Assembly (NCBI RefSeq): GCF_018143015.1
Contig: NC_054751.1
Location: forward strand, 30,457,783-30,521,782
Direction: 5' to 3'
DNA from: Lytechinus variegatus
Taxonomy: Eukaryota; Echinodermata; Echinoidea; Temnopleuroida; Toxopneustidae
DNA: 64,000 bases
Part shown: piece after piece, positions 1 to 64,000 of the stretch
Layout of the letters: every line of letters starts with the position of its first letter
Numbering within the stretch: position 1 is the first letter of the stretch
The notes under the pieces: generated by a model
Told to the model about the DNA's origin: nothing
The model's input: the letters and a program-made list of their open reading frames with translations, nothing else
The model's database searches: none
Made by a program: the position numbers and the translations under genes

Positions 1-221
1 CTACAAGATTTCTTTTTAAAATTTATGGATTTCTATGACATCTTGTAAGGTGAAGCTGCCTGGATATGAAGTCACAAATCACTTGAGAACCTTGAAAATT
101 CAAATCTCTCTCATTCTTTTTATATTTTTCAAATATTTGTCCTTCACCATTATATTTCTTTCTTTTTTTTTCTGCTTTTCGTATATCCAACTCGTCGTCA
201 GAGTGAACTTCCCCTTTAAGG
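1..221. mobile_element. End of a TTAA-type MITE, truncated by the window edge
   Basis: It ends GTCAGAGTGAACTTCCCCTT next to TTAA (216-219). The same end closes the element at 19586-20074, so this is a second member of that family, in the same orientation as its right end. No protein is encoded. Confidence 0.55.
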
Positions 222-3012
222 TTTTTTTTTAAATTCTACGTGATTTCAAGGAGGAGGATGGCACAGCCCAAGAAGACGGAAGAGAGTAGGAAGGTTGGGT
301 TTCAGATGGGAAATGCACTGAATTTTTAGAGTGTAGGGGTTCCGTGTGATTGCCTTGAGTGAGGTGAAATGGCCAACCCCTTCCTAACAGACAAAACTGG
401 ATTTAATTATTGACTATTGACTGAGTGACTGACTGCAGTTTCCCCACTTACACCAAAGAAAAAACAACAACTTGATTTGCGTGATTGTAATCTGAATGAA
501 GTCTAGACTAAATTAGAATTTCATTTTCAGTTAGTCCACATCTCTATTGAATGTTACATGAAGGTTTCAGATAAATCATCTGCCATATTTCGTATTCAGG
601 ACCGAGAGAGTTTAACAAAGAATTCACCAAAATTCACATTTTTTTTTCATTTTATTACAATTCATTTCTCACGCAATATTTGCAGAAGGATCAAAATAAT
701 CTGTACCTATATTGGATGGCAACAAACTTTGTGATAGTGTAGTTTGAGAGATAACGTTGGCCTTGTGTAGTTGCAGTTGAGTTTACATACATTGTAAATT
801 GTAGCAACTGCCAAGGAAAACTTAATTGTGATTTTCCGCTGTGACCTGCTACCATGGTAGTAGTCATAGAGGCAATGTTACCTCTGGAAAAAAAAAGCTG
901 TGAATTCATGTACAAATCCAATGCAAATTGTGTAGTTAGCCAAAATTCATAAATGTATCATTTCTACTTTTACTGATTAAACTGAATTAAGATTTATGAA
1001 ATGGGACTAAAATTGTGCACATCATGTGACATATCCCTAAAAGATCAACATTCCTTGACACTTCATGATTTTATTTGGTCACTTTATTTAAAGGCATCAT
1101 TCACCGACAGTCTTTGTCAGCCCTTATGGTTGGCTGCACAGTTTAGAAGTTCATGTTACTATGGTAACTGTGGCGACTTTAAAGAGATGACAGAACAAGT
1201 CCCCTGGGTCTCAAGAAGAAAAAGTTGTGCTTCATAATCCTTATTATTTCTTATAAAAACTGGGGCCTGTTGTATAAAGAGTTGCAATCAAACACGGCTA
1301 CGGAAATCAATGCAACTTGCCTTTCTGCCAATTAAAAGCATGTATTAGAGACTTGTGCTTGACCTATTCAAGTTGCGTTTTAACCCAAAAAGGCCAGCTC
1401 CCTACATTTATCACCATAAATCCGCCAAGCAAATTTTTTACCGCGCCACTCACTATTTACTCTCGAATCTCGCATAACTTTAGAGACCAAATTCTCAGTT
1501 ACGAAACTAAGCAACATTATGTTAGTGCATGTCAGACCCAAAACTGCTCAAAAACATGAATTCATGTACAAATCCAATGCAAAATGTGTATTTACCCACA
1601 ATTCATAAATGTATCATTATTTTCCACTTTTACTGATTCAAACATCATTAATTTTGTCTTTTTTGTGATAAAAAAAAGTCCACAACAATATCCATCAACA
1701 AAACAATAAAAAACAAAAGGTAGAAAAACAAGGAAATACATAAGAAATTAACAAAAACATCAAAATACATAAAAAAAATTTGATACCAAATTTTTATTTA
1801 AAATTACATTTGATCAGGATCCTTCAAAGAGTCTTTGAATTAAAAATAGTTCGGGGGGCTTTTGGGGCCGTATGATAGTTGATTAGAACAAATGTTTTAT
1901 TACATGCATAAATAAGCATTTAATTCATTAAATAAAAAATCTTATTGTTTCAAAAAAATCAACCGTATAGCCTTGTAGATTCATCGCACACTACCAACGT
2001 GCAAATTTTTGTGATGCTCGTGCAATCAAAATCTCGTGGGGGGGGGGAGAAAGGGGGGGCAGAATCTCCCCCCCCCCCCCCGGCCTTGAGATGGGTCCAA
2101 ATAACCTGGCTCTTTTAGGGTTAAACGTAATTCTTTGTGTAACAGACCCCAAGTCCCTCCTGCAGTGCCTGGTCTCATTATGTGCTTGTGGTCTGCTATA
2201 ACATTTTTTAGTGCTGACATCCACATCCCTGGGCACTGTTTCATATGGTTGTCATCCCTGACAAGGAGCCATTCATTCAACATTTTCAGTATTTACCTTG
2301 ACTCAGATTGGCTGAAAAGTGTTGTTTTAATGGTAACTGTTGGGGACACCTTGTCACTGGACACTTCCTGAATTTCCCCATCCCCATTCCATAAAACTAT
2401 TTACAATAAAACAAAACTCCAGAACATAAGTTGAAAACTCCTTGTGGCAAAGTTGTAATGCCACTGACTCTAACACATGAAGAAACTTGTGTAAAAACTA
2501 GTATTTGTAGTGAGGCTTCTGCAGTTAAAGAGATTCACACTACTGGGGGCAGATCTCTGATTCAAATAAAGTAGAAAAATTTAGTGTTAATCATGATTGA
2601 CGATCCTGATTCATTTCCATAAATGTAAGTTTTCTGTCAGAAACCATTAACTATTTTCACCCATTCAATTTCCACCAACAGAAATATGTGTTCATCTCCA
2701 AAAATACACATAAAATGTGACATGATACAACTCTTTCACAATCAGCATCAAACTTCTTCAACTATCAATGTTTTGAATAGCATACCAAAGGTGGGATAGA
2801 ACAAAAATGTGCCTGATTTCACTTTCAATGAATTTGGCTTTTCGGCGTGCTCTGTTCCTTGGTTCCTTCAAAGTCTAAACCGAGAACACAATCCATGAGT
2901 CAACATTAAACCACGGACACAGAAAACAGTGTGATCCCAACATGACGCCTATGGCACTTCTCCAATTCAGAAGTCAAAGAGGTAACATATCGACAGGGCC
3001 GAATGTCAAAGG
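222..3012. other. Region downstream of MRPS26, no gene seen
   Basis: No supported gene. It holds a direct repeat of about 80 bp (899-980 and 1556-1640; both contain ATTCATGTACAAATCCAATG), palindromic MITE fragments with CTACCATGGTAGTA near 850, and G and C runs at about 2037-2085 typical of transposon remnants. The MRPS26 3' UTR must begin at 3012 and run leftwards, but I cannot place its end. Confidence 0.5.
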
Positions 3013-6000
3013 TCAATTCTCTGCTGATTTGGCCTGATTTTCATCTCCTCCATCTGCTACAAACTCCTCATCCTTGGCTTTCATCGTCCTTTCTTTGAAA
3101 CTTTCCCAAGCGGTGTCCTCAGGAAGGATGGGTTCTCCGCTCTTCTTGATGAGGAAGTCGTAATTCTTGGGATTGTCTAAAGCCTCGTTGATAGCAGCTT
3201 CCATGGTTTCCATGGTAATGAATGTCTTACTGGCCTCCTATTAAAACAAAAAGAATGAGATTAACGTGAGAATATTAGTGATCATAAATAGAGAAAGCTT
3301 TACTTAAAGGTCAAGTCCACCTCAGCAAAATATTGATTTGAATCAATAGAGAAAAATCAGACAAGCACAATGCTGAAAATTTCATCAAAATCGGATGTAA
3401 AATAAGAAAGTTACGACATTCTAAAGTTTCACTTATTTTTAACAAAATAGTTATATGAACGAGCCAGTTACATCCAAATGAGTGAGTCGATGATGTCACT
3501 CACTATTTCTTTTGTTTCTTATTGTTTGAATTATACAATATTTCAATTTTAACGAATTTGACGAATACAGTCAGTCGGCAAGCCCCTGTGTTAATGAGCA
3601 AATGGGCAAGATTTATCCAAGTCCTCTCGTGGATGAATTCATGTCCCTGCAAAATCTCGTGAATTGTGAGACTTTTTTCTCAAAGAATTTAACCACTTTC
3701 TCCTGGAGTAAAATTGATTATTTTTGTACCATTGGGAAGATTAATTTTACTTTTTCATATTGGTTATTTCTTTTGAATACAATATTTTGATAAATAAGTG
3801 AATTTTTTACCAGAAAAGATACATCAAACAGAATTTTCTTCCTCTGTTTTCACTTGCAAATTGTGCAACATTTTGTGTTTTAGGTACCAACATTATTTAT
3901 ATCATCAGAAAGCTCAAACTCTATACTTTCTTACAATGTCACTCTTGATATGTGGCATCTTTTAGATGGGTCAGCAGCCAGCTTTTTCCATCAAGATGCA
4001 AGACGAGATTTCTAAAATTTCTGAGTAACATAAAATCCAGAGTTCTGATTGGCTGAATAATGTTTTCACAACAACAGGAGCGGGTTATTTGAAGAGATTA
4101 CCACATGGTGAGTGTGACCTTGCAGAGGCCCAGTGTGGGGAACATTGGAATTTGCGTGGGTGTGTGGTCTCTGTGACCAATCAGAGTGCAGTATTCTTGT
4201 TTTTGAGCTGCTAAATGTACTTGGCCTATGAAAAGCTGGCTGCTGACCCATCTACGATACATCTTCTTATACAAATTATATCATATTAAAGCGTAGATCT
4301 TCAGCTTTATTATGATCTAAAAATCATTTGTGCTCAAACAGAAATCAAGTGTGAAAACAACAACATTTGTTGCATGAAAAAAATCATTTTGTTTCATGTT
4401 TTATATCAAAAGTTTCCAACATTTTTTAAAAATTCCAAACACATGACCTGAAAGAATGATTCTTCTTCTTTACAAATATACCAAAAACATGAAATTTGGT
4501 TAATATTTAGAGCAGCAATGGCAGAATAAAAAGAGGTGTTTTGGTTCGCACCAAGCTCATTAATAATGCAAAAACCCTATAGTCATGAATATCACTTGGA
4601 TAAAAGAAGCTACTTTTTCAGGGCTTGCCGACTGACTGAATAGGACCTCCTTGCCTGAAGCACAAAATGTTAAAATAATGGAATTCCACATGTTCAGGGA
4701 GGAATGAAACTTCATTTCACATGACAATGACGAGAAAATAAAAATATTTCATATTTCAAATAATAAAATACAAAAGAAATAGTGAGTGGGTGATGTCATC
4801 AGCTCCTCATTTGCATACTGACCGAGATGTGCATATAACTGTTTTGTGAAATGAAGCGAAACTTTAAAATGCCATAACTTTCTTATTTTACATCCGATTT
4901 CGATTAAATTTTCAGTGTTATGCTTGTTGAATTTTTCTCTTTTTATTCAAAGCAAGTTTTTGTTGGGGTGGACTTGTCCTTTAAAATTCAGATTAGTCAT
5001 GCCACAGAATTTTGACTTGCACTTGGAAGATGTAAATGGCATGTAATCTATGTTCTGTACATCAAGGTGCCCGTTTCATAAAGAACTTGCAACTGTTGTA
5101 ACTTTGCTGTTATGGCAACTACCATGGTAACCTTGATTATGATTGGCTGCTGAGCCCTGTTGCCATGGTAGTTATCATAATGGCAAAGTTACACTAGTTG
5201 CAAGTCCTTTATGAAATGGGCTCCTGGTCTGAAAAAAAAACTAATGGAGACTTAACTGGATATTTTGGGGTTATACTTTAATCAAGCTATCACAAAATTT
5301 CCAGCTTTAAGCTTAAAATTTTACTTTTTGGTACATTTTCTTTAAAATTCATAATTCTAATTTGTATTTACTGTCACTTGTTTATCACAAAGGGTGTAAG
5401 TAAAAAGACTTCTTGAACATACATCCTAAATTAATCATTAAATAAAGAAATATATGTCAAATCAAGGAATGGAAGGTTATAACAAGTAGAGCGCCTCTAG
5501 CAGTCTCAACTGCATTACGCGATTCTTTAGCAGCGGTGCTGACTTTGAAAACTGCAAAGAAATAATTATTCACAAAAAACACCATTCGTATAATGAAACA
5601 ATACTACATTCATTGAATCTAAATGACATTTGATCTTGATCATGTGACCTAAGACTTGTCAGTGAAACTTGATTACCCCTACGTCCACAATTAATAAACT
5701 ATATCCATAAACTTCGAACTTTATGACAGGAATTTAATAATTACCTCCAACATGGCCAAACTGCATTGACCTTAATGACCTTTGATCTTTGTCATGTGAC
5801 TTGAAACTTGCACAGGATGTATAGTGATACTTGATTACTCTTAATTTATGTCCAAGTTTTATGAACTCAACTTATACAATTTCAGAGTTATGATGGTAAT
5901 TCAACAAATACCCCTAAAATGGCAAAAGTTCATTGACCTTACATGTAAATGACCTTTGACCTTGTTCATATGACCTGAAACTCGCACAGGATGTTCAGTG

Positions 6001-9000
6001 ATTACTCTCATGTTCAAGTTTATGAATCAGATCCATTAACTTTCAAAGTTATCATGGTAATTAAACAAATACCCCCAACTTGGCCAAAGTTCATTGACCT
6101 TTGATCTTAATCATGTGACTTGAAACTTGCAAAGGATGTTCAGTAATATCTGATTACCATTTTATGTTCAAGTTTCAAGAACTAGGTCCATATACTTTTT
6201 AGGTTATGCTGTCATTTCATACACTTAATCTTCGGTTAAGATTTTATGTTGACGCCATCGTCACCATCGGAAAAGCGGAAAGCGGCATTCTGCTATCAAT
6301 GAAGGCGAGACAAAAATTAAAGAATAATTCAAGAATAGAAAAAAAATCATTTAAAAAGTATTAAAAATTGTACCTGTTCCTGCAATACAAGCTGTCGCAT
6401 TCTTTCAATTTCTTCTGCCTCCTGCTCTTCCTTTCTCAGCAACCTCTGTAGATTTTCTTCTTCGATCTCCTTTGCCTTAGCAGCAAGTTTCTCTTTCCTT
6501 TGATAAGATGATAAAAACATAATATAGTTTTACCCCAGAATTACATACATTTGCCTAAGTATGGTACCACAGTATTCACCTTAAGCAATTTTTTTTGTAT
6601 ATAACACCCTGGCATACTTCTGGCCTAAAGGCCTTTGGTAAATATTCAAATCATAGAAAGTTTACGTCTTCTGCATCTCATATATTCACTCACTATTGTT
6701 GCAAACATAATACAACCAACCATGCCATCCTGCCATGTTGTGAATACAAATAATTAAGAAAAAAAACACAATAAAAAACAGAAACTGCATTTCTCATAAT
6801 GACATGAAAATATCAATTTCATGAAATAAGGAGAAAAAAAGTGGATAATGGGTCTTCAAATTTGACATTTGCTCTTCTTTTCTTGAATTCATAATTTGTC
6901 ACTGTAACATACAGAGTATTAGCAACAAAAAAAACTCAATTAGACACCAATAATAATTACCTTCTTGCATTAATCTTGGCATTCTCTTGTTCATTCCACT
7001 TCAAAAGTTGCCTAAACGCTTCTTCCTCTTCCCTTTCTTGTTCCACACTTGATAGACCTTCTGCCGTTTCATCCTTTTTCCTCTCAAGTTCTTCATTGAA
7101 TAAGTGCCTACAATTAGGTAGATAAATGTAACAATGCAATAATGACTTCTTATTAAAATCTATCTTTAAAAAAAAAAGACAATGCAAGTTGAAAGATAAT
7201 GACACATCCACATTTCAATTGATTTGAATACCCAATTTTATGTTGAGTTTAATATAATTAGTCATCTACAGTCTAAGTCGAGACTAGGATTCTTGTAGGA
7301 AGAGCTGACAATAAGCACATGAGCATTAGACATGATTATTCCATTTACGTTATTCTCAGCTCAGCCTTAGTAAACTTAATAAGGTGACTGTGATGGTCAT
7401 TCGACCATGTCACAAATTGTGAGCTCCAGAGATTTGGGGTTTTACTCAGCCTCAGGTCAGACACCCCCACGACACAGACAGGGTATCAGAGTGCACTAGC
7501 ACCCACAGCATACAGCAACATAGATCAATAAGTGGGTCTATTTCTGTCAGGGGTATGCTCCGCTGAGTCTTCGTCCGGCTCCGCGGCATCCCTTCTGTCA
7601 ATAGACCGATGACGGTCATTGGGCTCATAGTGGTGGAGCTCCACTGATGCCTTAAGTTACGTCTATCCTCACTCCTAAATTTTGCTTTTTGATGGTGGAA
7701 AAGGGAAGAAATAATAAAAATGAATTGTTATCAAATATATTCAGCTTACCACCTTTCCGAAAAAATATTCTGGAAAATAGCGAATTTTGATGACAAACAG
7801 ATCAGGATCAACCAGATTCTTCTTCGATCGCTCGATCACCATCAGTGCAGCTACAGCTGAGCATACAAATGTGTCAGCCAAATCTGCTGGCGCGTCCGCA
7901 CGCTCAGAGCTGACGGCGATCAAAGAAGAACCTGGATGATCCTGATCTGTTTGTCATCAAAATTTGGTCTTCTCCAGCATATTTTTGTGAAAGGTGGTAA
8001 GCTGATTGTATTTAACATAAATTTATCTTTACTATTTGTTCCTTTTTCCCCTGTCAAAAAGCAAAATTTAGGAGTAATTGAGGAAGGTGCACCATGCACC
8101 AGTGCACCTTTTTTTCCAGTGTAGATGCTGTAGTTTAGTGCTTCCACTTTTCAAAACAAAATTTCAATTTACTCTGAAAGATAGTGGAATTTTACAAAAT
8201 ATCTCAGAATTTTAATGTTCCCCAGCTCCAGTCTTTCATAGGATGTAATACTTCTCTACTAAACACACAAAAAAGATGAAATATAGGGCCCTGTGCGGTA
8301 ATGAGCCACACATTTTGAGGGGCAAAATATGACCAAAAATGTGTATATTGGGCAAAAGACTTGCGAGCAAGCGAACAAAACTGTTGTCATTTTCATTAGA
8401 AAGATGCAATTTTGTGATAGATTTTGACATAAAAATATCATTTTTGGAAATGAAAACTTCCCGGAATTTCTCACTTCCTGAAATGATCTTGGAATATAGC
8501 AAAACTTCCCAGAATTTCCTGGATTTTTGGAAGAGTGGAAGCATTGACTGGTTAAGCAAGGCGTCGGTGGAGCTCCACAATTTATTTATTATTTATTACG
8601 AGCACAATGGCCACCATCCGTCTGTGTAGAACAAAAAAAATCAGAAAATGTTGAAGAACTCCTCTGAAACAGCAGATTTAGCAGTATCACAGCAACAATA
8701 GTCAATCCGCATCCCAGCCCATCATGTATAATATCAATGTTTTTCGAGATTTTCGAGTATACCCAGTTGTTGTGTCCGGACAGGTTGTGTGTCCGGACAA
8801 TCAATTTTAGAAAGTCATTATTTGGAAAAAATTACAAGTGAAGTTGTATCAATTTTTAGTACAAAATATTAGGAAATATTATAAAGAACAAAATAGAAGA
8901 GGACTACAAGTATTGAATTCATATTTTAAGTGTAATCCAAAGACAAAAAAGAAGGCTTCAAAAAGATAACCTGTCAGCTGTCCGGACGTCCCATCCTACC

Positions 9001-9379
9001 CCCCCCCCCCCCCGCACCACTCACCAGCACCATTTCCTGTATGTGGGACCACGCAAATGGCAAAAGTTTTAAGAACATCAAGCTAGTGATCAACATTTCC
9101 ACAGTTCGCATGGCTAAAATAAAATATGAATACAAATTACCTAACAGCATTCATTGTTGACCTATAATGAGGCATTTTCTCTACCAAAAAATCACGCTCC
9201 CATGGGTCAAAAGGTGTGGGTTCCCGAACCCTTCCAATTTTCGATTTGGCCTTCGGATCCGTTCTTCGTTTTCTCCATCTGATTTGCTGAATTTGAAGAG
9301 ATCCTGTGGCATTAATTGGCTCCCACGACCGCTGTAATGCTCTTAAATATGGTGAATAAGTTCTCAAAATACTATACAT
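3013..9379 (-). CDS. MRPS26: Small ribosomal subunit protein mS26, mitochondrial (4 coding exons)
   Basis: Coding exons on the minus strand: 9379-9141, 7107-6961, 6497-6374, 3237-3013, with GT-AG borders at each junction. They total 735 nt, or 244 residues plus TGA (human about 205). The N-terminus is basic and free of acids, as in a mitochondrial targeting peptide. It is followed by RTDPKAKSKIGRV, which matches the human RHDPLAKSKIERV block that marks mS26. Then come PHYRSTMNAVR, a long Glu/Arg/Lys-rich helix carried by exons 2 and 3 (WNEQENAKINARR recalls human WNQAENRRLHELR), and a C-terminal NPKNYDFLIKKSGE block. From family knowledge, mS26 sits in the small subunit of the mitoribosome and works in mitochondrial translation. 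The start Met is the first in frame before the basic stretch. The long introns hold transposon debris. The identification is from remembered family sequence; the splice sites are seen directly. Confidence 0.94.
3308..4980. mobile_element. TTAA-flanked foldback element in MRPS26 intron 3
   Basis: Both ends abut TTAA (3304-3307 and 4981-4984). Terminal inverted repeats are AGGTCAAGTCCACCTCAGCA on the left and the complement of TGGGGTGGACTTGTCCT on the right. Inverted similarity continues inwards: GTCAGTCGGCAAGCCCCTG near 3570 faces CAGGGCTTGCCGACTGACTG near 4620, and GATGGGTCAGCAGCCAGC near 3966 faces its complement near 4230. TTAA targets suggest a Kolobok- or piggyBac-type mobiliser. Non-coding. 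Confidence 0.78.
5066..5224. mobile_element. Short palindromic MITE (GGTGCCC ends)
   Basis: A 159-bp near-perfect inverted repeat. The left arm starts GGTGCCCGTTTCATAAAG and contains GGCAACTACCATGGTAAC. The right arm holds GTTGCCATGGTAGTTATC and ends CTTTATGAAATGGGCTCC. Related ends (CATAAAGAG, ACAAAGAGTTGC) recur at 1267, 13527, 16348 and 16573. Confidence 0.7.
5503..6311 (-). mobile_element. Satellite-bearing element, minus copy, in MRPS26 intron 3
   Basis: Same family as 12049-13127 but reversed. It starts GTCTCAACTGC and ends with GGCGAGAC next to the complement of the GCGTCAACATAAAATC motif. Inside are about four degenerate repeats of about 150-167 bp containing CATGTGACCTGAAACTTGC and AAGTTCATTGACCTT. 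No coding capacity. Confidence 0.72.
6312..7669. other. MRPS26 exons 2-3 and flanking intron sequence
   Basis: Apart from MRPS26 exons at 6374-6497 and 6961-7107, this is plain AT-rich intron. Near 7380-7660 there is a GC-richer unit ending in the palindrome GTGGAGCTCCAC at 7634, which recurs at 8569. I recognise nothing else. Confidence 0.4.
7670..8074. repeat. Foldback (inverted repeat) in MRPS26 intron 1
   Basis: Left arm from ACTCCTAAATTTTGCTTTTT through GATGACAAACAGATCAGGAT; right arm is its complement, ending AAAAAGCAAAATTTAGGAGT near 8074. The arms are about 165-170 bp with a loop of about 65 bp at 7836-7905. This is a MITE-like hairpin of no recognised superfamily. Confidence 0.7.
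8075..9140. other. Rest of MRPS26 intron 1, no gene seen
   Basis: Non-coding. It has the word TGTCCGGAC three times between 8770 and 8985, two of them in GTGTCCGGACAGGTTGTGTG context, and a run of about 16 C at 9000-9015. No conserved protein is visible on either strand. Confidence 0.4.
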
Positions 9380-9804
9380 TATTTATCTTTGTGAAAGCCG
9401 TCTCTCGAAGTACAAGTCCTATCAGCAAAAGAGAATATTTGAACCGAAATCCAAGATTGAAGATCCTTGCTCGAATTTACATCGAGGTTAATGAGGGCGG
9501 CATTTTGTGCGGAAATATGGGCTTGAAATCGCCACATCGGGCCTTTTGTAAGCCAGAGTAAAATTACCGTTTGTGCACATGCGAACGAGGAAGGCGTAGA
9601 CACGCCCACTTGTAGCGTTAGCTCCAAGCCATTTATCGCCAAATAAATGCACCATGCATCTTTTGTAGCTGAGCTATATACAGCTCAATGAGGAATTTCC
9701 ATCTGTTACTACTTATTTTGAGTTTAATAGTTCAGTCAGTTAGGGGGTAGCAAAAAACAATCAACCCTTTTCATTTTTCAGACCTTTGGCTGCAACTAAG
9801 TAAG
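9380..9804. promoter_or_regulatory. Probable bidirectional promoter of MRPS26 and NAGK
   Basis: This 425-bp gap separates the divergent start codons of MRPS26 (9379, minus) and NAGK (9805, plus). I see no convincing TATA box facing either gene. It contains the short near-palindrome GGCGTAGACACGCCC near 9590. A CAG at about 9778-9780 after a pyrimidine run could be the acceptor of a 5' UTR intron of NAGK; I cannot confirm this. The regulatory role is inferred from the head-to-head layout alone. Confidence 0.6.
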
Positions 9805-12800
9805 ATGGGTGATTCTGGAAAAGCATATTATGGAGGAATAGAAGGGTGAGTCTTGACTTAAAAGCCAAAAATACAGAAAGAATTTATCTGATTTATATTA
9901 AGAAAGGTTGGTTATATAATTATTATCAGATGAGATAGTGTCAATACAATCAATAGCCAGATTTTGTGACGTCATATTCTTTACGTTAATTTGTTAATCC
10001 TAATTCTTTTAGGCGTATTTTATTGAAGAAAGAGGTCATTTTGAATATAATTCATCATTCAATCATATCCTCCAACTTCAAAGATTGGAACAGATGAACA
10101 AAGATGAACAAAGTCAAATTTAAGTTTGATATATTTTGCATTTTATTAGTTGATTATTAGTATTTTATAAAGGCTAAGCTGATATTTTTATCAATATGAA
10201 CTGTACAGTGTACCGGTATGTTGAGCGTTACTTTAATTTGCTGGTGGGAATCACAATATTTTTCAAAGCTCATGACATGGCATAAGTGTCTGGGTTTTCT
10301 TGCAAAGTGAAAACTGATGCTTTGAGTAAAAACATATAATTTTCTGACTATACATTCATGAGTTAAAACTAGTGACGTCTCAAGTTTTGTGAGTTTTGAC
10401 TGCAACAAATAATAGGATTGGCCTAATCAATTTGTTAATCTTATTCTTGATTTTCTTTTTTCCCCCTGAAGAGGGGCTACCCACTCTAAGATGGTGATTA
10501 TGGATGAGACTGGATCTATACTAGCTTGGAGTGAAGAACAGAGTACAAACCACTGGGTGAGGTTAAACTAATCATGACAATCCCGGGGGGGGGGGCCACT
10601 TACATTGATGAGTGGATACCATGCGCGACCCAAAAAACGGTTAAAAAGGATGTCCTTTTCGCGATAGGGCACGTTACGTACGTAACATGATAAGGGTGTC
10701 AAAAACACAAAAATAATGAAAAAAGGGTATCTATTTCGCTAGGAAAATTACGTGTTTAGGGTCGAATTTGCGGGTATGATAAAACAAAATTAAAATGTTT
10801 TATAAAGGATGTCCTTTTTGCCCCAACACTACGTGTTTAGAGTCCTATTTGCGCAAGGTGTAGAAGGTGGGGTCGTATTAAACCAAATAAGGTAAAGCCG
10901 ATGACCAAAGGACCCGTAACAATAAAACATTCCTGTACTTGTTTAGGGGTTCATTTCAGGGAATATTTGCCAAGAGTGTCGTTTTGTTTCCAATACTTGT
11001 TAAGGGTAGGGTTTCACACGCCAATACTTGTTAAGGGGTGCATTTTCAGAATATGGAAATTACGTGTTTAGGGTGCTTTTCGAGACCCCATGGTCGCGCA
11101 TGGTATCCACTCGTGAATGGAAGTGGCCCCCCCGGGTGACAATCTGAAAAAAAAAATTGATGTTCATTTCTGAATGATCATCACGGTCATAGAGTAAAAA
11201 TTACTAAAGATTGTCAGTCTTCTAGCTGATGATGAAGAGGAGAGGAGCAGATGGAGGATCGAGGGTGGTAATGGTGGTGGTGGTGGTGATGATGATGATG
11301 ATGGTGTAATGATGATGGTGGTGGTGGTGGTGGTGATGATGATGAAGGTGATAATGATGATAATCATCATGATGACTATGAATGCAGCTGATGATGATGG
11401 AGGATCGATGTTACATGATGATGACGATAAGGATGATGATGACAATAATTACTGTCGCATAACAATAATGATGATGAACAACATATTGTAATTTCTGAGA
11501 AAACCGAAATGTGGTTCATTATGAATGAGACTGGATCCATACAAGCTTGGAGTGAAGAACAGATTACCAATCACTGGATCATCATGGTCATAGAGTAAAA
11601 ATTAATAATGACTTACCTGGTACTGAATATCAGCCTTAAAATTAGCTGATGATGAAGAGGAGGGGAGCGCGTGGAGGATCGAGGGTGCTGATGATGAAGA
11701 TGATGGTGGTGATGATGATGGTGGTGATGGTGGTGGTGATGGTGGTGGTGGTGGTGATGATGATGATAATGGTGATAATTATGATAATCATCATGATGAT
11801 ATAAATGCTGCAGCTGATGATGATAATGATGATGGAGAATGATGTTACGTGATGATGACGATGATTAAGGTTGCATAACAATAATGATGATAATATTATG
11901 AACAACATATAGTAATTTACCAAATTATCTTAGCAATTTCAGGGGCTGGGGGGAGGGGGGGGTAGGGGCTTCAGCCCCCTCCCCCCCCCCATTATTCTAA
12001 AACCTTTTACAAAAACGTAATATTTTGATGAAATTTTCAGTGTTTTTTGTCTCACCTGCGAAGCAAAGTGAGACTATAGGCGCCGCTTTTCCGACGGCGG
12101 CGGCGGCGTCAACATCAAATCTTAACCTGAGGTTAAGTTTTTGAAATGATGTCATAACTTAGAAAGTATATGGACCTAGTTAATAAAACTTGGCCATAAG
12201 GTTAATCAAGTATTACTGAACATCCTATTAGAGTTTTATGTCACATGACCAAGGTCAAAGGTCATTTAGGGTCAATGAACTTAGACCATGTTGGAGGAAT
12301 CAACATCGAAATCTTAACCTGAGGTTAAGTTTTTGAAATGTTATCATAACTTAGAAAATATATGGACCTAGTTCATGAAACTTGGACATAAGGTTAATCA
12401 AGTATCACTGAACATCCTGCATGAGTTTTATGTCACATGACCAAGTTCAAAGGTCATTTAGGGTCAATGAACTTTGGCCGAATTGGGGATATCTGTTGAA
12501 TTCCCATCATAACTTTGAAAGTTTATGGATCTGATTCATGAAACTTGGACATAATAGTAATCAAGCATCACTGAAAATTTTGTGCAAGTTTCAGGTCTCA
12601 TGATTAAGGTCAAAGGTCATTTAGGGTCAATGAACTTTGGCCGAATCAGGGGTATCTGTTGAATTACCATCATAACTTTGAAAGTTTATTGGTCTAGTTC
12701 ATTAAACTTGGACATTAGAGTAATCAAGTATCACTGAACATCCTGTGCGCGTTTCAGGTCACATGACCAAGGTCAAAGGTCAATGAACTTTGGCCGAATT

Positions 12801-15800
12801 GGGTGTATCTGTTGAATTACCATCATAACTTTGAAAGTTTATGGATCTGATTCATGAAACTTGTACATAAGAGTAATCAAGTATCACTGAACATCCTGTT
12901 CGAGTTTCAGGTCACATGATCAAGGTCAAAGGTCATGTAAGGTCAATGAACTTTGGCCATGTTGGGGTTTTTTGTTGAATAACCATCATATCTCTGTAAG
13001 TTTATTGGTCTAGTTCATAAAAAGTGGACATAAGAGTAACCATGTATCACTGAACATCTTGTGCGAGTTAGAGTAGTATTCAAAGTGAGCACTGCTGCTA
13101 TATTGAACCGCGTGATGCAGGTGAGACGGCCAGAGGCATTCCACTTGTTCTTAAATTTGATTTTACTCTGTTTATTAAAAAATCATTACCTTCACATATC
13201 TCTCACAATGGACCATAATTTCCTACATATATTTTATAATAAAATATGTTACTTATTCCAATCTTGAACATTTTACCCTTTTTTACCAGTTGATAGGTAT
13301 CAACCTGTGTCTGGAAAGAATCAACAGCATGGCCGAGGAAGCGAAGAAGAAGGCCGGTATTGATACTCAAACTCCACTTGAGGCACTGGTAAGAAGAGAA
13401 TTTTACAAAGACATTGGTTGGGTTTACTTCTTCCCATAGGAATGCATGCTCATAATGTAGATCCACTTTCATGAAGTATTATCAATACTTCTTGATGTTG
13501 CAAAACCGCTCTCCAGGGCCCTGTTTTACAAAGAGTTACGATCGATCCAATCAATCTCAAATGTATGGAAATCCATTTATACCATAATTTTTTTTCTACA
13601 GGAAATTTGCTCAATTTCCTTAGTAAACATAAAAAATCACACTGAATCTTCAAGAGAATGATGAATATACAAGTACATCACATCTGGAAAATATTTTTAA
13701 TAAACATGCATTTTATTTCCCTTTCATAAACCCAATTATGCGGCTAATAGCAGCATAATTTGGTCGTAAAATCGAAGGAGGACCAGAGTTATCCGCATTA
13801 TTTTGATGCTGCAATTATCCGCATAATAGCGGCATCGGGACCAGATTTTTACTTTATGAACGCATTCCCAAAGTAATGCGGATAATTGCGGTCACAAGGT
13901 CACCCTTTTCCAACGCAACCCCATCCGAGGGGGCGTGTGCAGTTGCCATGATGATTATCCACATTTTTCAGGACGGGCACTCGTAAAAATAATGCGGATT
14001 ATTTTCAGAGTTTGTGAAAGCAATTTTTATTGAATTTTCCGCATTACTCTTAGGCGGCTAATTGGAGGATGGGTTTATGAAAAGGGTATTAGATGTTGAC
14101 GTTGCTGACCGTCCATAGTTGTGGTTGATCGAATCAATCGCAACTCTTTGTAAGACGGGGCCCGGATGATTCATTCACTTGGAAGGAGAGGTCGAGTTGT
14201 GATGCATGCTTCTTGTACGGATGCATCTTGTATCGATGCATGCTTCTTGTTTTACTCAAACAGGAAACGCATTTACACATCAGCATAATGTGAATGCATA
14301 AACAGAGTTGGTGTTGCTGCTAAGGATCGCTAGAAATATTTTGAATGAAAATGAGCAAGGACATGGCTGGGTTATGAACTAAAACATAACAAAAGGCTTG
14401 TTGTGGTCTGAAAAAATTGAAACACAAGCCAAGCTGTACTGGAATGGACAACACAATTTTTTAATAGGGCACTTGGGGCATCCACCCGGGGCCACTTCCA
14501 TTGACAAGTGGATACCATGCGTGACCATGGTGTCTCGAAAAGCACCCTAAACAAGTATTTTCCATATTCTGAAAATGCACCCCTTAACAAGTAATGGCAT
14601 GTGAAACCCTACCCTTAACAAGTATTTGAAACAAAACAATAGTATTGGCAAGCATTCCCTGAATTGAACCCCTAAACAAGTACAGCAATATTTTAATTGT
14701 TATGTCACGAACGTCGGTTTTACCTTTACCTATAGGGGAAGGCGGGGTAAGTTGAGCATAGGGGCAAGTTGAGCCACCAGCCCCAGGCCAATAATGAATG
14801 AGTCAGACATTGTGGTGGTGTCATGTATTGATGACCCATAGCATAACCCCTAACCCCACCATATTGTTTTCAACTTTGAAACAAAAAGTAGTTTTTTAGA
14901 GGGGAAAATGTAAATTTCAGCCAAAAAAGTAAAAAAAAGAGTGTGAAATAGATAAGTGCTTTATAAACACACATGTCTTTAAATATGATAAAGACATGAT
15001 AACAACATTATTAGTCCAGGTATGGATCTTCATTCTTGTCATAGTCTTTTATATGATAGATGCATAATAAATGTGTGGATACAAAATTATCGCACTAAGT
15101 TCGGACTGGGATAAGTTGAGCCAAACAGCATGGGGCAAGTTGAGCCATGGTAATTCCTATGGTAATGTATCTTAAAAAACAAACAAACCATAAAAATCGA
15201 TTGAAATGCTGGCTGAAAGGAGAAAATTTACATGACTGCTCTTTTCCTTTTAAAGGATGTTAGTATTTATAGAGAATTAGCAAGTGAAAGACTTTAAACA
15301 AAAAATTGACATGCTGGTTCTCCCTCATACATTTTGTACATAGTTTTTGTGGCTCAACTTACCCCAGAAGGTGGCTCAAACTTACCCCATATATGGGGCA
15401 AGTTGAGCCATTTGACATCGTTTTTTTCAAAGGTCACGATGACTTTCAGTGTGGGGATAGAAAGTTATATATAGGTGGAAAATATTTCAGAAGAATTGAA
15501 TTTCAAGGCAAGGTACTTATTTTGACAAGATTATTAATCATATCAATTTTAACAGGCAAAAAGCAAAAACTGTCACAACTTACCCCGCCTTCCCCTACAC
15601 ATCATTGGGTGGGCCACACCTCGCGTACTCTAAACACGTAGTGTTGACTGTTTGGGCAAAAAGTACATCCTTTATAAAACATTTTAGTCTTCATTTTTTA
15701 TACATCACAAATCTGACCCTAAACACATAGCTTTCCTAGCGAAATAGATACCCTTTTTTTATTATTTTAGTGCTTTTTACACCCTTATTACATTATGTAT

Positions 15801-18800
15801 GTATGTAACATGCCCTATCTTGAAAATACATCCTTTTTACATGGTTTTTGGGTCGCGCATGGTATCCACTCGTTAATGTTGTGGGAACCCCCCCCCCGGC
15901 CATTAAAAAGGGGCATCAAGAGTAAAATGTACTTTTCAATGGGACACACTGGATTACCGTAGGGTACCAATGTTTTAGTGAAAAAGGGAACATATTTTGA
16001 CCCATGTTGTCTTTTTAGAAGGGCATCAAGGCCATTCTGGGGGCACCGGAGGCTATGGCCTTTGGTGTGTTAATAGGAGCTCTGTAACGGTATTCTATTT
16101 TCTTTCTTTTTTTAGCCTTGATGATTCTTTGACTTAATGTAATATTCCTATTTTTCAGGGTCTTTCTCTGAGTGGTGGCGAGCAAAAGGAAGGTCAGCGT
16201 AAGGTCATTGATGGTATGAAGGGAACCTTTCCATGTGTCAGCAAGAATTATCACATGTGCACTGATACCTATGGAGCCATTGCCACTGCTTGTAAAGCTG
16301 GTGAGTGAATAAAGTCATAGGCCAGAATTCAGGGTCCGTCCAATGTTACAAAGAGTTGCAATCAATCCGATTAATCACTGCTATGACATGCCAGCGATGC
16401 CAGGTAACATCTAGAATGTTAGTTGTCTGTTCAAAGTATTTCCTAATAGGGTTTGTACTCGTGCTTGCATTATTCTCTTGTGTTCTCTCTGTGTTCCTCT
16501 TTGTTTCCAAACGGACATTGTATTTACTCTCTATACACGTGAAGAAATATGGTTAAATTCTGGGCCCTGTTCTACAAAGAGATATAATTGATTCAACCAA
16601 TCGTAACTCTATGGAAATCCATCAGTGTCATAATTTTTCCTACAGGTAATTTGCAAAATGTCCATTGTAAACAAAGGAATACACACCAATTTATCAAGAA
16701 ATCAATGGCTTTATGGATATATATACAAGCAAAGTCAACGGATGAAATTCATGTTTGTTCAAAAAAATTCTAGATATGCATTCATATCTTCATATCTTGT
16801 TTTCTTCTGTCAGTATCATCATTTTTTTAATTTTTCATGAATTATTGTGCACACAGGAGGCATGGATCTAGTACAGATTTCTGGTGCTGGTTTTAACTAT
16901 AAGTTTATCAACCCTAATGGAGCAGTCCATACCTAGCCTACATGTAGCTAATCTTCCTAAAGGCTTATATGTCACATGCAAGTTCAGTATATAATCCTGT
17001 TTTCATCTTATTTGTATCATATCTTTGTTTTTTTTTTTTTCACTCTACATGCATTGTCCACACAGGAGGCATCGTGCTAATCTCTGGTACGGGTTCAAAC
17101 TGCCAGCTGATCAATCCTGATGGAACGGTCCATGGCTGCGGAGGATGGGGTCATATGCTTGGTGATGAAAGCTCAGGTAGGTAAAGATTAACCCCAATAT
17201 TTTTATTGGTTTCACACTGTCTTTCTTAACCCCATACTATTTGCGTAGCCTTGGTTAACGCCTTAACCCCAGACTATCGCGCAGCCTATGAATATTGATG
17301 ATTTTGCCACACAGAGCGTGATTAATGTGCAATTTTGACTTCTGTGATTGGCTATTACCGCTCCACAGAGTGTGATTAACATGCAATTTTGACTTTTGTG
17401 ATTGGCTATAAAACAGCTCCACAGAGCGTGATTAACATGCAATTTTGACTTCTGTGATTGGCTAACAGCTCCACAGAGCGTGATTAACATGCAATTTTGA
17501 CTTCTGTGATTGGCTAACCGCTAGTGAACTGCTAATGCTTAGCCCCACTTTTCCCTAGCCCAACTGCATCTCTTAGCACTGCAATTGTGGTGCTAGCACC
17601 GCAATTAGCCAGCTAACCTTGCTTTTTTTTCAGGGCTAGATTGTACCATACTATTTACCGTGACAGCCCACTTTGCTAAAACGTAGTGTGAAAAACGAAG
17701 TGGGCTTTGCTTAACCCCAGGAAATTGATGGGGCTAAGACCCCCCCCCCCCCCCTTAGCCCCACCAATTTTCTGGGGTTAAGAAAAATATGTGCAGTGTG
17801 AAAAGCAAATTAGTTTCCCAACTGTCCTCTTTTTGTTTCACTCTTACAAAAATTACTAGCAGGACTCTTCAGGAAATTTGCTACCCCATCTACAAATGTG
17901 AAACAAATCTTTCTGTCACTTCTCAATGAGCCTGCAACACTCCAATGGTCTATTCAGTCATGCCAAAGCTCAGCTGCAGTATTTCATGTCATTTCATGTT
18001 CAAAGTCAATGGAAAATTAAATGTAAAATATGTGATATAAATCATGGCTTTAAAAAAAATCTTTTGTGATACATGTCTGAAAAAAAGGCATCCAAACAAA
18101 GAAGATATGACAAGATCATTTTCCAGAGTTGCATGCACAAACTTGTGATATCCAATAAACAAAGTTTAAACTTTTATGGCTCATTTTATCCATTCAAGAA
18201 TTTTATCAATCTCAATAATCCGGGCCTGTCTCACAAAGCGTTGTTATTGATTTGATTGATCTATGGAAAGCCAACATTCTTGAATTTCATATGTTTATTT
18301 GCTTTCGTATTCAGCGTAGAAGATGACATATCATAGCATTGCTGGCTCTCAATAATAATATAGATAATAAAAATAATGATAATAATAATAATAATGATAT
18401 TGATAATAATGATAATAATAATGATAATAATAATTAATGATAATAATTAATGATAAAAGTAATTAATATATTGATAATAATAATAGTGATAATGATAATA
18501 GACAGTAATTGGAGAGCACATATCACACTATGAATTATATTTGTCAGTATGCGCTTCCAAAGGACTTGGGTATTGTAACCCCGGCTGTAATTTGGCAGCT
18601 GTAATTACTCAGAATACAGCACATACGCATTTCAGGGAATTATTTCCTGCCAGGTACCCATTCACTTGACCTGGGTTGAGTGCAGGAAACAAGGCCATGG
18701 CTGGGATTTGAACCCACCACCCTCTGTTTCAAAGTCCAAAGACTTATCCACAGGGCCACATTGCTCCACATACTCTCAATAGTTGAGATTTAATCAAATC

Positions 18801-21800
18801 GATAAAAGTTAATTAATGTATGAAAAATATTTTCATTTGTATTTCCTATTCAGCATACTAGGTATCACACAAAACTGTAATGAATTATTGAATTTTCTGT
18901 ATCTGAATGCAGAGTTGAAATAGTCTCAGGAAACATTAATCATGTTCTGGGTGTCCTCAAGAGGGATATCCTAAAGTCAGCATATGTCTAAAGATCCACA
19001 ACACATTTTCAAGCTCCATTTTTTTTAATAAACGGTGTCCAATATTCTGATTTTGTTATATCTTTTATCTCACCCGTTTTTAAGTTATTTATTTCAATTT
19101 TTCTGTATATCTGGCTCAATTATTTTAATAAAAGATTTGTTCCAACTGGTTTTCTATGGTTATGTCAAACATAAGTTGATACCTTTTTTGTGCGACCTAC
19201 CTGTTTTATACTATCATAATCATGTTATTCCATTTGTAACCCTATTATATGTAAAGATCTTTGTTCACCCAATCGTGTGTGGGAGTGAAGGCCTGTGGGC
19301 CATGGCCCACCTGGTTGGGTGAGAAAGGGTCTAAAATATTTCTCAATCTTGCATTGTACATGCTGTCTTGTTTTTTATTAAGTGCCAAATAAAATAATAA
19401 TAATAATGATTTCATTACATTTCCCATTTAGCTTACTGGATATCACAGAAAGCTGTTAAGATTGTCTTTGATGCTCTAGATAATCTAGCGCCGCCACCAC
19501 ATGACATAGCATATGTTAAAAGAGCCATGGAGGAATACTATGGGGTAAATTTAATCTTTTTTTCTTTTGAGATCAATCTTTACTGAAAGGGGAAGTTCAC
19601 TCTGACAAAATGTTTATTGTAAAAATAGCAGAAAAATAACAATTATTGCTGAAGGTTTGAGAAAAATCCATCAAATAATAAAAACGTTCTTAGAATTTTG
19701 ATTGTTTGATTTGTGATGTCATATGCGAGCAGCATTCCTACATAGTGAATGGTAAAAAATCAATGAAACATCATTTTCTCAGGAAATTGGAAATGGTTTA
19801 TACTGTATCTTTTGTCAATAAACAAATCATTTCACACCCATTCATAAAAAAATAACAAAAATATTTCACTAGGAACCATTAAATAAAATTAAATTCCTGC
19901 ATTTTATATTACATAACAAATGGGGCAGCTGCTCGTTTTCGACATCACAACCCAAAATTTTAAATTCTAATAACATTCTTAATATGTAATGGATTTTCCT
20001 CAAACCTTCACCAGTATTTTTCACTTTTCTGCTATTTTTACATCAAACTTTTTTTCAGAGTGAAATTCCCCTTTAAGACTTATGCCGTGTTGTGTAAATG
20101 TAAATGTGATAAAATGTGTAATTTAGCATAGTGGTTAAATGTCTTTTATTGGCAGTGACTATACTCTACCATGTGCTATTAGCCTTTAATCTACCTAGCT
20201 TCCAAGGCTATACTGTAAAAGCTGTTATTTTCGCGTACAGAATTTTTCCCGACATTTTTCGGGGGTTGTTAAATTCGCGATCGGAAGATGTACAATACAT
20301 TTCCACAGCATTTCAAAGAAGCAAAACTAGTCCAATTCATGTGCAAATTTATACTACCTAAAGTCACCATGCTGATATGTCTTTTGTACATAAATATGTC
20401 CCTGTAAAAACAGTTACAAATTGTGGAAAATGAGGCTTAAATTTCACTTTTTTAACCTTTAGATCTAAAAATTCATCATGCCACAGGATCTATAGGGTTA
20501 ACCAATCTTTAGAATTTGTGTTTTGTTCGATTCATTTTTCAAAAAGTTGGTAAAAAGTGCAAAATTGTGGAATTTTGTGAACAGAATGTTCACCATCAAA
20601 ATTCTGGTCATGTGACTTATGAATATTAATGAGTATGCAAATCACTACCAACACGTGTGTATAGAGTCAATCAGATGACAGTAAAATCAAATTGTTTCAT
20701 GGAAAATACATTTTAATATTACAGTGAGTGTATAAATATTGATAAAATAATGTTAGAAAATAGTTTAGGCCCTGATTTTGTTTGTGAAATTAAAAAAAGT
20801 GAAATTCTAGCTAACTTTTTGAATCACTAACTGTACTTTCTAAGCCTTATTTATGTACATATAAAGGTGCATATTTCCACATCCTTATTATGAAGGATGT
20901 TTTCAAAAGCAAAGCTTTGCTGTTGGGGGCATTGGCACTGACTAAGAAAAGTGTCAATATTTTCGCGTGTTGTTAAATTCGCGGCCGATCGGCAATTCGC
21001 AAAAATAAAACCTGCGAAAATAACAGCTCCTACAGTATCTTTGCCGTTATGCTAAGCTTAGCGATACGCCTGATGCGAATGAGTACAAACCCCCTGCCTG
21101 TACACTCCCATCTTGGTTCAGTCATTTTATTTTTATCGACCAGGATTTGGTGCGGATTTTTTTTTACTACTACCGGACTTTAACAATAAAGAATACAATA
21201 ACTATAGCAAGATTGAAGTGAATGGGCAGCATGTTCGTAGTCTTCTGTATCAGACATATTGCTTGCATTTCGTGTGACATCATCAGACTTGTAAAAGCAA
21301 AGACAAAGCTGTAGGCTCCATCTACATAGATTAAGGCTATGCACCTATCAATTCGCTGGCGATGCAGCTTTCTCCTCTACCGCACCCAGGCTGTAAAGAA
21401 TAAGCTCCCTCCTCTGAAATTGTTCAAATTTAAACAAAATAAGACCTACCTATTCTAATGTCCTCTCTTATGCACTGTCTAGTATTAACTATTGATATTC
21501 TATATCCCGTATGCTGACCATGGATGGCATTTCAAAGTAGTTTGCTTCTTGTGAAAAAGAAAAAAAAATCATTCCCAGGAGTTCACGGGCCTGTCAGAAT
21601 TTCCAAATGGCTTGAATAAGTAGAATAGGTGACATGTTAGGGGGATTCAGCAACTTGATACTTGATGCGATAATTCCTCTTGCAGCTCCAAAACGCTAAA
21701 CTGGAATGAACTTTACAATATGTCGTGAAAGATTGGTGTCATAGTGAAGATCTCTATTTTAAAATAAAAGGAGAGTGCGATGTGCACTGGCCCTGGATAT

Positions 21801-24342
21801 AAAAGTGCATAAACAGAAAGACTCACACACACAGCATTTAGCCATAATGTATTAAGGGTGTCTCATAGATTTTGTATATATTCAAATGATTTTTGTATCA
21901 TTCCATTGGTAACCATCTTCAGTCTCTTGTTTACTTTTTCTTCAGATTTCTGAGAGATTTGGCCTTTTAGACCAAGTTTATACCAACTTCGACAAATCAA
22001 AGTTCGCTGGCTTCTGCAAGCGGCTATCCGTAGGTAAAGAGACACATGCTGTTCATTTCTTTTTTTCGATTGCTAATTTGAAAGAATGATTCTGATTGGT
22101 TCCCATTCAGTCTACTGGGCAAAATGCGCATGTAACGATGATCGTGATAGGCCATTTCATTCAGCAATTAAGCGCTAATCTTTGTGTTCGAGGACCCCGG
22201 TGTATGTATAACACCGCCCAAAGTACAGGCTTATGAGGCTGGCTTGAAAGCCTGCATTGAAGGGGGCTTCAAACCTGACACGTGTAACTCGAGTGAATGT
22301 CAAAGTTGCCATTTGGCCCCATATAATCAATGTAGTTCTCATTGAGCTGTACGAGATTCTTCTGACGTAATAAGAGCAAGCCTTCTTCGTCACATCTTTC
22401 AGGAGCTCGAGATGATGCTGACCCTCTGTGTCTATGGCTGTTCCATGAAGCAGGAAGACTACTAGGAAGGCACATCGTGGCTGTATCTCCAAAGATAGAT
22501 AAGGTGAGCTGGGTCACTGTTTAGTCCATAAGCAATTGTTTACATGGTGACAGGTAATGGTGTTTCTGTTTCAGTTGTGGCATAACTCCTGAGGAACTCG
22601 GCAGCGCAGCTTTCTACCGCATTTATGCCATGTTATTATCTCAGCTTTAGCACTGCTATCCTGCTCAGGTGCTAGTATTTAAAGGGGAATAAAACCCTTG
22701 GAACAAGTGGGCTTGTGTGGAAAGTGAAAAATAAGAAAATAAGATCAGAGAAAGTTTGAGAAAAATCGGACAAATAATGTGAAAGTTATGAGCATTTGAA
22801 TTTTGCGATCACTAATGCTATGGAGATCCCTCCATTGGCAATGCGACACATATGTGTGATGTCACATGTGAACAACCTTCCCTTTGATGGACTATAAAAT
22901 ACCCCCAAAATGTCTCATTTTGCTCTTTCTTATGGTGATAACAACTCTTTATCCACAATATATTCTTTAAAATTTTGTATTACAAGCCCTCCTCTAGAAA
23001 GAATTAATGATCTACTGATAGATGTGATAAAAGAGGCATTTTAAGTGAAATAAATACAAAAGCAATAAGAAAGTTGTTCACATGTGATATCACACATCTT
23101 TGTCCCATTGCCAATGGGAGGATATACATTACAATAATGATTTAAACTTCAAATGCTCATAACTTAATTCATTCAATTTTTTTTCAAATTTTTGTTGATC
23201 TGTTTCTTTGATTTGTCTGTTTTCACACATGCTATCTTGTTCCAAAGGTTTCATTTTACTTTAAAGAATTCTTTCTTACCTGGTTCCCATTTACTTCACC
23301 TGGATGGAGAGTGGCAAATGTAGGTAGATGCCTTGCCAAAGGATGTGAGTGCCATGGTGATGGTGGGGTGTGAACCCTGCACCCGTGGTTCAAAGTCTTG
23401 AAACTTTTCCACTAATCCACAGCACCTCTTTATGGTAGGAAGATAAGTAGAAAAATGTACAATTCATGTGAATAAACATGTTGTGCAAAAGGTGCATCGG
23501 TCATTCCCCGATTGAGGATTCATTGTTGTGATCAAGAATCATTTGTTCAAGAGTTGTTTGTAGCATTTTCCTATTTTATATTTCTTTGCAGACACTGTTA
23601 AATGGTGAAGGTGGATTGAGGATCGTCTGTGTTGGGTCTGTGTGGAAAAGCTGGGATCTATTAAAGGAAGGTAACCAAGATTCTCTTCATGTTGAATTAT
23701 AATTTTGAAGATTACAGGGCACATTTTATCACATTCTTTTTATGGTGTGAAATTGTGCATTTGTTATGTTGAATGATAGCTTTGAAGAATAAAGGGCACA
23801 TTTCACAACATTCTTTTTGTGTGAAATACTGCAGCCAAAAAAAGAGGACTCTAGTCTCGGCATTGGCTTTCCAGCCTTGTCCATGAAATTTCCAGTAAGT
23901 AGTGAAAGAGGAGGGGGGGCGGGAGGGGAATGATGAACCTAAGAAAAAGTCTTAAATTGAAATTGAAAGGTGAATTGTTATAACATCCCATAGGAAGTCG
24001 TCGTAAATTATGAAATAGGATAAGAATGGACCAGCACAAGCAAGCCAAAAAATCCCTAATAGTGATAAACACATGTTAGGAGGATGCACCAAAGCTTATA
24101 TAGACAGGCTTTATACTATTTCCTTTTCTCTTCTCCCATCCACTACCCTTTGTTATAAAGGTTTTCTGGCCGGCTTATCGAGACCTGACGAGTCTTACCC
24201 AGACATCCAGGAATTCACTCTGCTCAAGCTAAAGGAGTCCTCGGCTATCGGAGCAGCCAGGCTTGGAGCCCAGGTCCTCGACTTTGACCTCCAGGTCGAC
24301 TACGACTCCACTGTTGACGTCCTCTACCAACACAAACCATAA
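9805..24342 (+). CDS. NAGK: N-acetyl-D-glucosamine kinase (10 coding exons)
   Basis: Coding exons: 9805-9845, 10472-10556, 13290-13388, 16159-16300, 17066-17176, 19432-19544, 21946-22033, 22403-22503, 23592-23670, 24161-24342. All have GT-AG borders and the phases agree throughout. They total 1041 nt, 346 residues plus TAA (human 344). The enzyme phosphorylates GlcNAc at O6 with ATP in the cytosol, salvaging amino sugar from lysosomal breakdown (family knowledge). Visible landmarks are GGIEGGATHS at residues 10-19 (phosphate loop of the ROK/hexokinase fold), LSLSGG near 77-82, the CTDTYGA block with the likely catalytic Asp111, ISGTGSN at 128-134 followed by [23 protein letters not shown], and VGSVWKSW near the C-terminus. 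The start context AAGATGG is good. Two extra decayed exon copies lie in introns 2 and 4. The introns are full of short transposons. Confidence 0.96.
10582..11136. mobile_element. CCCGGGGG-ended MITE, copy A (NAGK intron 2)
   Basis: Ends CCCGGGGGGG, then CCACTTACATTGATGAGTGG and ATACCATGCGCGACC on the left, with the complement on the right. Flanked by TGACAAT on both sides (575-581 and 11137-11143). Non-coding, about 555 bp. It has the same internal phrases as copies B-E (CGTGTTTAGGGT, GGATGTCCTTTT). Copies C and D show an 8-bp duplication. Confidence 0.85.
11174..11925. repeat. GAT/GGT microsatellite in a two-copy tandem duplication
   Basis: Two blocks (about 11174-11505 and 11580-11925) each run from a GGTCATAGAGTAAAAATTA leader through AGCTGATGATGAAGAGGAG and a GAT/GGT-rich microsatellite to an ACAATAATGATGAT and GAACAACATAT tail. 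The block between them is the dead NAGK exon 2 copy. Open frames here are only microsatellite translation. Confidence 0.8.
11511..11577 (+). pseudogene. Decayed tandem copy of NAGK exon 2
   Basis: The stretch matches the last two thirds of NAGK exon 2 (10495-10556). It reads [20 protein letters not shown] where the exon reads [20 protein letters not shown]. It is open in frame but has no AG acceptor in front, and the GTGAGG donor of the true exon is replaced by ATCATC. Flanking intron sequence is duplicated too: the block ATCACGGTCATAGAG near 11179 recurs as ATCATGGTCATAGAG near 11580. The duplication therefore covered exon plus intron and predates the transposon now at 10582-11136, which is missing from the second copy. 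Splicing it in seems unlikely. Confidence 0.8.
12049..13127 (+). mobile_element. Satellite-bearing element, plus copy, in NAGK intron 2
   Basis: Starts GTCTCACCTGC and ends GCAGGTGAGAC, an 11-bp inverted terminal match. A short leader (CGCCGCTTTTCCGACGGCGG) precedes about six tandem units of about 167 bp, each with AAGGTCAAAGGTCA, TCAATGAACTTTGGCC, CATCATAACTTTGAAAGT and TCACTGAACATCCTG. A reverse copy is at 5503-6311 and a stray fragment at about 47840-48120. A non-autonomous DNA element of unknown superfamily. Confidence 0.75.
13516..14163. mobile_element. GGGCCCTG-ended MITE interrupted by another MITE
   Basis: Left end GGGCCCTGTTTTACAAAGAG, right end CTCTTTGTAAGACGGGGCCC. Related ends occur alone at about 1262, 16562 and 18222, so the family is common here. 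The middle is displaced by the element at 13721-14084. Confidence 0.6.
13721..14084. mobile_element. Nested MITE with TTTCATAAACCC ends
   Basis: Left end CTTTCATAAACCCAATTATG followed by CGGCTAAT. Right end ATTAGCCG on the opposite strand, then GGGTTTATGAAAAG. It contains repeated ATAATGCGGATAAT-type phrases in both orientations. No coding. Confidence 0.6.
14485..15898. mobile_element. CCCGGGGG-ended MITE, copy B, split by a TA-flanked element
   Basis: Left part 14485-14734 starts CCCGGGGCCACTTCCATTGA; right part 15596-15898 ends with the complementary GGTATCCACTCGTTAATG and a C-rich run. Together the two parts match copies A, C and D. No clean target duplication. It must be older than the insertion it carries. 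Confidence 0.75.
14735..15595. mobile_element. TA-flanked MITE (GGGGAAGG ends) inside copy B
   Basis: Left end GGGGAAGGCGGGGTAAGTTG, right end its exact complement, with TA on each side (14733-14734 and 15596-15597). The phrase GGGCAAGTTGAGCCA recurs inside on both strands. TA duplication fits the Tc1/mariner superfamily (family knowledge). Non-coding, 861 bp. Confidence 0.8.
16857..16936 (+). pseudogene. Decayed copy of NAGK exon 5, upstream of the true exon
   Basis: After an intact-looking acceptor (GTGCACACAG) the sequence reads [20 protein letters not shown], then NGAVHT and a stop codon. True exon 5, 200 bp downstream, reads [20 protein letters not shown]. The shared acceptor sequence (CACACAG then GAGGCAT) shows the copy included the splice site. 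It has one extra codon relative to exon 5, the ATP-site motif SGTGSN is altered to SGAGFN, and the downstream part (CGGWGHM block and donor) is lost. Using it would truncate NAGK. I read it as a dead exon duplicate. Confidence 0.82.
17210..17803. mobile_element. MITE with TTCACACTG ends in NAGK intron 5
   Basis: Left end has TTCACACTGTCTTTCTTAAC then CCC; the right end has GGGTTAAG and GTGCAGTGTGAAAA in the opposite sense. It carries the phrase GGGGCTAAG/CTTAGCCCC near a C run at about 17738-17754. It also contains the four-copy tandem repeat at 17308-17516. Confidence 0.55.
17308..17516. repeat. Four-copy tandem repeat, about 50-57 bp unit
   Basis: Each unit has CACAGAGCGTGATTAA, then TGCAATTTTGACTTCTGTG and ATTGGCTA. 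The reverse strand of each unit carries AGCCAAT, a CCAAT-box-like word. The copies differ by small indels in the linker. Located in NAGK intron 5. Confidence 0.8.
18355..18775 (-). mobile_element. tRNA-derived SINE, minus strand, with simple-repeat tail
   Basis: On the minus strand from 18775: a tRNA-like head with TGGCCCTGTGGATAAGTC (A-box region) and TGGGTTCAAATCCC (B box). A body follows with GGTCAAGTGAATGGGTACC, then a tail of TTATTATC-type repeats (18355-18500 on the plus strand). A sister copy is at 23275-23445. Confidence 0.7.
19030..19405 (+). mobile_element. Possible 3' tail of a non-LTR element
   Basis: T-rich non-coding sequence containing GGCCATGGCCCACCTGGTTG and ending AAATAAAATAATAATAATAA, a tail typical of retroposed DNA. 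No reverse transcriptase is present. A weak call from the tail alone. Confidence 0.3.
19586..20074. mobile_element. TTAA-type MITE in NAGK intron 6
   Basis: Left end AAAGGGGAAGTTCACTCTGA, right end the complement of AAAGGGGAATTTCACTCTGA, with TTAA overlapping the right border (20073-20076). Inverted similarity continues inwards (CAGAAAAATAACAATTATTG against the reverse of the right arm). Non-coding. Confidence 0.65.
20213..21035. mobile_element. TA-flanked foldback MITE with TGTTATTTTCGCG ends
   Basis: Left end CTGTAAAAGCTGTTATTTTC, right end complement CTGTAGGAGCTGTTATTTTC, with TA outside each (20211-20212 and 21036-21037). Second inverted words TTGTTAAATTCGCG occur near 20265 and 20972. 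Fits a mariner-type non-autonomous element. Non-coding, 823 bp. Confidence 0.78.
21038..21945. other. Rest of NAGK intron 6
   Basis: No gene, no clear repeat. Ordinary AT-rich intron leading to the acceptor TTCTTCAG before exon 7 at 21946. Confidence 0.4.
22683..23260. mobile_element. TTAA-flanked MITE in NAGK intron 8
   Basis: TTAA at 22679-22682 and 23261-23264. Ends AGGGGAATAAAACCCTTGGA and the complement of AGTAAAATGAAACCTTTGGA. Inner words TGTGATGTCACATGTGAACA and the matching reverse near 23080 show it folds back. Same target preference as 3308-4980. Confidence 0.78.
23275..23445 (-). mobile_element. tRNA-derived SINE, minus strand
   Basis: Minus-strand head GGTGCTGTGGATTAGTGGAA (A-box region), then GCAGGGTTCACACCCC (B box). 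The body shares the words around CAGGTGAAGTAAATGGGAAC with the SINE at 18355-18775. Short and without its own AT tail. Confidence 0.65.
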
Positions 24343-25197
24343 TTTCCGGACAGTCCTATTAATATTTATATTTAGGTAGATGAAATAGATATTTATACGT
24401 CCATGTGAACATGTATGTCAGTTGTGAAAGTCTGTCTTTGCGCAGTGTTTTTTGTGTGATGTATTCTTGCACTCATCATTACGCATTGCATATGAGAAAT
24501 ATGTGGTATTGATACCCAACTGCCAGTACTAATGTAAAACTTTTTTCTTACGTGTGAGTATCAATATTAGTGTATTTAAAGTGGTTATTAGTGGTGGTCT
24601 ATTCCTTGTAAGGGAGTTCTAACCCCAAAATATGTTTATTCTGAATGAATGAAGAAGCACATGTTGAAATTATTGGATTAGATGAAAAGGATGAAAGAAA
24701 TCATATTTAGAAATTGCATTGTTTGAAAAATATGGTGTCAAGATGGGCAGGGCTGTCAACATATTAGGTAACTATTAAGAACTATTAAACTGCATATATA
24801 CAATATATGTATATTGCCAAAATTTTCTCTTTTATAAGTTTTAAGAATGAGCTTTTGTCTGCCAACTTGGTAAAATGTGACGTCATAACTTGCCCCTAGA
24901 ATAACAATGATTGTAAGTAGAAATAGTGGATATTAAAAAACCATCTGGTTTGGTAGATCGTACATATGCCATCTGGTCCTGGGTATCTGTGGCATATGCC
25001 ACAACGGGTTATGACACTATATGAAACTGTGGCCAGTAGAAAAATTATGTATTTCTTGCCATACTGCTATAGAACCTTATAAATGTTACACTAGAATCAT
25101 TCTGCTGCAATTGACATCAGAAATAACTTTTCAATTTTATACTTTTCAATTTTCAATTTTTGTTTTACCATTGTGAGTTATTCTCTTTACTCTGAAC
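24343..25197. other. NAGK 3' flank, no second gene
   Basis: Presumed 3' UTR and intergenic sequence. I see an ATTAAA near 24785 but no AATAAA that I trust as the NAGK polyadenylation signal. Nothing coding on either strand. Confidence 0.4.
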
Positions 25198-25968
25198 TAG
25201 GCCCGTTTTGGGTACACGTGTACACGCGTACACGCATGGTCAAGTCAGTGCACGTGTAATAAATTCCATCACCTCGTACACGGTAACATCTGCATAAAGC
25301 TTGCATGGGATTACAAAGTCAGTGAACAAGCTCACAGCCTCACATTAAATCTTGGTTCTTAGACACTGCACATGTTTTTATTACTAATATGTCAATAAAT
25401 TTCAAGTAATCTAGAGTCAGTTCACTTCCAAAATCGCCGATTTCATTCCACATTCATTCTGGAGACTCAAGTTTTTGTACCACGAAATGGGTCTGCTCAG
25501 GTCTCGAAAGCTCGAAAGCGTTGCTCAATCACACTCAGAGCCAATTTGAGAATCACCAATTGCGACAGCGATCATTGCTACTACTTACGTGTTATAGGCT
25601 CGTACGCATGTGCTACAAGCCTACAAACAAACGCTCCTCAAATTGGCACAAAAATTGAAAATCAATCGATAACTTCAGTTACACTTAATTCTGCAGCGAT
25701 CTGTGCATGCATGTACGGTACAGTATACGAAATGCGCATCCAACGAGCGTCGGCGCTAGCTAGGGCCCTGCACTGATTTTTTTTTGCATTCTTTATTAAT
25801 TCAATGCGCTGCTAAGCTGAGTAAACTTTTAATGACATGTTGATGCGGGACTGTGTCGACATGAAAACATAACTCGCTCTCACAGTGTTTACAACGTGTA
25901 CACGTGTACACGACCGAAAAACATGCCGTGTACACGTGCATCAAAAATGGACTTTCAAAACGGGCCTA
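25198..25968. mobile_element. hAT-like MITE with ACGTGTACACG palindromes at both ends
   Basis: Exact 8-bp direct repeat CTCTGAAC on both sides (25190-25197 and 25969-25976). Terminal inverted repeats TAGGCCCGTTTTG. Just inside both ends lie clusters of GTGTACACG/CACGTG words. The 8-bp duplication fits hAT, but the TIR start is not the usual CAG. The core (about 25330-25850) is non-coding. Confidence 0.85.
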
Positions 25969-26379
25969 CTCTGAACTTTAACAGTCGACAGTGTATGTAG
26001 TAGTGAACTGTAGATTAGAGTCCATGGAAATATTGCTTTAGGCTTGATGCAAATCCTTTGCAATAAAACTCATGGGGAGATAGAGAGACTCTCACCAGGG
26101 GTGGCAAAAGAGGGGCGGGGCTGGGTGGCATTTCTGGCCCAACCCCCCCCCACACACACAAAAAAAAAAGTTGAGAAGAGGAAAAAGAAAGAAAAAAATA
26201 TTTTGGAGAGAAAATGGCATATTGGTTGTTGTTTTTTTGCCACACAATTTGCATGCAAAACGGTTATCTCAATTGTATCCCACTTGCAGCTCTTAACAGT
26301 GTTGTAGGAACTTTTGTTGGAATGCCCAGGGAGTGGAGAAGGTGCATACAATGTATGCGGGCATGCAAGGATCCGATGA

Positions 26380-26475
26380 CCGGGTAATAATATGTCTGTA
26401 AAGTGCTTAGAGACGTTCCGATGTATTACAGTGTAAGCGCTATATAAATGCAGAATATTATCATTATTATTATAT
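26380..26475 (+). mobile_element. SINE 3' end
   Basis: AAAGTGCTTAGAGACG followed by GTAAGCGCTATATAAATGCA and an ATTATT tail is the kind of 3' end shared by many animal SINEs. The 5' tRNA part is not evident upstream. Confidence 0.45.
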
Positions 26476-27640
26476 CAACATACAAAAGAATAATATTGTC
26501 AGTTATCATGAACCATGAATGCATTTTATGTTGGTGGGGCAGCTGTATGATGTCACAAACAAAAAGAAAATTAAGTTCAAATAACTCTCTCAATCTTTAA
26601 TGGATCTTCATTCCTCAAACCTTCAATAGTTTTACCACTTTTTCTCATATTTTTGCAACAAATCTTTCTTCAGGTGAAGAATGAAGGGTGAAATTCCCTT
26701 TAAATTGTTTTGACTGTAGACATAAAATCAGGACTGTTTTTCATTCTCACTTGCATGTTGCAAAGCTCTAATATTCTAGATGTTGGGACAATACTGTATA
26801 CTATTAACTACCTACAAGCTTCAAGCTGATTTTCAAATAATGCAAATGGATTCATATACATCTGATACCCAGTTTTCACCCTTGATTATTGTATTAATGA
26901 AGTTACATATCTTGTGTAAACAAGTTCGAGGAAGGAATAAATCGGGGGCCTTGGAACCCTCCCCCCCACAAACTTTTATCAATATTTCCCCCCCCCCCCT
27001 TTCAAAACCATTTTGTGGCCCCTGGTTATCATAAATTAAGGCTAAAAAAAAAGAAATGGGGCTACATGTATCCAGATGTAATTTGTATGGATCATTCCAT
27101 ATTATTTATAATTAAGGAAATGTGTTGAATTGAATTCAAGACATTCCCAATTTCTAGTGATTTATTTTTTATCATAGGTAAATATATATTTTTGTAATTT
27201 TCATGATATGTATATCATTGCCACTTGAAACTATTGATTTGAATGAGTTTTTTTATATTTTCATTTGTTGTGAGCAACCAGCAAATATATTTGTGAAATA
27301 TAACAACGCAAAACCTGTACAATTTTATTGTTTCTATTTTTTTTTGTTAACATTTTATGTTATAGTATAAGGGTATGTTTTAAAGAGAATCAAACTTTGG
27401 TAATAATTATTGATTTTTGCAGAAGGAGAAAAAAAGAATAGTGAAATTTTGAAAGAAATAGGACAAAAATTGTAATAGCTTTTCAGAAATTCAATAAAAA
27501 AAAGGAGAAAACAAAGTAAGAAGTGCGAAAATGAGTGGGAGGGAGCCCGCAATTAAAGCTGCTTTCCTTAAACCTAGCGTGTGGGTCCTCTTAGTCATAT
27601 CGGGTCGAAGCGGCCACGCTTGATCTCCACATCCCGTATT
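26476..27640. other. Repeat-poor intergenic stretch
   Basis: No gene. It has C runs at about 26957-26998 from an eroded element and a TTAA-type MITE end near 26690 (GTGAAATTCCCTTTAA). Confidence 0.4.
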
Positions 27641-27843
27641 CAGAGCTGCCAAGTAGTAGTGATTTTCAGTATTTAGTACTGAAAAATGAGAAGAATACTG
27701 ATAGTTTCATGTAAAATACTGATTTCTTAAGTTTCAGCTTTACACATCCTATGGTATTCTTTGAAAATACTGATTTCCTCACAGAAATACTGATTTTCAG
27801 CTTTAAAGATACTGAAATGTTCTCTTTCTGGTTGGCAGCTCTG
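27641..27843. mobile_element. Short MITE, CAGAGCTGCCAAG ends, 6-bp duplication
   Basis: Ends CAGAGCTGCCAAG (left) and TTGGCAGCTCTG (right), flanked by CGTATT on both sides (27635-27640 and 27844-27849). The internal phrase AATACTGATTTTC recurs. It shares its ends and duplication length with the element at 51938-52363. Confidence 0.8.
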
Positions 27844-28079
27844 CGTATTGGCTGCACAAAAAAGGAGAAAAACGGAAAAGAAGGAGAGAAGGAACTGGAT
27901 CCATCTATGCATAGTCTGCAGCCACAGACCCTGATTGAAACTGTGATCAACAACTGTGTCTCCACGCCAAGACTAGCACATACAAAACTTGCTGTGGGCC
28001 TTCATGACACAAGGCATGAGTAGGCTGCACATTAAGACCCTTGACTCAATCAAGTGAAGGGTTTGCGCAGAAAGAGTTG

Positions 28080-28281
28080 TTTTAGTATAGTAGTGGTGGA
28101 CACACTAGATAGAGGAGTGGTGGAGAGAATCGTAGTATATTTGTGGTGGAGAAAGTCATTGTAGTATATAGGCCTATAGTAGAGATGGAGAAACTCTTGG
28201 TATATACTATAAGAGTGGTAGAGAGTCGTATGATATAGCATGGTAGGGAGAGTATAGTTGTAGCTTATAGTAGGTGTGAGT
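28080..28281. repeat. Degenerate minisatellite split by a hAT-like insertion
   Basis: Irregular 30-45 bp units with GTGGTGGAGAGAATCGTAGTA. The same phrase continues at 29149-29250 (TGGTAGAGAGAATCGTAGG), beyond the inserted element at 28282-29148. Confidence 0.6.
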
Positions 28282-28383
28282 CAGGGGCGTCGATCCATTT
28301 TTCAGATTGGGGGGGCAAAATCATTAACGTTCGAAAGGCGCTGGATCGTACAAAACACCCACATATACACACACACACACATG

Positions 28384-28415
<32 letters not shown>

Positions 28416-29148
28416 GATAGATAGATATGACTCATGAGACACAGACACGTATCTCACCAACAAATTAATGCGAGCGCGAAGCGCGAGCTGATTTTTTTTT
28501 TTAGTATACTGGCAGGGAAAGCGTGCCTGTTTAGAACTGTTTGTAATAACTCATGAGGAGGATACATATCTCACTACACAGATAGTACGAGTACCGAGAG
28601 TGAGCTAAAATTTCTTTATATTCTGACCTGAAAGCTTGATATTCTAAGCATTTTTGGTACCAATGATTAAGATTGGTATCTAAAACAAGAATAGATGCGA
28701 GCGCGAAGCGCGAGCTGAAAATTTTGATTTTTAGATTTGAAAAGAATGACAGTTTAATGGACATTTTTGATAAAGAACAAGATATATATCCAAGAAAAGA
28801 TGAATGCAAATCAAAGCAGGAGTTCTTATGAGGCTTTAAAGTGAAAACGGGACATTTGCATTCACCTATTTAATCATGAGAAGTATGGGTTTTTGCTACA
28901 GAAATGATGCGAGCGCGAAGCGCGAGCTGAAAATTTTTATTATCCAATCAGAAAAGCGGGCATTTTGAGCACGATTTTAAATAAAGAATGAGTTGTGTAT
29001 CTCATTTTCGCCGCTTGCTGAACCTTACAATCTTGTTTTTTTTGCCATATCCGGAATTATTGGGGGGGCGAAATGATATGTTTGCCCCCCCAATATTTTC
29101 ATTGGTGGGGCGATCGCCCCCCCTGCCCCCCCAGGATCGACGCCTCTG
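28282..29148. mobile_element. Non-autonomous hAT element carrying three hairpin words
   Basis: 8-bp duplication GTGTGAGT on both sides (28274-28281 and 29149-29156). TIR CAGGGGCGTCGATCC with one mismatch at the right. CAG-type ends and 8-bp duplication are hAT hallmarks. Inside, GCGAGCGCGAAGCGCGAGC occurs at 28470, 28697 and 28909 in units of about 210-230 bp, and a TA/GT microsatellite lies at 28370-28431. Non-coding. Confidence 0.88.
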
Positions 29149-29250
29149 GTGTGAGTCCTAGCTGTAACACTTCTTGTAGAGAGAGTGTCACAGTTTAGTG
29201 GTGGGTGAGTCGTAATGTAATAGTAATGGTAGAGAGAATCGTAGGATTTT

Positions 29251-30232
29251 CCAAAAGGGGGGCACATTTTCCCGAGGAAGATTTGACAAGCAAAAAAAAG
29301 GTAGAGGGATGTAGAAAAAAAGGAGAGCCAGCCAACTCAATTGATACTCAAGGTATGTTTTTTTTTAATTCCCATGTGGAGGTATATGTGTTACAGTCAG
29401 ACCGTCCCTATAGTTTCACTCCTTAACTCAGCCATACTTTCAGCACAACACATTCTAATTGGGTCATGCAATAAATGCTTTATTTTGATTTATTTTTATC
29501 TTTTGTTATATGGCAAAATTTACATTATTTCCATTATTCGTAACACTCAATTATCTATCGTTCTCATTTCAGATTTCTTTCACTGAATTATTTCCCTCTT
29601 TCCTTTGGTTTTCCATTTCTCTCCTCGTTTTATTTTCATTTCCTTTAATGAATAAAATTAATATCATTATTGTGATTATTATTATTACTTATTATTGCTA
29701 TTTATTATTATTGTCCCTTTTCTTATTATCAGTGGGGTAACATCCGGGGGCAGCTATAGTCTGCCATTGAGCCTGCATGGATGATATTACCAGGAAAAGT
29801 GAAATGAGAAAAGAGAAAGGGGGAGGGTATGAAAGGGAAAGAGAAAAAAAAGTTAACAATACCAAAACCTTATCTAGTACAGGATCGATCGCTTCAAACT
29901 TATTTTTGGCATTTAGTTCGGATTACCATATGGGAGAGACTGCATTAAGCCTTGTAAAAGTTGCTTCATGGTCGCGCATGGTATTCACTCGTTAATGGAA
30001 CTGCCCCCTCCCCCCTGAGCTCCCCGCGGGGAAGGGATACAAATTTTGTTTTGCTTGCCAGTGTCGCGGGAGGGTGCATCTGTAGTCTACAAACGTAGAC
30101 CCGCATCTGCAGCGTGTGTACTAGCTGTATCTGCATGTATATAATAGACAGCTATAGTCCAGGGGCTATAGTCTACACTGGCTGCAGAAATTGGCTCGCT
30201 TGCTTTGCTCGCCCTTTCAGGATGGTTTGCGC
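29251..30232. other. Intergenic, with a fragment of the CCCGGGGG family
   Basis: 29968-30012 holds one end of the CCCGGGGG MITE (TGGTCGCGCATGGTATTCAC then a C run). An ATT/TATT-rich stretch lies near 29660-29720. No gene. Confidence 0.5.
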
Positions 30233-30777
30233 CCCGGGGGGGGCACTCGACCAAAAAAGTGGTGGGGGTGTGCCGCGGGCGAGACAAAAAACGGGGGCCT
30301 CGGAGCGGGCTAATTGTAAAAAGGAGGGTCCTCGGAACGGGCTTCGGAACTACAAATGTTTGTGAAAACGGGGGTCCTTGGAACGAGTCGCCTGCATGTG
30401 AATGCGCAATTGCATCCCCATGGAACGGGCATACGTGCATACAGCTAGCACGGCGGCACGGGCGCCGGGTGCGCTAGCGCTAGCACATAGGCAATGGTCG
30501 GACATCGCTCAGCGGCCGCTTTTCACCAAAATTGCGGCTCATTGTAGCAGATCAATGCGACCGGAACGGCGTAACGGAAAATATGCGAAGCTTTGGAGCG
30601 GATTTCTTTCTTCGCTTTTCACGATAAGAAGAAAATGCTATGCCTTGGAGCGGCTTTCTCTGTTCTTTTTCTCAATAAGACAAAAATGCTATGCCTTGGA
30701 ACGGAAATTTGAGTGTAAAAATGGGGGTCCCCTCCGCGGCACATACCCACTATGCATTATATACTGAGTGCCCCCCC
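30233..30777. mobile_element. GGGGGGGGCACTC-ended element between 18-bp direct repeats
   Basis: Both sides carry the exact 18-bp word TTTCAGGATGGTTTGCGC (30215-30232 and 30778-30795). Ends are GGGGGGGGCACTC on the left and GAGTGCCCCCCC on the right, with GTGTGCCGCGG near the left and CCGCGGCACA near the right. Internal imperfect repeats contain AAAATGCTATGCCTTGGA. Non-coding despite being open in several frames. Confidence 0.65.
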
Positions 30778-31987
30778 TTTCAGGATGGTTTGCGCGCACC
30801 TCACGAGCCATTCAAAGATTGCATAGCAGACTAGTGCACCTGTATGCAGCCTAATTATATTTGCCAGCGCCATTCTAGAAGTTAGAACAGCTAGCGGCTC
30901 CGCGGGTACCGGGTAGTAAGCGCCGGCCCCCGCACCAGCATTGTTTTTTTATTTTCTCTCTCGCTTGCTATATTCTGATGTATAAATTATACAGACCTTT
31001 TAGTATAATACATAATGTCTGAAGTAGTAGGCTATATAGATTCTCTCATGTACCTTGACTGCTTGTAAACGGTATACCCTTTTAAAGAGGGGCCGCAGAA
31101 GCGGCCGGGGGAGGGGCCGCGGCTGAGGGCGGCTTCAGCCCCCTCCCTCACTACAAAAATGTAAAATTGACCATATGATCGTGTTTTTTTTTTGCATAGT
31201 GAGCCCCCCCCCCCACTTTGAAAATCGTTCTGCGCGGCCCTGCTAAACACATAGCTTTTGAAATCCATGGATTGCCCCCCCCCCCCCCCGGCATCAAACT
31301 CTTTGCATGCGTGCATGCAAGGCTAGTATAGCAAGCTCCAGCTCCACGTTGGTTTTCCCACTGAACTGGAAAGCCGTGCGGCAACGAAGAGCATCGGGCT
31401 CCACGCCAGTGGCCTTTAGCTAGGATTTTTTTCCTGGGGGAGGCTTGCTTTCTCGGGGGGCGGGGGCACCATTTTTCCGGTGTGTGTGTATGTGTCACAA
31501 GGGCGGATCCGACTTTTGCCAATAGGGACGGGGCCCAAAATTATCACCTTTAAATTTTCCCCAATCAGTCACTTCTTAGTTTTATTCTTATAGAACAACA
31601 TAAACATGAAATAATCTCATAAGCCTTATATTTTTTTTTCACTTTCAGGTATTTTGTCCTGAAAATTTAATATTCTAAGCAATGTCATGTGTGAGCCTGA
31701 ACAAGATAGATGGTTACTGCGAACGCCAAGCGCGAGCAGAAATTTTTATTCAAGCATTATCGAAAAGGGACCTGTTTACACGAAGACGGTATATATTTCA
31801 ATAATGCGAGCGCGAAGCACAAGCAATTTTTTTTGACATTCCAACCTAAAATTGGTCATTCTAAGCACTTTTTGTATTCATAAATGGGATATGTATGTAA
31901 CTAACCAATTGATGCGAGAGAGGAAGAAAATTAAGATTTTAGACCTAAAAGCGGGACACTCTTTTCATATTTTGTAAATCTTATAAA

Positions 31988-33330
31988 GTTAATTTAATCC
32001 TGGGCCGTCTTTTATTTATAATCTATATAAATGACATTCAGAACTCCTCTGAAATATTATCTTATGTCCTTTTTGCAGATGATTCAAATGTACTCTACTC
32101 TCATCCTAACCCCGATATTTTAATTAATGTATTGAACACTGAACTGGATAAATTGGTACAATGGATTAGGGCTAATAAATTGTCAATTAATGTTCAAAAA
32201 ACGAAATGCATGCTTTTTAGCAATTTTTTAGAACAATTGCCATTTAATATCAAATTAGACAATGTAGAAATTGAAGTTGTTACTACAACAAAATTTTTAG
32301 GCCTCATAATAGACAACAAATTATCTTGGAAATCGCATATTGACTCTATGTGTCGTACAATTTCACGCAATATTGGTGTTATCAACAAAGTTAAGTTTTT
32401 TCTTCCAACTTCCTCCCTAAAAATGCTTTATTCAACATTAATTTTACCATATCTAAATTATGGAGCAATTGTTTGGGGAAACACACACTCAACCTACCTT
32501 TAGATAGAATATTTACAAAAGAAGGCATTGCGTGTTATTTTCAACTTGTCCTGGAGATCTCACACAGATGAGTTGTTTTTAAACAATAACATTCTAAAAA
32601 TACAAACACTGTACCAATATAATTTAGGTCAACTCATGTATCAGTTAAACAATAATATGTTACCACCCATGTTTAATTCTTCATTTAACAAAAACAAAAC
32701 CCTTCACAAATATCCCACACGTCAATCCGATGAATTTCATTTACCTCTACCCCAGACCATCCTTGCAAAATCAATTTTTACTTTTGAAGGCCCTAGACTC
32801 TGGGGAACTATTAATAGTAACATCAAAGAATCTCCAAGCCTTAATATAAGTTCAAAAAAATTCTTCAAGATAACCATAGAATTTAACTCTTCATCACTCA
32901 AACTCTTGTATTTTTTTAATCAAACATGTTTATCATGTCACGTACACTTTTACATCTCTTTCGTTTCCCTGTTGATCGGCGAGGTCCGTCTGTGAGTGCT
33001 GGGGCTGGATTCTGGAGACCTTTAATCTCTCTTTTTCTTATTTCCTTTTCTAATTTTATTTCCCATTTTTCCTTTTAATTCAACTGGTTGTGCTCAAGTT
33101 ATTTTATTTTTATATGCTAAACAACTGCAAGAATATTTATTAGGAGGCTGCACCCTACAAGCTCCGCTTTTTAGCAGCCTCCTCCATTTCCAACCTGATT
33201 TGTAATAATCTTGAATATAATCTTCTGTACAGGGAATATTTGAAATATGTTTTGTTATTTATATATGTCAACATGTACAGAAGAAACTGTAATTGTTGAA
33301 AACGGAAATAAACGAATGAAATGAAATGAA
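31988..33330 (+). mobile_element. 5'-truncated LINE (non-LTR retrotransposon) fragment
   Basis: It opens inside the reverse transcriptase at LLFIIYINDI and shows the catalytic FADDSN near 32078. Then follow QWIRANKLSINVQKTKCM, KFLGLIIDNKLSWKSHI and LYSTLILPYLNYGAIVWG, the usual C-terminal order of CR1/Jockey-like LINEs. A stop codon at 32502 breaks the frame shortly before QKKALRVIFNLS. The downstream frame (to 32995) covers the C-terminal tail. The 3' end is a TGAAA repeat at about 33310-33330. Both flanks are hairpin-array sequence, so it inserted into an existing array unit. Confidence 0.85.
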
Positions 33331-34358
33331 ATTTGGATATCATTAATAGTGCGATCGTGAAGCGTGAGCAGACAATAATTGATATTCTGATGTGAAATTG
33401 GATAATTCAAGTACATTTTTAATAAAGAACATGCAGCTAGCTATTGCGCATGTTTTAGATTTAGACCTAGAATAAAATCTGGACATTCTGAATACATTTG
33501 TTTAATGGAACATTAAGGAACACACATAGAAAGGGGCGGATCCAGCCTTCGCCAATAGAGGGGGGGGGGCGGAATTTTTTCCAGCCATAATTGCCCCGAT
33601 CGGCCGCTCGAACTGATTCTTGTTTGTTTCTTTGGAAGGGGTAGTCCTAATAGGTACTTCTTAGCTTTGATTCTTATACATAAACATAAATATATAATAT
33701 CATAATCCTTATTACTACATTGCGAGCGCGAAGCGCGAGCAATTTTTTTAAAAATTTTATATTTTTTCCTAAAATGTGAACATTCTAGGCAATGTTTATG
33801 CAGCTAAATAATTACGCAAGCAGAAATTGTTTATATACGTTTTGGTCTGATCGAAAAGTTAGGCCTACCTAGCTACTGCTTGCAGTTAGCCATGAAGACG
33901 TTACAAATATTTATAAAATCAAATAATGCGAGCGCCAGGTGCGAGCTGAATTTTTTTTTGACAATTTTTCCTAAAGAATGGAAATTCTAAGCACTTTTTG
34001 TAACTTTAACAGATTAGGTATATAACTCAACAATTGATGCGAGCGCGAAGCGCGAGAGGAAAATTTCGAAATTTTAACCTAGAAACGAGACACTCTATTC
34101 ATGATTTGTAAATCATGAAAAGGATGAATAATCCGCGCTTATTTTGCTTATTTCTAACCAATTACACAATTTCTTCAAGAATCCTTTGGCACATATTTTT
34201 TTTCATACAAACGGACACTTGGGTGGTCATTATATTAGATTCTGTAAAAAGTCATTTTGAGATCGTTACCAATACTGGAATTTATCTTTAAGAGTGAGCA
34301 GAATTTTTTTATATATACGTTTTGAACTGATCGAAAAGGTAGACCCTATACCTCTTAA

Positions 34359-34931
34359 AGGAAACCAAAACCCAAGAAGAGAAGCAATCTTATTGGAAAG
34401 AGTAAAATAAGAGGAACAATTTAAAAAAAAAGTTTCATCAAAATTGGAGATGAAATAAGCAAGTTATGGATGATTAAAAATTCTTGTTGTACTTTCTATG
34501 TGGATCCTCAAATTGGCAAACGTGCTTTAAAATGGCTGAATTTGTGGACAACTCTCCATTTGTTTTGTACACATATTTTCAGATTTTCCCCTTTATTTTA
34601 CATATTTCACATTATCACCTCCTGACCTTAACATATATGGTGTGGATTATATTTTCCCATGACATATGTTGTGCTCAGAAGGAGGCAATAAGCAATTTGA
34701 AAGATAATGAGGAAAATCTGAAAATTTGTGTACAAAACAAATGGAGAGTTGTCCACAAAATCAGCCATTTTGAAGCACGTTTGAGGATCCACAGAGAAAG
34801 TACAACAAGACTTTTCAATCGTCCATAACTTTCTTCTTTCCTAACCAATTTTGATGAAACTCTTTTTGAACTGTTCCTCTCATTTTACTCTTTCCAATAA
34901 GATTGCTTCTCTTCTTGGATTTTGGTTTCCT
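34359..34931. mobile_element. TTAA-flanked near-perfect foldback
   Basis: TTAA at 34355-34358 and 34932-34935. Arms of about 270 bp match closely along their length, starting AGGAAACCAAAACCCAAGAA. The open frame inside is only arm sequence and is not a gene. It sits between two array units. Confidence 0.85.
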
Positions 34932-35489
34932 TTAAGGACTGCTTGCATTTAGCAATGGAGATGTAAATATTTCAACAATCAAATAATGCGAGCGCGAAGC
35001 GCGAGCTGATTTTTTTTTTACATTTCTACATAAAGAATGGAAAATTTTAATCAATATTTGTAATCGTGAACAGGATAGCTATATAGCTAAACAATTGATG
35101 CGAGCGCGAAGCGCGAGCGGAAAAAATCGAGATTTAGACATAAAAACGGGTCACTATTCATGTTTTGTAAATCCTGAAAAGGATGAGTAATAGCTCTCTT
35201 TCTACATTAATAATGCAAGCACAAAGCGCGAGCACATGCGCCTGCGTGTTTCAGATTTAATCCTAGAATCTAGGCATTCTAAACACATCTTTTATCATGA
35301 AAATCACATCGAGCGCGAAGCGCGACCTTAAAATATTTGATATTTCGATCTAAAAAGGGCCAATTTCAGCTATATATTTCAAGCACTTTGTAGGAAAATT
35401 GTGAGGTGAATGGATCGGACTTAATATACAGAGCTGATATTTTCATTATTATTATTTTGAGTTTTGACAAAATAGCCCGGGACGCGGTC

Positions 35490-35766
35490 CACTAGCGTAC
35501 CTACGGGAGGGGGGGGGGGAAACGTTCACTGACGAGCCACAACCTGCATGTAAAGGACGTATCCCTGCCCCCCCCCCCCCTGACGAGCTTGAAAGACCTT
35601 TTTTGCCCTCCCCCCCCCTGACGAGCTTGAAGACCTTTATTGCCCTCACCCCCTGACGAGCTTGAAGATCTTCAATTTTTTTCTGGTACGAAATCCTTTA
35701 TTTGTGATTGAAGACCTTTTTTCGGACGTTTTTGCCCCCCTGTGGAAAATCCTAGGTACGCCACTG
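35490..35766. mobile_element. hAT-like remnant with internal 45-50 bp repeats
   Basis: Left CACTAGCGTACCTACGGG, right complement CAGTGGCGTACCTAGG; the latter is a common hAT-type end. Inside, CCCTGACGAGCTTGAA recurs three times with GACCTTT and TTGCCCTC. No matching flanking duplication found. Confidence 0.5.
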
Positions 35767-36667
35767 GGGACATCCTTAGGACATGTCATCAGATGAAAAT
35801 GATGACTGTCTTTCTATTCCTCTTGCTAATTAAGCGCGAAATAAAACAAAATGGACAATTTAATTATTAAATTGATATCTCGGTGCATAATGAGGTCACC
35901 GAATTAATGCGAGTGCAAATAGGGAGCCGAATTTTTTTGATAAACTATCATTAAAAGGGGATTTTCGGTAGTTTATTGTGTAATCAATATTGAAGCATAA
36001 TATAGTACATAACTCGCGCCAATCAAAATGCGAGCGTGTAGCGAAAGCTGATACGTTTTGACAATCAGGCATGAAAGTAAAGTAAAGTACCTGATAAATC
36101 AAAATTTGCGAGCGTGCCGAGCGAGCAGAAAATGTTAATATTCTGACCATAGATTAACTGACATTTTTTACAGAGCACTTCATAAAAATCAATTTGTAAA
36201 TCACACGAAATAATGAAAGTAGTGCATGTTTTGTATATTGTTGACATCCAAACTTGATATTAAGCTCCATATTGAACAAGTTATGTAAATCACCTAACAG
36301 TCAATGCGAGTGCGAAGCGCGAGCGAAAATTTTTTATATAGGCCTAATGAAAGATTATTTTCATTTTCCAAGCCTTCCCTTCATTTTAGGTTTTTTTAAT
36401 TTCAATCTTCTTCCTCCTCTTCTTTTTTCTCCTCTCTTTCCTTTTTTTCTTTCTTTCCTTTTTTATTTTTCTTGCTCCTCCAATGGGGGGGGGGGCCCTC
36501 GCCCCCCCCTGGATCCGCCTATGCACGTAGACAATAAGAACTTGGCAAATCAAACAATGTGACCACGCAGTGTGAGCTTAAATATGTAGACCATAAAACA
36601 GACATTTTACAGCTAGAGCACTTCAAATTGTAAATGAAAAAAAATAATGAAAGCTCGATGTCCGAGC

Positions 36668-37215
36668 CCCGGGGGGGCCACTTACATTGACGAGTGGATA
36701 CCATGCGCGACCAAAAAAACACGTAAAAAGGATGTCCTTTTCACGATAGGGCACGTTACGTACGTAACGTGATAAGGGTGTCAAAAACACAAAAATAATG
36801 AAAAAAGGGTATCTATTTCGCTAGGAAAATTACGTGTTTAGGGTCGAATTTGCGGGGATGATAAAACAAAATTAAAATGTTTTATAAAGGATGTCCTTTT
36901 TGCCCCATAACACTACGTGTTTAGAGTCCTATTTGCGCGAAGTGTAGAAGGTGGGGTCGCACTAAACCAAAGTAAGGTAAAGCCGATCGACGACCGGAGG
37001 ACCCGTAACAATAAAACATTCCTGTACTTGTTTAGGGGTTCATTTCAGGGAAGAGTATCGTTTTGTTTTTCAATACTTGTTAAGGGTAAGGTTTCACACG
37101 CCAGTACTTGTTATGGGGTACATTTTCAGAATATGGAAATTACGTGTTTAGGGTGCTTTTCGAGACCCCATGGTCGCGCATGGTATCCACTCGTGAATGG
37201 AAGTGGCCCCCCGGG
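36668..37215. mobile_element. CCCGGGGG-ended MITE, copy C
   Basis: 8-bp duplication GTCCGAGC on both sides (36660-36667 and 37216-37223). Ends CCCGGGGGGGCCACTTACAT and the complementary right end. 548 bp, full length, non-coding. It lies in the hairpin array. Confidence 0.9.
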
Positions 37216-37761
37216 GTCCGAGCTAAAATGTGTTTTTGTATAAAGTTGACTTCAAAATTCGCTCCATATATCAGCCTATTGAGCAAGATATGAATTCATC
37301 GAACAGGCAATTCTGGCGCGAAGCGCGCAAGCAAATATAGTAACATGAAACATTTTATGTGTTTTTTTTTGCAAGTCTTCCCTTCACATTATTTCATTCA
37401 CTCGTCTTCCTCCTCTTATTTTCCTCTTCTTTTTTTCTTCTGTCTTTGTTGTTCTTTTGCTATTTCTTCTTTTCTTCTTTCTCCCTTTTTTTTGCTCTGC
37501 CAATTTTTTTCAGGGGGGCACCTGGGGGGGCACACCAAATCTCAGAGGGGGGGGGGGTCACGTGCCCCAAGCCCCCCCCCCCCCCCCCGTAGCTACGCCA
37601 TTGCTTCACGCTCGACTGAGCGGGCCGCCATTTTGCTAGGTCAATACCGGCAGGTCGACAAACGATGCGTGTAGGCAGATGGGAGAAATGAACGCAACGA
37701 AAGTGTTTTTTTGTGCTGTTTTAAAGTTTTAATTTGCTTCGTTTCATCATGAATGTTATTG

Positions 37762-40700
37762 CGACAATAAAGGAATAACACTTCATTCACAGTAGTTGTG
37801 ATAATTGAACCTTACTTTATTAGGTACTCATGTATTCAATGCGGCGCCGATAAGGGGCGAATTACAATCGTCACGAAAACATTATAAAAGCACTACACCA
37901 CAAGGTGGCGCTATAACACAACTTTAACTAGAACTCTAACAAACACTGGCGTGGTCACTTTTTATCTCTTCCTGTTAATTTGATGCAAATGTACGCATAC
38001 TAATCATTTGCGACATAACAAAACGCACCTCCATAACAAATGAAAAGGGTATCATCTTACATAAAATTTAAAGATATATATAGCCCTTACAAATAAAATA
38101 TCTACTAATTTGACAAATAAAAAGGGTATCATCTTACATAAATTTTCAAGATTTATATAGCCCTAACAAATAAAATAACTGCTAATTTGACTTCACGTAT
38201 ATCAATTCCATCAATAACATTAAAAATAAAATATTGATTATCAGGTAATACTGTCTGAACCTGCTTGCTATTCATGGTAAAACGCTTTCACTAAAATAAT
38301 GTTACTAACACAACATCATTATTAAATCAAATCCCATTACCAGCCAATTACATAAAATAACCAAAACTAAGTAAACATATGTACTCCCGATATACCTTTC
38401 TCACAAAACGATGACGTACATAAATTGTAGAAGATTGTGCTGCGCACAGTGCACCCTGAATAAGTCTAAACTACCTATCCATAGAACCAAGCGGCCACGA
38501 TAAAAGCCATGGGATGGATACATTGGCTGCAATATGACACAGGGCATTTTAACAAATCTGTCGTTCCAAACACAAATAAACTGTACACCATTATGTGACC
38601 TATAAACTTGCAGGCCTATAACAAGACATCTAAAATCTTAAACAAAACGAATTAATGTGTTCTTTAAAACAATAAAATACTGTCAATTACTGTTTTATCA
38701 TCAATCTAAATAAGCATATTCACAGTCATAACAAAACCAATAGGTGTGAAACCAAAGGCAAGCTATGTAGGGCAACCTTTCGACACCAGGTGAGAGCAAG
38801 CAAGGATCATCTGTGTAGAATAACTGGTGTACCCAGTACAACATAACAAAATATATCATGTTAAATGTAAAAGAACAAACAAAAATAAAAAACTGTTGTA
38901 AACAAAAAAATACACACGCCCAAACATGAATAATTCATGTCCCATGCCATCTAAGCAGAAAAACAACAAAAACTATGTGGTCATATCATCTGCATAAGCA
39001 TAGTAATAACATCTTATTCTTGCCAAACAAAGATATCACTAACCATAAACCAGATATATACATCTATAAACCATGGATCATATACTCTTTTTCAAAATAA
39101 TAAAAAAAATATTTCATAACCCTTAAAACCATTCATTGCCAAACACACAAAATGGGCATTGACTCATGCAAAACCTTTGACACATTATTAAAAAAAAAAT
39201 CAAGAGAGTAATGATACATCTGCACACCTCCACCTAACAGTCTGTCACACCAGAGGCCACATAGCTATGCAAACTTGCACAGATCACTGCTTGAAAACAA
39301 CGTCCCACACACAAATGGTAAAATAAAAGGCGTATTCTTTTATAAAAAGATGTAATGAAATAATCTTGATTACCACATAAAAAAATCAGACACCACGACA
39401 TAAATCCTGCAAAAATACTCGCGCACCAACAATATGATATAGGAACTGAAATACATATCAAACACAAAAATTAATAAATACATGACTTTAATGATTGCAT
39501 GTCGCACAAAGGGTGCATAAATACTGTATTTGACTCAAATATGTCAACTCCCCTTCATACAAAAATAAAATTTAGCATAAGCAGGCAGTACATATCCCGA
39601 AAAAAATACAACAAACAAATTCAATGACATACTGGAAATCAGACGATTCACATCAAAACCAAATAACCGCTGGACCATCCGGACCTGTGAAGAGGCAAAT
39701 AATAGAAACGTGCATGACAAATATGTCACATCAAAAAGGGGTATGCCTTGCACAAAAAATAGTATCATTATACACTTCAATATAAAATTGTACAGAGGGA
39801 AATCATAACCTGCATAAAATGTGAAAATGGAAAGAAAATATTAACATAAAAACATCATACATGCAATCAAAATTGTTCATCAGTGCTGCACCATGAATAG
39901 GCCACGAACAGCTAAGGTAAAACACCCAATAAATGTCAACATAGTGAATGTTCAGTTTCCAAGGTTCCGCCTGGGAAGATGCCATATAGTTCTTAGGTAT
40001 TTTAGACGAAATTCATGTCAGGAGGACGACCGGGACGGCGTCCTACGGCTAACCAAAACGTGGAGAGGTTTGGTCGTTCCTGCGACATAGGAGTGATGAG
40101 CAGTGCAGATGACATCTCAAGAACAAGGTGCAGATGAGCCAAATGAACTGTCATGTGAAGTGAAGCAAGGATGGCCATAAGAGCGAAAGACGCACGAGGC
40201 CCGTTGCTAGCATCGAAGGGGCGACCAAGTGAGTCTAGAACTTCCATGAAGAGGTCACGAGTAGGACTACTGTGATGGCAGTGACGGATGGTTATAGACA
40301 CACTACTAACAACAGAAGTTGGACTTGAAGTAGGGCCCAGCGAATTCTTGTCAATCGCCGAACTGAGTAGGCATCCTCGTAGGTTTTTGTCGACATCTGG
40401 GGGTCGACCTGGTGGGTCTATAACCTCTGTTGTGAGGTCATCACGAGTAGGGTCGCTCTGGTGGTAGTGAGAGACCAAGGAACCGGTGATGTTCAGGGAA
40501 ACACTGTCTACATAGTTAGCAAAGTCAGTTTTTGGGGTAGCTTCCAAGGAAGACTTGTCAACTTTCAAACACTGTAGGAGGTCCGGTCGATGAAAGAGAT
40601 CGCATGGAGTTTGAGCACCAATACAGATATCAATATCAGCAGGAACAAAGGAGGTAGGCTTCAAGTAATGGTGAGAAACTGAGACAAGATCTGACTTAAC

Positions 40701-42537
40701 TTGCTGGCACATGCTTGCATCCTTCTTGATACGGTCGTCTAAGCTAGGAGACGGGATGCCAATTGCACCTGTGAGTGTGGTGCTTAATGGCGAGTCGACG
40801 ACGTTACCTGAGGAGTCCGAAATAACGAAAGACGCGCACGACAATGTCTCGGTGTCATCGGGCATGTGCGGACTACAAACATGCGAATCCGGATTGTGAA
40901 TGGCAAACGAACGATCAGGACCATAAGTGTATGATGGTCCATCACCTATGGTGATGCGGCGCTTAGCAGGACGGATGGTAATATCGTGCAATTCGATGAA
41001 CGGGATTCCTGCATGAACTCGAATATGCGGCGCATCTACAACGTACGCGTCAAAACGGTAGTCTTTTCCATCCCTTGCGAAGGTTAGACTTGTTGTACCA
41101 GTAACTGAAAGACACGAGAAACGCTCAGCGTATCCCACAGATTGAAATAATTCTGTAGGCATAATAACACCACCAAGACTCTGCACCAAAGACACATCGA
41201 TGAGGTTCTGTGGTGAACCACTGACGAGATCGACTCGGACAAGTTGTTGGCCATGGAAGAGATCAACGCTTGGAGTACAGGAGATGCTGGCCACTGGAGA
41301 CTGTGGCGAATGTGTAACCTTGTCCTTGGATCGGGTCTCACCTAACTCCGGTGAGCCACTCTCTCCAATGCTGGAAGAATCTTCAATGACTACTTGCGGT
41401 CTGCCTGACTTTGGCAAGACCTCAACACGACCAAAAGAACTGATGTCTGCTAGACCTGTTCTAACAGGCAAAGGGTTTTCACCATATGAAATATTAGAAC
41501 TATCATAGCAATCATCACTCTCAGATGAATCAGAAACAAGAGACTCAAATCCATTCTGACAATCATAACTGAATCCCAAATGATCAGGGCAGACCAATCT
41601 AGAAGTGTACTTGTAGGCTTTATGACAATAATCAATGTTAGTTTCAGACTCTTGCGAGAATGGGGGCTCACTCATGTGATGGTGATTATAACTAGGACTA
41701 GGTTGACTAGCTGTATTATAGAACTGGTAATCATGAGTGAAAACACTATAGGGCTTGTCACAATTAGTAGATCTATCGTGCGAGTTGGAACTAATTCTAT
41801 ATCCGACAGAGGTGGCATTATCCTTAGTACTAGTATTATCTTCTTGCTCATACACTGTACAATGTAAAACCCTACTGGCTTTAGGAAAGGACTGATAAGG
41901 GTATTCACTGTCAGAATCATCATCATACTCAAAATATTCATCATGATCATCACATTCATAATAATCGTTCAAATCACACAAATCAAGATTGTCATGATCA
42001 CTCACAATCATATCATTTGCGTTATCTCTATTAATTTGGATGAATGTGGAATTATCACGATTATTGATTTGTTTATGTTGGTTGTGTGTAGTGCAAACGT
42101 AGCCTCTCTCTTGGGCACGATTCTGGCGGCGGCTCTCTCGGGCCTGGGGAAGGTACCTGTACATGTACCGGGGATAACTAGCCATCATAAAAGGCTATGT
42201 GTGGGAACTGTAAGCCGTGAGAAGTACATGATCAACTAGTTAACAACTACCTATCACGAAAAATGCTGCTTTTCGACCGAATGAATGCTAGGGTAGCAGT
42301 GGCCATCCTATTGTGTGGATGACAGGGATCGAACCTGATGCCACCACGACAATAAAAGAATAACGCTTCATTCACAGTAGTTGTGATAATTGAACCTTAC
42401 TTTATTAGGTACTCATGTCTTCAATGCGGCGCCGATAAGGGGCGAATTACAATCGTCACGAAAACATTATAAAAGCACTCCACCACAAGGTGGCGCTATA
42501 ACACAACTCTAACAAGAACTCTAACAAACACTGGCGT
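37762..42537 (-). mobile_element. Gypsy-like LTR element, non-autonomous or incomplete
   Basis: Direct repeats of about 190 bp bound it: 42347-42537 (5' LTR in the sense direction) and 37762-37952 (3' LTR). They share GTGATAATTGAACCTTACTT and GCGGCGCCGATAAGGGGCGA and differ at only about six positions, so the insertion is fairly young. Just inside the 5' LTR a TGGTGGCATCAGG word (42346 downwards) is placed like a primer-binding site. A purine-rich stretch precedes the 3' LTR. One long open frame has a retropepsin-like part. I see no reverse transcriptase or integrase. It therefore looks incomplete, and I cannot count its breaks. No clear flanking duplication. Confidence 0.82.
40002..42188 (-). 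CDS. Open frame of the LTR element, with a retropepsin-like block
   Basis: A 728-residue open frame in the sense direction of the LTR element. The first third is Asp/Asn/Ser/Tyr-rich and looks disordered. Around residues 310-420 it resembles the protease region of Gypsy-type polyproteins, most clearly in the AGIPF and IRPAKRRITIGDG phrases. The rest is not recognised. Treated here as part of a fossil element, not a host gene. Confidence 0.6.
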   Translation of the reverse strand: MMASYPRYMYRYLPQARESRRQNRAQERGYVCTTHNQHKQINNRDNSTFIQINRDNANDMIVSDHDNLDLCDLNDYYECDDHDEYFEYDDDSDSEYPYQSFPKASRVLHCTVYEQEDNTSTKDNATSVGYRISSNSHDRSTNCDKPYSVFTHDYQFYNTASQPSPSYNHHHMSEPPFSQESETNIDYCHKAYKYTSRLVCPDHLGFSYDCQNGFESLVSDSSESDDCYDSSNISYGENPLPVRTGLADISSFGRVEVLPKSGRPQVVIEDSSSIGESGSPELGETRSKDKVTHSPQSPVASISCTPSVDLFHGQQLVRVDLVSGSPQNLIDVSLVQSLGGVIMPTELFQSVGYAERFSCLSVTGTTSLTFARDGKDYRFDAYVVDAPHIRVHAGIPFIELHDITIRPAKRRITIGDGPSYTYGPDRSFAIHNPDSHVCSPHMPDDTETLSCASFVISDSSGNVVDSPLSTTLTGAIGIPSPSLDDRIKKDASMCQQVKSDLVSVSHHYLKPTSFVPADIDICIGAQTPCDLFHRPDLLQCLKVDKSSLEATPKTDFANYVDSVSLNITGSLVSHYHQSDPTRDDLTTEVIDPPGRPPDVDKNLRGCLLSSAIDKNSLGPTSSPTSVVSSVSITIRHCHHSSPTRDLFMEVLDSLGRPFDASNGPRASFALMAILASLHMTVHLAHLHLVLEMSSALLITPMSQERPNLSTFWLAVGRRPGRPPDMNFV

Positions 42538-43511
42538 TGAATACTTTCTATATAACTGAAAATGTTGATTTAGTCACATTTTTGTATTAAAGGAGAGTAA
42601 ACATACAGACATAAAATCATACTGCGACAAAGAAAGGCCCCACAACAAATTTACTTTCTGAGTAGGCCTACAATTTGAACAATAGAGGCCTACTAGCTGG
42701 TTGCATTTAAAAAATCTTTTAACGATTAGAAATCATGTCCCTTTTCTCTAGCTTTTTTGAAACCGCCCTTCTCATTCAACTATTCCTCTCATCTCATTTT
42801 CTCTGATCTTCCTCTTCTGTCCATCTCTCTTATCCTCCCTTTCTCCATCCCATTCTTTTTCTTCTATTTCTACTTTCATGCCCCTCTCTCTCTTATTTCC
42901 TTTATCATCTCGTATCGTATTTCCAGTAGGATCCATGGTATTTCCAGTTCAGTGGGTTTCCCCACGTCGTTGGGGATTCCCCAATTTCCCCAGCATTCAA
43001 TGCGAGAGTGGATCCCTAGTCTATATGCACATACTCAAGTTCGACACTAAAAACAATATCAATTTAATCATGTCTCAAGTGAAGGCTAGACTCCAAACTC
43101 TCTTTGTCAAATATGATAAAAATTTGGTAAAAAGGAGCTACGGTAAATAAAGTATCACTATACTTCAGATTCTGCATAATACCCCGCATATTTTACACAT
43201 TATGCGAATTGCGAAAAACCCAAGGTCTATTGATGCAGACTAGGGAAGCTCCGACCTCGTACTGGATCGATCCGTAGAGAATGATAAACACGTTGATTTA
43301 TCCTTTGGAACGCGCATATGGATCAGTGAGGAGCCTAACTTTGTTCCACCGTACCGCATGTCCGCATCTTGAAAAATGCAGTTCTAATTCCTGCAGTTAC
43401 AGGCGTTCTTCATCAGAAATGGCCCTGCTTAAGTTCATGTTGGAATAGATTTAGAGTTTCTGGACTCCGGACGAAATGTGAGTATAAAGTCAAAGAGATT
43501 TAAGTCTAATT
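42538..43511. other. Intergenic; pyrimidine-rich tract
   Basis: No gene. A C/T-rich tract spans about 42755-42910. The open frames across it are composition only. Confidence 0.4.
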
Positions 43512-44060
43512 CCCGGGGGGCCACTTCCATTCACGAGTGGATACCATGCGCGACCATGGGGTCTCGAAAAGCACCCTAAACACGTAATTTCCATATTCTG
43601 AAAATGCACCCCTCAACAAGTATTGGCGTGTGAAACCCTACCCTTAACAAGTATTGGAAACAAAACGATACTCTTGGCAAATATTCCCTGAAATGAACCC
43701 CTAAACAAGTACAGGAATGTTTTATTGTCACGGGTCCTTCGGTCGTCGGCTTTACCTTTTTTGGTTTAGTACGACCCCACCTTCTACACCTCGCGCAAAT
43801 CGGACTCTAAACACGTAGTGTTGGGGCAAAAAGGACATCCTTTATAAAACATTTAATTTTGTTTTATCATCCCCGCAAATTCGACCCTAAACACGTAATT
43901 TTCCTAGCGAAATAGATACCCTTTTTTCATTATTTTTGTGTTTTTGACACCCTTATCACGTTACGTACGTAACGTGCCCTATCGTGAAAAAGACATCCTT
44001 TTTACGTGTTTTTTTGGTCGCGCATGGTATCCACTCGTCAATGTAAGTGGCCCCCCCGGG
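43512..44060. mobile_element. CCCGGGGG-ended MITE, copy D
   Basis: 8-bp duplication GTCTAATT on both sides (43504-43511 and 44061-44068). Reverse orientation relative to copy C. 549 bp, full length, non-coding. Confidence 0.9.
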
Positions 44061-44127
44061 GTCTAATTAGTAAAGACTGTCTTAGTAAAGACTGTCTTAG
44101 AAAGTATCCATAGATCCCTATCCCTAG

Positions 44128-45589
44128 CAGGGTGACCAGACATCCCGTATTTCCCGCGATTGTCCCGTATTTTTGCTTCTTTGTCCCGGCGTCCCGACAA
44201 ACCCTTCCCGGGACGCCTATTTGTCCCGTATTTCAGAATATTGAACAAAATGTATTTAAAAGTGACGAATTTTTATCAAAATAAAATGATGAAGCAGAGG
44301 CAACAATAAAATCGATAAATAAACTCTTGCAAGTTCTGCGTTGATTTTCTTGCTAACCCAATACATCGCAAACGAACTGGCCACCTGCCATTGTGTGGCA
44401 GGCTAGGCATGTAGGCTAGGCATGTAGGATCGGAGCAGATTCTCTCCACCAAACATGCCAAAATAATCACAAAATCGGCGGGAAAATTTGCATAAGTTAT
44501 GGGTTCTCAGATTACTGATTTGGAGATAATCGGAGGAACAAGTTATTGAGTTTTCAACTAGATCCAATTGTTTCAGCTTTCGTTTTGAGTCTTGTTGTGT
44601 ATGATGCCGTGATGTTTCATCTAATTATTCAGTAAAAGAAAATCACTTTCAAATTTTATTCATTTCTAAAACGTTTTTTGTTTTATTTTAAAAATATATT
44701 TGAAAAACACCAAATATAATTATGATTTTTGTTACATGATTTGATTTTTTTTTGAAGTTTGAACCTTTTACCTCGTTCTTTCTTTTCTATCATTCTTTTT
44801 TCATCCTTCTATCTTTTCCGCTTGCCCGTTTTTGTTCCATCTATCTTTATTTCCTATTTGTCTTTCCTGATCCTTTCTCTCTCTGTTCTTTTTTTCTTCC
44901 TTTCCTCTATTTTCTTACCCGTCTTTATGAAATTTCCCTTTTTATTTCCTTCATTCTTTCTTTCTTTAAACTTTTTTCTTCCTCTCCTTTTTATTTCAAT
45001 ATTTTTTTTCTTCCATTATGTTTTCATTCCTTCCTCACTTCATTCTTCCTCCCTCTCTTTTCTCATTTCTTTCATTCTTTTTTTTATTTTTCCTTCTAAT
45101 TCTTTCCCTTATTCTTTCTCTCCCTCCCTCCCTTAAGTCCTTACTTCCTTCCTCCCTTACTGTTTTCCTTCTTTCTTTCAAAGAATGAAGGAAACATTTT
45201 TCATTCCTTCATTCTTTCTTTCCTCCTCCTTTTTCTTACTTTCTTTTTTTTTCTTTCTCTCCTTTATTTTGTCTTTCACACATGTGTTCATCTTCCATTC
45301 CTTTCTTTTTTCTTTCTTTCTGTATTCAATTCAAAGGATGAGAGAAACTTTTTTCTCTCTTTTATTCTTTCTTTCATCCTTTTATTCTTTTTTTATTTTC
45401 TCTTTCATTTTCACCTTAATTTTTTCTGTCTTTCTTCTCAATCCATCTCTTCTTTCATCTCTTCTTTCTCTCCTTCATTCTTTCGTTCACTCTTCCTTCC
45501 AATTCTTTATAATTTTTCAAAGATGTAATACTGTGTAACCTTCTTTGTTGATTGTCCCGTATTTCATTTTGTGAAATCTGGTCACCCTG
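44128..45589. mobile_element. hAT MITE with a long polypyrimidine core
   Basis: Exact 8-bp duplication ATCCCTAG on both sides (44120-44127 and 45590-45597). TIR CAGGGTGACCAGA, 13 bp perfect. CCCGTATTT words occur at both ends. About 44740-45530 is nearly all T and C on the plus strand (TTTCTTCCTTTC-like). Long open frames there are low-complexity Phe/Ser/Leu and not genes. Confidence 0.92.
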
Positions 45590-45900
45590 ATCCCTAGCCT
45601 CAGCTAGCCCAGAAGGAAAAACCAGTTCCCCTGGACCAGTTAGACCAGTAGAATTTTAACTGGTAACTCTGGAAATTGGAATATCGGTTTACTGAATACT
45701 GGTCTAACTGGTCATACTGGTCCAGTTAAAATTGTACTGCTCCGTGAGAATTAAACTAAAAGTGGTCTTGAAATTTTATGTAACTGTGGAATACTGGTCT
45801 TGTTTCTGGAGTTTACTGGTCTCACTTAGTCTGCTATGCAGACTCCGAATGGCTCGTGAGGTAGGATCTGCCAGCCTGAAAGGGCAAGCGAAGCGAGCCA

Positions 45901-46172
45901 CTTCTGCAGCCTCAGTTGACCTAGTCTGCTATGCAGACTCGTTGAATCAGCTGAGGTACACACACTGCAGATGTGGGTCTACACTTCTGCAGCCTCAGTA
46001 GACCTAGTCTGCTATGCAGACTCGTTGAATCAGCTGAGGTACACACACTGCAGATGTGGGTCTCCACTTCTGCAGCCTCAGTAGACCTAGTCTGCTATGC
46101 AGACTCGTTGAATCAGCTGAGGTACACACACTGCAGATGTTGGCCTACACTTCTGCAGCCTCAGTAGACCTA
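45901..46172. repeat. 83-bp tandem repeat, three full copies and a partial
   Basis: Copies start at 45901, 45984, 46067 and 46150 with CTTCTGCAGCCTCAG. Each has GACCTAGTCTGCTATGCAGA, GTTGAATCAGCTGAGG and CACACTGCAGATGT. The copies are nearly identical. A diverged half unit lies upstream at about 45830. Confidence 0.92.
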
Positions 46173-46535
46173 TCTGGCCTGTGCCACCCCCCCCCCCTTT
46201 TTGAGAGGGACAATTAAGAGGCTGTACTGTTTTCCAGCAGACCAACCTCCATTTTCTGCTGACCTTTGAAACTTGATAGAGGTATTAAAAGTCAATTAAG
46301 ATCTATGTACTTGCACTCTACAAACACTTAGTAAAAATTTAAGGCCCTGGCCAGGGGGGGGGGGGGGGAACAGCTGGCCTGTCCCCCCATTATTTTTAGA
46401 GGGACATTACTATTTAAAAGAGGCTAAGCTGTTTTCCAGTAGACCGACTTCCATTTTCTGCTGACCTTTGAAATTTCATAGAGTAAGAGGTATTAAAAGT
46501 CAATATAGATCTATGTACTTGCACTCTAAAAACAT
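46170..46535. repeat. Two-copy direct duplication of about 165 bp
   Basis: 46170-46320 and 46372-46535 both run from CTGGCCTGT and a C run through TTTTCTGCTGACCTTTGAAA and GATCTATGTACTTGCACTCT. G and C runs mark the joins. Confidence 0.75.
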
Positions 46536-46750
46536 GCCCTAATTGAATATTTATATTGGGTAGAAAGGGAACATGCACGTTTATTGGGTAATTTTCCCTC
46601 CATATTGAGCAAAATGCATGCGTTTTAAGGGTAAATTTCAAGGCAACATTGCATAAAATTGACAAAATGTTTGGTATCTTTTTATACCCAACAAACTTAT
46701 GCATGTTCACATTTTACCCAATATTGGGTAAACTTATTTTTAAAGTGTGT
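46522..46750. mobile_element. Probable small MITE with CACTCTAAAAA-like ends
   Basis: Left CACTCTAAAAACATG, right TTATTTTTAAAGTGTG. Inner words TATTGGGTA are repeated in both senses. It overlaps the tail of the duplication before it, so the left border is unsure. Confidence 0.4.
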
Positions 46751-47185
46751 AGGCCTACCTTCATGTAAATAAACAAGAAATGAAGGAGGTCTAGGCCTAA
46801 TGTTATCAGGGGTAGATTCATGATTTTCCAAAATTAAGGACATTAAATTTTGTCCACGAAAAATTTGACAAGCAAAAAAAAAATTCACTTTCATAAGGGG
46901 GGGGGATTATACACTTGTGTTTAAATGGCACTTTTACATTATTAACTGTGCCTCTCAAAGGGGGGGGGTACAAGGGATTCCCTAGTGGTATGGTTGTGTA
47001 CATGTATGTGTGTGCATGTACTGATGAAGATTGAGTTGAGGCTGTTTTGATTTTGGAGTTGAAAATGAGCGTTAAAAAAATCCATGAATGACAGAGGAGA
47101 CCCAGTTAACTGAATGTTTCTAATGAATTGTTAAGCAAGAGCTGATTTCATGCTTGTTGTGTCTGTACATGTATATTATCATTAT

Positions 47186-47333
47186 CACTGGTGGATCCAG
47201 GGGGGGGGGGAGTACAGCAGGCCCATGCCCCTCCCCCTCCCCCCCCCCTGTGAGAAGCAAAATTGAAATTTGTAATGTGAAAGTGCTGTAAAGTGTGCCC
47301 CCTTAAAATGGGAAAATCCTGGATCCACCCCTG
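47186..47333. mobile_element. Small hAT-like MITE
   Basis: Left TGGTGGATCCAGG, right CCTGGATCCACCCCTG, G and C runs just inside. Flanks ATTATCAC (47181-47188) and ATTATTAC (47334-47341) differ by one base. The left tip seems slightly shortened. Confidence 0.55.
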
Positions 47334-47353
47334 ATTATTACATCATTATTATT

Positions 47354-47419
<66 letters not shown>

Positions 47420-47470
47420 CATACTACTACTTTTACTACTAATACTACTACTAATACTACTACTATTACT
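47354..47470. repeat. ACT/CTA trinucleotide microsatellite
   Basis: About 70 bp of pure ACT repeats followed by broken units (ACTACTAATACTACT). No gene context. Confidence 0.95.
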
Positions 47471-49891
47471 TCTTCTATATTAGCATTGTTATTGTGGTTA
47501 CTATTATCATTATTGTTGTTAAATTGTATTATATCAAGGTTTTTTACCTGACTGCTAAGAAAGCACGAATGCCTGTGAGCAAGCAACCAGGGGACCATCG
47601 GCTTAAGGTCCTCGATCTCCCAGGGACCTGGTAATGAGGATAAATGCCCTATCAAAGGGCACTAGCGCACCACTTGGGAATTATCATTATAACTATTGTT
47701 CGTCTCATTAGAAGTAAGACATTTAGGTGCCTCTTTTCCACACTACTGTAATACACAGTAATTGTCAATTGAATTAGACCTATCTTAACCTAGCTAGTAA
47801 TGAAATGTCGTATCATTATACGCTTAAAAGTTATATAAAGTTTTATTTCATGAAAACTGGACACAAGGGTAATCAAGTTTCTGGTCACATGATCATGGTC
47901 AAATCTCAACAGGGCCAATGAACTTGAATTTGTAACAAAAAAACAACCAAGGTTAAGATTTTGAATTGTCATAACTAATTTGCAAGAATGAAGACATATA
48001 CAACCACAGTTGTGTATCACCTGTCATTTTGCCATAAGTTTTCCATCATATGAACAAGGTCAAAGGTCAACATGGTCAATAAACTTTAATATTAAACACT
48101 TAACCAAGGTTAAGATTTTGTTGGGGGGGGGGCTCAAGTTCATTTTGGAAATCTTAGTCCCTATTCCGTAAAACCTACCTGTAATGATCAGCAAAGAGAT
48201 ACAGTAAGCGTAATTTCAGGTCACTATATAGGCAGAGGTCAAAGGCCTTTTTAGGGTTAATAAAACTGATATGAACTTTAAAAAATTAGCCAAATGCTTC
48301 TAATTTTAATTTTTCAAGATAATTTTGTATTATATAGGTCCTTATATAATTTGATATGTAATGCAAGGTTATCATGCAGGTGTATATTGTTAGGTTACTT
48401 GGGTAAGGTCAAGGTCATTCAGATCAATTAATTGAATAAACTTTACATTTTTCCATTATTTTAAAAGTATTTAATCATATTAAGGAAAACTTTATATAAT
48501 ACACCTATATAAGATATGTGTGAATAATATGTCTCCCTTATAATGAAATAAGTTGCAGCAATAAATATCTAATGCACTAAATCAGTTGTCAATCCAATTT
48601 TTCGAGTTCTTGGAGGAAAAAAATTGAATAAACCTAATTTCATATAATAAAATACAAAAGAACAAGTGGAGATGTGACATCATCAGCCCACCTCATGAAT
48701 GTTCATGACGACTGTGTATAAAAAATATTACTAAACTTTAAAATTCAATAACTTTGCTATTTGTTGTCCGATTTTGACGAAATTTTCGGCACTTTGCTCA
48801 GTGAGTTCTACTCTATTTATTAAGCTATAATTACTTTCAGCCTGGACCACCCTTTAAGTTGGCGCTCTTCAATCTAGTAGATTATCTGCGTCATTTAATG
48901 TGTTTCAAGGTCAAAGGTAGAAGAAGTTTGAGGTCAGTGAATCCAGTGATTTTTATCAAATAAAAGAATTTTCTCTAATTTTGAAAGGTTATTTCTTATA
49001 TTTGTTTTTGCCTTATTGTTATGTGTTTTCATATTCAACGATTCTTGATATGAAAGCTGTAAGCAATCTCTAACTGAGGCTGGCATAGGGGTAGCATTAA
49101 GTGTCCCCTTTATTCAAAGGGGAAATGAAAAAGAGAAAAACTTTGAATGTCAATGTCACAGATTCAAAGCTGCTAATTTACATAATAGATGAGACTGTAG
49201 GGGTGATCCACTTAAATGATTATTAAATATTATTATTATTATTATCATTATATTAGAATATATATTATGTTATAATTATTACATCAATATAATTATGATG
49301 ATGATGATTGTTATTAAGTACTATTATTATTAATTATTATTACAGTAATGTCATAATCATTGATTTTATCAATGTATTATTATCTTAAAGCCTTATGTGT
49401 ACAGAGGAGCCACATCAGTAGGCCTATCATATTCTCCAAAGGGGCCTTGTCACTATGTAAATACACAAGGATAAAATACAAAATTACAATATCAAACAGT
49501 TCAAGGAGGCGATAGATTTCATTAGCAGGTATTGATGTTGTTTGGTCTCAAGGTGCCACTCTTCATTTTTTATGTCATTTCTAAAAAAAAAATGCATCAA
49601 AAGAAAGCTCACTCGGCAAACTTCTCATCTATATACATTTTTCTTAGATTAAAAACAGTTATTTCTGGCAAATGCAATACGTTGTATGGACTCAGAACTT
49701 GATTCTGAAAAGCAAAGAGTGAAATTTAAAAGAAACTTAAGAAAGTTTTGAAATAACCAAATTACACAATTTACCTTTAAGGGGTGCTGTAATAATACTG
49801 TTCTGGAGAATAGAAATTGTTGGTCTCATCTTTTATACCGGCTGTCCAGTGTTGGGTACCAGTGAGGTATCAAAGCTTTGTATTGTCTATT
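47471..49891. other. Intergenic; fragments only
   Basis: About 47840-48120 is a worn piece of the 167-bp satellite family (GGTCACATGATCATGGTC). About 48600-48860 resembles an end of the TTAA foldback family (GGACCACCCTTTAA). An ATT-rich stretch lies at 49225-49345. No gene seen. Confidence 0.45.
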
Positions 49892-50320
49892 AGGGGGGGG
49901 GGCACTTCCATTTACGAGTGGATACCATGCACGACCACGGGGTCTTGAAAAAAGCACCCTAAACAAGTATTTTCCATATTCTGAAAATGCACCCCTTATC
50001 AAGTATTGGCCTGTGAAACCCTACTCTTTACAAGTATTGGAAACAAAATGATACCTTGGAAATATTCCCTGAATTGAACCCCTGAACAAGTACAGCGATA
50101 TTTTGATTGTTGTATGTCATGGATGTTGGTTTTACCTTTACCTACATGCACATACGGCCCCACCTCGCGCAAATTGGACTCTAAACACGTAGTGTAGAGA
50201 GTGGGGCAAAAAGTACATCCTGCAAACTGTTAGTCTTTTTTATACTCCCGCAAATTTGACCCTTAATATGAAGCTTTCCTAGCAAAATAGATACCCTTTT
50301 TTCATTATTATAGTGTTTTT
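49892..50320. mobile_element. CCCGGGGG-family MITE, copy E, right end lost
   Basis: Begins with a G run and CACTTCCATTTACGAGTGG. It follows the copy B order to TTTTCATTATTATAGTGTTT, then gives way to unrelated sequence at about 50320. It lies only 240 bp before the first seen exon of ZNFX1. Confidence 0.75.
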
Positions 50321-50606
50321 GGGTGTCCCTCAAAAGGGGGACACGGGTCAGACGTGCCCCCACGTGGATCCGTCAGTGCCACACCTATATGTACCACAAT
50401 ATCTCTGAAGCTCTTCGCGCTCTCATCTTCATGAGTATATACATGATACTAATGGTGTCTGGAGAAATATACAATGTTTAAAACCATTAGCAAAGTAACT
50501 GAAATCATTTTTAAAAGTCCTTGTCATTGATTAAAATCTACCTTATTACCTTGTTTCAGAGTATCTGTGAGGAGTTGCTACTGGGTAATATTGTTCGTGC
50601 ACTGCC

Positions 50607-53600
50607 ATGTCATCGCCTGATGATACTGCTAACCAGAGTGGAGGGAGGGGTTACAGAGGACGAGGTCGGGGCGGGTACAGGGGACAAGGGGGCCGTGGTG
50701 GTTGGAGAGGCGGAGGGCGTGGCGGGAGAGGACAAGATAATCAGCAGGATGGAAGCGAAAGTGGTGATGGGAGTGATAACAGTGGACAGCGAAGAGGACG
50801 TGGCAATAGAGGACGAGGGGATAGAGGTCGAGGCGATAGAGGAGGCGATAGCGGTCGAGGCTATAGAGGTCGAGGCGGTAGAGGAGGCGATAGAGGTCGA
50901 GGCGAAAGAGGAGGTCACCGAGGGAATCGAGGACAACAGGGACAGGAAGGTGACAGTGGGGATAAAGGAGGTAATGATCGAGGGCGAGGAGGTCACCGAG
51001 GTCGAGGAAAAGAGAGAGGTGGACATCAAGGACCACAGGGCAAAGCTATGGAATACAGTGCCGGTGGTGATTCTATAGCATCTGATTCAAGTAAGTCATT
51101 ACTATTAATTGTTGAAATAGCAGATTTGGTAATCAGTAGAGGGCTGTAAAGGGTCATTCCATCTGGATTCACCCAGTGGTTGCACCCGACCGTCTCAGAA
51201 TTCGTTGTAAATTGGTATACATAAAATTCAACATGGCCCAAGCACAAAACAGAAAAATTATTCAAATCGGTCCGTCGGTTCTCGCGCTACAGCCCGCCCT
51301 TTTCTCCTTGTTTTGACAAAAATGGGCGTGACCTTCAACTTTCAATGGCCATTGCGTCATAACGTGTTGACCAATTTTCATGAAACTGGTACCATTTGAT
51401 AGGAAATTCAGAGAGGAATCCAAAACATGCATCAAATAATGTATTGGAATGATTTATAAGGTCGTGACCCTTGACCTATTCTTTGACCTTGAATTTGACC
51501 CCCGGACAAATAATTTTTTGACTTGATTTTCGTGTATGTTAATTATTTGTATGATATTGACAAAATATGTTAAAACCAATGATGATATTTTATTTCTTCA
51601 CCTTTAAAAACTCTTCCAAAGATACCATGAAATTTCACTCTAGTCCCACATACTGATATTCATGTTAGTAAAGTGTTCAAAAGTTACATGATTTCTTCTA
51701 ATCTTAAGTCACAGTATGCAAACACATTAAAAGAAATTAAGCTCATCAGTTCACAAATGAAACATTAAACATTTATGCTCATGAGTAGGTATCTGTTTAG
51801 GCATTTTGATGTTCAGCAATATATATCATATATGTATATATTCTTCTTAGTAAAGTGTTTACCCGGTACTTTTATCATCAACTTGTTGAGTATATGCTTA
51901 TTTAAGGATCCCTAATATACATATATGATATATATTGCAGAGATGCCAAGTTCAAAAAAATGTAATGCGTGAGATTTTCATGACTCGACGTCTCTGAGCG
52001 CGCGCGGCCAGTACTTACACTCATACGTTGCGAAAAGGTGCGCGCGCAACGCGCGCGCGCATGAGATATGGGCATAGAGATCCATCTCTATGGATATGGG
52101 CTTCAAAACCATGCGATGCACGCACGCTATTCATCGTATCACGTACTAGCTGTGCGCTGACTGCACTTTTGATTCGTCTCGTGTGCCGGGCTAGACGCGA
52201 AGGCGGTCAGCCAGTCGTATAATCTGGCGAATAATGCTACTTTTTCTCTTTTTTTCTGTTGGGTACCGATATGCGTGAGAAAAATGGGTGCCATGCGTGA
52301 GATCGTGAGACGGACCCTGAATGCGTGAGTCTCACGCACAATGCGTGAGACTTGGTAGCTCTGATATTGCTGAACATAAAAATGCCTTAACAGATACTTA
52401 TTCATGAGCATAAATGTTTAATGTTTCATTTGTGAACTGATGAGCTTAATTTCTTATCATGTGTTTGCATACTGTGACTTAAAGATTGGAAGAAATCATG
52501 TAACTGGTGAACACTTTACTAACATGAATATCAGTATGTGGGACTAGAGTGAAATTTCATGGTATCTTTGGAAGAGTTTTTAAAGGTGAAGAAATAAAAT
52601 ATCATCATTGGTTTTAACATATTTTGTCAATTTCATACAAATAATTAACATACACGAAAATCAAGTCAAAAAATTATTTGTCCGGGGGTCAAATTCAAGG
52701 TCAAAGAATAGGTCAAGGGTCACGACCTTATAAATCGCTCCAATACATTATTTGATGCATGTTTTGGATTCCTCTCTGAATTTCCTATTAAATAGTACCA
52801 CTTTCGTGAAAATTGGTCAACACGTTATGACGCAATGGCCATTGAAAGTTGAAGGTCACGCCCATTTTTGTCAAAACAAGGAGAAAAGGGCGGGCTGTAG
52901 CGCGAGAACTGACGGACCGATTTGACTAATTTTTTTTGTTTTGTGCTTGGGCCATGGTGAATTTTATGTATACCAATTTACAACGAATTCCGAGAGGGTC
53001 GGGTGCAAAATTGCACTTTCATTGGGTGAATTGGCATGGAATGACCCTAAACAAACATTATCATCCAAGCAGTTCACATTTTACCTTCTATTTATGTTTG
53101 ACATATTTACATTTACCTTTTCTAGCTACACAGTTGTTTTAAAAAGAAACCAACTGCAGTGTTCTGGATTTAGAAAGTAAAAAAAAATGGGGAAATGAGG
53201 TGTCCTGATGTATTTGTATATAATTATATGCATATTTTTCAATCCAATTGTGATTGAGAAATAAATCGCTAAGAGTAAGACTCAAAATAATTTCCCTTGT
53301 CAAGGCACATAATCAACTCACTATAGATCTCCTTTCTCCACCAAATTATCCAAGGGTAATTCCACGGAACTTGATAGCTTGATGGAATATGCCTAGATCA
53401 TTTTTTTTTTCATTTGAGTAAATTAAACGTATCATATCAGTACAGTGGTTCAAAAGTGGTGGCATATGTTCTTATCTCTATTTTCCAACTTAAATATGAA
53501 TAAGTCTGATGAGAACTATTCCCCTTTAAGGCATTTATCTTTCATGCAGATAATAAAAGCCTAATCATTGGGCGGCATATAGGAATGGCATTGTCTGTGG

Positions 53601-55301
53601 TATAATAAATCAAGAAAATTTTGGAAACCGAAATGATGTAAAGTTTGATACCTGATTGGTGGTAATAATCTATTTCACATTTACTTGGTGTAATGAACTC
53701 GATATGAAAAGGATTCATACATTTCTTATTTGTGATAATCATTCAAAACTAATGAGGAGGCTCTCATTTCCTCCCTTTCGCATTTGTTGCTTCAAGGACA
53801 AGGCACAGAATACATTCCAGCCCTGATTAATCTTTCTGCAGGCTGCATCCCTGGACAAACACAAGGGGGTGGACCTCCCATGAGCTACCCATTCCCTCCA
53901 CGGTCTCCTTTTGGAAATCCACCCCCAAATCAGTACGGTCCTCGCAGACCTCCTGGTCCACCTGGTGGCTTTGTACCCCTAGGACCGGTGCCTCCTCCCC
54001 AAATGAGATATCAAATGCCACCTCCACCACAAGGCTTCCAGGGTGGAAGACCACCTGGGCTTCCTCAGCAAGGCCACTTCATGAACCAGCGGCAACCGCC
54101 TCCGTCACTGATGCAGAATGCAAATGCCCAACAAAGAAAGCAAGTTCCGATGGGCGTGGTGCCCCCGGTGCAGCAACAACAGCAGCAGCACCAACCCCAA
54201 CAGCAACATCAGCAGCATCAACAGCAAGGTAAGTGTAGGTGCATTGATTACCATGCTATTGAACAGAAGGAAGGAGCTTTATTGTCCACTTTTTCAGGAA
54301 AAAAAAACTTAATAATATTAGAACAATGTATCATTGTGCAATCTGATCATATTCTTGTTGCATTTTGATATTCATTTTTACATTTGTATTAAAATACATG
54401 AAGAGTGAAAAGGGCATGAGGTTTAACCAAAGCAGAGAAGGCTTTGAGGGAAAAGGCCATTTTAATATGATTTGTAAAATCTTTCAATTAGATATAATAC
54501 AAAAATGTAGACTGAAGAAAGAGCATTAGATGTATGATTGATTTACAAAAGTGGCACTTGCAACTTGTAAATTTCTTGAACCTTGAAAGTTGAAAAATTA
54601 TGCAAACTCTGTCCTGGAGGGGTTGAGCTGTATGTTGCTCCAGAGGAGCATTTCATCAAGACAAGTTGACTTATCTGATAACTTTCCTTGATTCTGATTG
54701 GCTGAGAGACACTGTTACTATACGGATGAAGCATGACTTGTCGGATAAAACGTCCGACAATTCCTTTCATAAAAAGCTCCCCAGGTGTTGTGATGACCCT
54801 GCAGTAGTCTCCTTGGTGCAGAGTGTGCTGGGTGCAACATGCAGGCGTTTTAACAGGGGAGGCAATTTTCTGGAATGACTATGGAATGCTCTCCAGGCTA
54901 GGCAATGGAAGTTACTGCTGTGCTTCGGAAAGTGAATGAAACAAAATGAATAAAGGAAACTGTTTCCTGTAAATGTCTTTGTGCAACACCCAATGCTCCT
55001 GGAGATGATCTCACAATCTTAACGTCATGAAATTCATCATGTGTTTTATGTGAATAGGTCAGAGGAAGGACTACAGGAAAGACCGTGGCCAACGTTCTCG
55101 TGGAAGACGGCGAGGAGGACCAAGGCGTCGACGTGACAATTCCGATCAGGGATCTGTTGTTGATGAATGTGAGAGCCTGGTAGGGAGTGATGATGATGAC
55201 TGCGGATCGATCATGGGGGATGACTTCTTTGATGAGGATCAAGCAATAGAAATGCTTGATGATCCGAAGATCACTCCAGATGGAGCAAATTCATTTGCAC
55301 A
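50607..55301 (+). CDS. ZNFX1: ZNFX1 exons 1-3: disordered RGG and P/Q-rich N-terminal region
   Basis: Exon 1 (residues 1-161) is almost wholly Gly/Arg with RGG and RGRG repeats, ending in a Ser-rich patch. Exon 2 (to about residue 290) is Pro/Gly-rich with PPGPPG, PPPPQ and a Gln/His run coded by CAG/CAA/CAT repeats. Exon 3 begins with an Arg-rich patch (RGRRRGGPRRRR) and then an Asp/Glu-rich stretch. Such sequence commonly binds RNA and drives condensates; that function is inferred by analogy with granule proteins. Codons in exon 1 are strongly biased to GGN and CGN/AGA by composition, so the other frames are also open over several hundred bases; only the frame from 50607 joins the rest of the gene. 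Confidence 0.86.
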
Positions 55302-58300
55302 GTATGAACCAGATTTACGTTTCATCTGCTATTTTGCTAGAGTGGTTTTTAATCCTGATTTTATAGAGTTGTGCTTGTTTGTCAAAAATTTGACAGATTT
55401 TGGAAAGACTAAGCATGTCTTTAGAAAGAATAAAACTTAAAATAACCATCTCCTTGGCCAGTCAAGTAGATTTCAAATACAAAAATTTGATGCACAACTG
55501 AATAGGTATGATTCGAAAATCGGCATATTAAAGACAGTGCACTCCATTATTTGTGTTATGGCATTAGATTTGAATTGATGTAAAGGTCTTCAATAAAGAA
55601 ATAGAACAACTGTTCACTGCTCATTAAAAACCAGAGTCTATGACTTCTAATAACTTAAATGAGAAAACAGTTTTATGAAGACTAAAAAAGAATTCTTTAC
55701 GTTTCTGGATTTGCTGATTTGTGCATGAAATATATCTCAAAAATATCTCAGATTATATAAGGTCAGCTTATGATGCAATAATTAGTGAACTTCTATTGTC
55801 ACTTCAGTTGGTAAACTAATTATCGATTACAGCAAATACAGTATTCAAGAAGTTTATGTTTCTCATTTTTTATTTTTCTCTTCACATTTTTCCTGATGTA
55901 GATACCCTGACTTGCAACTGTCGCTTATTAAAGAATGGATGATCAAGAAACCATCGGACAGCATGGCAAAGCTCTTGGAAAATAAGGGAAGTCTACAAAA
56001 ACTCCTCCAGGAACGCGAAATATCAAATGAGATGTTGAATTGTTTGATATCTTTGCTTACAAAGGTATTCCAAGAGCAAGGGGATGGTTTACAGGTGATT
56101 GCAAAAGCAATCATCAGTCAGTCAAAGTTTCTTAAGTTGCATATTCCACAATACATCATGCGCATAAGGATCAATGTCGAGGGTGAGACTACAGAGAAAC
56201 TTCTCCAGCAGACTGTAGATTTGACAACAATTCTGAAACAGATTGTGCACTGTATGACAAGAAAGCAGGCTTCTGAGATCCTTCCACCTCTTGTCCTCAT
56301 CGGAGATGTGCACAGAGATATGGAGTCGAGGAACGTACCAGTCATTGAGTCGGCTAAAGAAGCCCTGCAAGAATGTTTCAAGAAACAGAAGGACCTGGCT
56401 GAATCTCCTGCAAATGGTGTCTCCAAGAATGCAGTAAAGAAGGATAGGTCTAAAGATGCACTACTGACAGAGTTTCCTTCCTCAGGAGAAATAAAAGACG
56501 GATCACCTCCTGATCTGTCTGCCCCAGCTGAGACTGGCAAGTACAAGAACACAGAAGCAATCATTGCAACACAGTTCCAGCTGTTGAGGGAACTAATTGC
56601 ACAGCCAATCCGTGAAAATGTGTCTAAGTATTACCTTATTCGTGAAGGAAAGAAGAAGCTGACAGAGGAACACTTGCATGAAATACCAGTCTATCAGTAT
56701 GTGAACGTGAAAGGCATCAGCTCAAAGGCTGACCTTGGTCTGGTCTACCGAATGCAGTTTGAGGCAAAATATTTCCAACGTGATCACTGGGACTCAAATA
56801 TTCACTTAGCTGAAGGATCTGTTGTATGCATGTCTGTTGATCATTTCAACACTCTCATCTATGGCATTGTTCATGAGCGGCAGTCGAGTGTACTTCAGAA
56901 AGGATTTGTAGATCTTTACATTCCACGGGCAGATGATGTTGCTCTGCTTCTGACCAGCTACAATTTCCTCATGATTGACTGTAAGCAAACCATAGAAGGT
57001 GTTCTAGATGTCCTGTCAACCCTGCGACACATTACGGATGTCACCATGCCTATGCAGCAACATTTTATCGACATGAGTCACCCTGCTAAGCAGGCCATCT
57101 TTTGTGAAGGAGACCGCAATTGTTCATATGATCTTGATTCTCTGGTGTCAGATGATGCCCTAAACAGATCAGCGAAAGCACATGCAATGAATGTACCTCT
57201 CACAGATTTTGACCACTGGCCCAGCAAAGATTCTGTGCTCCTGGATGGTGATCAGTATGATGCGGTGAAATCCGCCCTCACACAGGAACTTTCAGTTATC
57301 ACAGGTGGACCAGCCACTGGCAAAACACATGTAGGTCAAGCAATTGTCAAAGTTCTCCTCCAAAATCGTCACAAATGGGGTGTCAATTTAGCCGACGGAA
57401 CTCTTGGCCGTACCGACGTTGATAGTGGGCCTATACTTGTACTTGCTCCAGATAAAGTCACTCTTGATCACTTCTTGAAAGGAGTAGAAAGCAAGGGTAC
57501 TGTCAGCATAGACCAACAGAATGAAGCAAAGAAGAGAGCATCAACAATGAGAAATAGTGGTCCTGGTGGAGCAGAGCTAGAGGAATTCCAGAAGAGAATT
57601 TCAAACATTCAGGCCAACATCATCTCTTCACGGAAGAGCATAATTAATGTTGGGTCTTTGAAACAAGTCATGAGTGCATCACATGCTGAGAGTATCTTGC
57701 AGAAAGGTGGTATGGCAGTATGGCTCATGCAGGACTCTAGTCAGAAGGCTCTGAATCGTGCCAGTGTTGGGCTGGGTCCTTGTAACATAGGAGATGAATG
57801 GGTGGAAGATCCATTCCACATAGATTACGACCCAAGCAAGAAGGCCTCAGAACCTGCAGAACATGAGCTGTCCGAAAAGGACCTACGATTTCGTATTCGT
57901 CTCACTGAGCGCATGAAGAAGCAGCAGGAGGAAGCTGTTCAAGACCCATGGGCTTTGCAGATTGATCACCGATGGCGACTCTACCGATTTTGGTTGCGGG
58001 AGTTCTGGAATACAGCTAATCAACGCATACGTCTGATATCTAAGGAGTTGGAAAACGTAGTTCAACAGCACCGGGTGAAATCTGAGAAATCAGATTTTGT
58101 GATATACCAGAATGCTACCATACTTGGAGTAACATCTTCTTGTGCAATAGCACACCATCGTATTCTGAGGTATGTCCAGCCCAGGATCATAATGATTCTC
58201 CAAGCTGCAGATATTATGGAGGCTGTTGTCATAGCATCATTGTCACAACACTGCCGACAGTTGATCATGATTGGGGAAAACAAATCCATCTTGGAGCAGA

Positions 58301-61300
58301 ATTCTGCCATTGCAGCTCTTGCAAGAACAGGTGGTGTGATGTTGTCCTCCTTCTGTCGGTTCATTGAGGGGAAGTATGCCACTTCAAAATTAACAAGGCA
58401 ACATCGCATGGCACCCTCTATCTCCAGGTTCATCAAACTGGACAACAAAGAGCTTGAAGACCATCCACAGGTGGCAAGACTTAATGAAGTGCAAGGAATT
58501 CCCCGCCGGGTTTACCTCATGAATCATGGTTTGCCATGTTTCAATGCAAGCACACATGAGTTGGAGTTTCTATCAAAGCTCTGTGTCTACCTACTTAAGC
58601 AAGGACATCTGGAAAGTGAGATTACCATTCTTTCCAATTCTGTTGGGCTACGTGATCGTTTCAGGAAGATTAAGGAATTGTCTAAGGTCAGTTCTGAACT
58701 GGTAGATGATTTCCTCGGAGATAATGATATCATACTCTTGGCCACTTTCCGGATGGATGAACCCGGACGTCTCAAAACAAAGGATCGGTTGATGAAGGCT
58801 CTTTCAGTCGCAAAGAAAGGTTTCTATGCAGTTGGCAATTTTGATTTACTTCGTACACAGTGTGATAGAGTACTTCAAGATGCTAAACGTCTGGAAGTGT
58901 TGGGCAAGCAACTACCTTTGACTTGCCGCTATCATGAGAACCAACATGATATTGCTATGAAAGCAGCAGATATCCAGAAGCGGATCGATACTGGTGGATG
59001 CAGTCGTGAGTGTATGGCACGTCTACCCTGTGGCCATAGCTGTAAGCAACCATGCCATAAGCACAACAATAAGAATTTAGGTGATTATAGGTGTGAGCAG
59101 CAATGTCAAAAGTCTATATGCCATGCCGGACATAAATGCACCAAGAAGTGCTTTGAGAAATGTGACAAAAAATGCAACAAAACATCAGAGAGGACCTTAC
59201 AGTGTGGTCATAAACAGGTGACGGAATGTTCTCTAGCCATCGGTAAAATCAAGTGTCGAAGTCCTTGTGAGAAGATCCTGCTATGTGGACATCTTTGTCG
59301 TAACGCTTGTGGGGAACCATGTGCTACACTCTGTCTGGAAATTGTGGAGAGAGAATGGCCATGCAACCATACAGTGAAGGTACGATGTTCGGACACGGAG
59401 GAAACATGCCCCTCTCCATGTCTAGAAGAACTCAAGTGTGGACATCGCTGTCGTGGAACATGCGGGAGCTGCATGAAAGGCCGCCTGCACATCTGCTGTG
59501 AGGAGCCATGTGGCCGGATCTTGGTCTGCGGGCATCAGTGCAAGAGCAGATGCTCCACCGCCTGTCCACCTTGCACAGAGAAGTGCCAGAATAAGTGCAA
59601 GCACAGCCGCTGCACCGATCCCTGCGGGGAACCCTGCATCCCATGTCAGGAGCATTGTGAATGGCAGTGTCCTCATCAGGTTTGCCGACGTGCTTGCTGT
59701 CAACCGTGTGATCGAGAGCCCTGTAAACAACCATGCAAGAAAGAACTGCCATGTGGTCATGGGTGCATTGGTCTCTGTGGGGAACCTTGTCCTAAGAAGT
59801 GCAGATTGTGCCACCATGATGAAGTCACAGAACTGTTCTTTGGAAATGAAGACGAACCAGATGCTAGGTAGGGCAATATTAATGACTCCTTCAGTAACTG
59901 AAATTGAGAAATAAGAAGCTTACAAGGCCACCAAGGCTTTTATATTGATTGGTCTCAATTTGTCTCTCATACATCTTTGACATTTTTGTGCTATAATACA
60001 GAAATAATCCATGTAGAAAAGCGGCCTTACGTCAATATTTATGGTCTCTCAAGAAGTGAATATGTACTAGAAATGAATATTGAAAATTTCTGATCTGCAG
60101 TAGGCCTAATGAACTTTTAATATGATGATATGCTTGCCATGTCTTAATAATAGCTGTACCTTACTAAAAAAAGAAGTTTTAAAGACAAAATTCTGAGGTC
60201 ACAGCAGTTTCTCTTAGTAGAATAATGGAAACTCATTCCAGCCGTTTGAATATTTGTGCTGATGACTTTTGTAAAGCAGGATTTTTCAGACTCGAATTGA
60301 TAGCTTGATCAAACAACTGATATATTCCTGATGTGATGAATTCTTGTTTGGAACTTTTACTGCACTAAATGAAAAAAAAACATCTTCAGTATTCTATTTA
60401 TTAGACTTGGTACACTTCAGAATATTTTAATAGAAGCAATGAACAACATATGATTTGGATGATCTGTTCTGAATTATGAATGGTCTTTTCGGCTGAATTG
60501 GTATCGCTTGATAGATTTTGACATTTTTCTCCTACTCGTTTCATAATTCTTGTCTGTGTAGATTTGTCGAGCTTGAAGACTGTGGTCATGTGATCGAGGT
60601 ACAGGGATTAGACAGGTGGATGATGTCCTCTGGTGATGAAACAGAATCAGAGACAGTTAAAGTAAGTATTTTTATAAACTGGGTTAGATCTTTTAGCATT
60701 TGCATTAACTTTTTTAAGGGTGCTCGGGTAATTGCATATTTAAACACTTAGTTACCCCCCCAACTTTAAATTCAAAATAACACGATTCCCTGTCTCCCCC
60801 TCGAAACTTGCCATATTTTGTCACATCGTACAATGATGCATAGATAAGGGCATGGGGGGGAGAGAACTTTGATTTGCTATACAATACTTAAAGTGTTTCC
60901 CTAGGAACCATTTTACCAAGACTTAATGGTATTGTCTGGGAACTGTGGCTTTCTTTAATTGATTTGACACTTTTCAGGAAAACATCAACAGTCTTTGTAA
61001 ACTGAAATGACAAACCAGAAATTTTACCCAAGTACAAATGTGAGGTTGCAAGTGAATTAAGATTTACCTTTAAGTTATGATTGTGTTTGAGGTTCATATC
61101 AATTATACATTTTTGTTTCTCAGCTCAAAGGATGTCCGAGATGCAACACACCCATCCGTAAAAACCTCCGCTATGGAAACGTGATCAAACGCACCCTTGA
61201 AGACATTGAGGCAGTCAAGAAGAAAATGATGGGTAGCAACGCGGAGATCAAGGAGAAGAAACGTCTTCTAAAGAAGAAGATTGGCCTGCTGGAGAAAATT

Positions 61301-62083
61301 GAAGTCAATGGTCTTTCAGAAGAAGTCATCAGAAATTTCCGGGAGAACATCAATGACTGCCATCATCTGCAGACCTTGGTTTCCCGACTGAACCGATGCA
61401 ACTTCATCCAGGAAGTCATCAATATGCAGTCTCAACTCGATGGTCTTCGACAGCTCCTAGATGGATCATCGACTGAAACGAAGATGCACAAGTCACATCA
61501 AGATATCATTAAATACCGGTGTGAGCCATTGGCAGAACGGCTTGGCAAGATGAAGGGGGGACTGTCCTCTGGAGACCTTGGGCGTTTTGCTGAGCAACAA
61601 ATGAACGATACCTTGACAGAAGTGGTCCGTCTGATCATGGAGTGTGATGCCGCAGGCCTCCTTGTCAATAACTTAAAATGGTGGGACAAGAACCCCTCGT
61701 ACCAAGGTATCCTTATCAAGTTCGACAGCCTCCTTTCCAACCAGAAACCACTCACCCCCGACCAGGAGAATGAGATCAAAGGAATTTTAACACTTATCAA
61801 CAATGTTCTTGGTCATTCGCAGAATACGGCCTTGGCCATTAGTGACAGGGAGCGATTGCAGGTGGTCCATGCAGTTGGTTTAAGCCAAGGCCATTGGTTC
61901 AAGTGTAAAGAAGGTCATGTCTATGCCATTGGTGAATGTGGTGGTGCCATGGAACATGCACGCTGTCCTGAATGCGGTTCCGTCATCGGTGGACAGCGCC
62001 ATCGCCTGACCGACACCAATGAACTTGCTGGAGAGATGGATCGTGCACAGCATGCTGCTTGGTCAAAGGGAGGGCAACAGTGA
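50607..62083 (+). CDS. ZNFX1: NFX1-type zinc finger helicase-like protein, ZNFX1 family (6 coding exons)
   Basis: Coding exons: 50607-51090, 53842-54228, 55058-55301, 55902-59867, 60562-60661, 61124-62083. Phases agree across all five introns, giving 6141 nt and 2046 residues plus TGA (human 1918). An acceptor at 50557-50559 implies a 5' UTR exon starting at 50560. An in-frame TAA at 50586 lies upstream of the ATG, fixing the start. The order from residue 1 is: RGG-rich, P/Q-rich, Armadillo-like, SF1 helicase, NFX1-type fingers, coiled coil, RZ finger. From family knowledge, vertebrate ZNFX1 is an interferon-induced dsRNA sensor and worm ZNFX-1 acts in germ granules for small-RNA inheritance. 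The helicase motifs here are badly eroded (see exon 4), so this is probably a divergent paralogue. The 55302 donor (GCACA then GTATGA) is the least certain junction. The family call is secure; orthology to human ZNFX1 is not. Confidence 0.93.
51150..53048. repeat. Long inverted repeat in ZNFX1 intron 1
   Basis: Arms 51150-51823 and 52374-53048 are inverted copies, about 675 bp each, matching at most positions. They start AGGGTCATTCCAT and run through TCGGTCCGTC, TGGGCGTGACCTTCAACTTT and AGAGAGGAATCCAAAACATG to TTCAGCAATAT. The loop (about 550 bp) holds another transposon. The left arm begins 59 bp after the exon 1 donor. Possibly a foldback transposon; no sure target duplication. Confidence 0.93.
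51938..52363. mobile_element. CAGAG-ended MITE in the loop of the inverted repeat
   Basis: Ends CAGAGATGCCAAG and the complement of CAGAGCTACCAAG. Flanked by ATATTG on both sides (51932-51937 and 52364-52369), a 6-bp duplication as in 27641-27843. It contains GCGTGAGA/TCTCACGC words and the CpG-rich GCGCGCGCAACGCGCGCGCG. Non-coding. Confidence 0.78.
53049..53841. other. Rest of ZNFX1 intron 1
   Basis: Plain AT-rich intron ending in the acceptor TTTCTGCAG. No gene or repeat recognised. Confidence 0.45.
54229..55057. other. ZNFX1 intron 2
   Basis: Donor GTAAGT, acceptor TGAATAG. Contains a possible short MITE at about 54640-54790 with GACAAGTTGACTTATC and GACTTGTCGGATAAAA. Nothing coding. Confidence 0.5.
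55902..59867 (+). CDS. ZNFX1: ZNFX1 exon 4: Armadillo-like region, degenerate SF1 helicase, NFX1 fingers
   Basis: This 3966-bp exon codes residues 373-1694 of the model. The first part aligns by eye with the human ZNFX1 Armadillo-like region (KPSDSMAKLL, SKFLKLHIPQY). The helicase begins at LDGDQYDAVKSAL. Walker A is GGPATGKT at residues 840-847, with Lys846 kept. Motif Ia, TNHALDQ in human, reads DKVTLDH. Motif II, EEAA in human, reads LQAA at 1138-1141, losing both acids. Motif III, GDHQQL, reads GENKSI at 1163-1168. QHRM at 1205-1208 is intact. Motif V, YQGEE, reads FLGDN. Motif VI, ALSRAKKG, reads ALSVAKKG with Val1341 for Arg. From about residue 1403 to the exon end lies a Cys/His-rich array with repeated CGHxC units (about six or seven NFX1-type fingers), ending CGEPCPKKCRLC as in human. 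The exon is fully open, so selection on the protein is likely. Confidence 0.93.
60562..62083 (+). CDS. ZNFX1: ZNFX1 exons 5-6: coiled coil and C-terminal RZ-type finger
   Basis: Exon 5 (60562-60661) continues the split Arg codon of exon 4 into FVELEDCGHVIEVQGLDRWM, closely matching the human order. Exon 6 (61124-62083) opens with GCPRCNTPIRKNLRYG and a Lys/Glu-rich coiled coil (near residues 1750-1790). It ends with the RZ finger at about residues 1982-2016: GHWFKC, then GHVYAIGECGGAM, then CPECG. It closes with EMDRAQHAAWSKG as in vertebrate ZNFX1. The RZ finger is shared with the ubiquitin ligase RNF213, where it is needed for non-canonical ligase activity (family knowledge). All the expected Cys and His are present here, in contrast to the eroded helicase. 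Confidence 0.93.
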
Positions 62084-63654
62084 GGCCTTCAAGTAAACAA
62101 ATTAGGACCTATCATTCCTGATACACTCTTGCTTTCAATTTGTAGATACATATCCATTTTTTCTGTAATCTACATGTATGTTTATGATTCACAAAACATT
62201 TGGTCTTTTTTCATTAATGTTTATATGGAGAGCACAAGCAAATGATTACCATTGGTGAATATAATGGGACTAGGAATCATTTCCGAGGCAATTATAATAC
62301 AGCTATAATTCCAAAATGATGCATTGGGTGATTGTGTCTCTCATCCACTGAATACAGTGCATTATTTGCTTTATATTCCACGTTGGAAACTATCAAGCTC
62401 TCGAAAGGAAAGAGGGATCATATATCCAGCAAAATTTCAAGGCAGAATTTGTTTCAATACATCGAGGAAACAAATAAGTACCCTAGCCACAGTAACAAAA
62501 TCCTTGATTGCTTTAGTGTCTAGTAGTAGCTTAGCTGCAATTAAGATTACGATACATCATACCAGGCATGCAAAACTTTATGATTATTATTATGGAGATT
62601 GACTGCAACAGGCTACATAAAATACTTAGCACACTATTTGGTATGCTGTAAAGCCAAACTTTTGAATATTGGTACATGTATTGTAGCGTTTACATGGTTT
62701 TGATTTTTTTTTTCAATTTTTTCACTCCTCTAAATGTACATGCTATCAAAGTGGAAAATTTCTGAAGTTCTTCCTTGCCCTAAGGCTGGGGAATCCCCTG
62801 AAAGACACCTGCTGCTAATGAAGTAGTTTTCATTCAGTGGCGACGGTTCTACACTCTCCATATATGTTTTTTTTTATATATAACATGAATCAAAGTAAAA
62901 TATTCAGTGGAGATATATTTCATATCATAAGAGATGAAATAACTGGTTTAAATTGTGCAGTTGAATTTTATGAATAGATATATTGCAATATATATGTAAA
63001 ATATTTGATTTACTTTGATATGAGTATATAAAAGAGTGTTTATTTTATCCGAGAGAAAAGTTAATCTAACTTACATTTGAATATTAGTTAGTTTATCATT
63101 GAAGAATACCTGAAATCAAATTCTTATTGTCATGATTATTGTACATAGTATTCAAAAGAAAAAAAATTGCATGTAGTTAACAAAAAGCCATTTATGGTCT
63201 ATAACAGAGTCTTGTTTCATCAACTTGTTGAGTTAAAATTATTGTTATATTGACACTATTTGGTGTGAAATTCAAACTCTGATTTACTGTTTACAGTGAG
63301 TGGGTGCATGTTCTCCTACACCAAATAATTTTCTTTGTTGGTGTTGTTATAACACCTTTTTTCAGTGTTAGTTCAGTTAGTAAAATTGCTATACTTGATC
63401 GGTTGATGTTAAATGTGTCTTGGGGGATACTCTGCATTCGTTATTATGACAAGTTTTTGTGACAGAGCAGTTGAGTTCCCATGGTTGTATTTTGCTTCAA
63501 TGTTGATTATGGAATTTGTGTTTCATTTCACCTAGCCTTATCTCTGATTATATACAGCTGAGGTTTAGAGGTTAGTTCAAAGGCAACCTCAATCGAGGTT
63601 AGCAGTTTGATTCCCTACTGGGGCATGCTTGGTTGAATGAGGCATCTTGTCAAT
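62084..63654 (+). other. ZNFX1 3' flank and presumed 3' UTR
   Basis: AT-rich, no open gene. I cannot pick a polyadenylation site with confidence. A tRNA-like scrap (GGTTAGCAGTTTGATTCCC) lies near 63597. Confidence 0.4.
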
Positions 63655-64000
63655 CAAGTATTTCATAGTAAGGCCTATCATTCACTCTAATCGTTACACC
63701 GGTGTGTTGACTCAGTAGAGTGTCACAACCGGGAGGTCAGGAGTTCAAGGGATAGAGCTTTGTCGACCTGGCGCTGCTAAGTGCCTGTCGGGCCCACAAC
63801 TAATTGGGCAAAAAAGAATTTTCTGAGTATTTTGATTTCACTTCGAACAATAAAATATGGATTTTCATTTTTCCATGCATAAGGAGTATTTCATAGTAAG
63901 GCCTATCATTCACTCTCATTGTTGCACTGGTGTGTTGACTCAGTTAGTAGAGCGTCCGTCTCACAACCGGGAGGTCGGGAGTTCAAGCCCCGGCCACGTC
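63655..64000 (+). mobile_element. Two tandem tRNA-derived SINE copies, second cut by window end
   Basis: Both begin AGTATTTCATAGTAAGGCCT, followed by CATTCACTCT and GGTGTGTTGACTCAGT. The second copy keeps a good tRNA shape: TGACTCAGTTAGTAGAGCG (A-box region), anticodon-like loop CTCACAA (CAC, valine-like) and GGGAGTTCAAGCCCC (B box). The first copy is shortened in the anticodon region and continues into a body ending AACAATAAAATATGG. A tRNA origin is clear; a working tRNA gene is unlikely. Confidence 0.72.

Follow-up and report, generated by a model that had tools for sequence, protein, structure and literature searches.

The window, a stretch of 64,000 nucleotides from the echinoid Lytechinus variegatus (contig NC_054751.1), contains a ZNFX1-family gene of six exons on the plus strand. 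The exon model is a prediction built from splice signals and reading frame. All junctions between the six exons are of the GT-AG type with matching phases, and translation of the model yields a product of 2046 amino acids. The exons and domains are as follows (basis of assignment in brackets):

50607..51090, + strand: exon 1 with the start codon and an RGG-rich region (splice sites, phase)
53842..54228, + strand: exon 2, Pro/Gln-rich region (splice sites, phase)
55058..55301, + strand: exon 3, Arg-rich and then acidic region (splice sites, phase)
55902..59867, + strand: exon 4, 3966 bp, a single open frame (splice sites, phase, alignment, Pfam)
56674..56985, + strand: ZNFX1 domain, Pfam PF25396 (64.4 bits, cut-off 27)
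58984..59867, + strand: NFX1-type zinc-finger region (alignment, Cys/His count)
60562..60661, + strand: exon 5 (splice sites, phase)
61124..62083, + strand: exon 6 with the C-terminal region, the RZ finger and the stop codon (splice sites, phase, Pfam)
61886..62023, + strand: RZ-type finger PF20173 with C1999 and H2020 (Pfam, alignment with RNF213)

The first 372 residues contain 33 RG dipeptides and 11 RGG motifs. Exon 4 encodes an N-terminal region alignable to human ZNFX1, the ZNFX1 domain, the core of a superfamily 1 (SF1) helicase and the NFX1-type fingers. The initial annotation had described a 3966-bp exon without a stop; this holds, positions 55902 to 59867 forming one open frame. The 2046 codons of the gene are interrupted by no stop before the terminal one. 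A second copy of the gene was not found inside the window: apart from its own exons, tblastn with the full 2046-residue protein returned only six short matches with E-values between 1.2 and 8.6 (unfiltered, E up to 10). Outside the gene, 131 stop-to-stop open reading frames of at least 70 residues are present, 17 of which were left out as low-complexity; the Pfam scan covered 13 of the remaining 114 (10 picked by eye and three earlier ones).

The assignment to the ZNFX1 family, proposed in the initial annotation, is borne out by the match to PF25396 (67 bits for a shorter piece, 131 for the human counterpart) and by the best solved relative, human ZNFX1 (PDB 9q9z, E 1e-116). The SF1 helicases Aquarius and Cwf11 are the next best PDB sequence matches, Aquarius with an E-value of 6.3e-05. 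The protein shares with human ZNFX1 the domain order, the ZNFX1 domain, the first NFX1-type fingers and a RecA core with the common segment WxLxxxxRWxLYRxWL. To our knowledge, Aquarius has no ZNFX1 domain, NFX1 fingers or RZ fingers. The NFX1-type region (residues 1380-1693) contains 58 Cys and 19 His; about 92 of its residues align to the human protein, whose solved chain ends there, and the Pfam scan (E up to 0.1) returned no NFX1 model. A single-sequence AlphaFold2 model of 797 residues had a mean pLDDT of 31.8 and was set aside.

The helicase core was compared with a set comprising one solved ZNFX1 sequence (9q9z, a 1451-residue chain) as well as two Aquarius helicases and Cwf11, in alignments anchored on the window protein. 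The state of the motifs, assigned by alignment in all cases, is as follows:

57253..57255, + strand: Q-motif glutamine Gln823, kept
57304..57327, + strand: motif I (Walker A) GGPATGKT, residues 840-847, Lys846 and Thr847 kept
57448..57471, + strand: motif Ia PDKVTLDH, changed (human ZNFX1 YTNHALDQ)
58198..58209, + strand: motif II LQAA (L1138, Q1139), both acids lost (human EEAA)
58273..58290, + strand: motif III GENKSI, changed (human GDHQQL)
58399..58410, + strand: motif IIIa QHRM (Q1205, R1207), kept
58633..58650, + strand: motif IV SNSVGL, changed (human TTYTGQ)
58702..58728, + strand: motif V VDDFLGDND, without the Q and E and shortened by one residue (human VDKYQGEEND)
58798..58821, + strand: motif VI ALSVAKKG, arginine lost, V1341 (human ALSRAKKG)

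Walker A with Lys846 lies where it had been placed, Val1341 (codon 58807-58809) does stand in for the motif VI arginine, and the changes previously noted at motifs Ia, II, III, V and VI are all seen in the alignment to human ZNFX1. The change of motif IV was absent from that earlier list. The motifs EEAA, GDHQQL, TTYTGQ, VDKYQGEE and ALSRAKKG of human ZNFX1 are thus not found in the window protein; Aquarius, too, differs from it in keeping EEAA and the motif VI arginine. For motif Ia the comparison is with human ZNFX1, as the Aquarius alignments do not extend to it. A displacement of the acids or the arginine to neighbouring positions was considered and set aside on the printed alignments: none is apparent, and the flanks are ungapped at motif II (RIIMILQAADI, human RIVIVEEAAEV) and motif VI (ALSVAKKG, human ALSRAKKG). 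D1142 aligns with the Glu that follows EEAA in human ZNFX1. The claimed loss of residues for ATP hydrolysis is therefore confirmed, with both motif II acids and the motif VI arginine replaced. Gln1139 represents the same change as the engineered human substitution E1007Q, E1007 being paired with Q1139 by a 9q9z numbering offset of 87 that was derived from K625.

Overall the protein is divergent: of the 443 positions aligned in the core, 151 (34%) are identical. AAA_11 scored 39.4 bits, above the Pfam cut-off (human fragment 104.7), and AAA_12, the second RecA domain, 24.6 bits, below it (human fragment 144.7). Because the ZNFX1 domain also reaches merely half of the human score, part of this drop in the helicase domains reflects general divergence. 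Human ZNFX1 and the two Aquarius helicases have the same residue at 89 positions, and the window protein keeps 52 of these. Where both Aquarius sequences agree (194 positions), 37 residues are kept in the human protein and lost in the window protein, versus 10 for the reverse. With Cwf11 included, 41 of 63 positions are kept in the comparison of all four, in which motif II is missing and the Cwf11 block opposite query residues 274-360 was left out.

The RZ finger, by comparison, scored 76.2 bits (81 for a shorter piece; cut-off 27), and the RZ finger of RNF213 scored 77. C1999 and H2020 match the catalytic dyad C4462/H4483 of RNF213, the spacing being 21 in both proteins. With this score and the Cys/His pair kept, the finger is intact, as had been stated before. 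Unlike the window protein with its SF1 RecA domains, RNF213 carries an AAA+ core. Two matches of a degenerate RZ DNA pattern in viral contigs were rejected as chance, since both run into in-frame stops within a few residues. No relatives of the window protein were detected in viral contigs (19 pattern stretches) or genome contigs (39), nor with an alignment-based query (36 and 19 stretches, respectively), nor for exon 6 in viral contigs (one stretch); these collections are viral and prokaryotic, and an animal relative is unlikely to occur in them.

In SF1 helicases, the first acid of motif II helps to hold the metal, and motifs Ia, III and IV have roles in nucleic-acid contact or coupling. Since motif II has lost not only its catalytic acid but also the first one, ATP binding by the window protein is putative, and since motifs Ia, III and IV are changed too, the same applies to RNA binding via the helicase channel. 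Human ZNFX1 has recently been described as an SF1 helicase and an RNA-activated ubiquitin ligase whose RNA recognition is ATP-dependent (PMC13270118, excerpt). Human helicase mutants lose NLRP3 control, E1007Q alone being a loss of function in this respect, and helicase-null nematode ZNFX-1 no longer co-precipitates its target mRNAs, according to a review (PMC11959080, excerpt). By these mutant effects, a normal ZNFX1 that lost such residues should function less well.

On balance, we favour the view that the gene encodes a ZNFX1-family protein in which the SF1 core is kept as a platform and not as an ATP-driven motor, that is, a non-hydrolysing scaffold carrying an RZ ligase. The protein probably works without a motor, judging from its motifs. 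It would neither hydrolyse ATP nor translocate. Contacts with RNA or partners might be made by what is left of the core surface, by the RGG tail and by the NFX1 fingers. If its RZ finger still transfers ubiquitin, the protein would be a ligase subunit or a scaffold and might sit inside assemblies built by an active ZNFX1 copy. This view is in line with RNF213, in which Walker B E-to-Q mutants remain active as ligases, ATP having to be bound there but not hydrolysed (PMC12075652, excerpt). The initial annotation had called the protein a pseudo-helicase; as a whole this reading is partly supported, the components that stand being the family, the lost hydrolysis residues, the intact RZ finger and the kept frame. 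Pseudohelicases with a helicase fold and lost or dispensable motifs are represented, in excerpts of the published descriptions, by Utp25, which differs in resembling DEAD-box helicases, and by PriA of Deinococcus radiodurans, which binds DNA without ATP hydrolysis. We know of no ubiquitin-ligase finger in either protein. Among the open-access matches listed, no title or abstract opening reports a ZNFX1 copy whose helicase motifs have been lost; an earlier description is possible.

Alternatively, the protein could be locked in an ATP-bound state: Walker A would bind ATP, the E-to-Q change would block turnover, and the bound state would keep the RZ ligase permanently on. The retention of K846, T847, Q823 and R1207 is consistent with this, as is RNF213, the ligase of which is controlled by ATP binding and not by hydrolysis, with Walker B E-to-Q mutants retaining ligase activity and their activation unaffected or sustained (PMC12075652, excerpt). 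However, a leucine takes the place of the first motif II acid, motif VI lacks its arginine, RNF213 belongs to the AAA+ ATPases and not to the SF1 helicases, and the human E1007Q phenotype speaks for a loss, which makes a locked ligase unlikely. Rather improbable is a decoy or dominant-negative protein that joins ZNFX1 assemblies or draws a viral antagonist, blunting or protecting the active copy. ZNFX1 assembles into polymers, according to the title of a preprint, and occurs in multiple copies in an earthworm, where it is reported to have expanded to 11 (PMC7253469, excerpt), and in Aplysia, with three genes (PMC9334734, excerpt), but a pure decoy would not need an intact RZ dyad.

The broad motif loss could also mark a recently relaxed or dying duplicate. 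Against this stand 2046 codons without stop or frameshift, canonical splice sites, the intact RZ finger and the nature of the replacements: of twelve key ones, two require three base changes (E1138->L, Q1167->S), three require two and seven require one, counted from whichever codon for the expected residue lies closest. Unconstrained decay was simulated from the window's own coding sequence, with substitutions only, a transition weight of 2 and a halt once 37 of the 89 chosen codons differed; as a rough argument, which is not a dN/dS estimate, each of 200 runs accumulated 29 or more stops, whereas the gene has none. Neutral decay of the gene is thus unlikely, and a dying duplicate very much so; the lack of stops shows that the frame was maintained but says nothing about selection on the helicase domain in particular. 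Given the multi-base changes, scattered sequencing errors account poorly for the replacements. On the frame, the splice sites, the simulation and the base-change counts, pseudogene and assembly error were both set aside. A divergent yet active ATPase relying on other residues, for which the kept Walker A, Q motif and QHR could speak, is extremely improbable, as the alignment has no gap around the two lost acids and the lost arginine, and no neighbouring residue is an evident stand-in.

Building on the motor-less scaffold, we tentatively suggest, as a possible but doubtful scenario, that an animal lineage turned one ZNFX1 copy into an RZ ligase without a motor. Such a natural counterpart of E1007Q might co-assemble with active ZNFX1 on RNA and contribute ligase activity, or sites for assembly, with no ATP being turned over. 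A natural ZNFX1 with the ligase finger but without the helicase catalytic residues would make the coupling of motor and ligase testable, that is, whether the ligase depends on the motor, on bound nucleotide only, or on neither.

The stretch at 57301–58830 is part of exon 4 (55902–59867) of a six-exon gene on the plus strand. The joined exons (6141 bases) encode 2046 residues with a single, terminal stop, and all boundaries are GT–AG with matching phases; Lys846 and Val1341, as numbered in the initial annotation, agree with this model. Exons 1 to 3 code for a tail that is RGG-rich, then Pro/Gln-rich and then basic and acidic (33 RG and 11 RGG in residues 1–372), exon 4 for the ZNFX1 domain, the SF1 core, and the NFX1-type fingers, and exon 6 for the RZ finger. 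In a PDB search, the top solved relative was human ZNFX1 (9q9z, E 1e-116), followed by Aquarius (6e-05). The ZNFX1 domain, AAA_11, AAA_19, and the RZ finger scored above the Pfam cut-offs, and AAA_12 below. Side observations in the window are as follows.

6960–9382, minus strand: at least two exons encoding mitochondrial ribosomal protein S26 (Pfam MRP-S26 at 39.5 and 34 bits against a cut-off of 27)
16948–17181 and 24019–24339, plus strand: by eye, possible N-acetylglucosamine kinase-like exons; the first with a sub-threshold Pfam BcrAD_BadFG match (16.4 bits, cut-off 31.5), the second with no Pfam match
31949–32500, plus strand: retroelement reverse transcriptase fragment (RVT_1, 34 bits, cut-off 29.6)
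40005–42194, minus strand: open frame of 730 codons without a Pfam match, by eye a possible gag/protease-like frame of a retroelement
51180–53008, intron 1: long inverted repeat (three arm pairs, longest 460 nt, 95–97% complementary) resembling a fold-back or terminal-inverted-repeat element
63640–64000, plus strand: two similar stretches resembling, by eye, a tRNA-derived short repeat; ARAGORN called no tRNA genes across the window

Motif names and roles follow those of SF1 helicases in general. The motifs were compared in query-anchored PDB alignments with human ZNFX1, nematode and human Aquarius (as we take the two Aquarius chains to be), and 9l5r, listed as a pre-mRNA-splicing factor and presumably yeast Cwf11. 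The Q-motif Gln (Q823), Walker A (GGPATGKT), QHR (Q1205, R1207), and the motif V glycine are preserved. Changes affect motif Ia (TNHALDQ to DKVTLDH, compared with human ZNFX1 only), II (EEAA to LQAA), III (GDHQQL to GENKSI), IV (TTYTGQ to SNSVGL), V (VDKYQGEEND to VDDFLGDND), and VI (ALSRAKKG to ALSVAKKG). The alignments thus bear out the initial claim of an intact Walker A with altered motifs Ia, II, III, V, and VI.

Since the alignments are anchored on the window protein, a bias toward matches in it is expected in the following counts. Human ZNFX1 and the two Aquarius proteins agree at 89 positions, of which the window protein keeps 52; all four comparison proteins agree at 63, of which it keeps 41. 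The two Aquarius proteins share 194 positions, and of these 89 are retained in human ZNFX1 and 62 in the window protein (discordant: 37 human-only vs. 10 window-only; one-sided sign test, 5e-5). Including Cwf11 gives 63 and 45 of 118 (22 vs. 4; sign test, 2.7e-4). Outside the 89 positions, 99 of 354 are identical between human ZNFX1 and the window protein; generally faster evolution of the latter may explain a share of the deficit. For matched pieces, the human one being two stretches fused without the intervening linker, Pfam scores were 24.6 (window) vs. 144.7 (human) for AAA_12 and 39.4 vs. 104.7 for AAA_11. The ZNFX1 domain scored 67 vs. 131. The RZ finger reached 81 vs. 77 in RNF213, the yardstick here; the solved human ZNFX1 chain does not span the full protein, and its match stops in the first fingers. 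Lower scores across the helicase and ZNFX1 domains with an undiminished RZ score indicate that the protein is divergent throughout and most strongly in the second RecA domain, the RZ finger not being divergent by this measure.

A pseudogene was rejected. In 200 simulations of unconstrained substitution, run until an equal number of key codons had changed, stops averaged 47.9 (minimum 29; core alone, mean 11.8, minimum 3), vs. none in the gene, and the composition of exon 4 (GC1 0.539, GC2 0.387, GC3 0.442) is unlike that of the five introns (0.300–0.373 GC). This shows that the reading frame is maintained, a claim separate from selection on the helicase domain. Relatives for dN/dS were sought in viral and prokaryotic contigs, where an animal relative is unlikely, and none was found. 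Scattered sequencing errors would explain the changes poorly: of twelve key replacements examined, five require two (3/12) or three (2/12) base changes, and 7/12 require one.

A review presents human ZNFX1 as both an SF1 helicase and a ubiquitin ligase; in its account, recognition of long single-stranded RNA by the protein depends on ATP, and the protein builds higher-order assemblies (PMC13270118). Human ZNFX1 carrying K625A or E1007Q is reported neither to bind nor to restrain NLRP3 (PMC11574294). Counted from K625, published numbering is offset by 87 from the 9q9z chain; on this count, E1007 is the second Glu of EEAA and corresponds to Gln1139, and the adjacent Glu to Leu1138. Helicase-null nematode ZNFX-1 did not co-precipitate target mRNAs, as summarized in another review (PMC11959080); this speaks against a ZNFX1 that lacks these residues being able to do its usual job. 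With several contact motifs altered, it is doubtful that the helicase channel binds RNA; contacts with RNA are more likely made by the RGG tail and the fingers.

ZNFX1 is reported to be expanded to 11 copies in an earthworm (PMC7253469) and to be present as three genes in Aplysia (PMC9334734), so an additional copy would be no surprise in an invertebrate. A tblastn search of the 64-kb window with the whole protein returned its own exons and otherwise only six short matches (E 1.2–8.6); a second copy is therefore absent from these 64 kb.

Single-sequence structure prediction gave no usable model (mean pLDDT 31.8). In RNF213, the RZ finger reportedly provides a Cys/His dyad, and the ligase is switched on by ATP binding, not hydrolysis (PMC12075652). 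The window protein has an equal pair, C1999 and H2020, at equal spacing. Pseudohelicases have been described in other families. Judged from its sequence, the protein is most likely a ZNFX1 without a motor, which would serve as a scaffold or ligase subunit.
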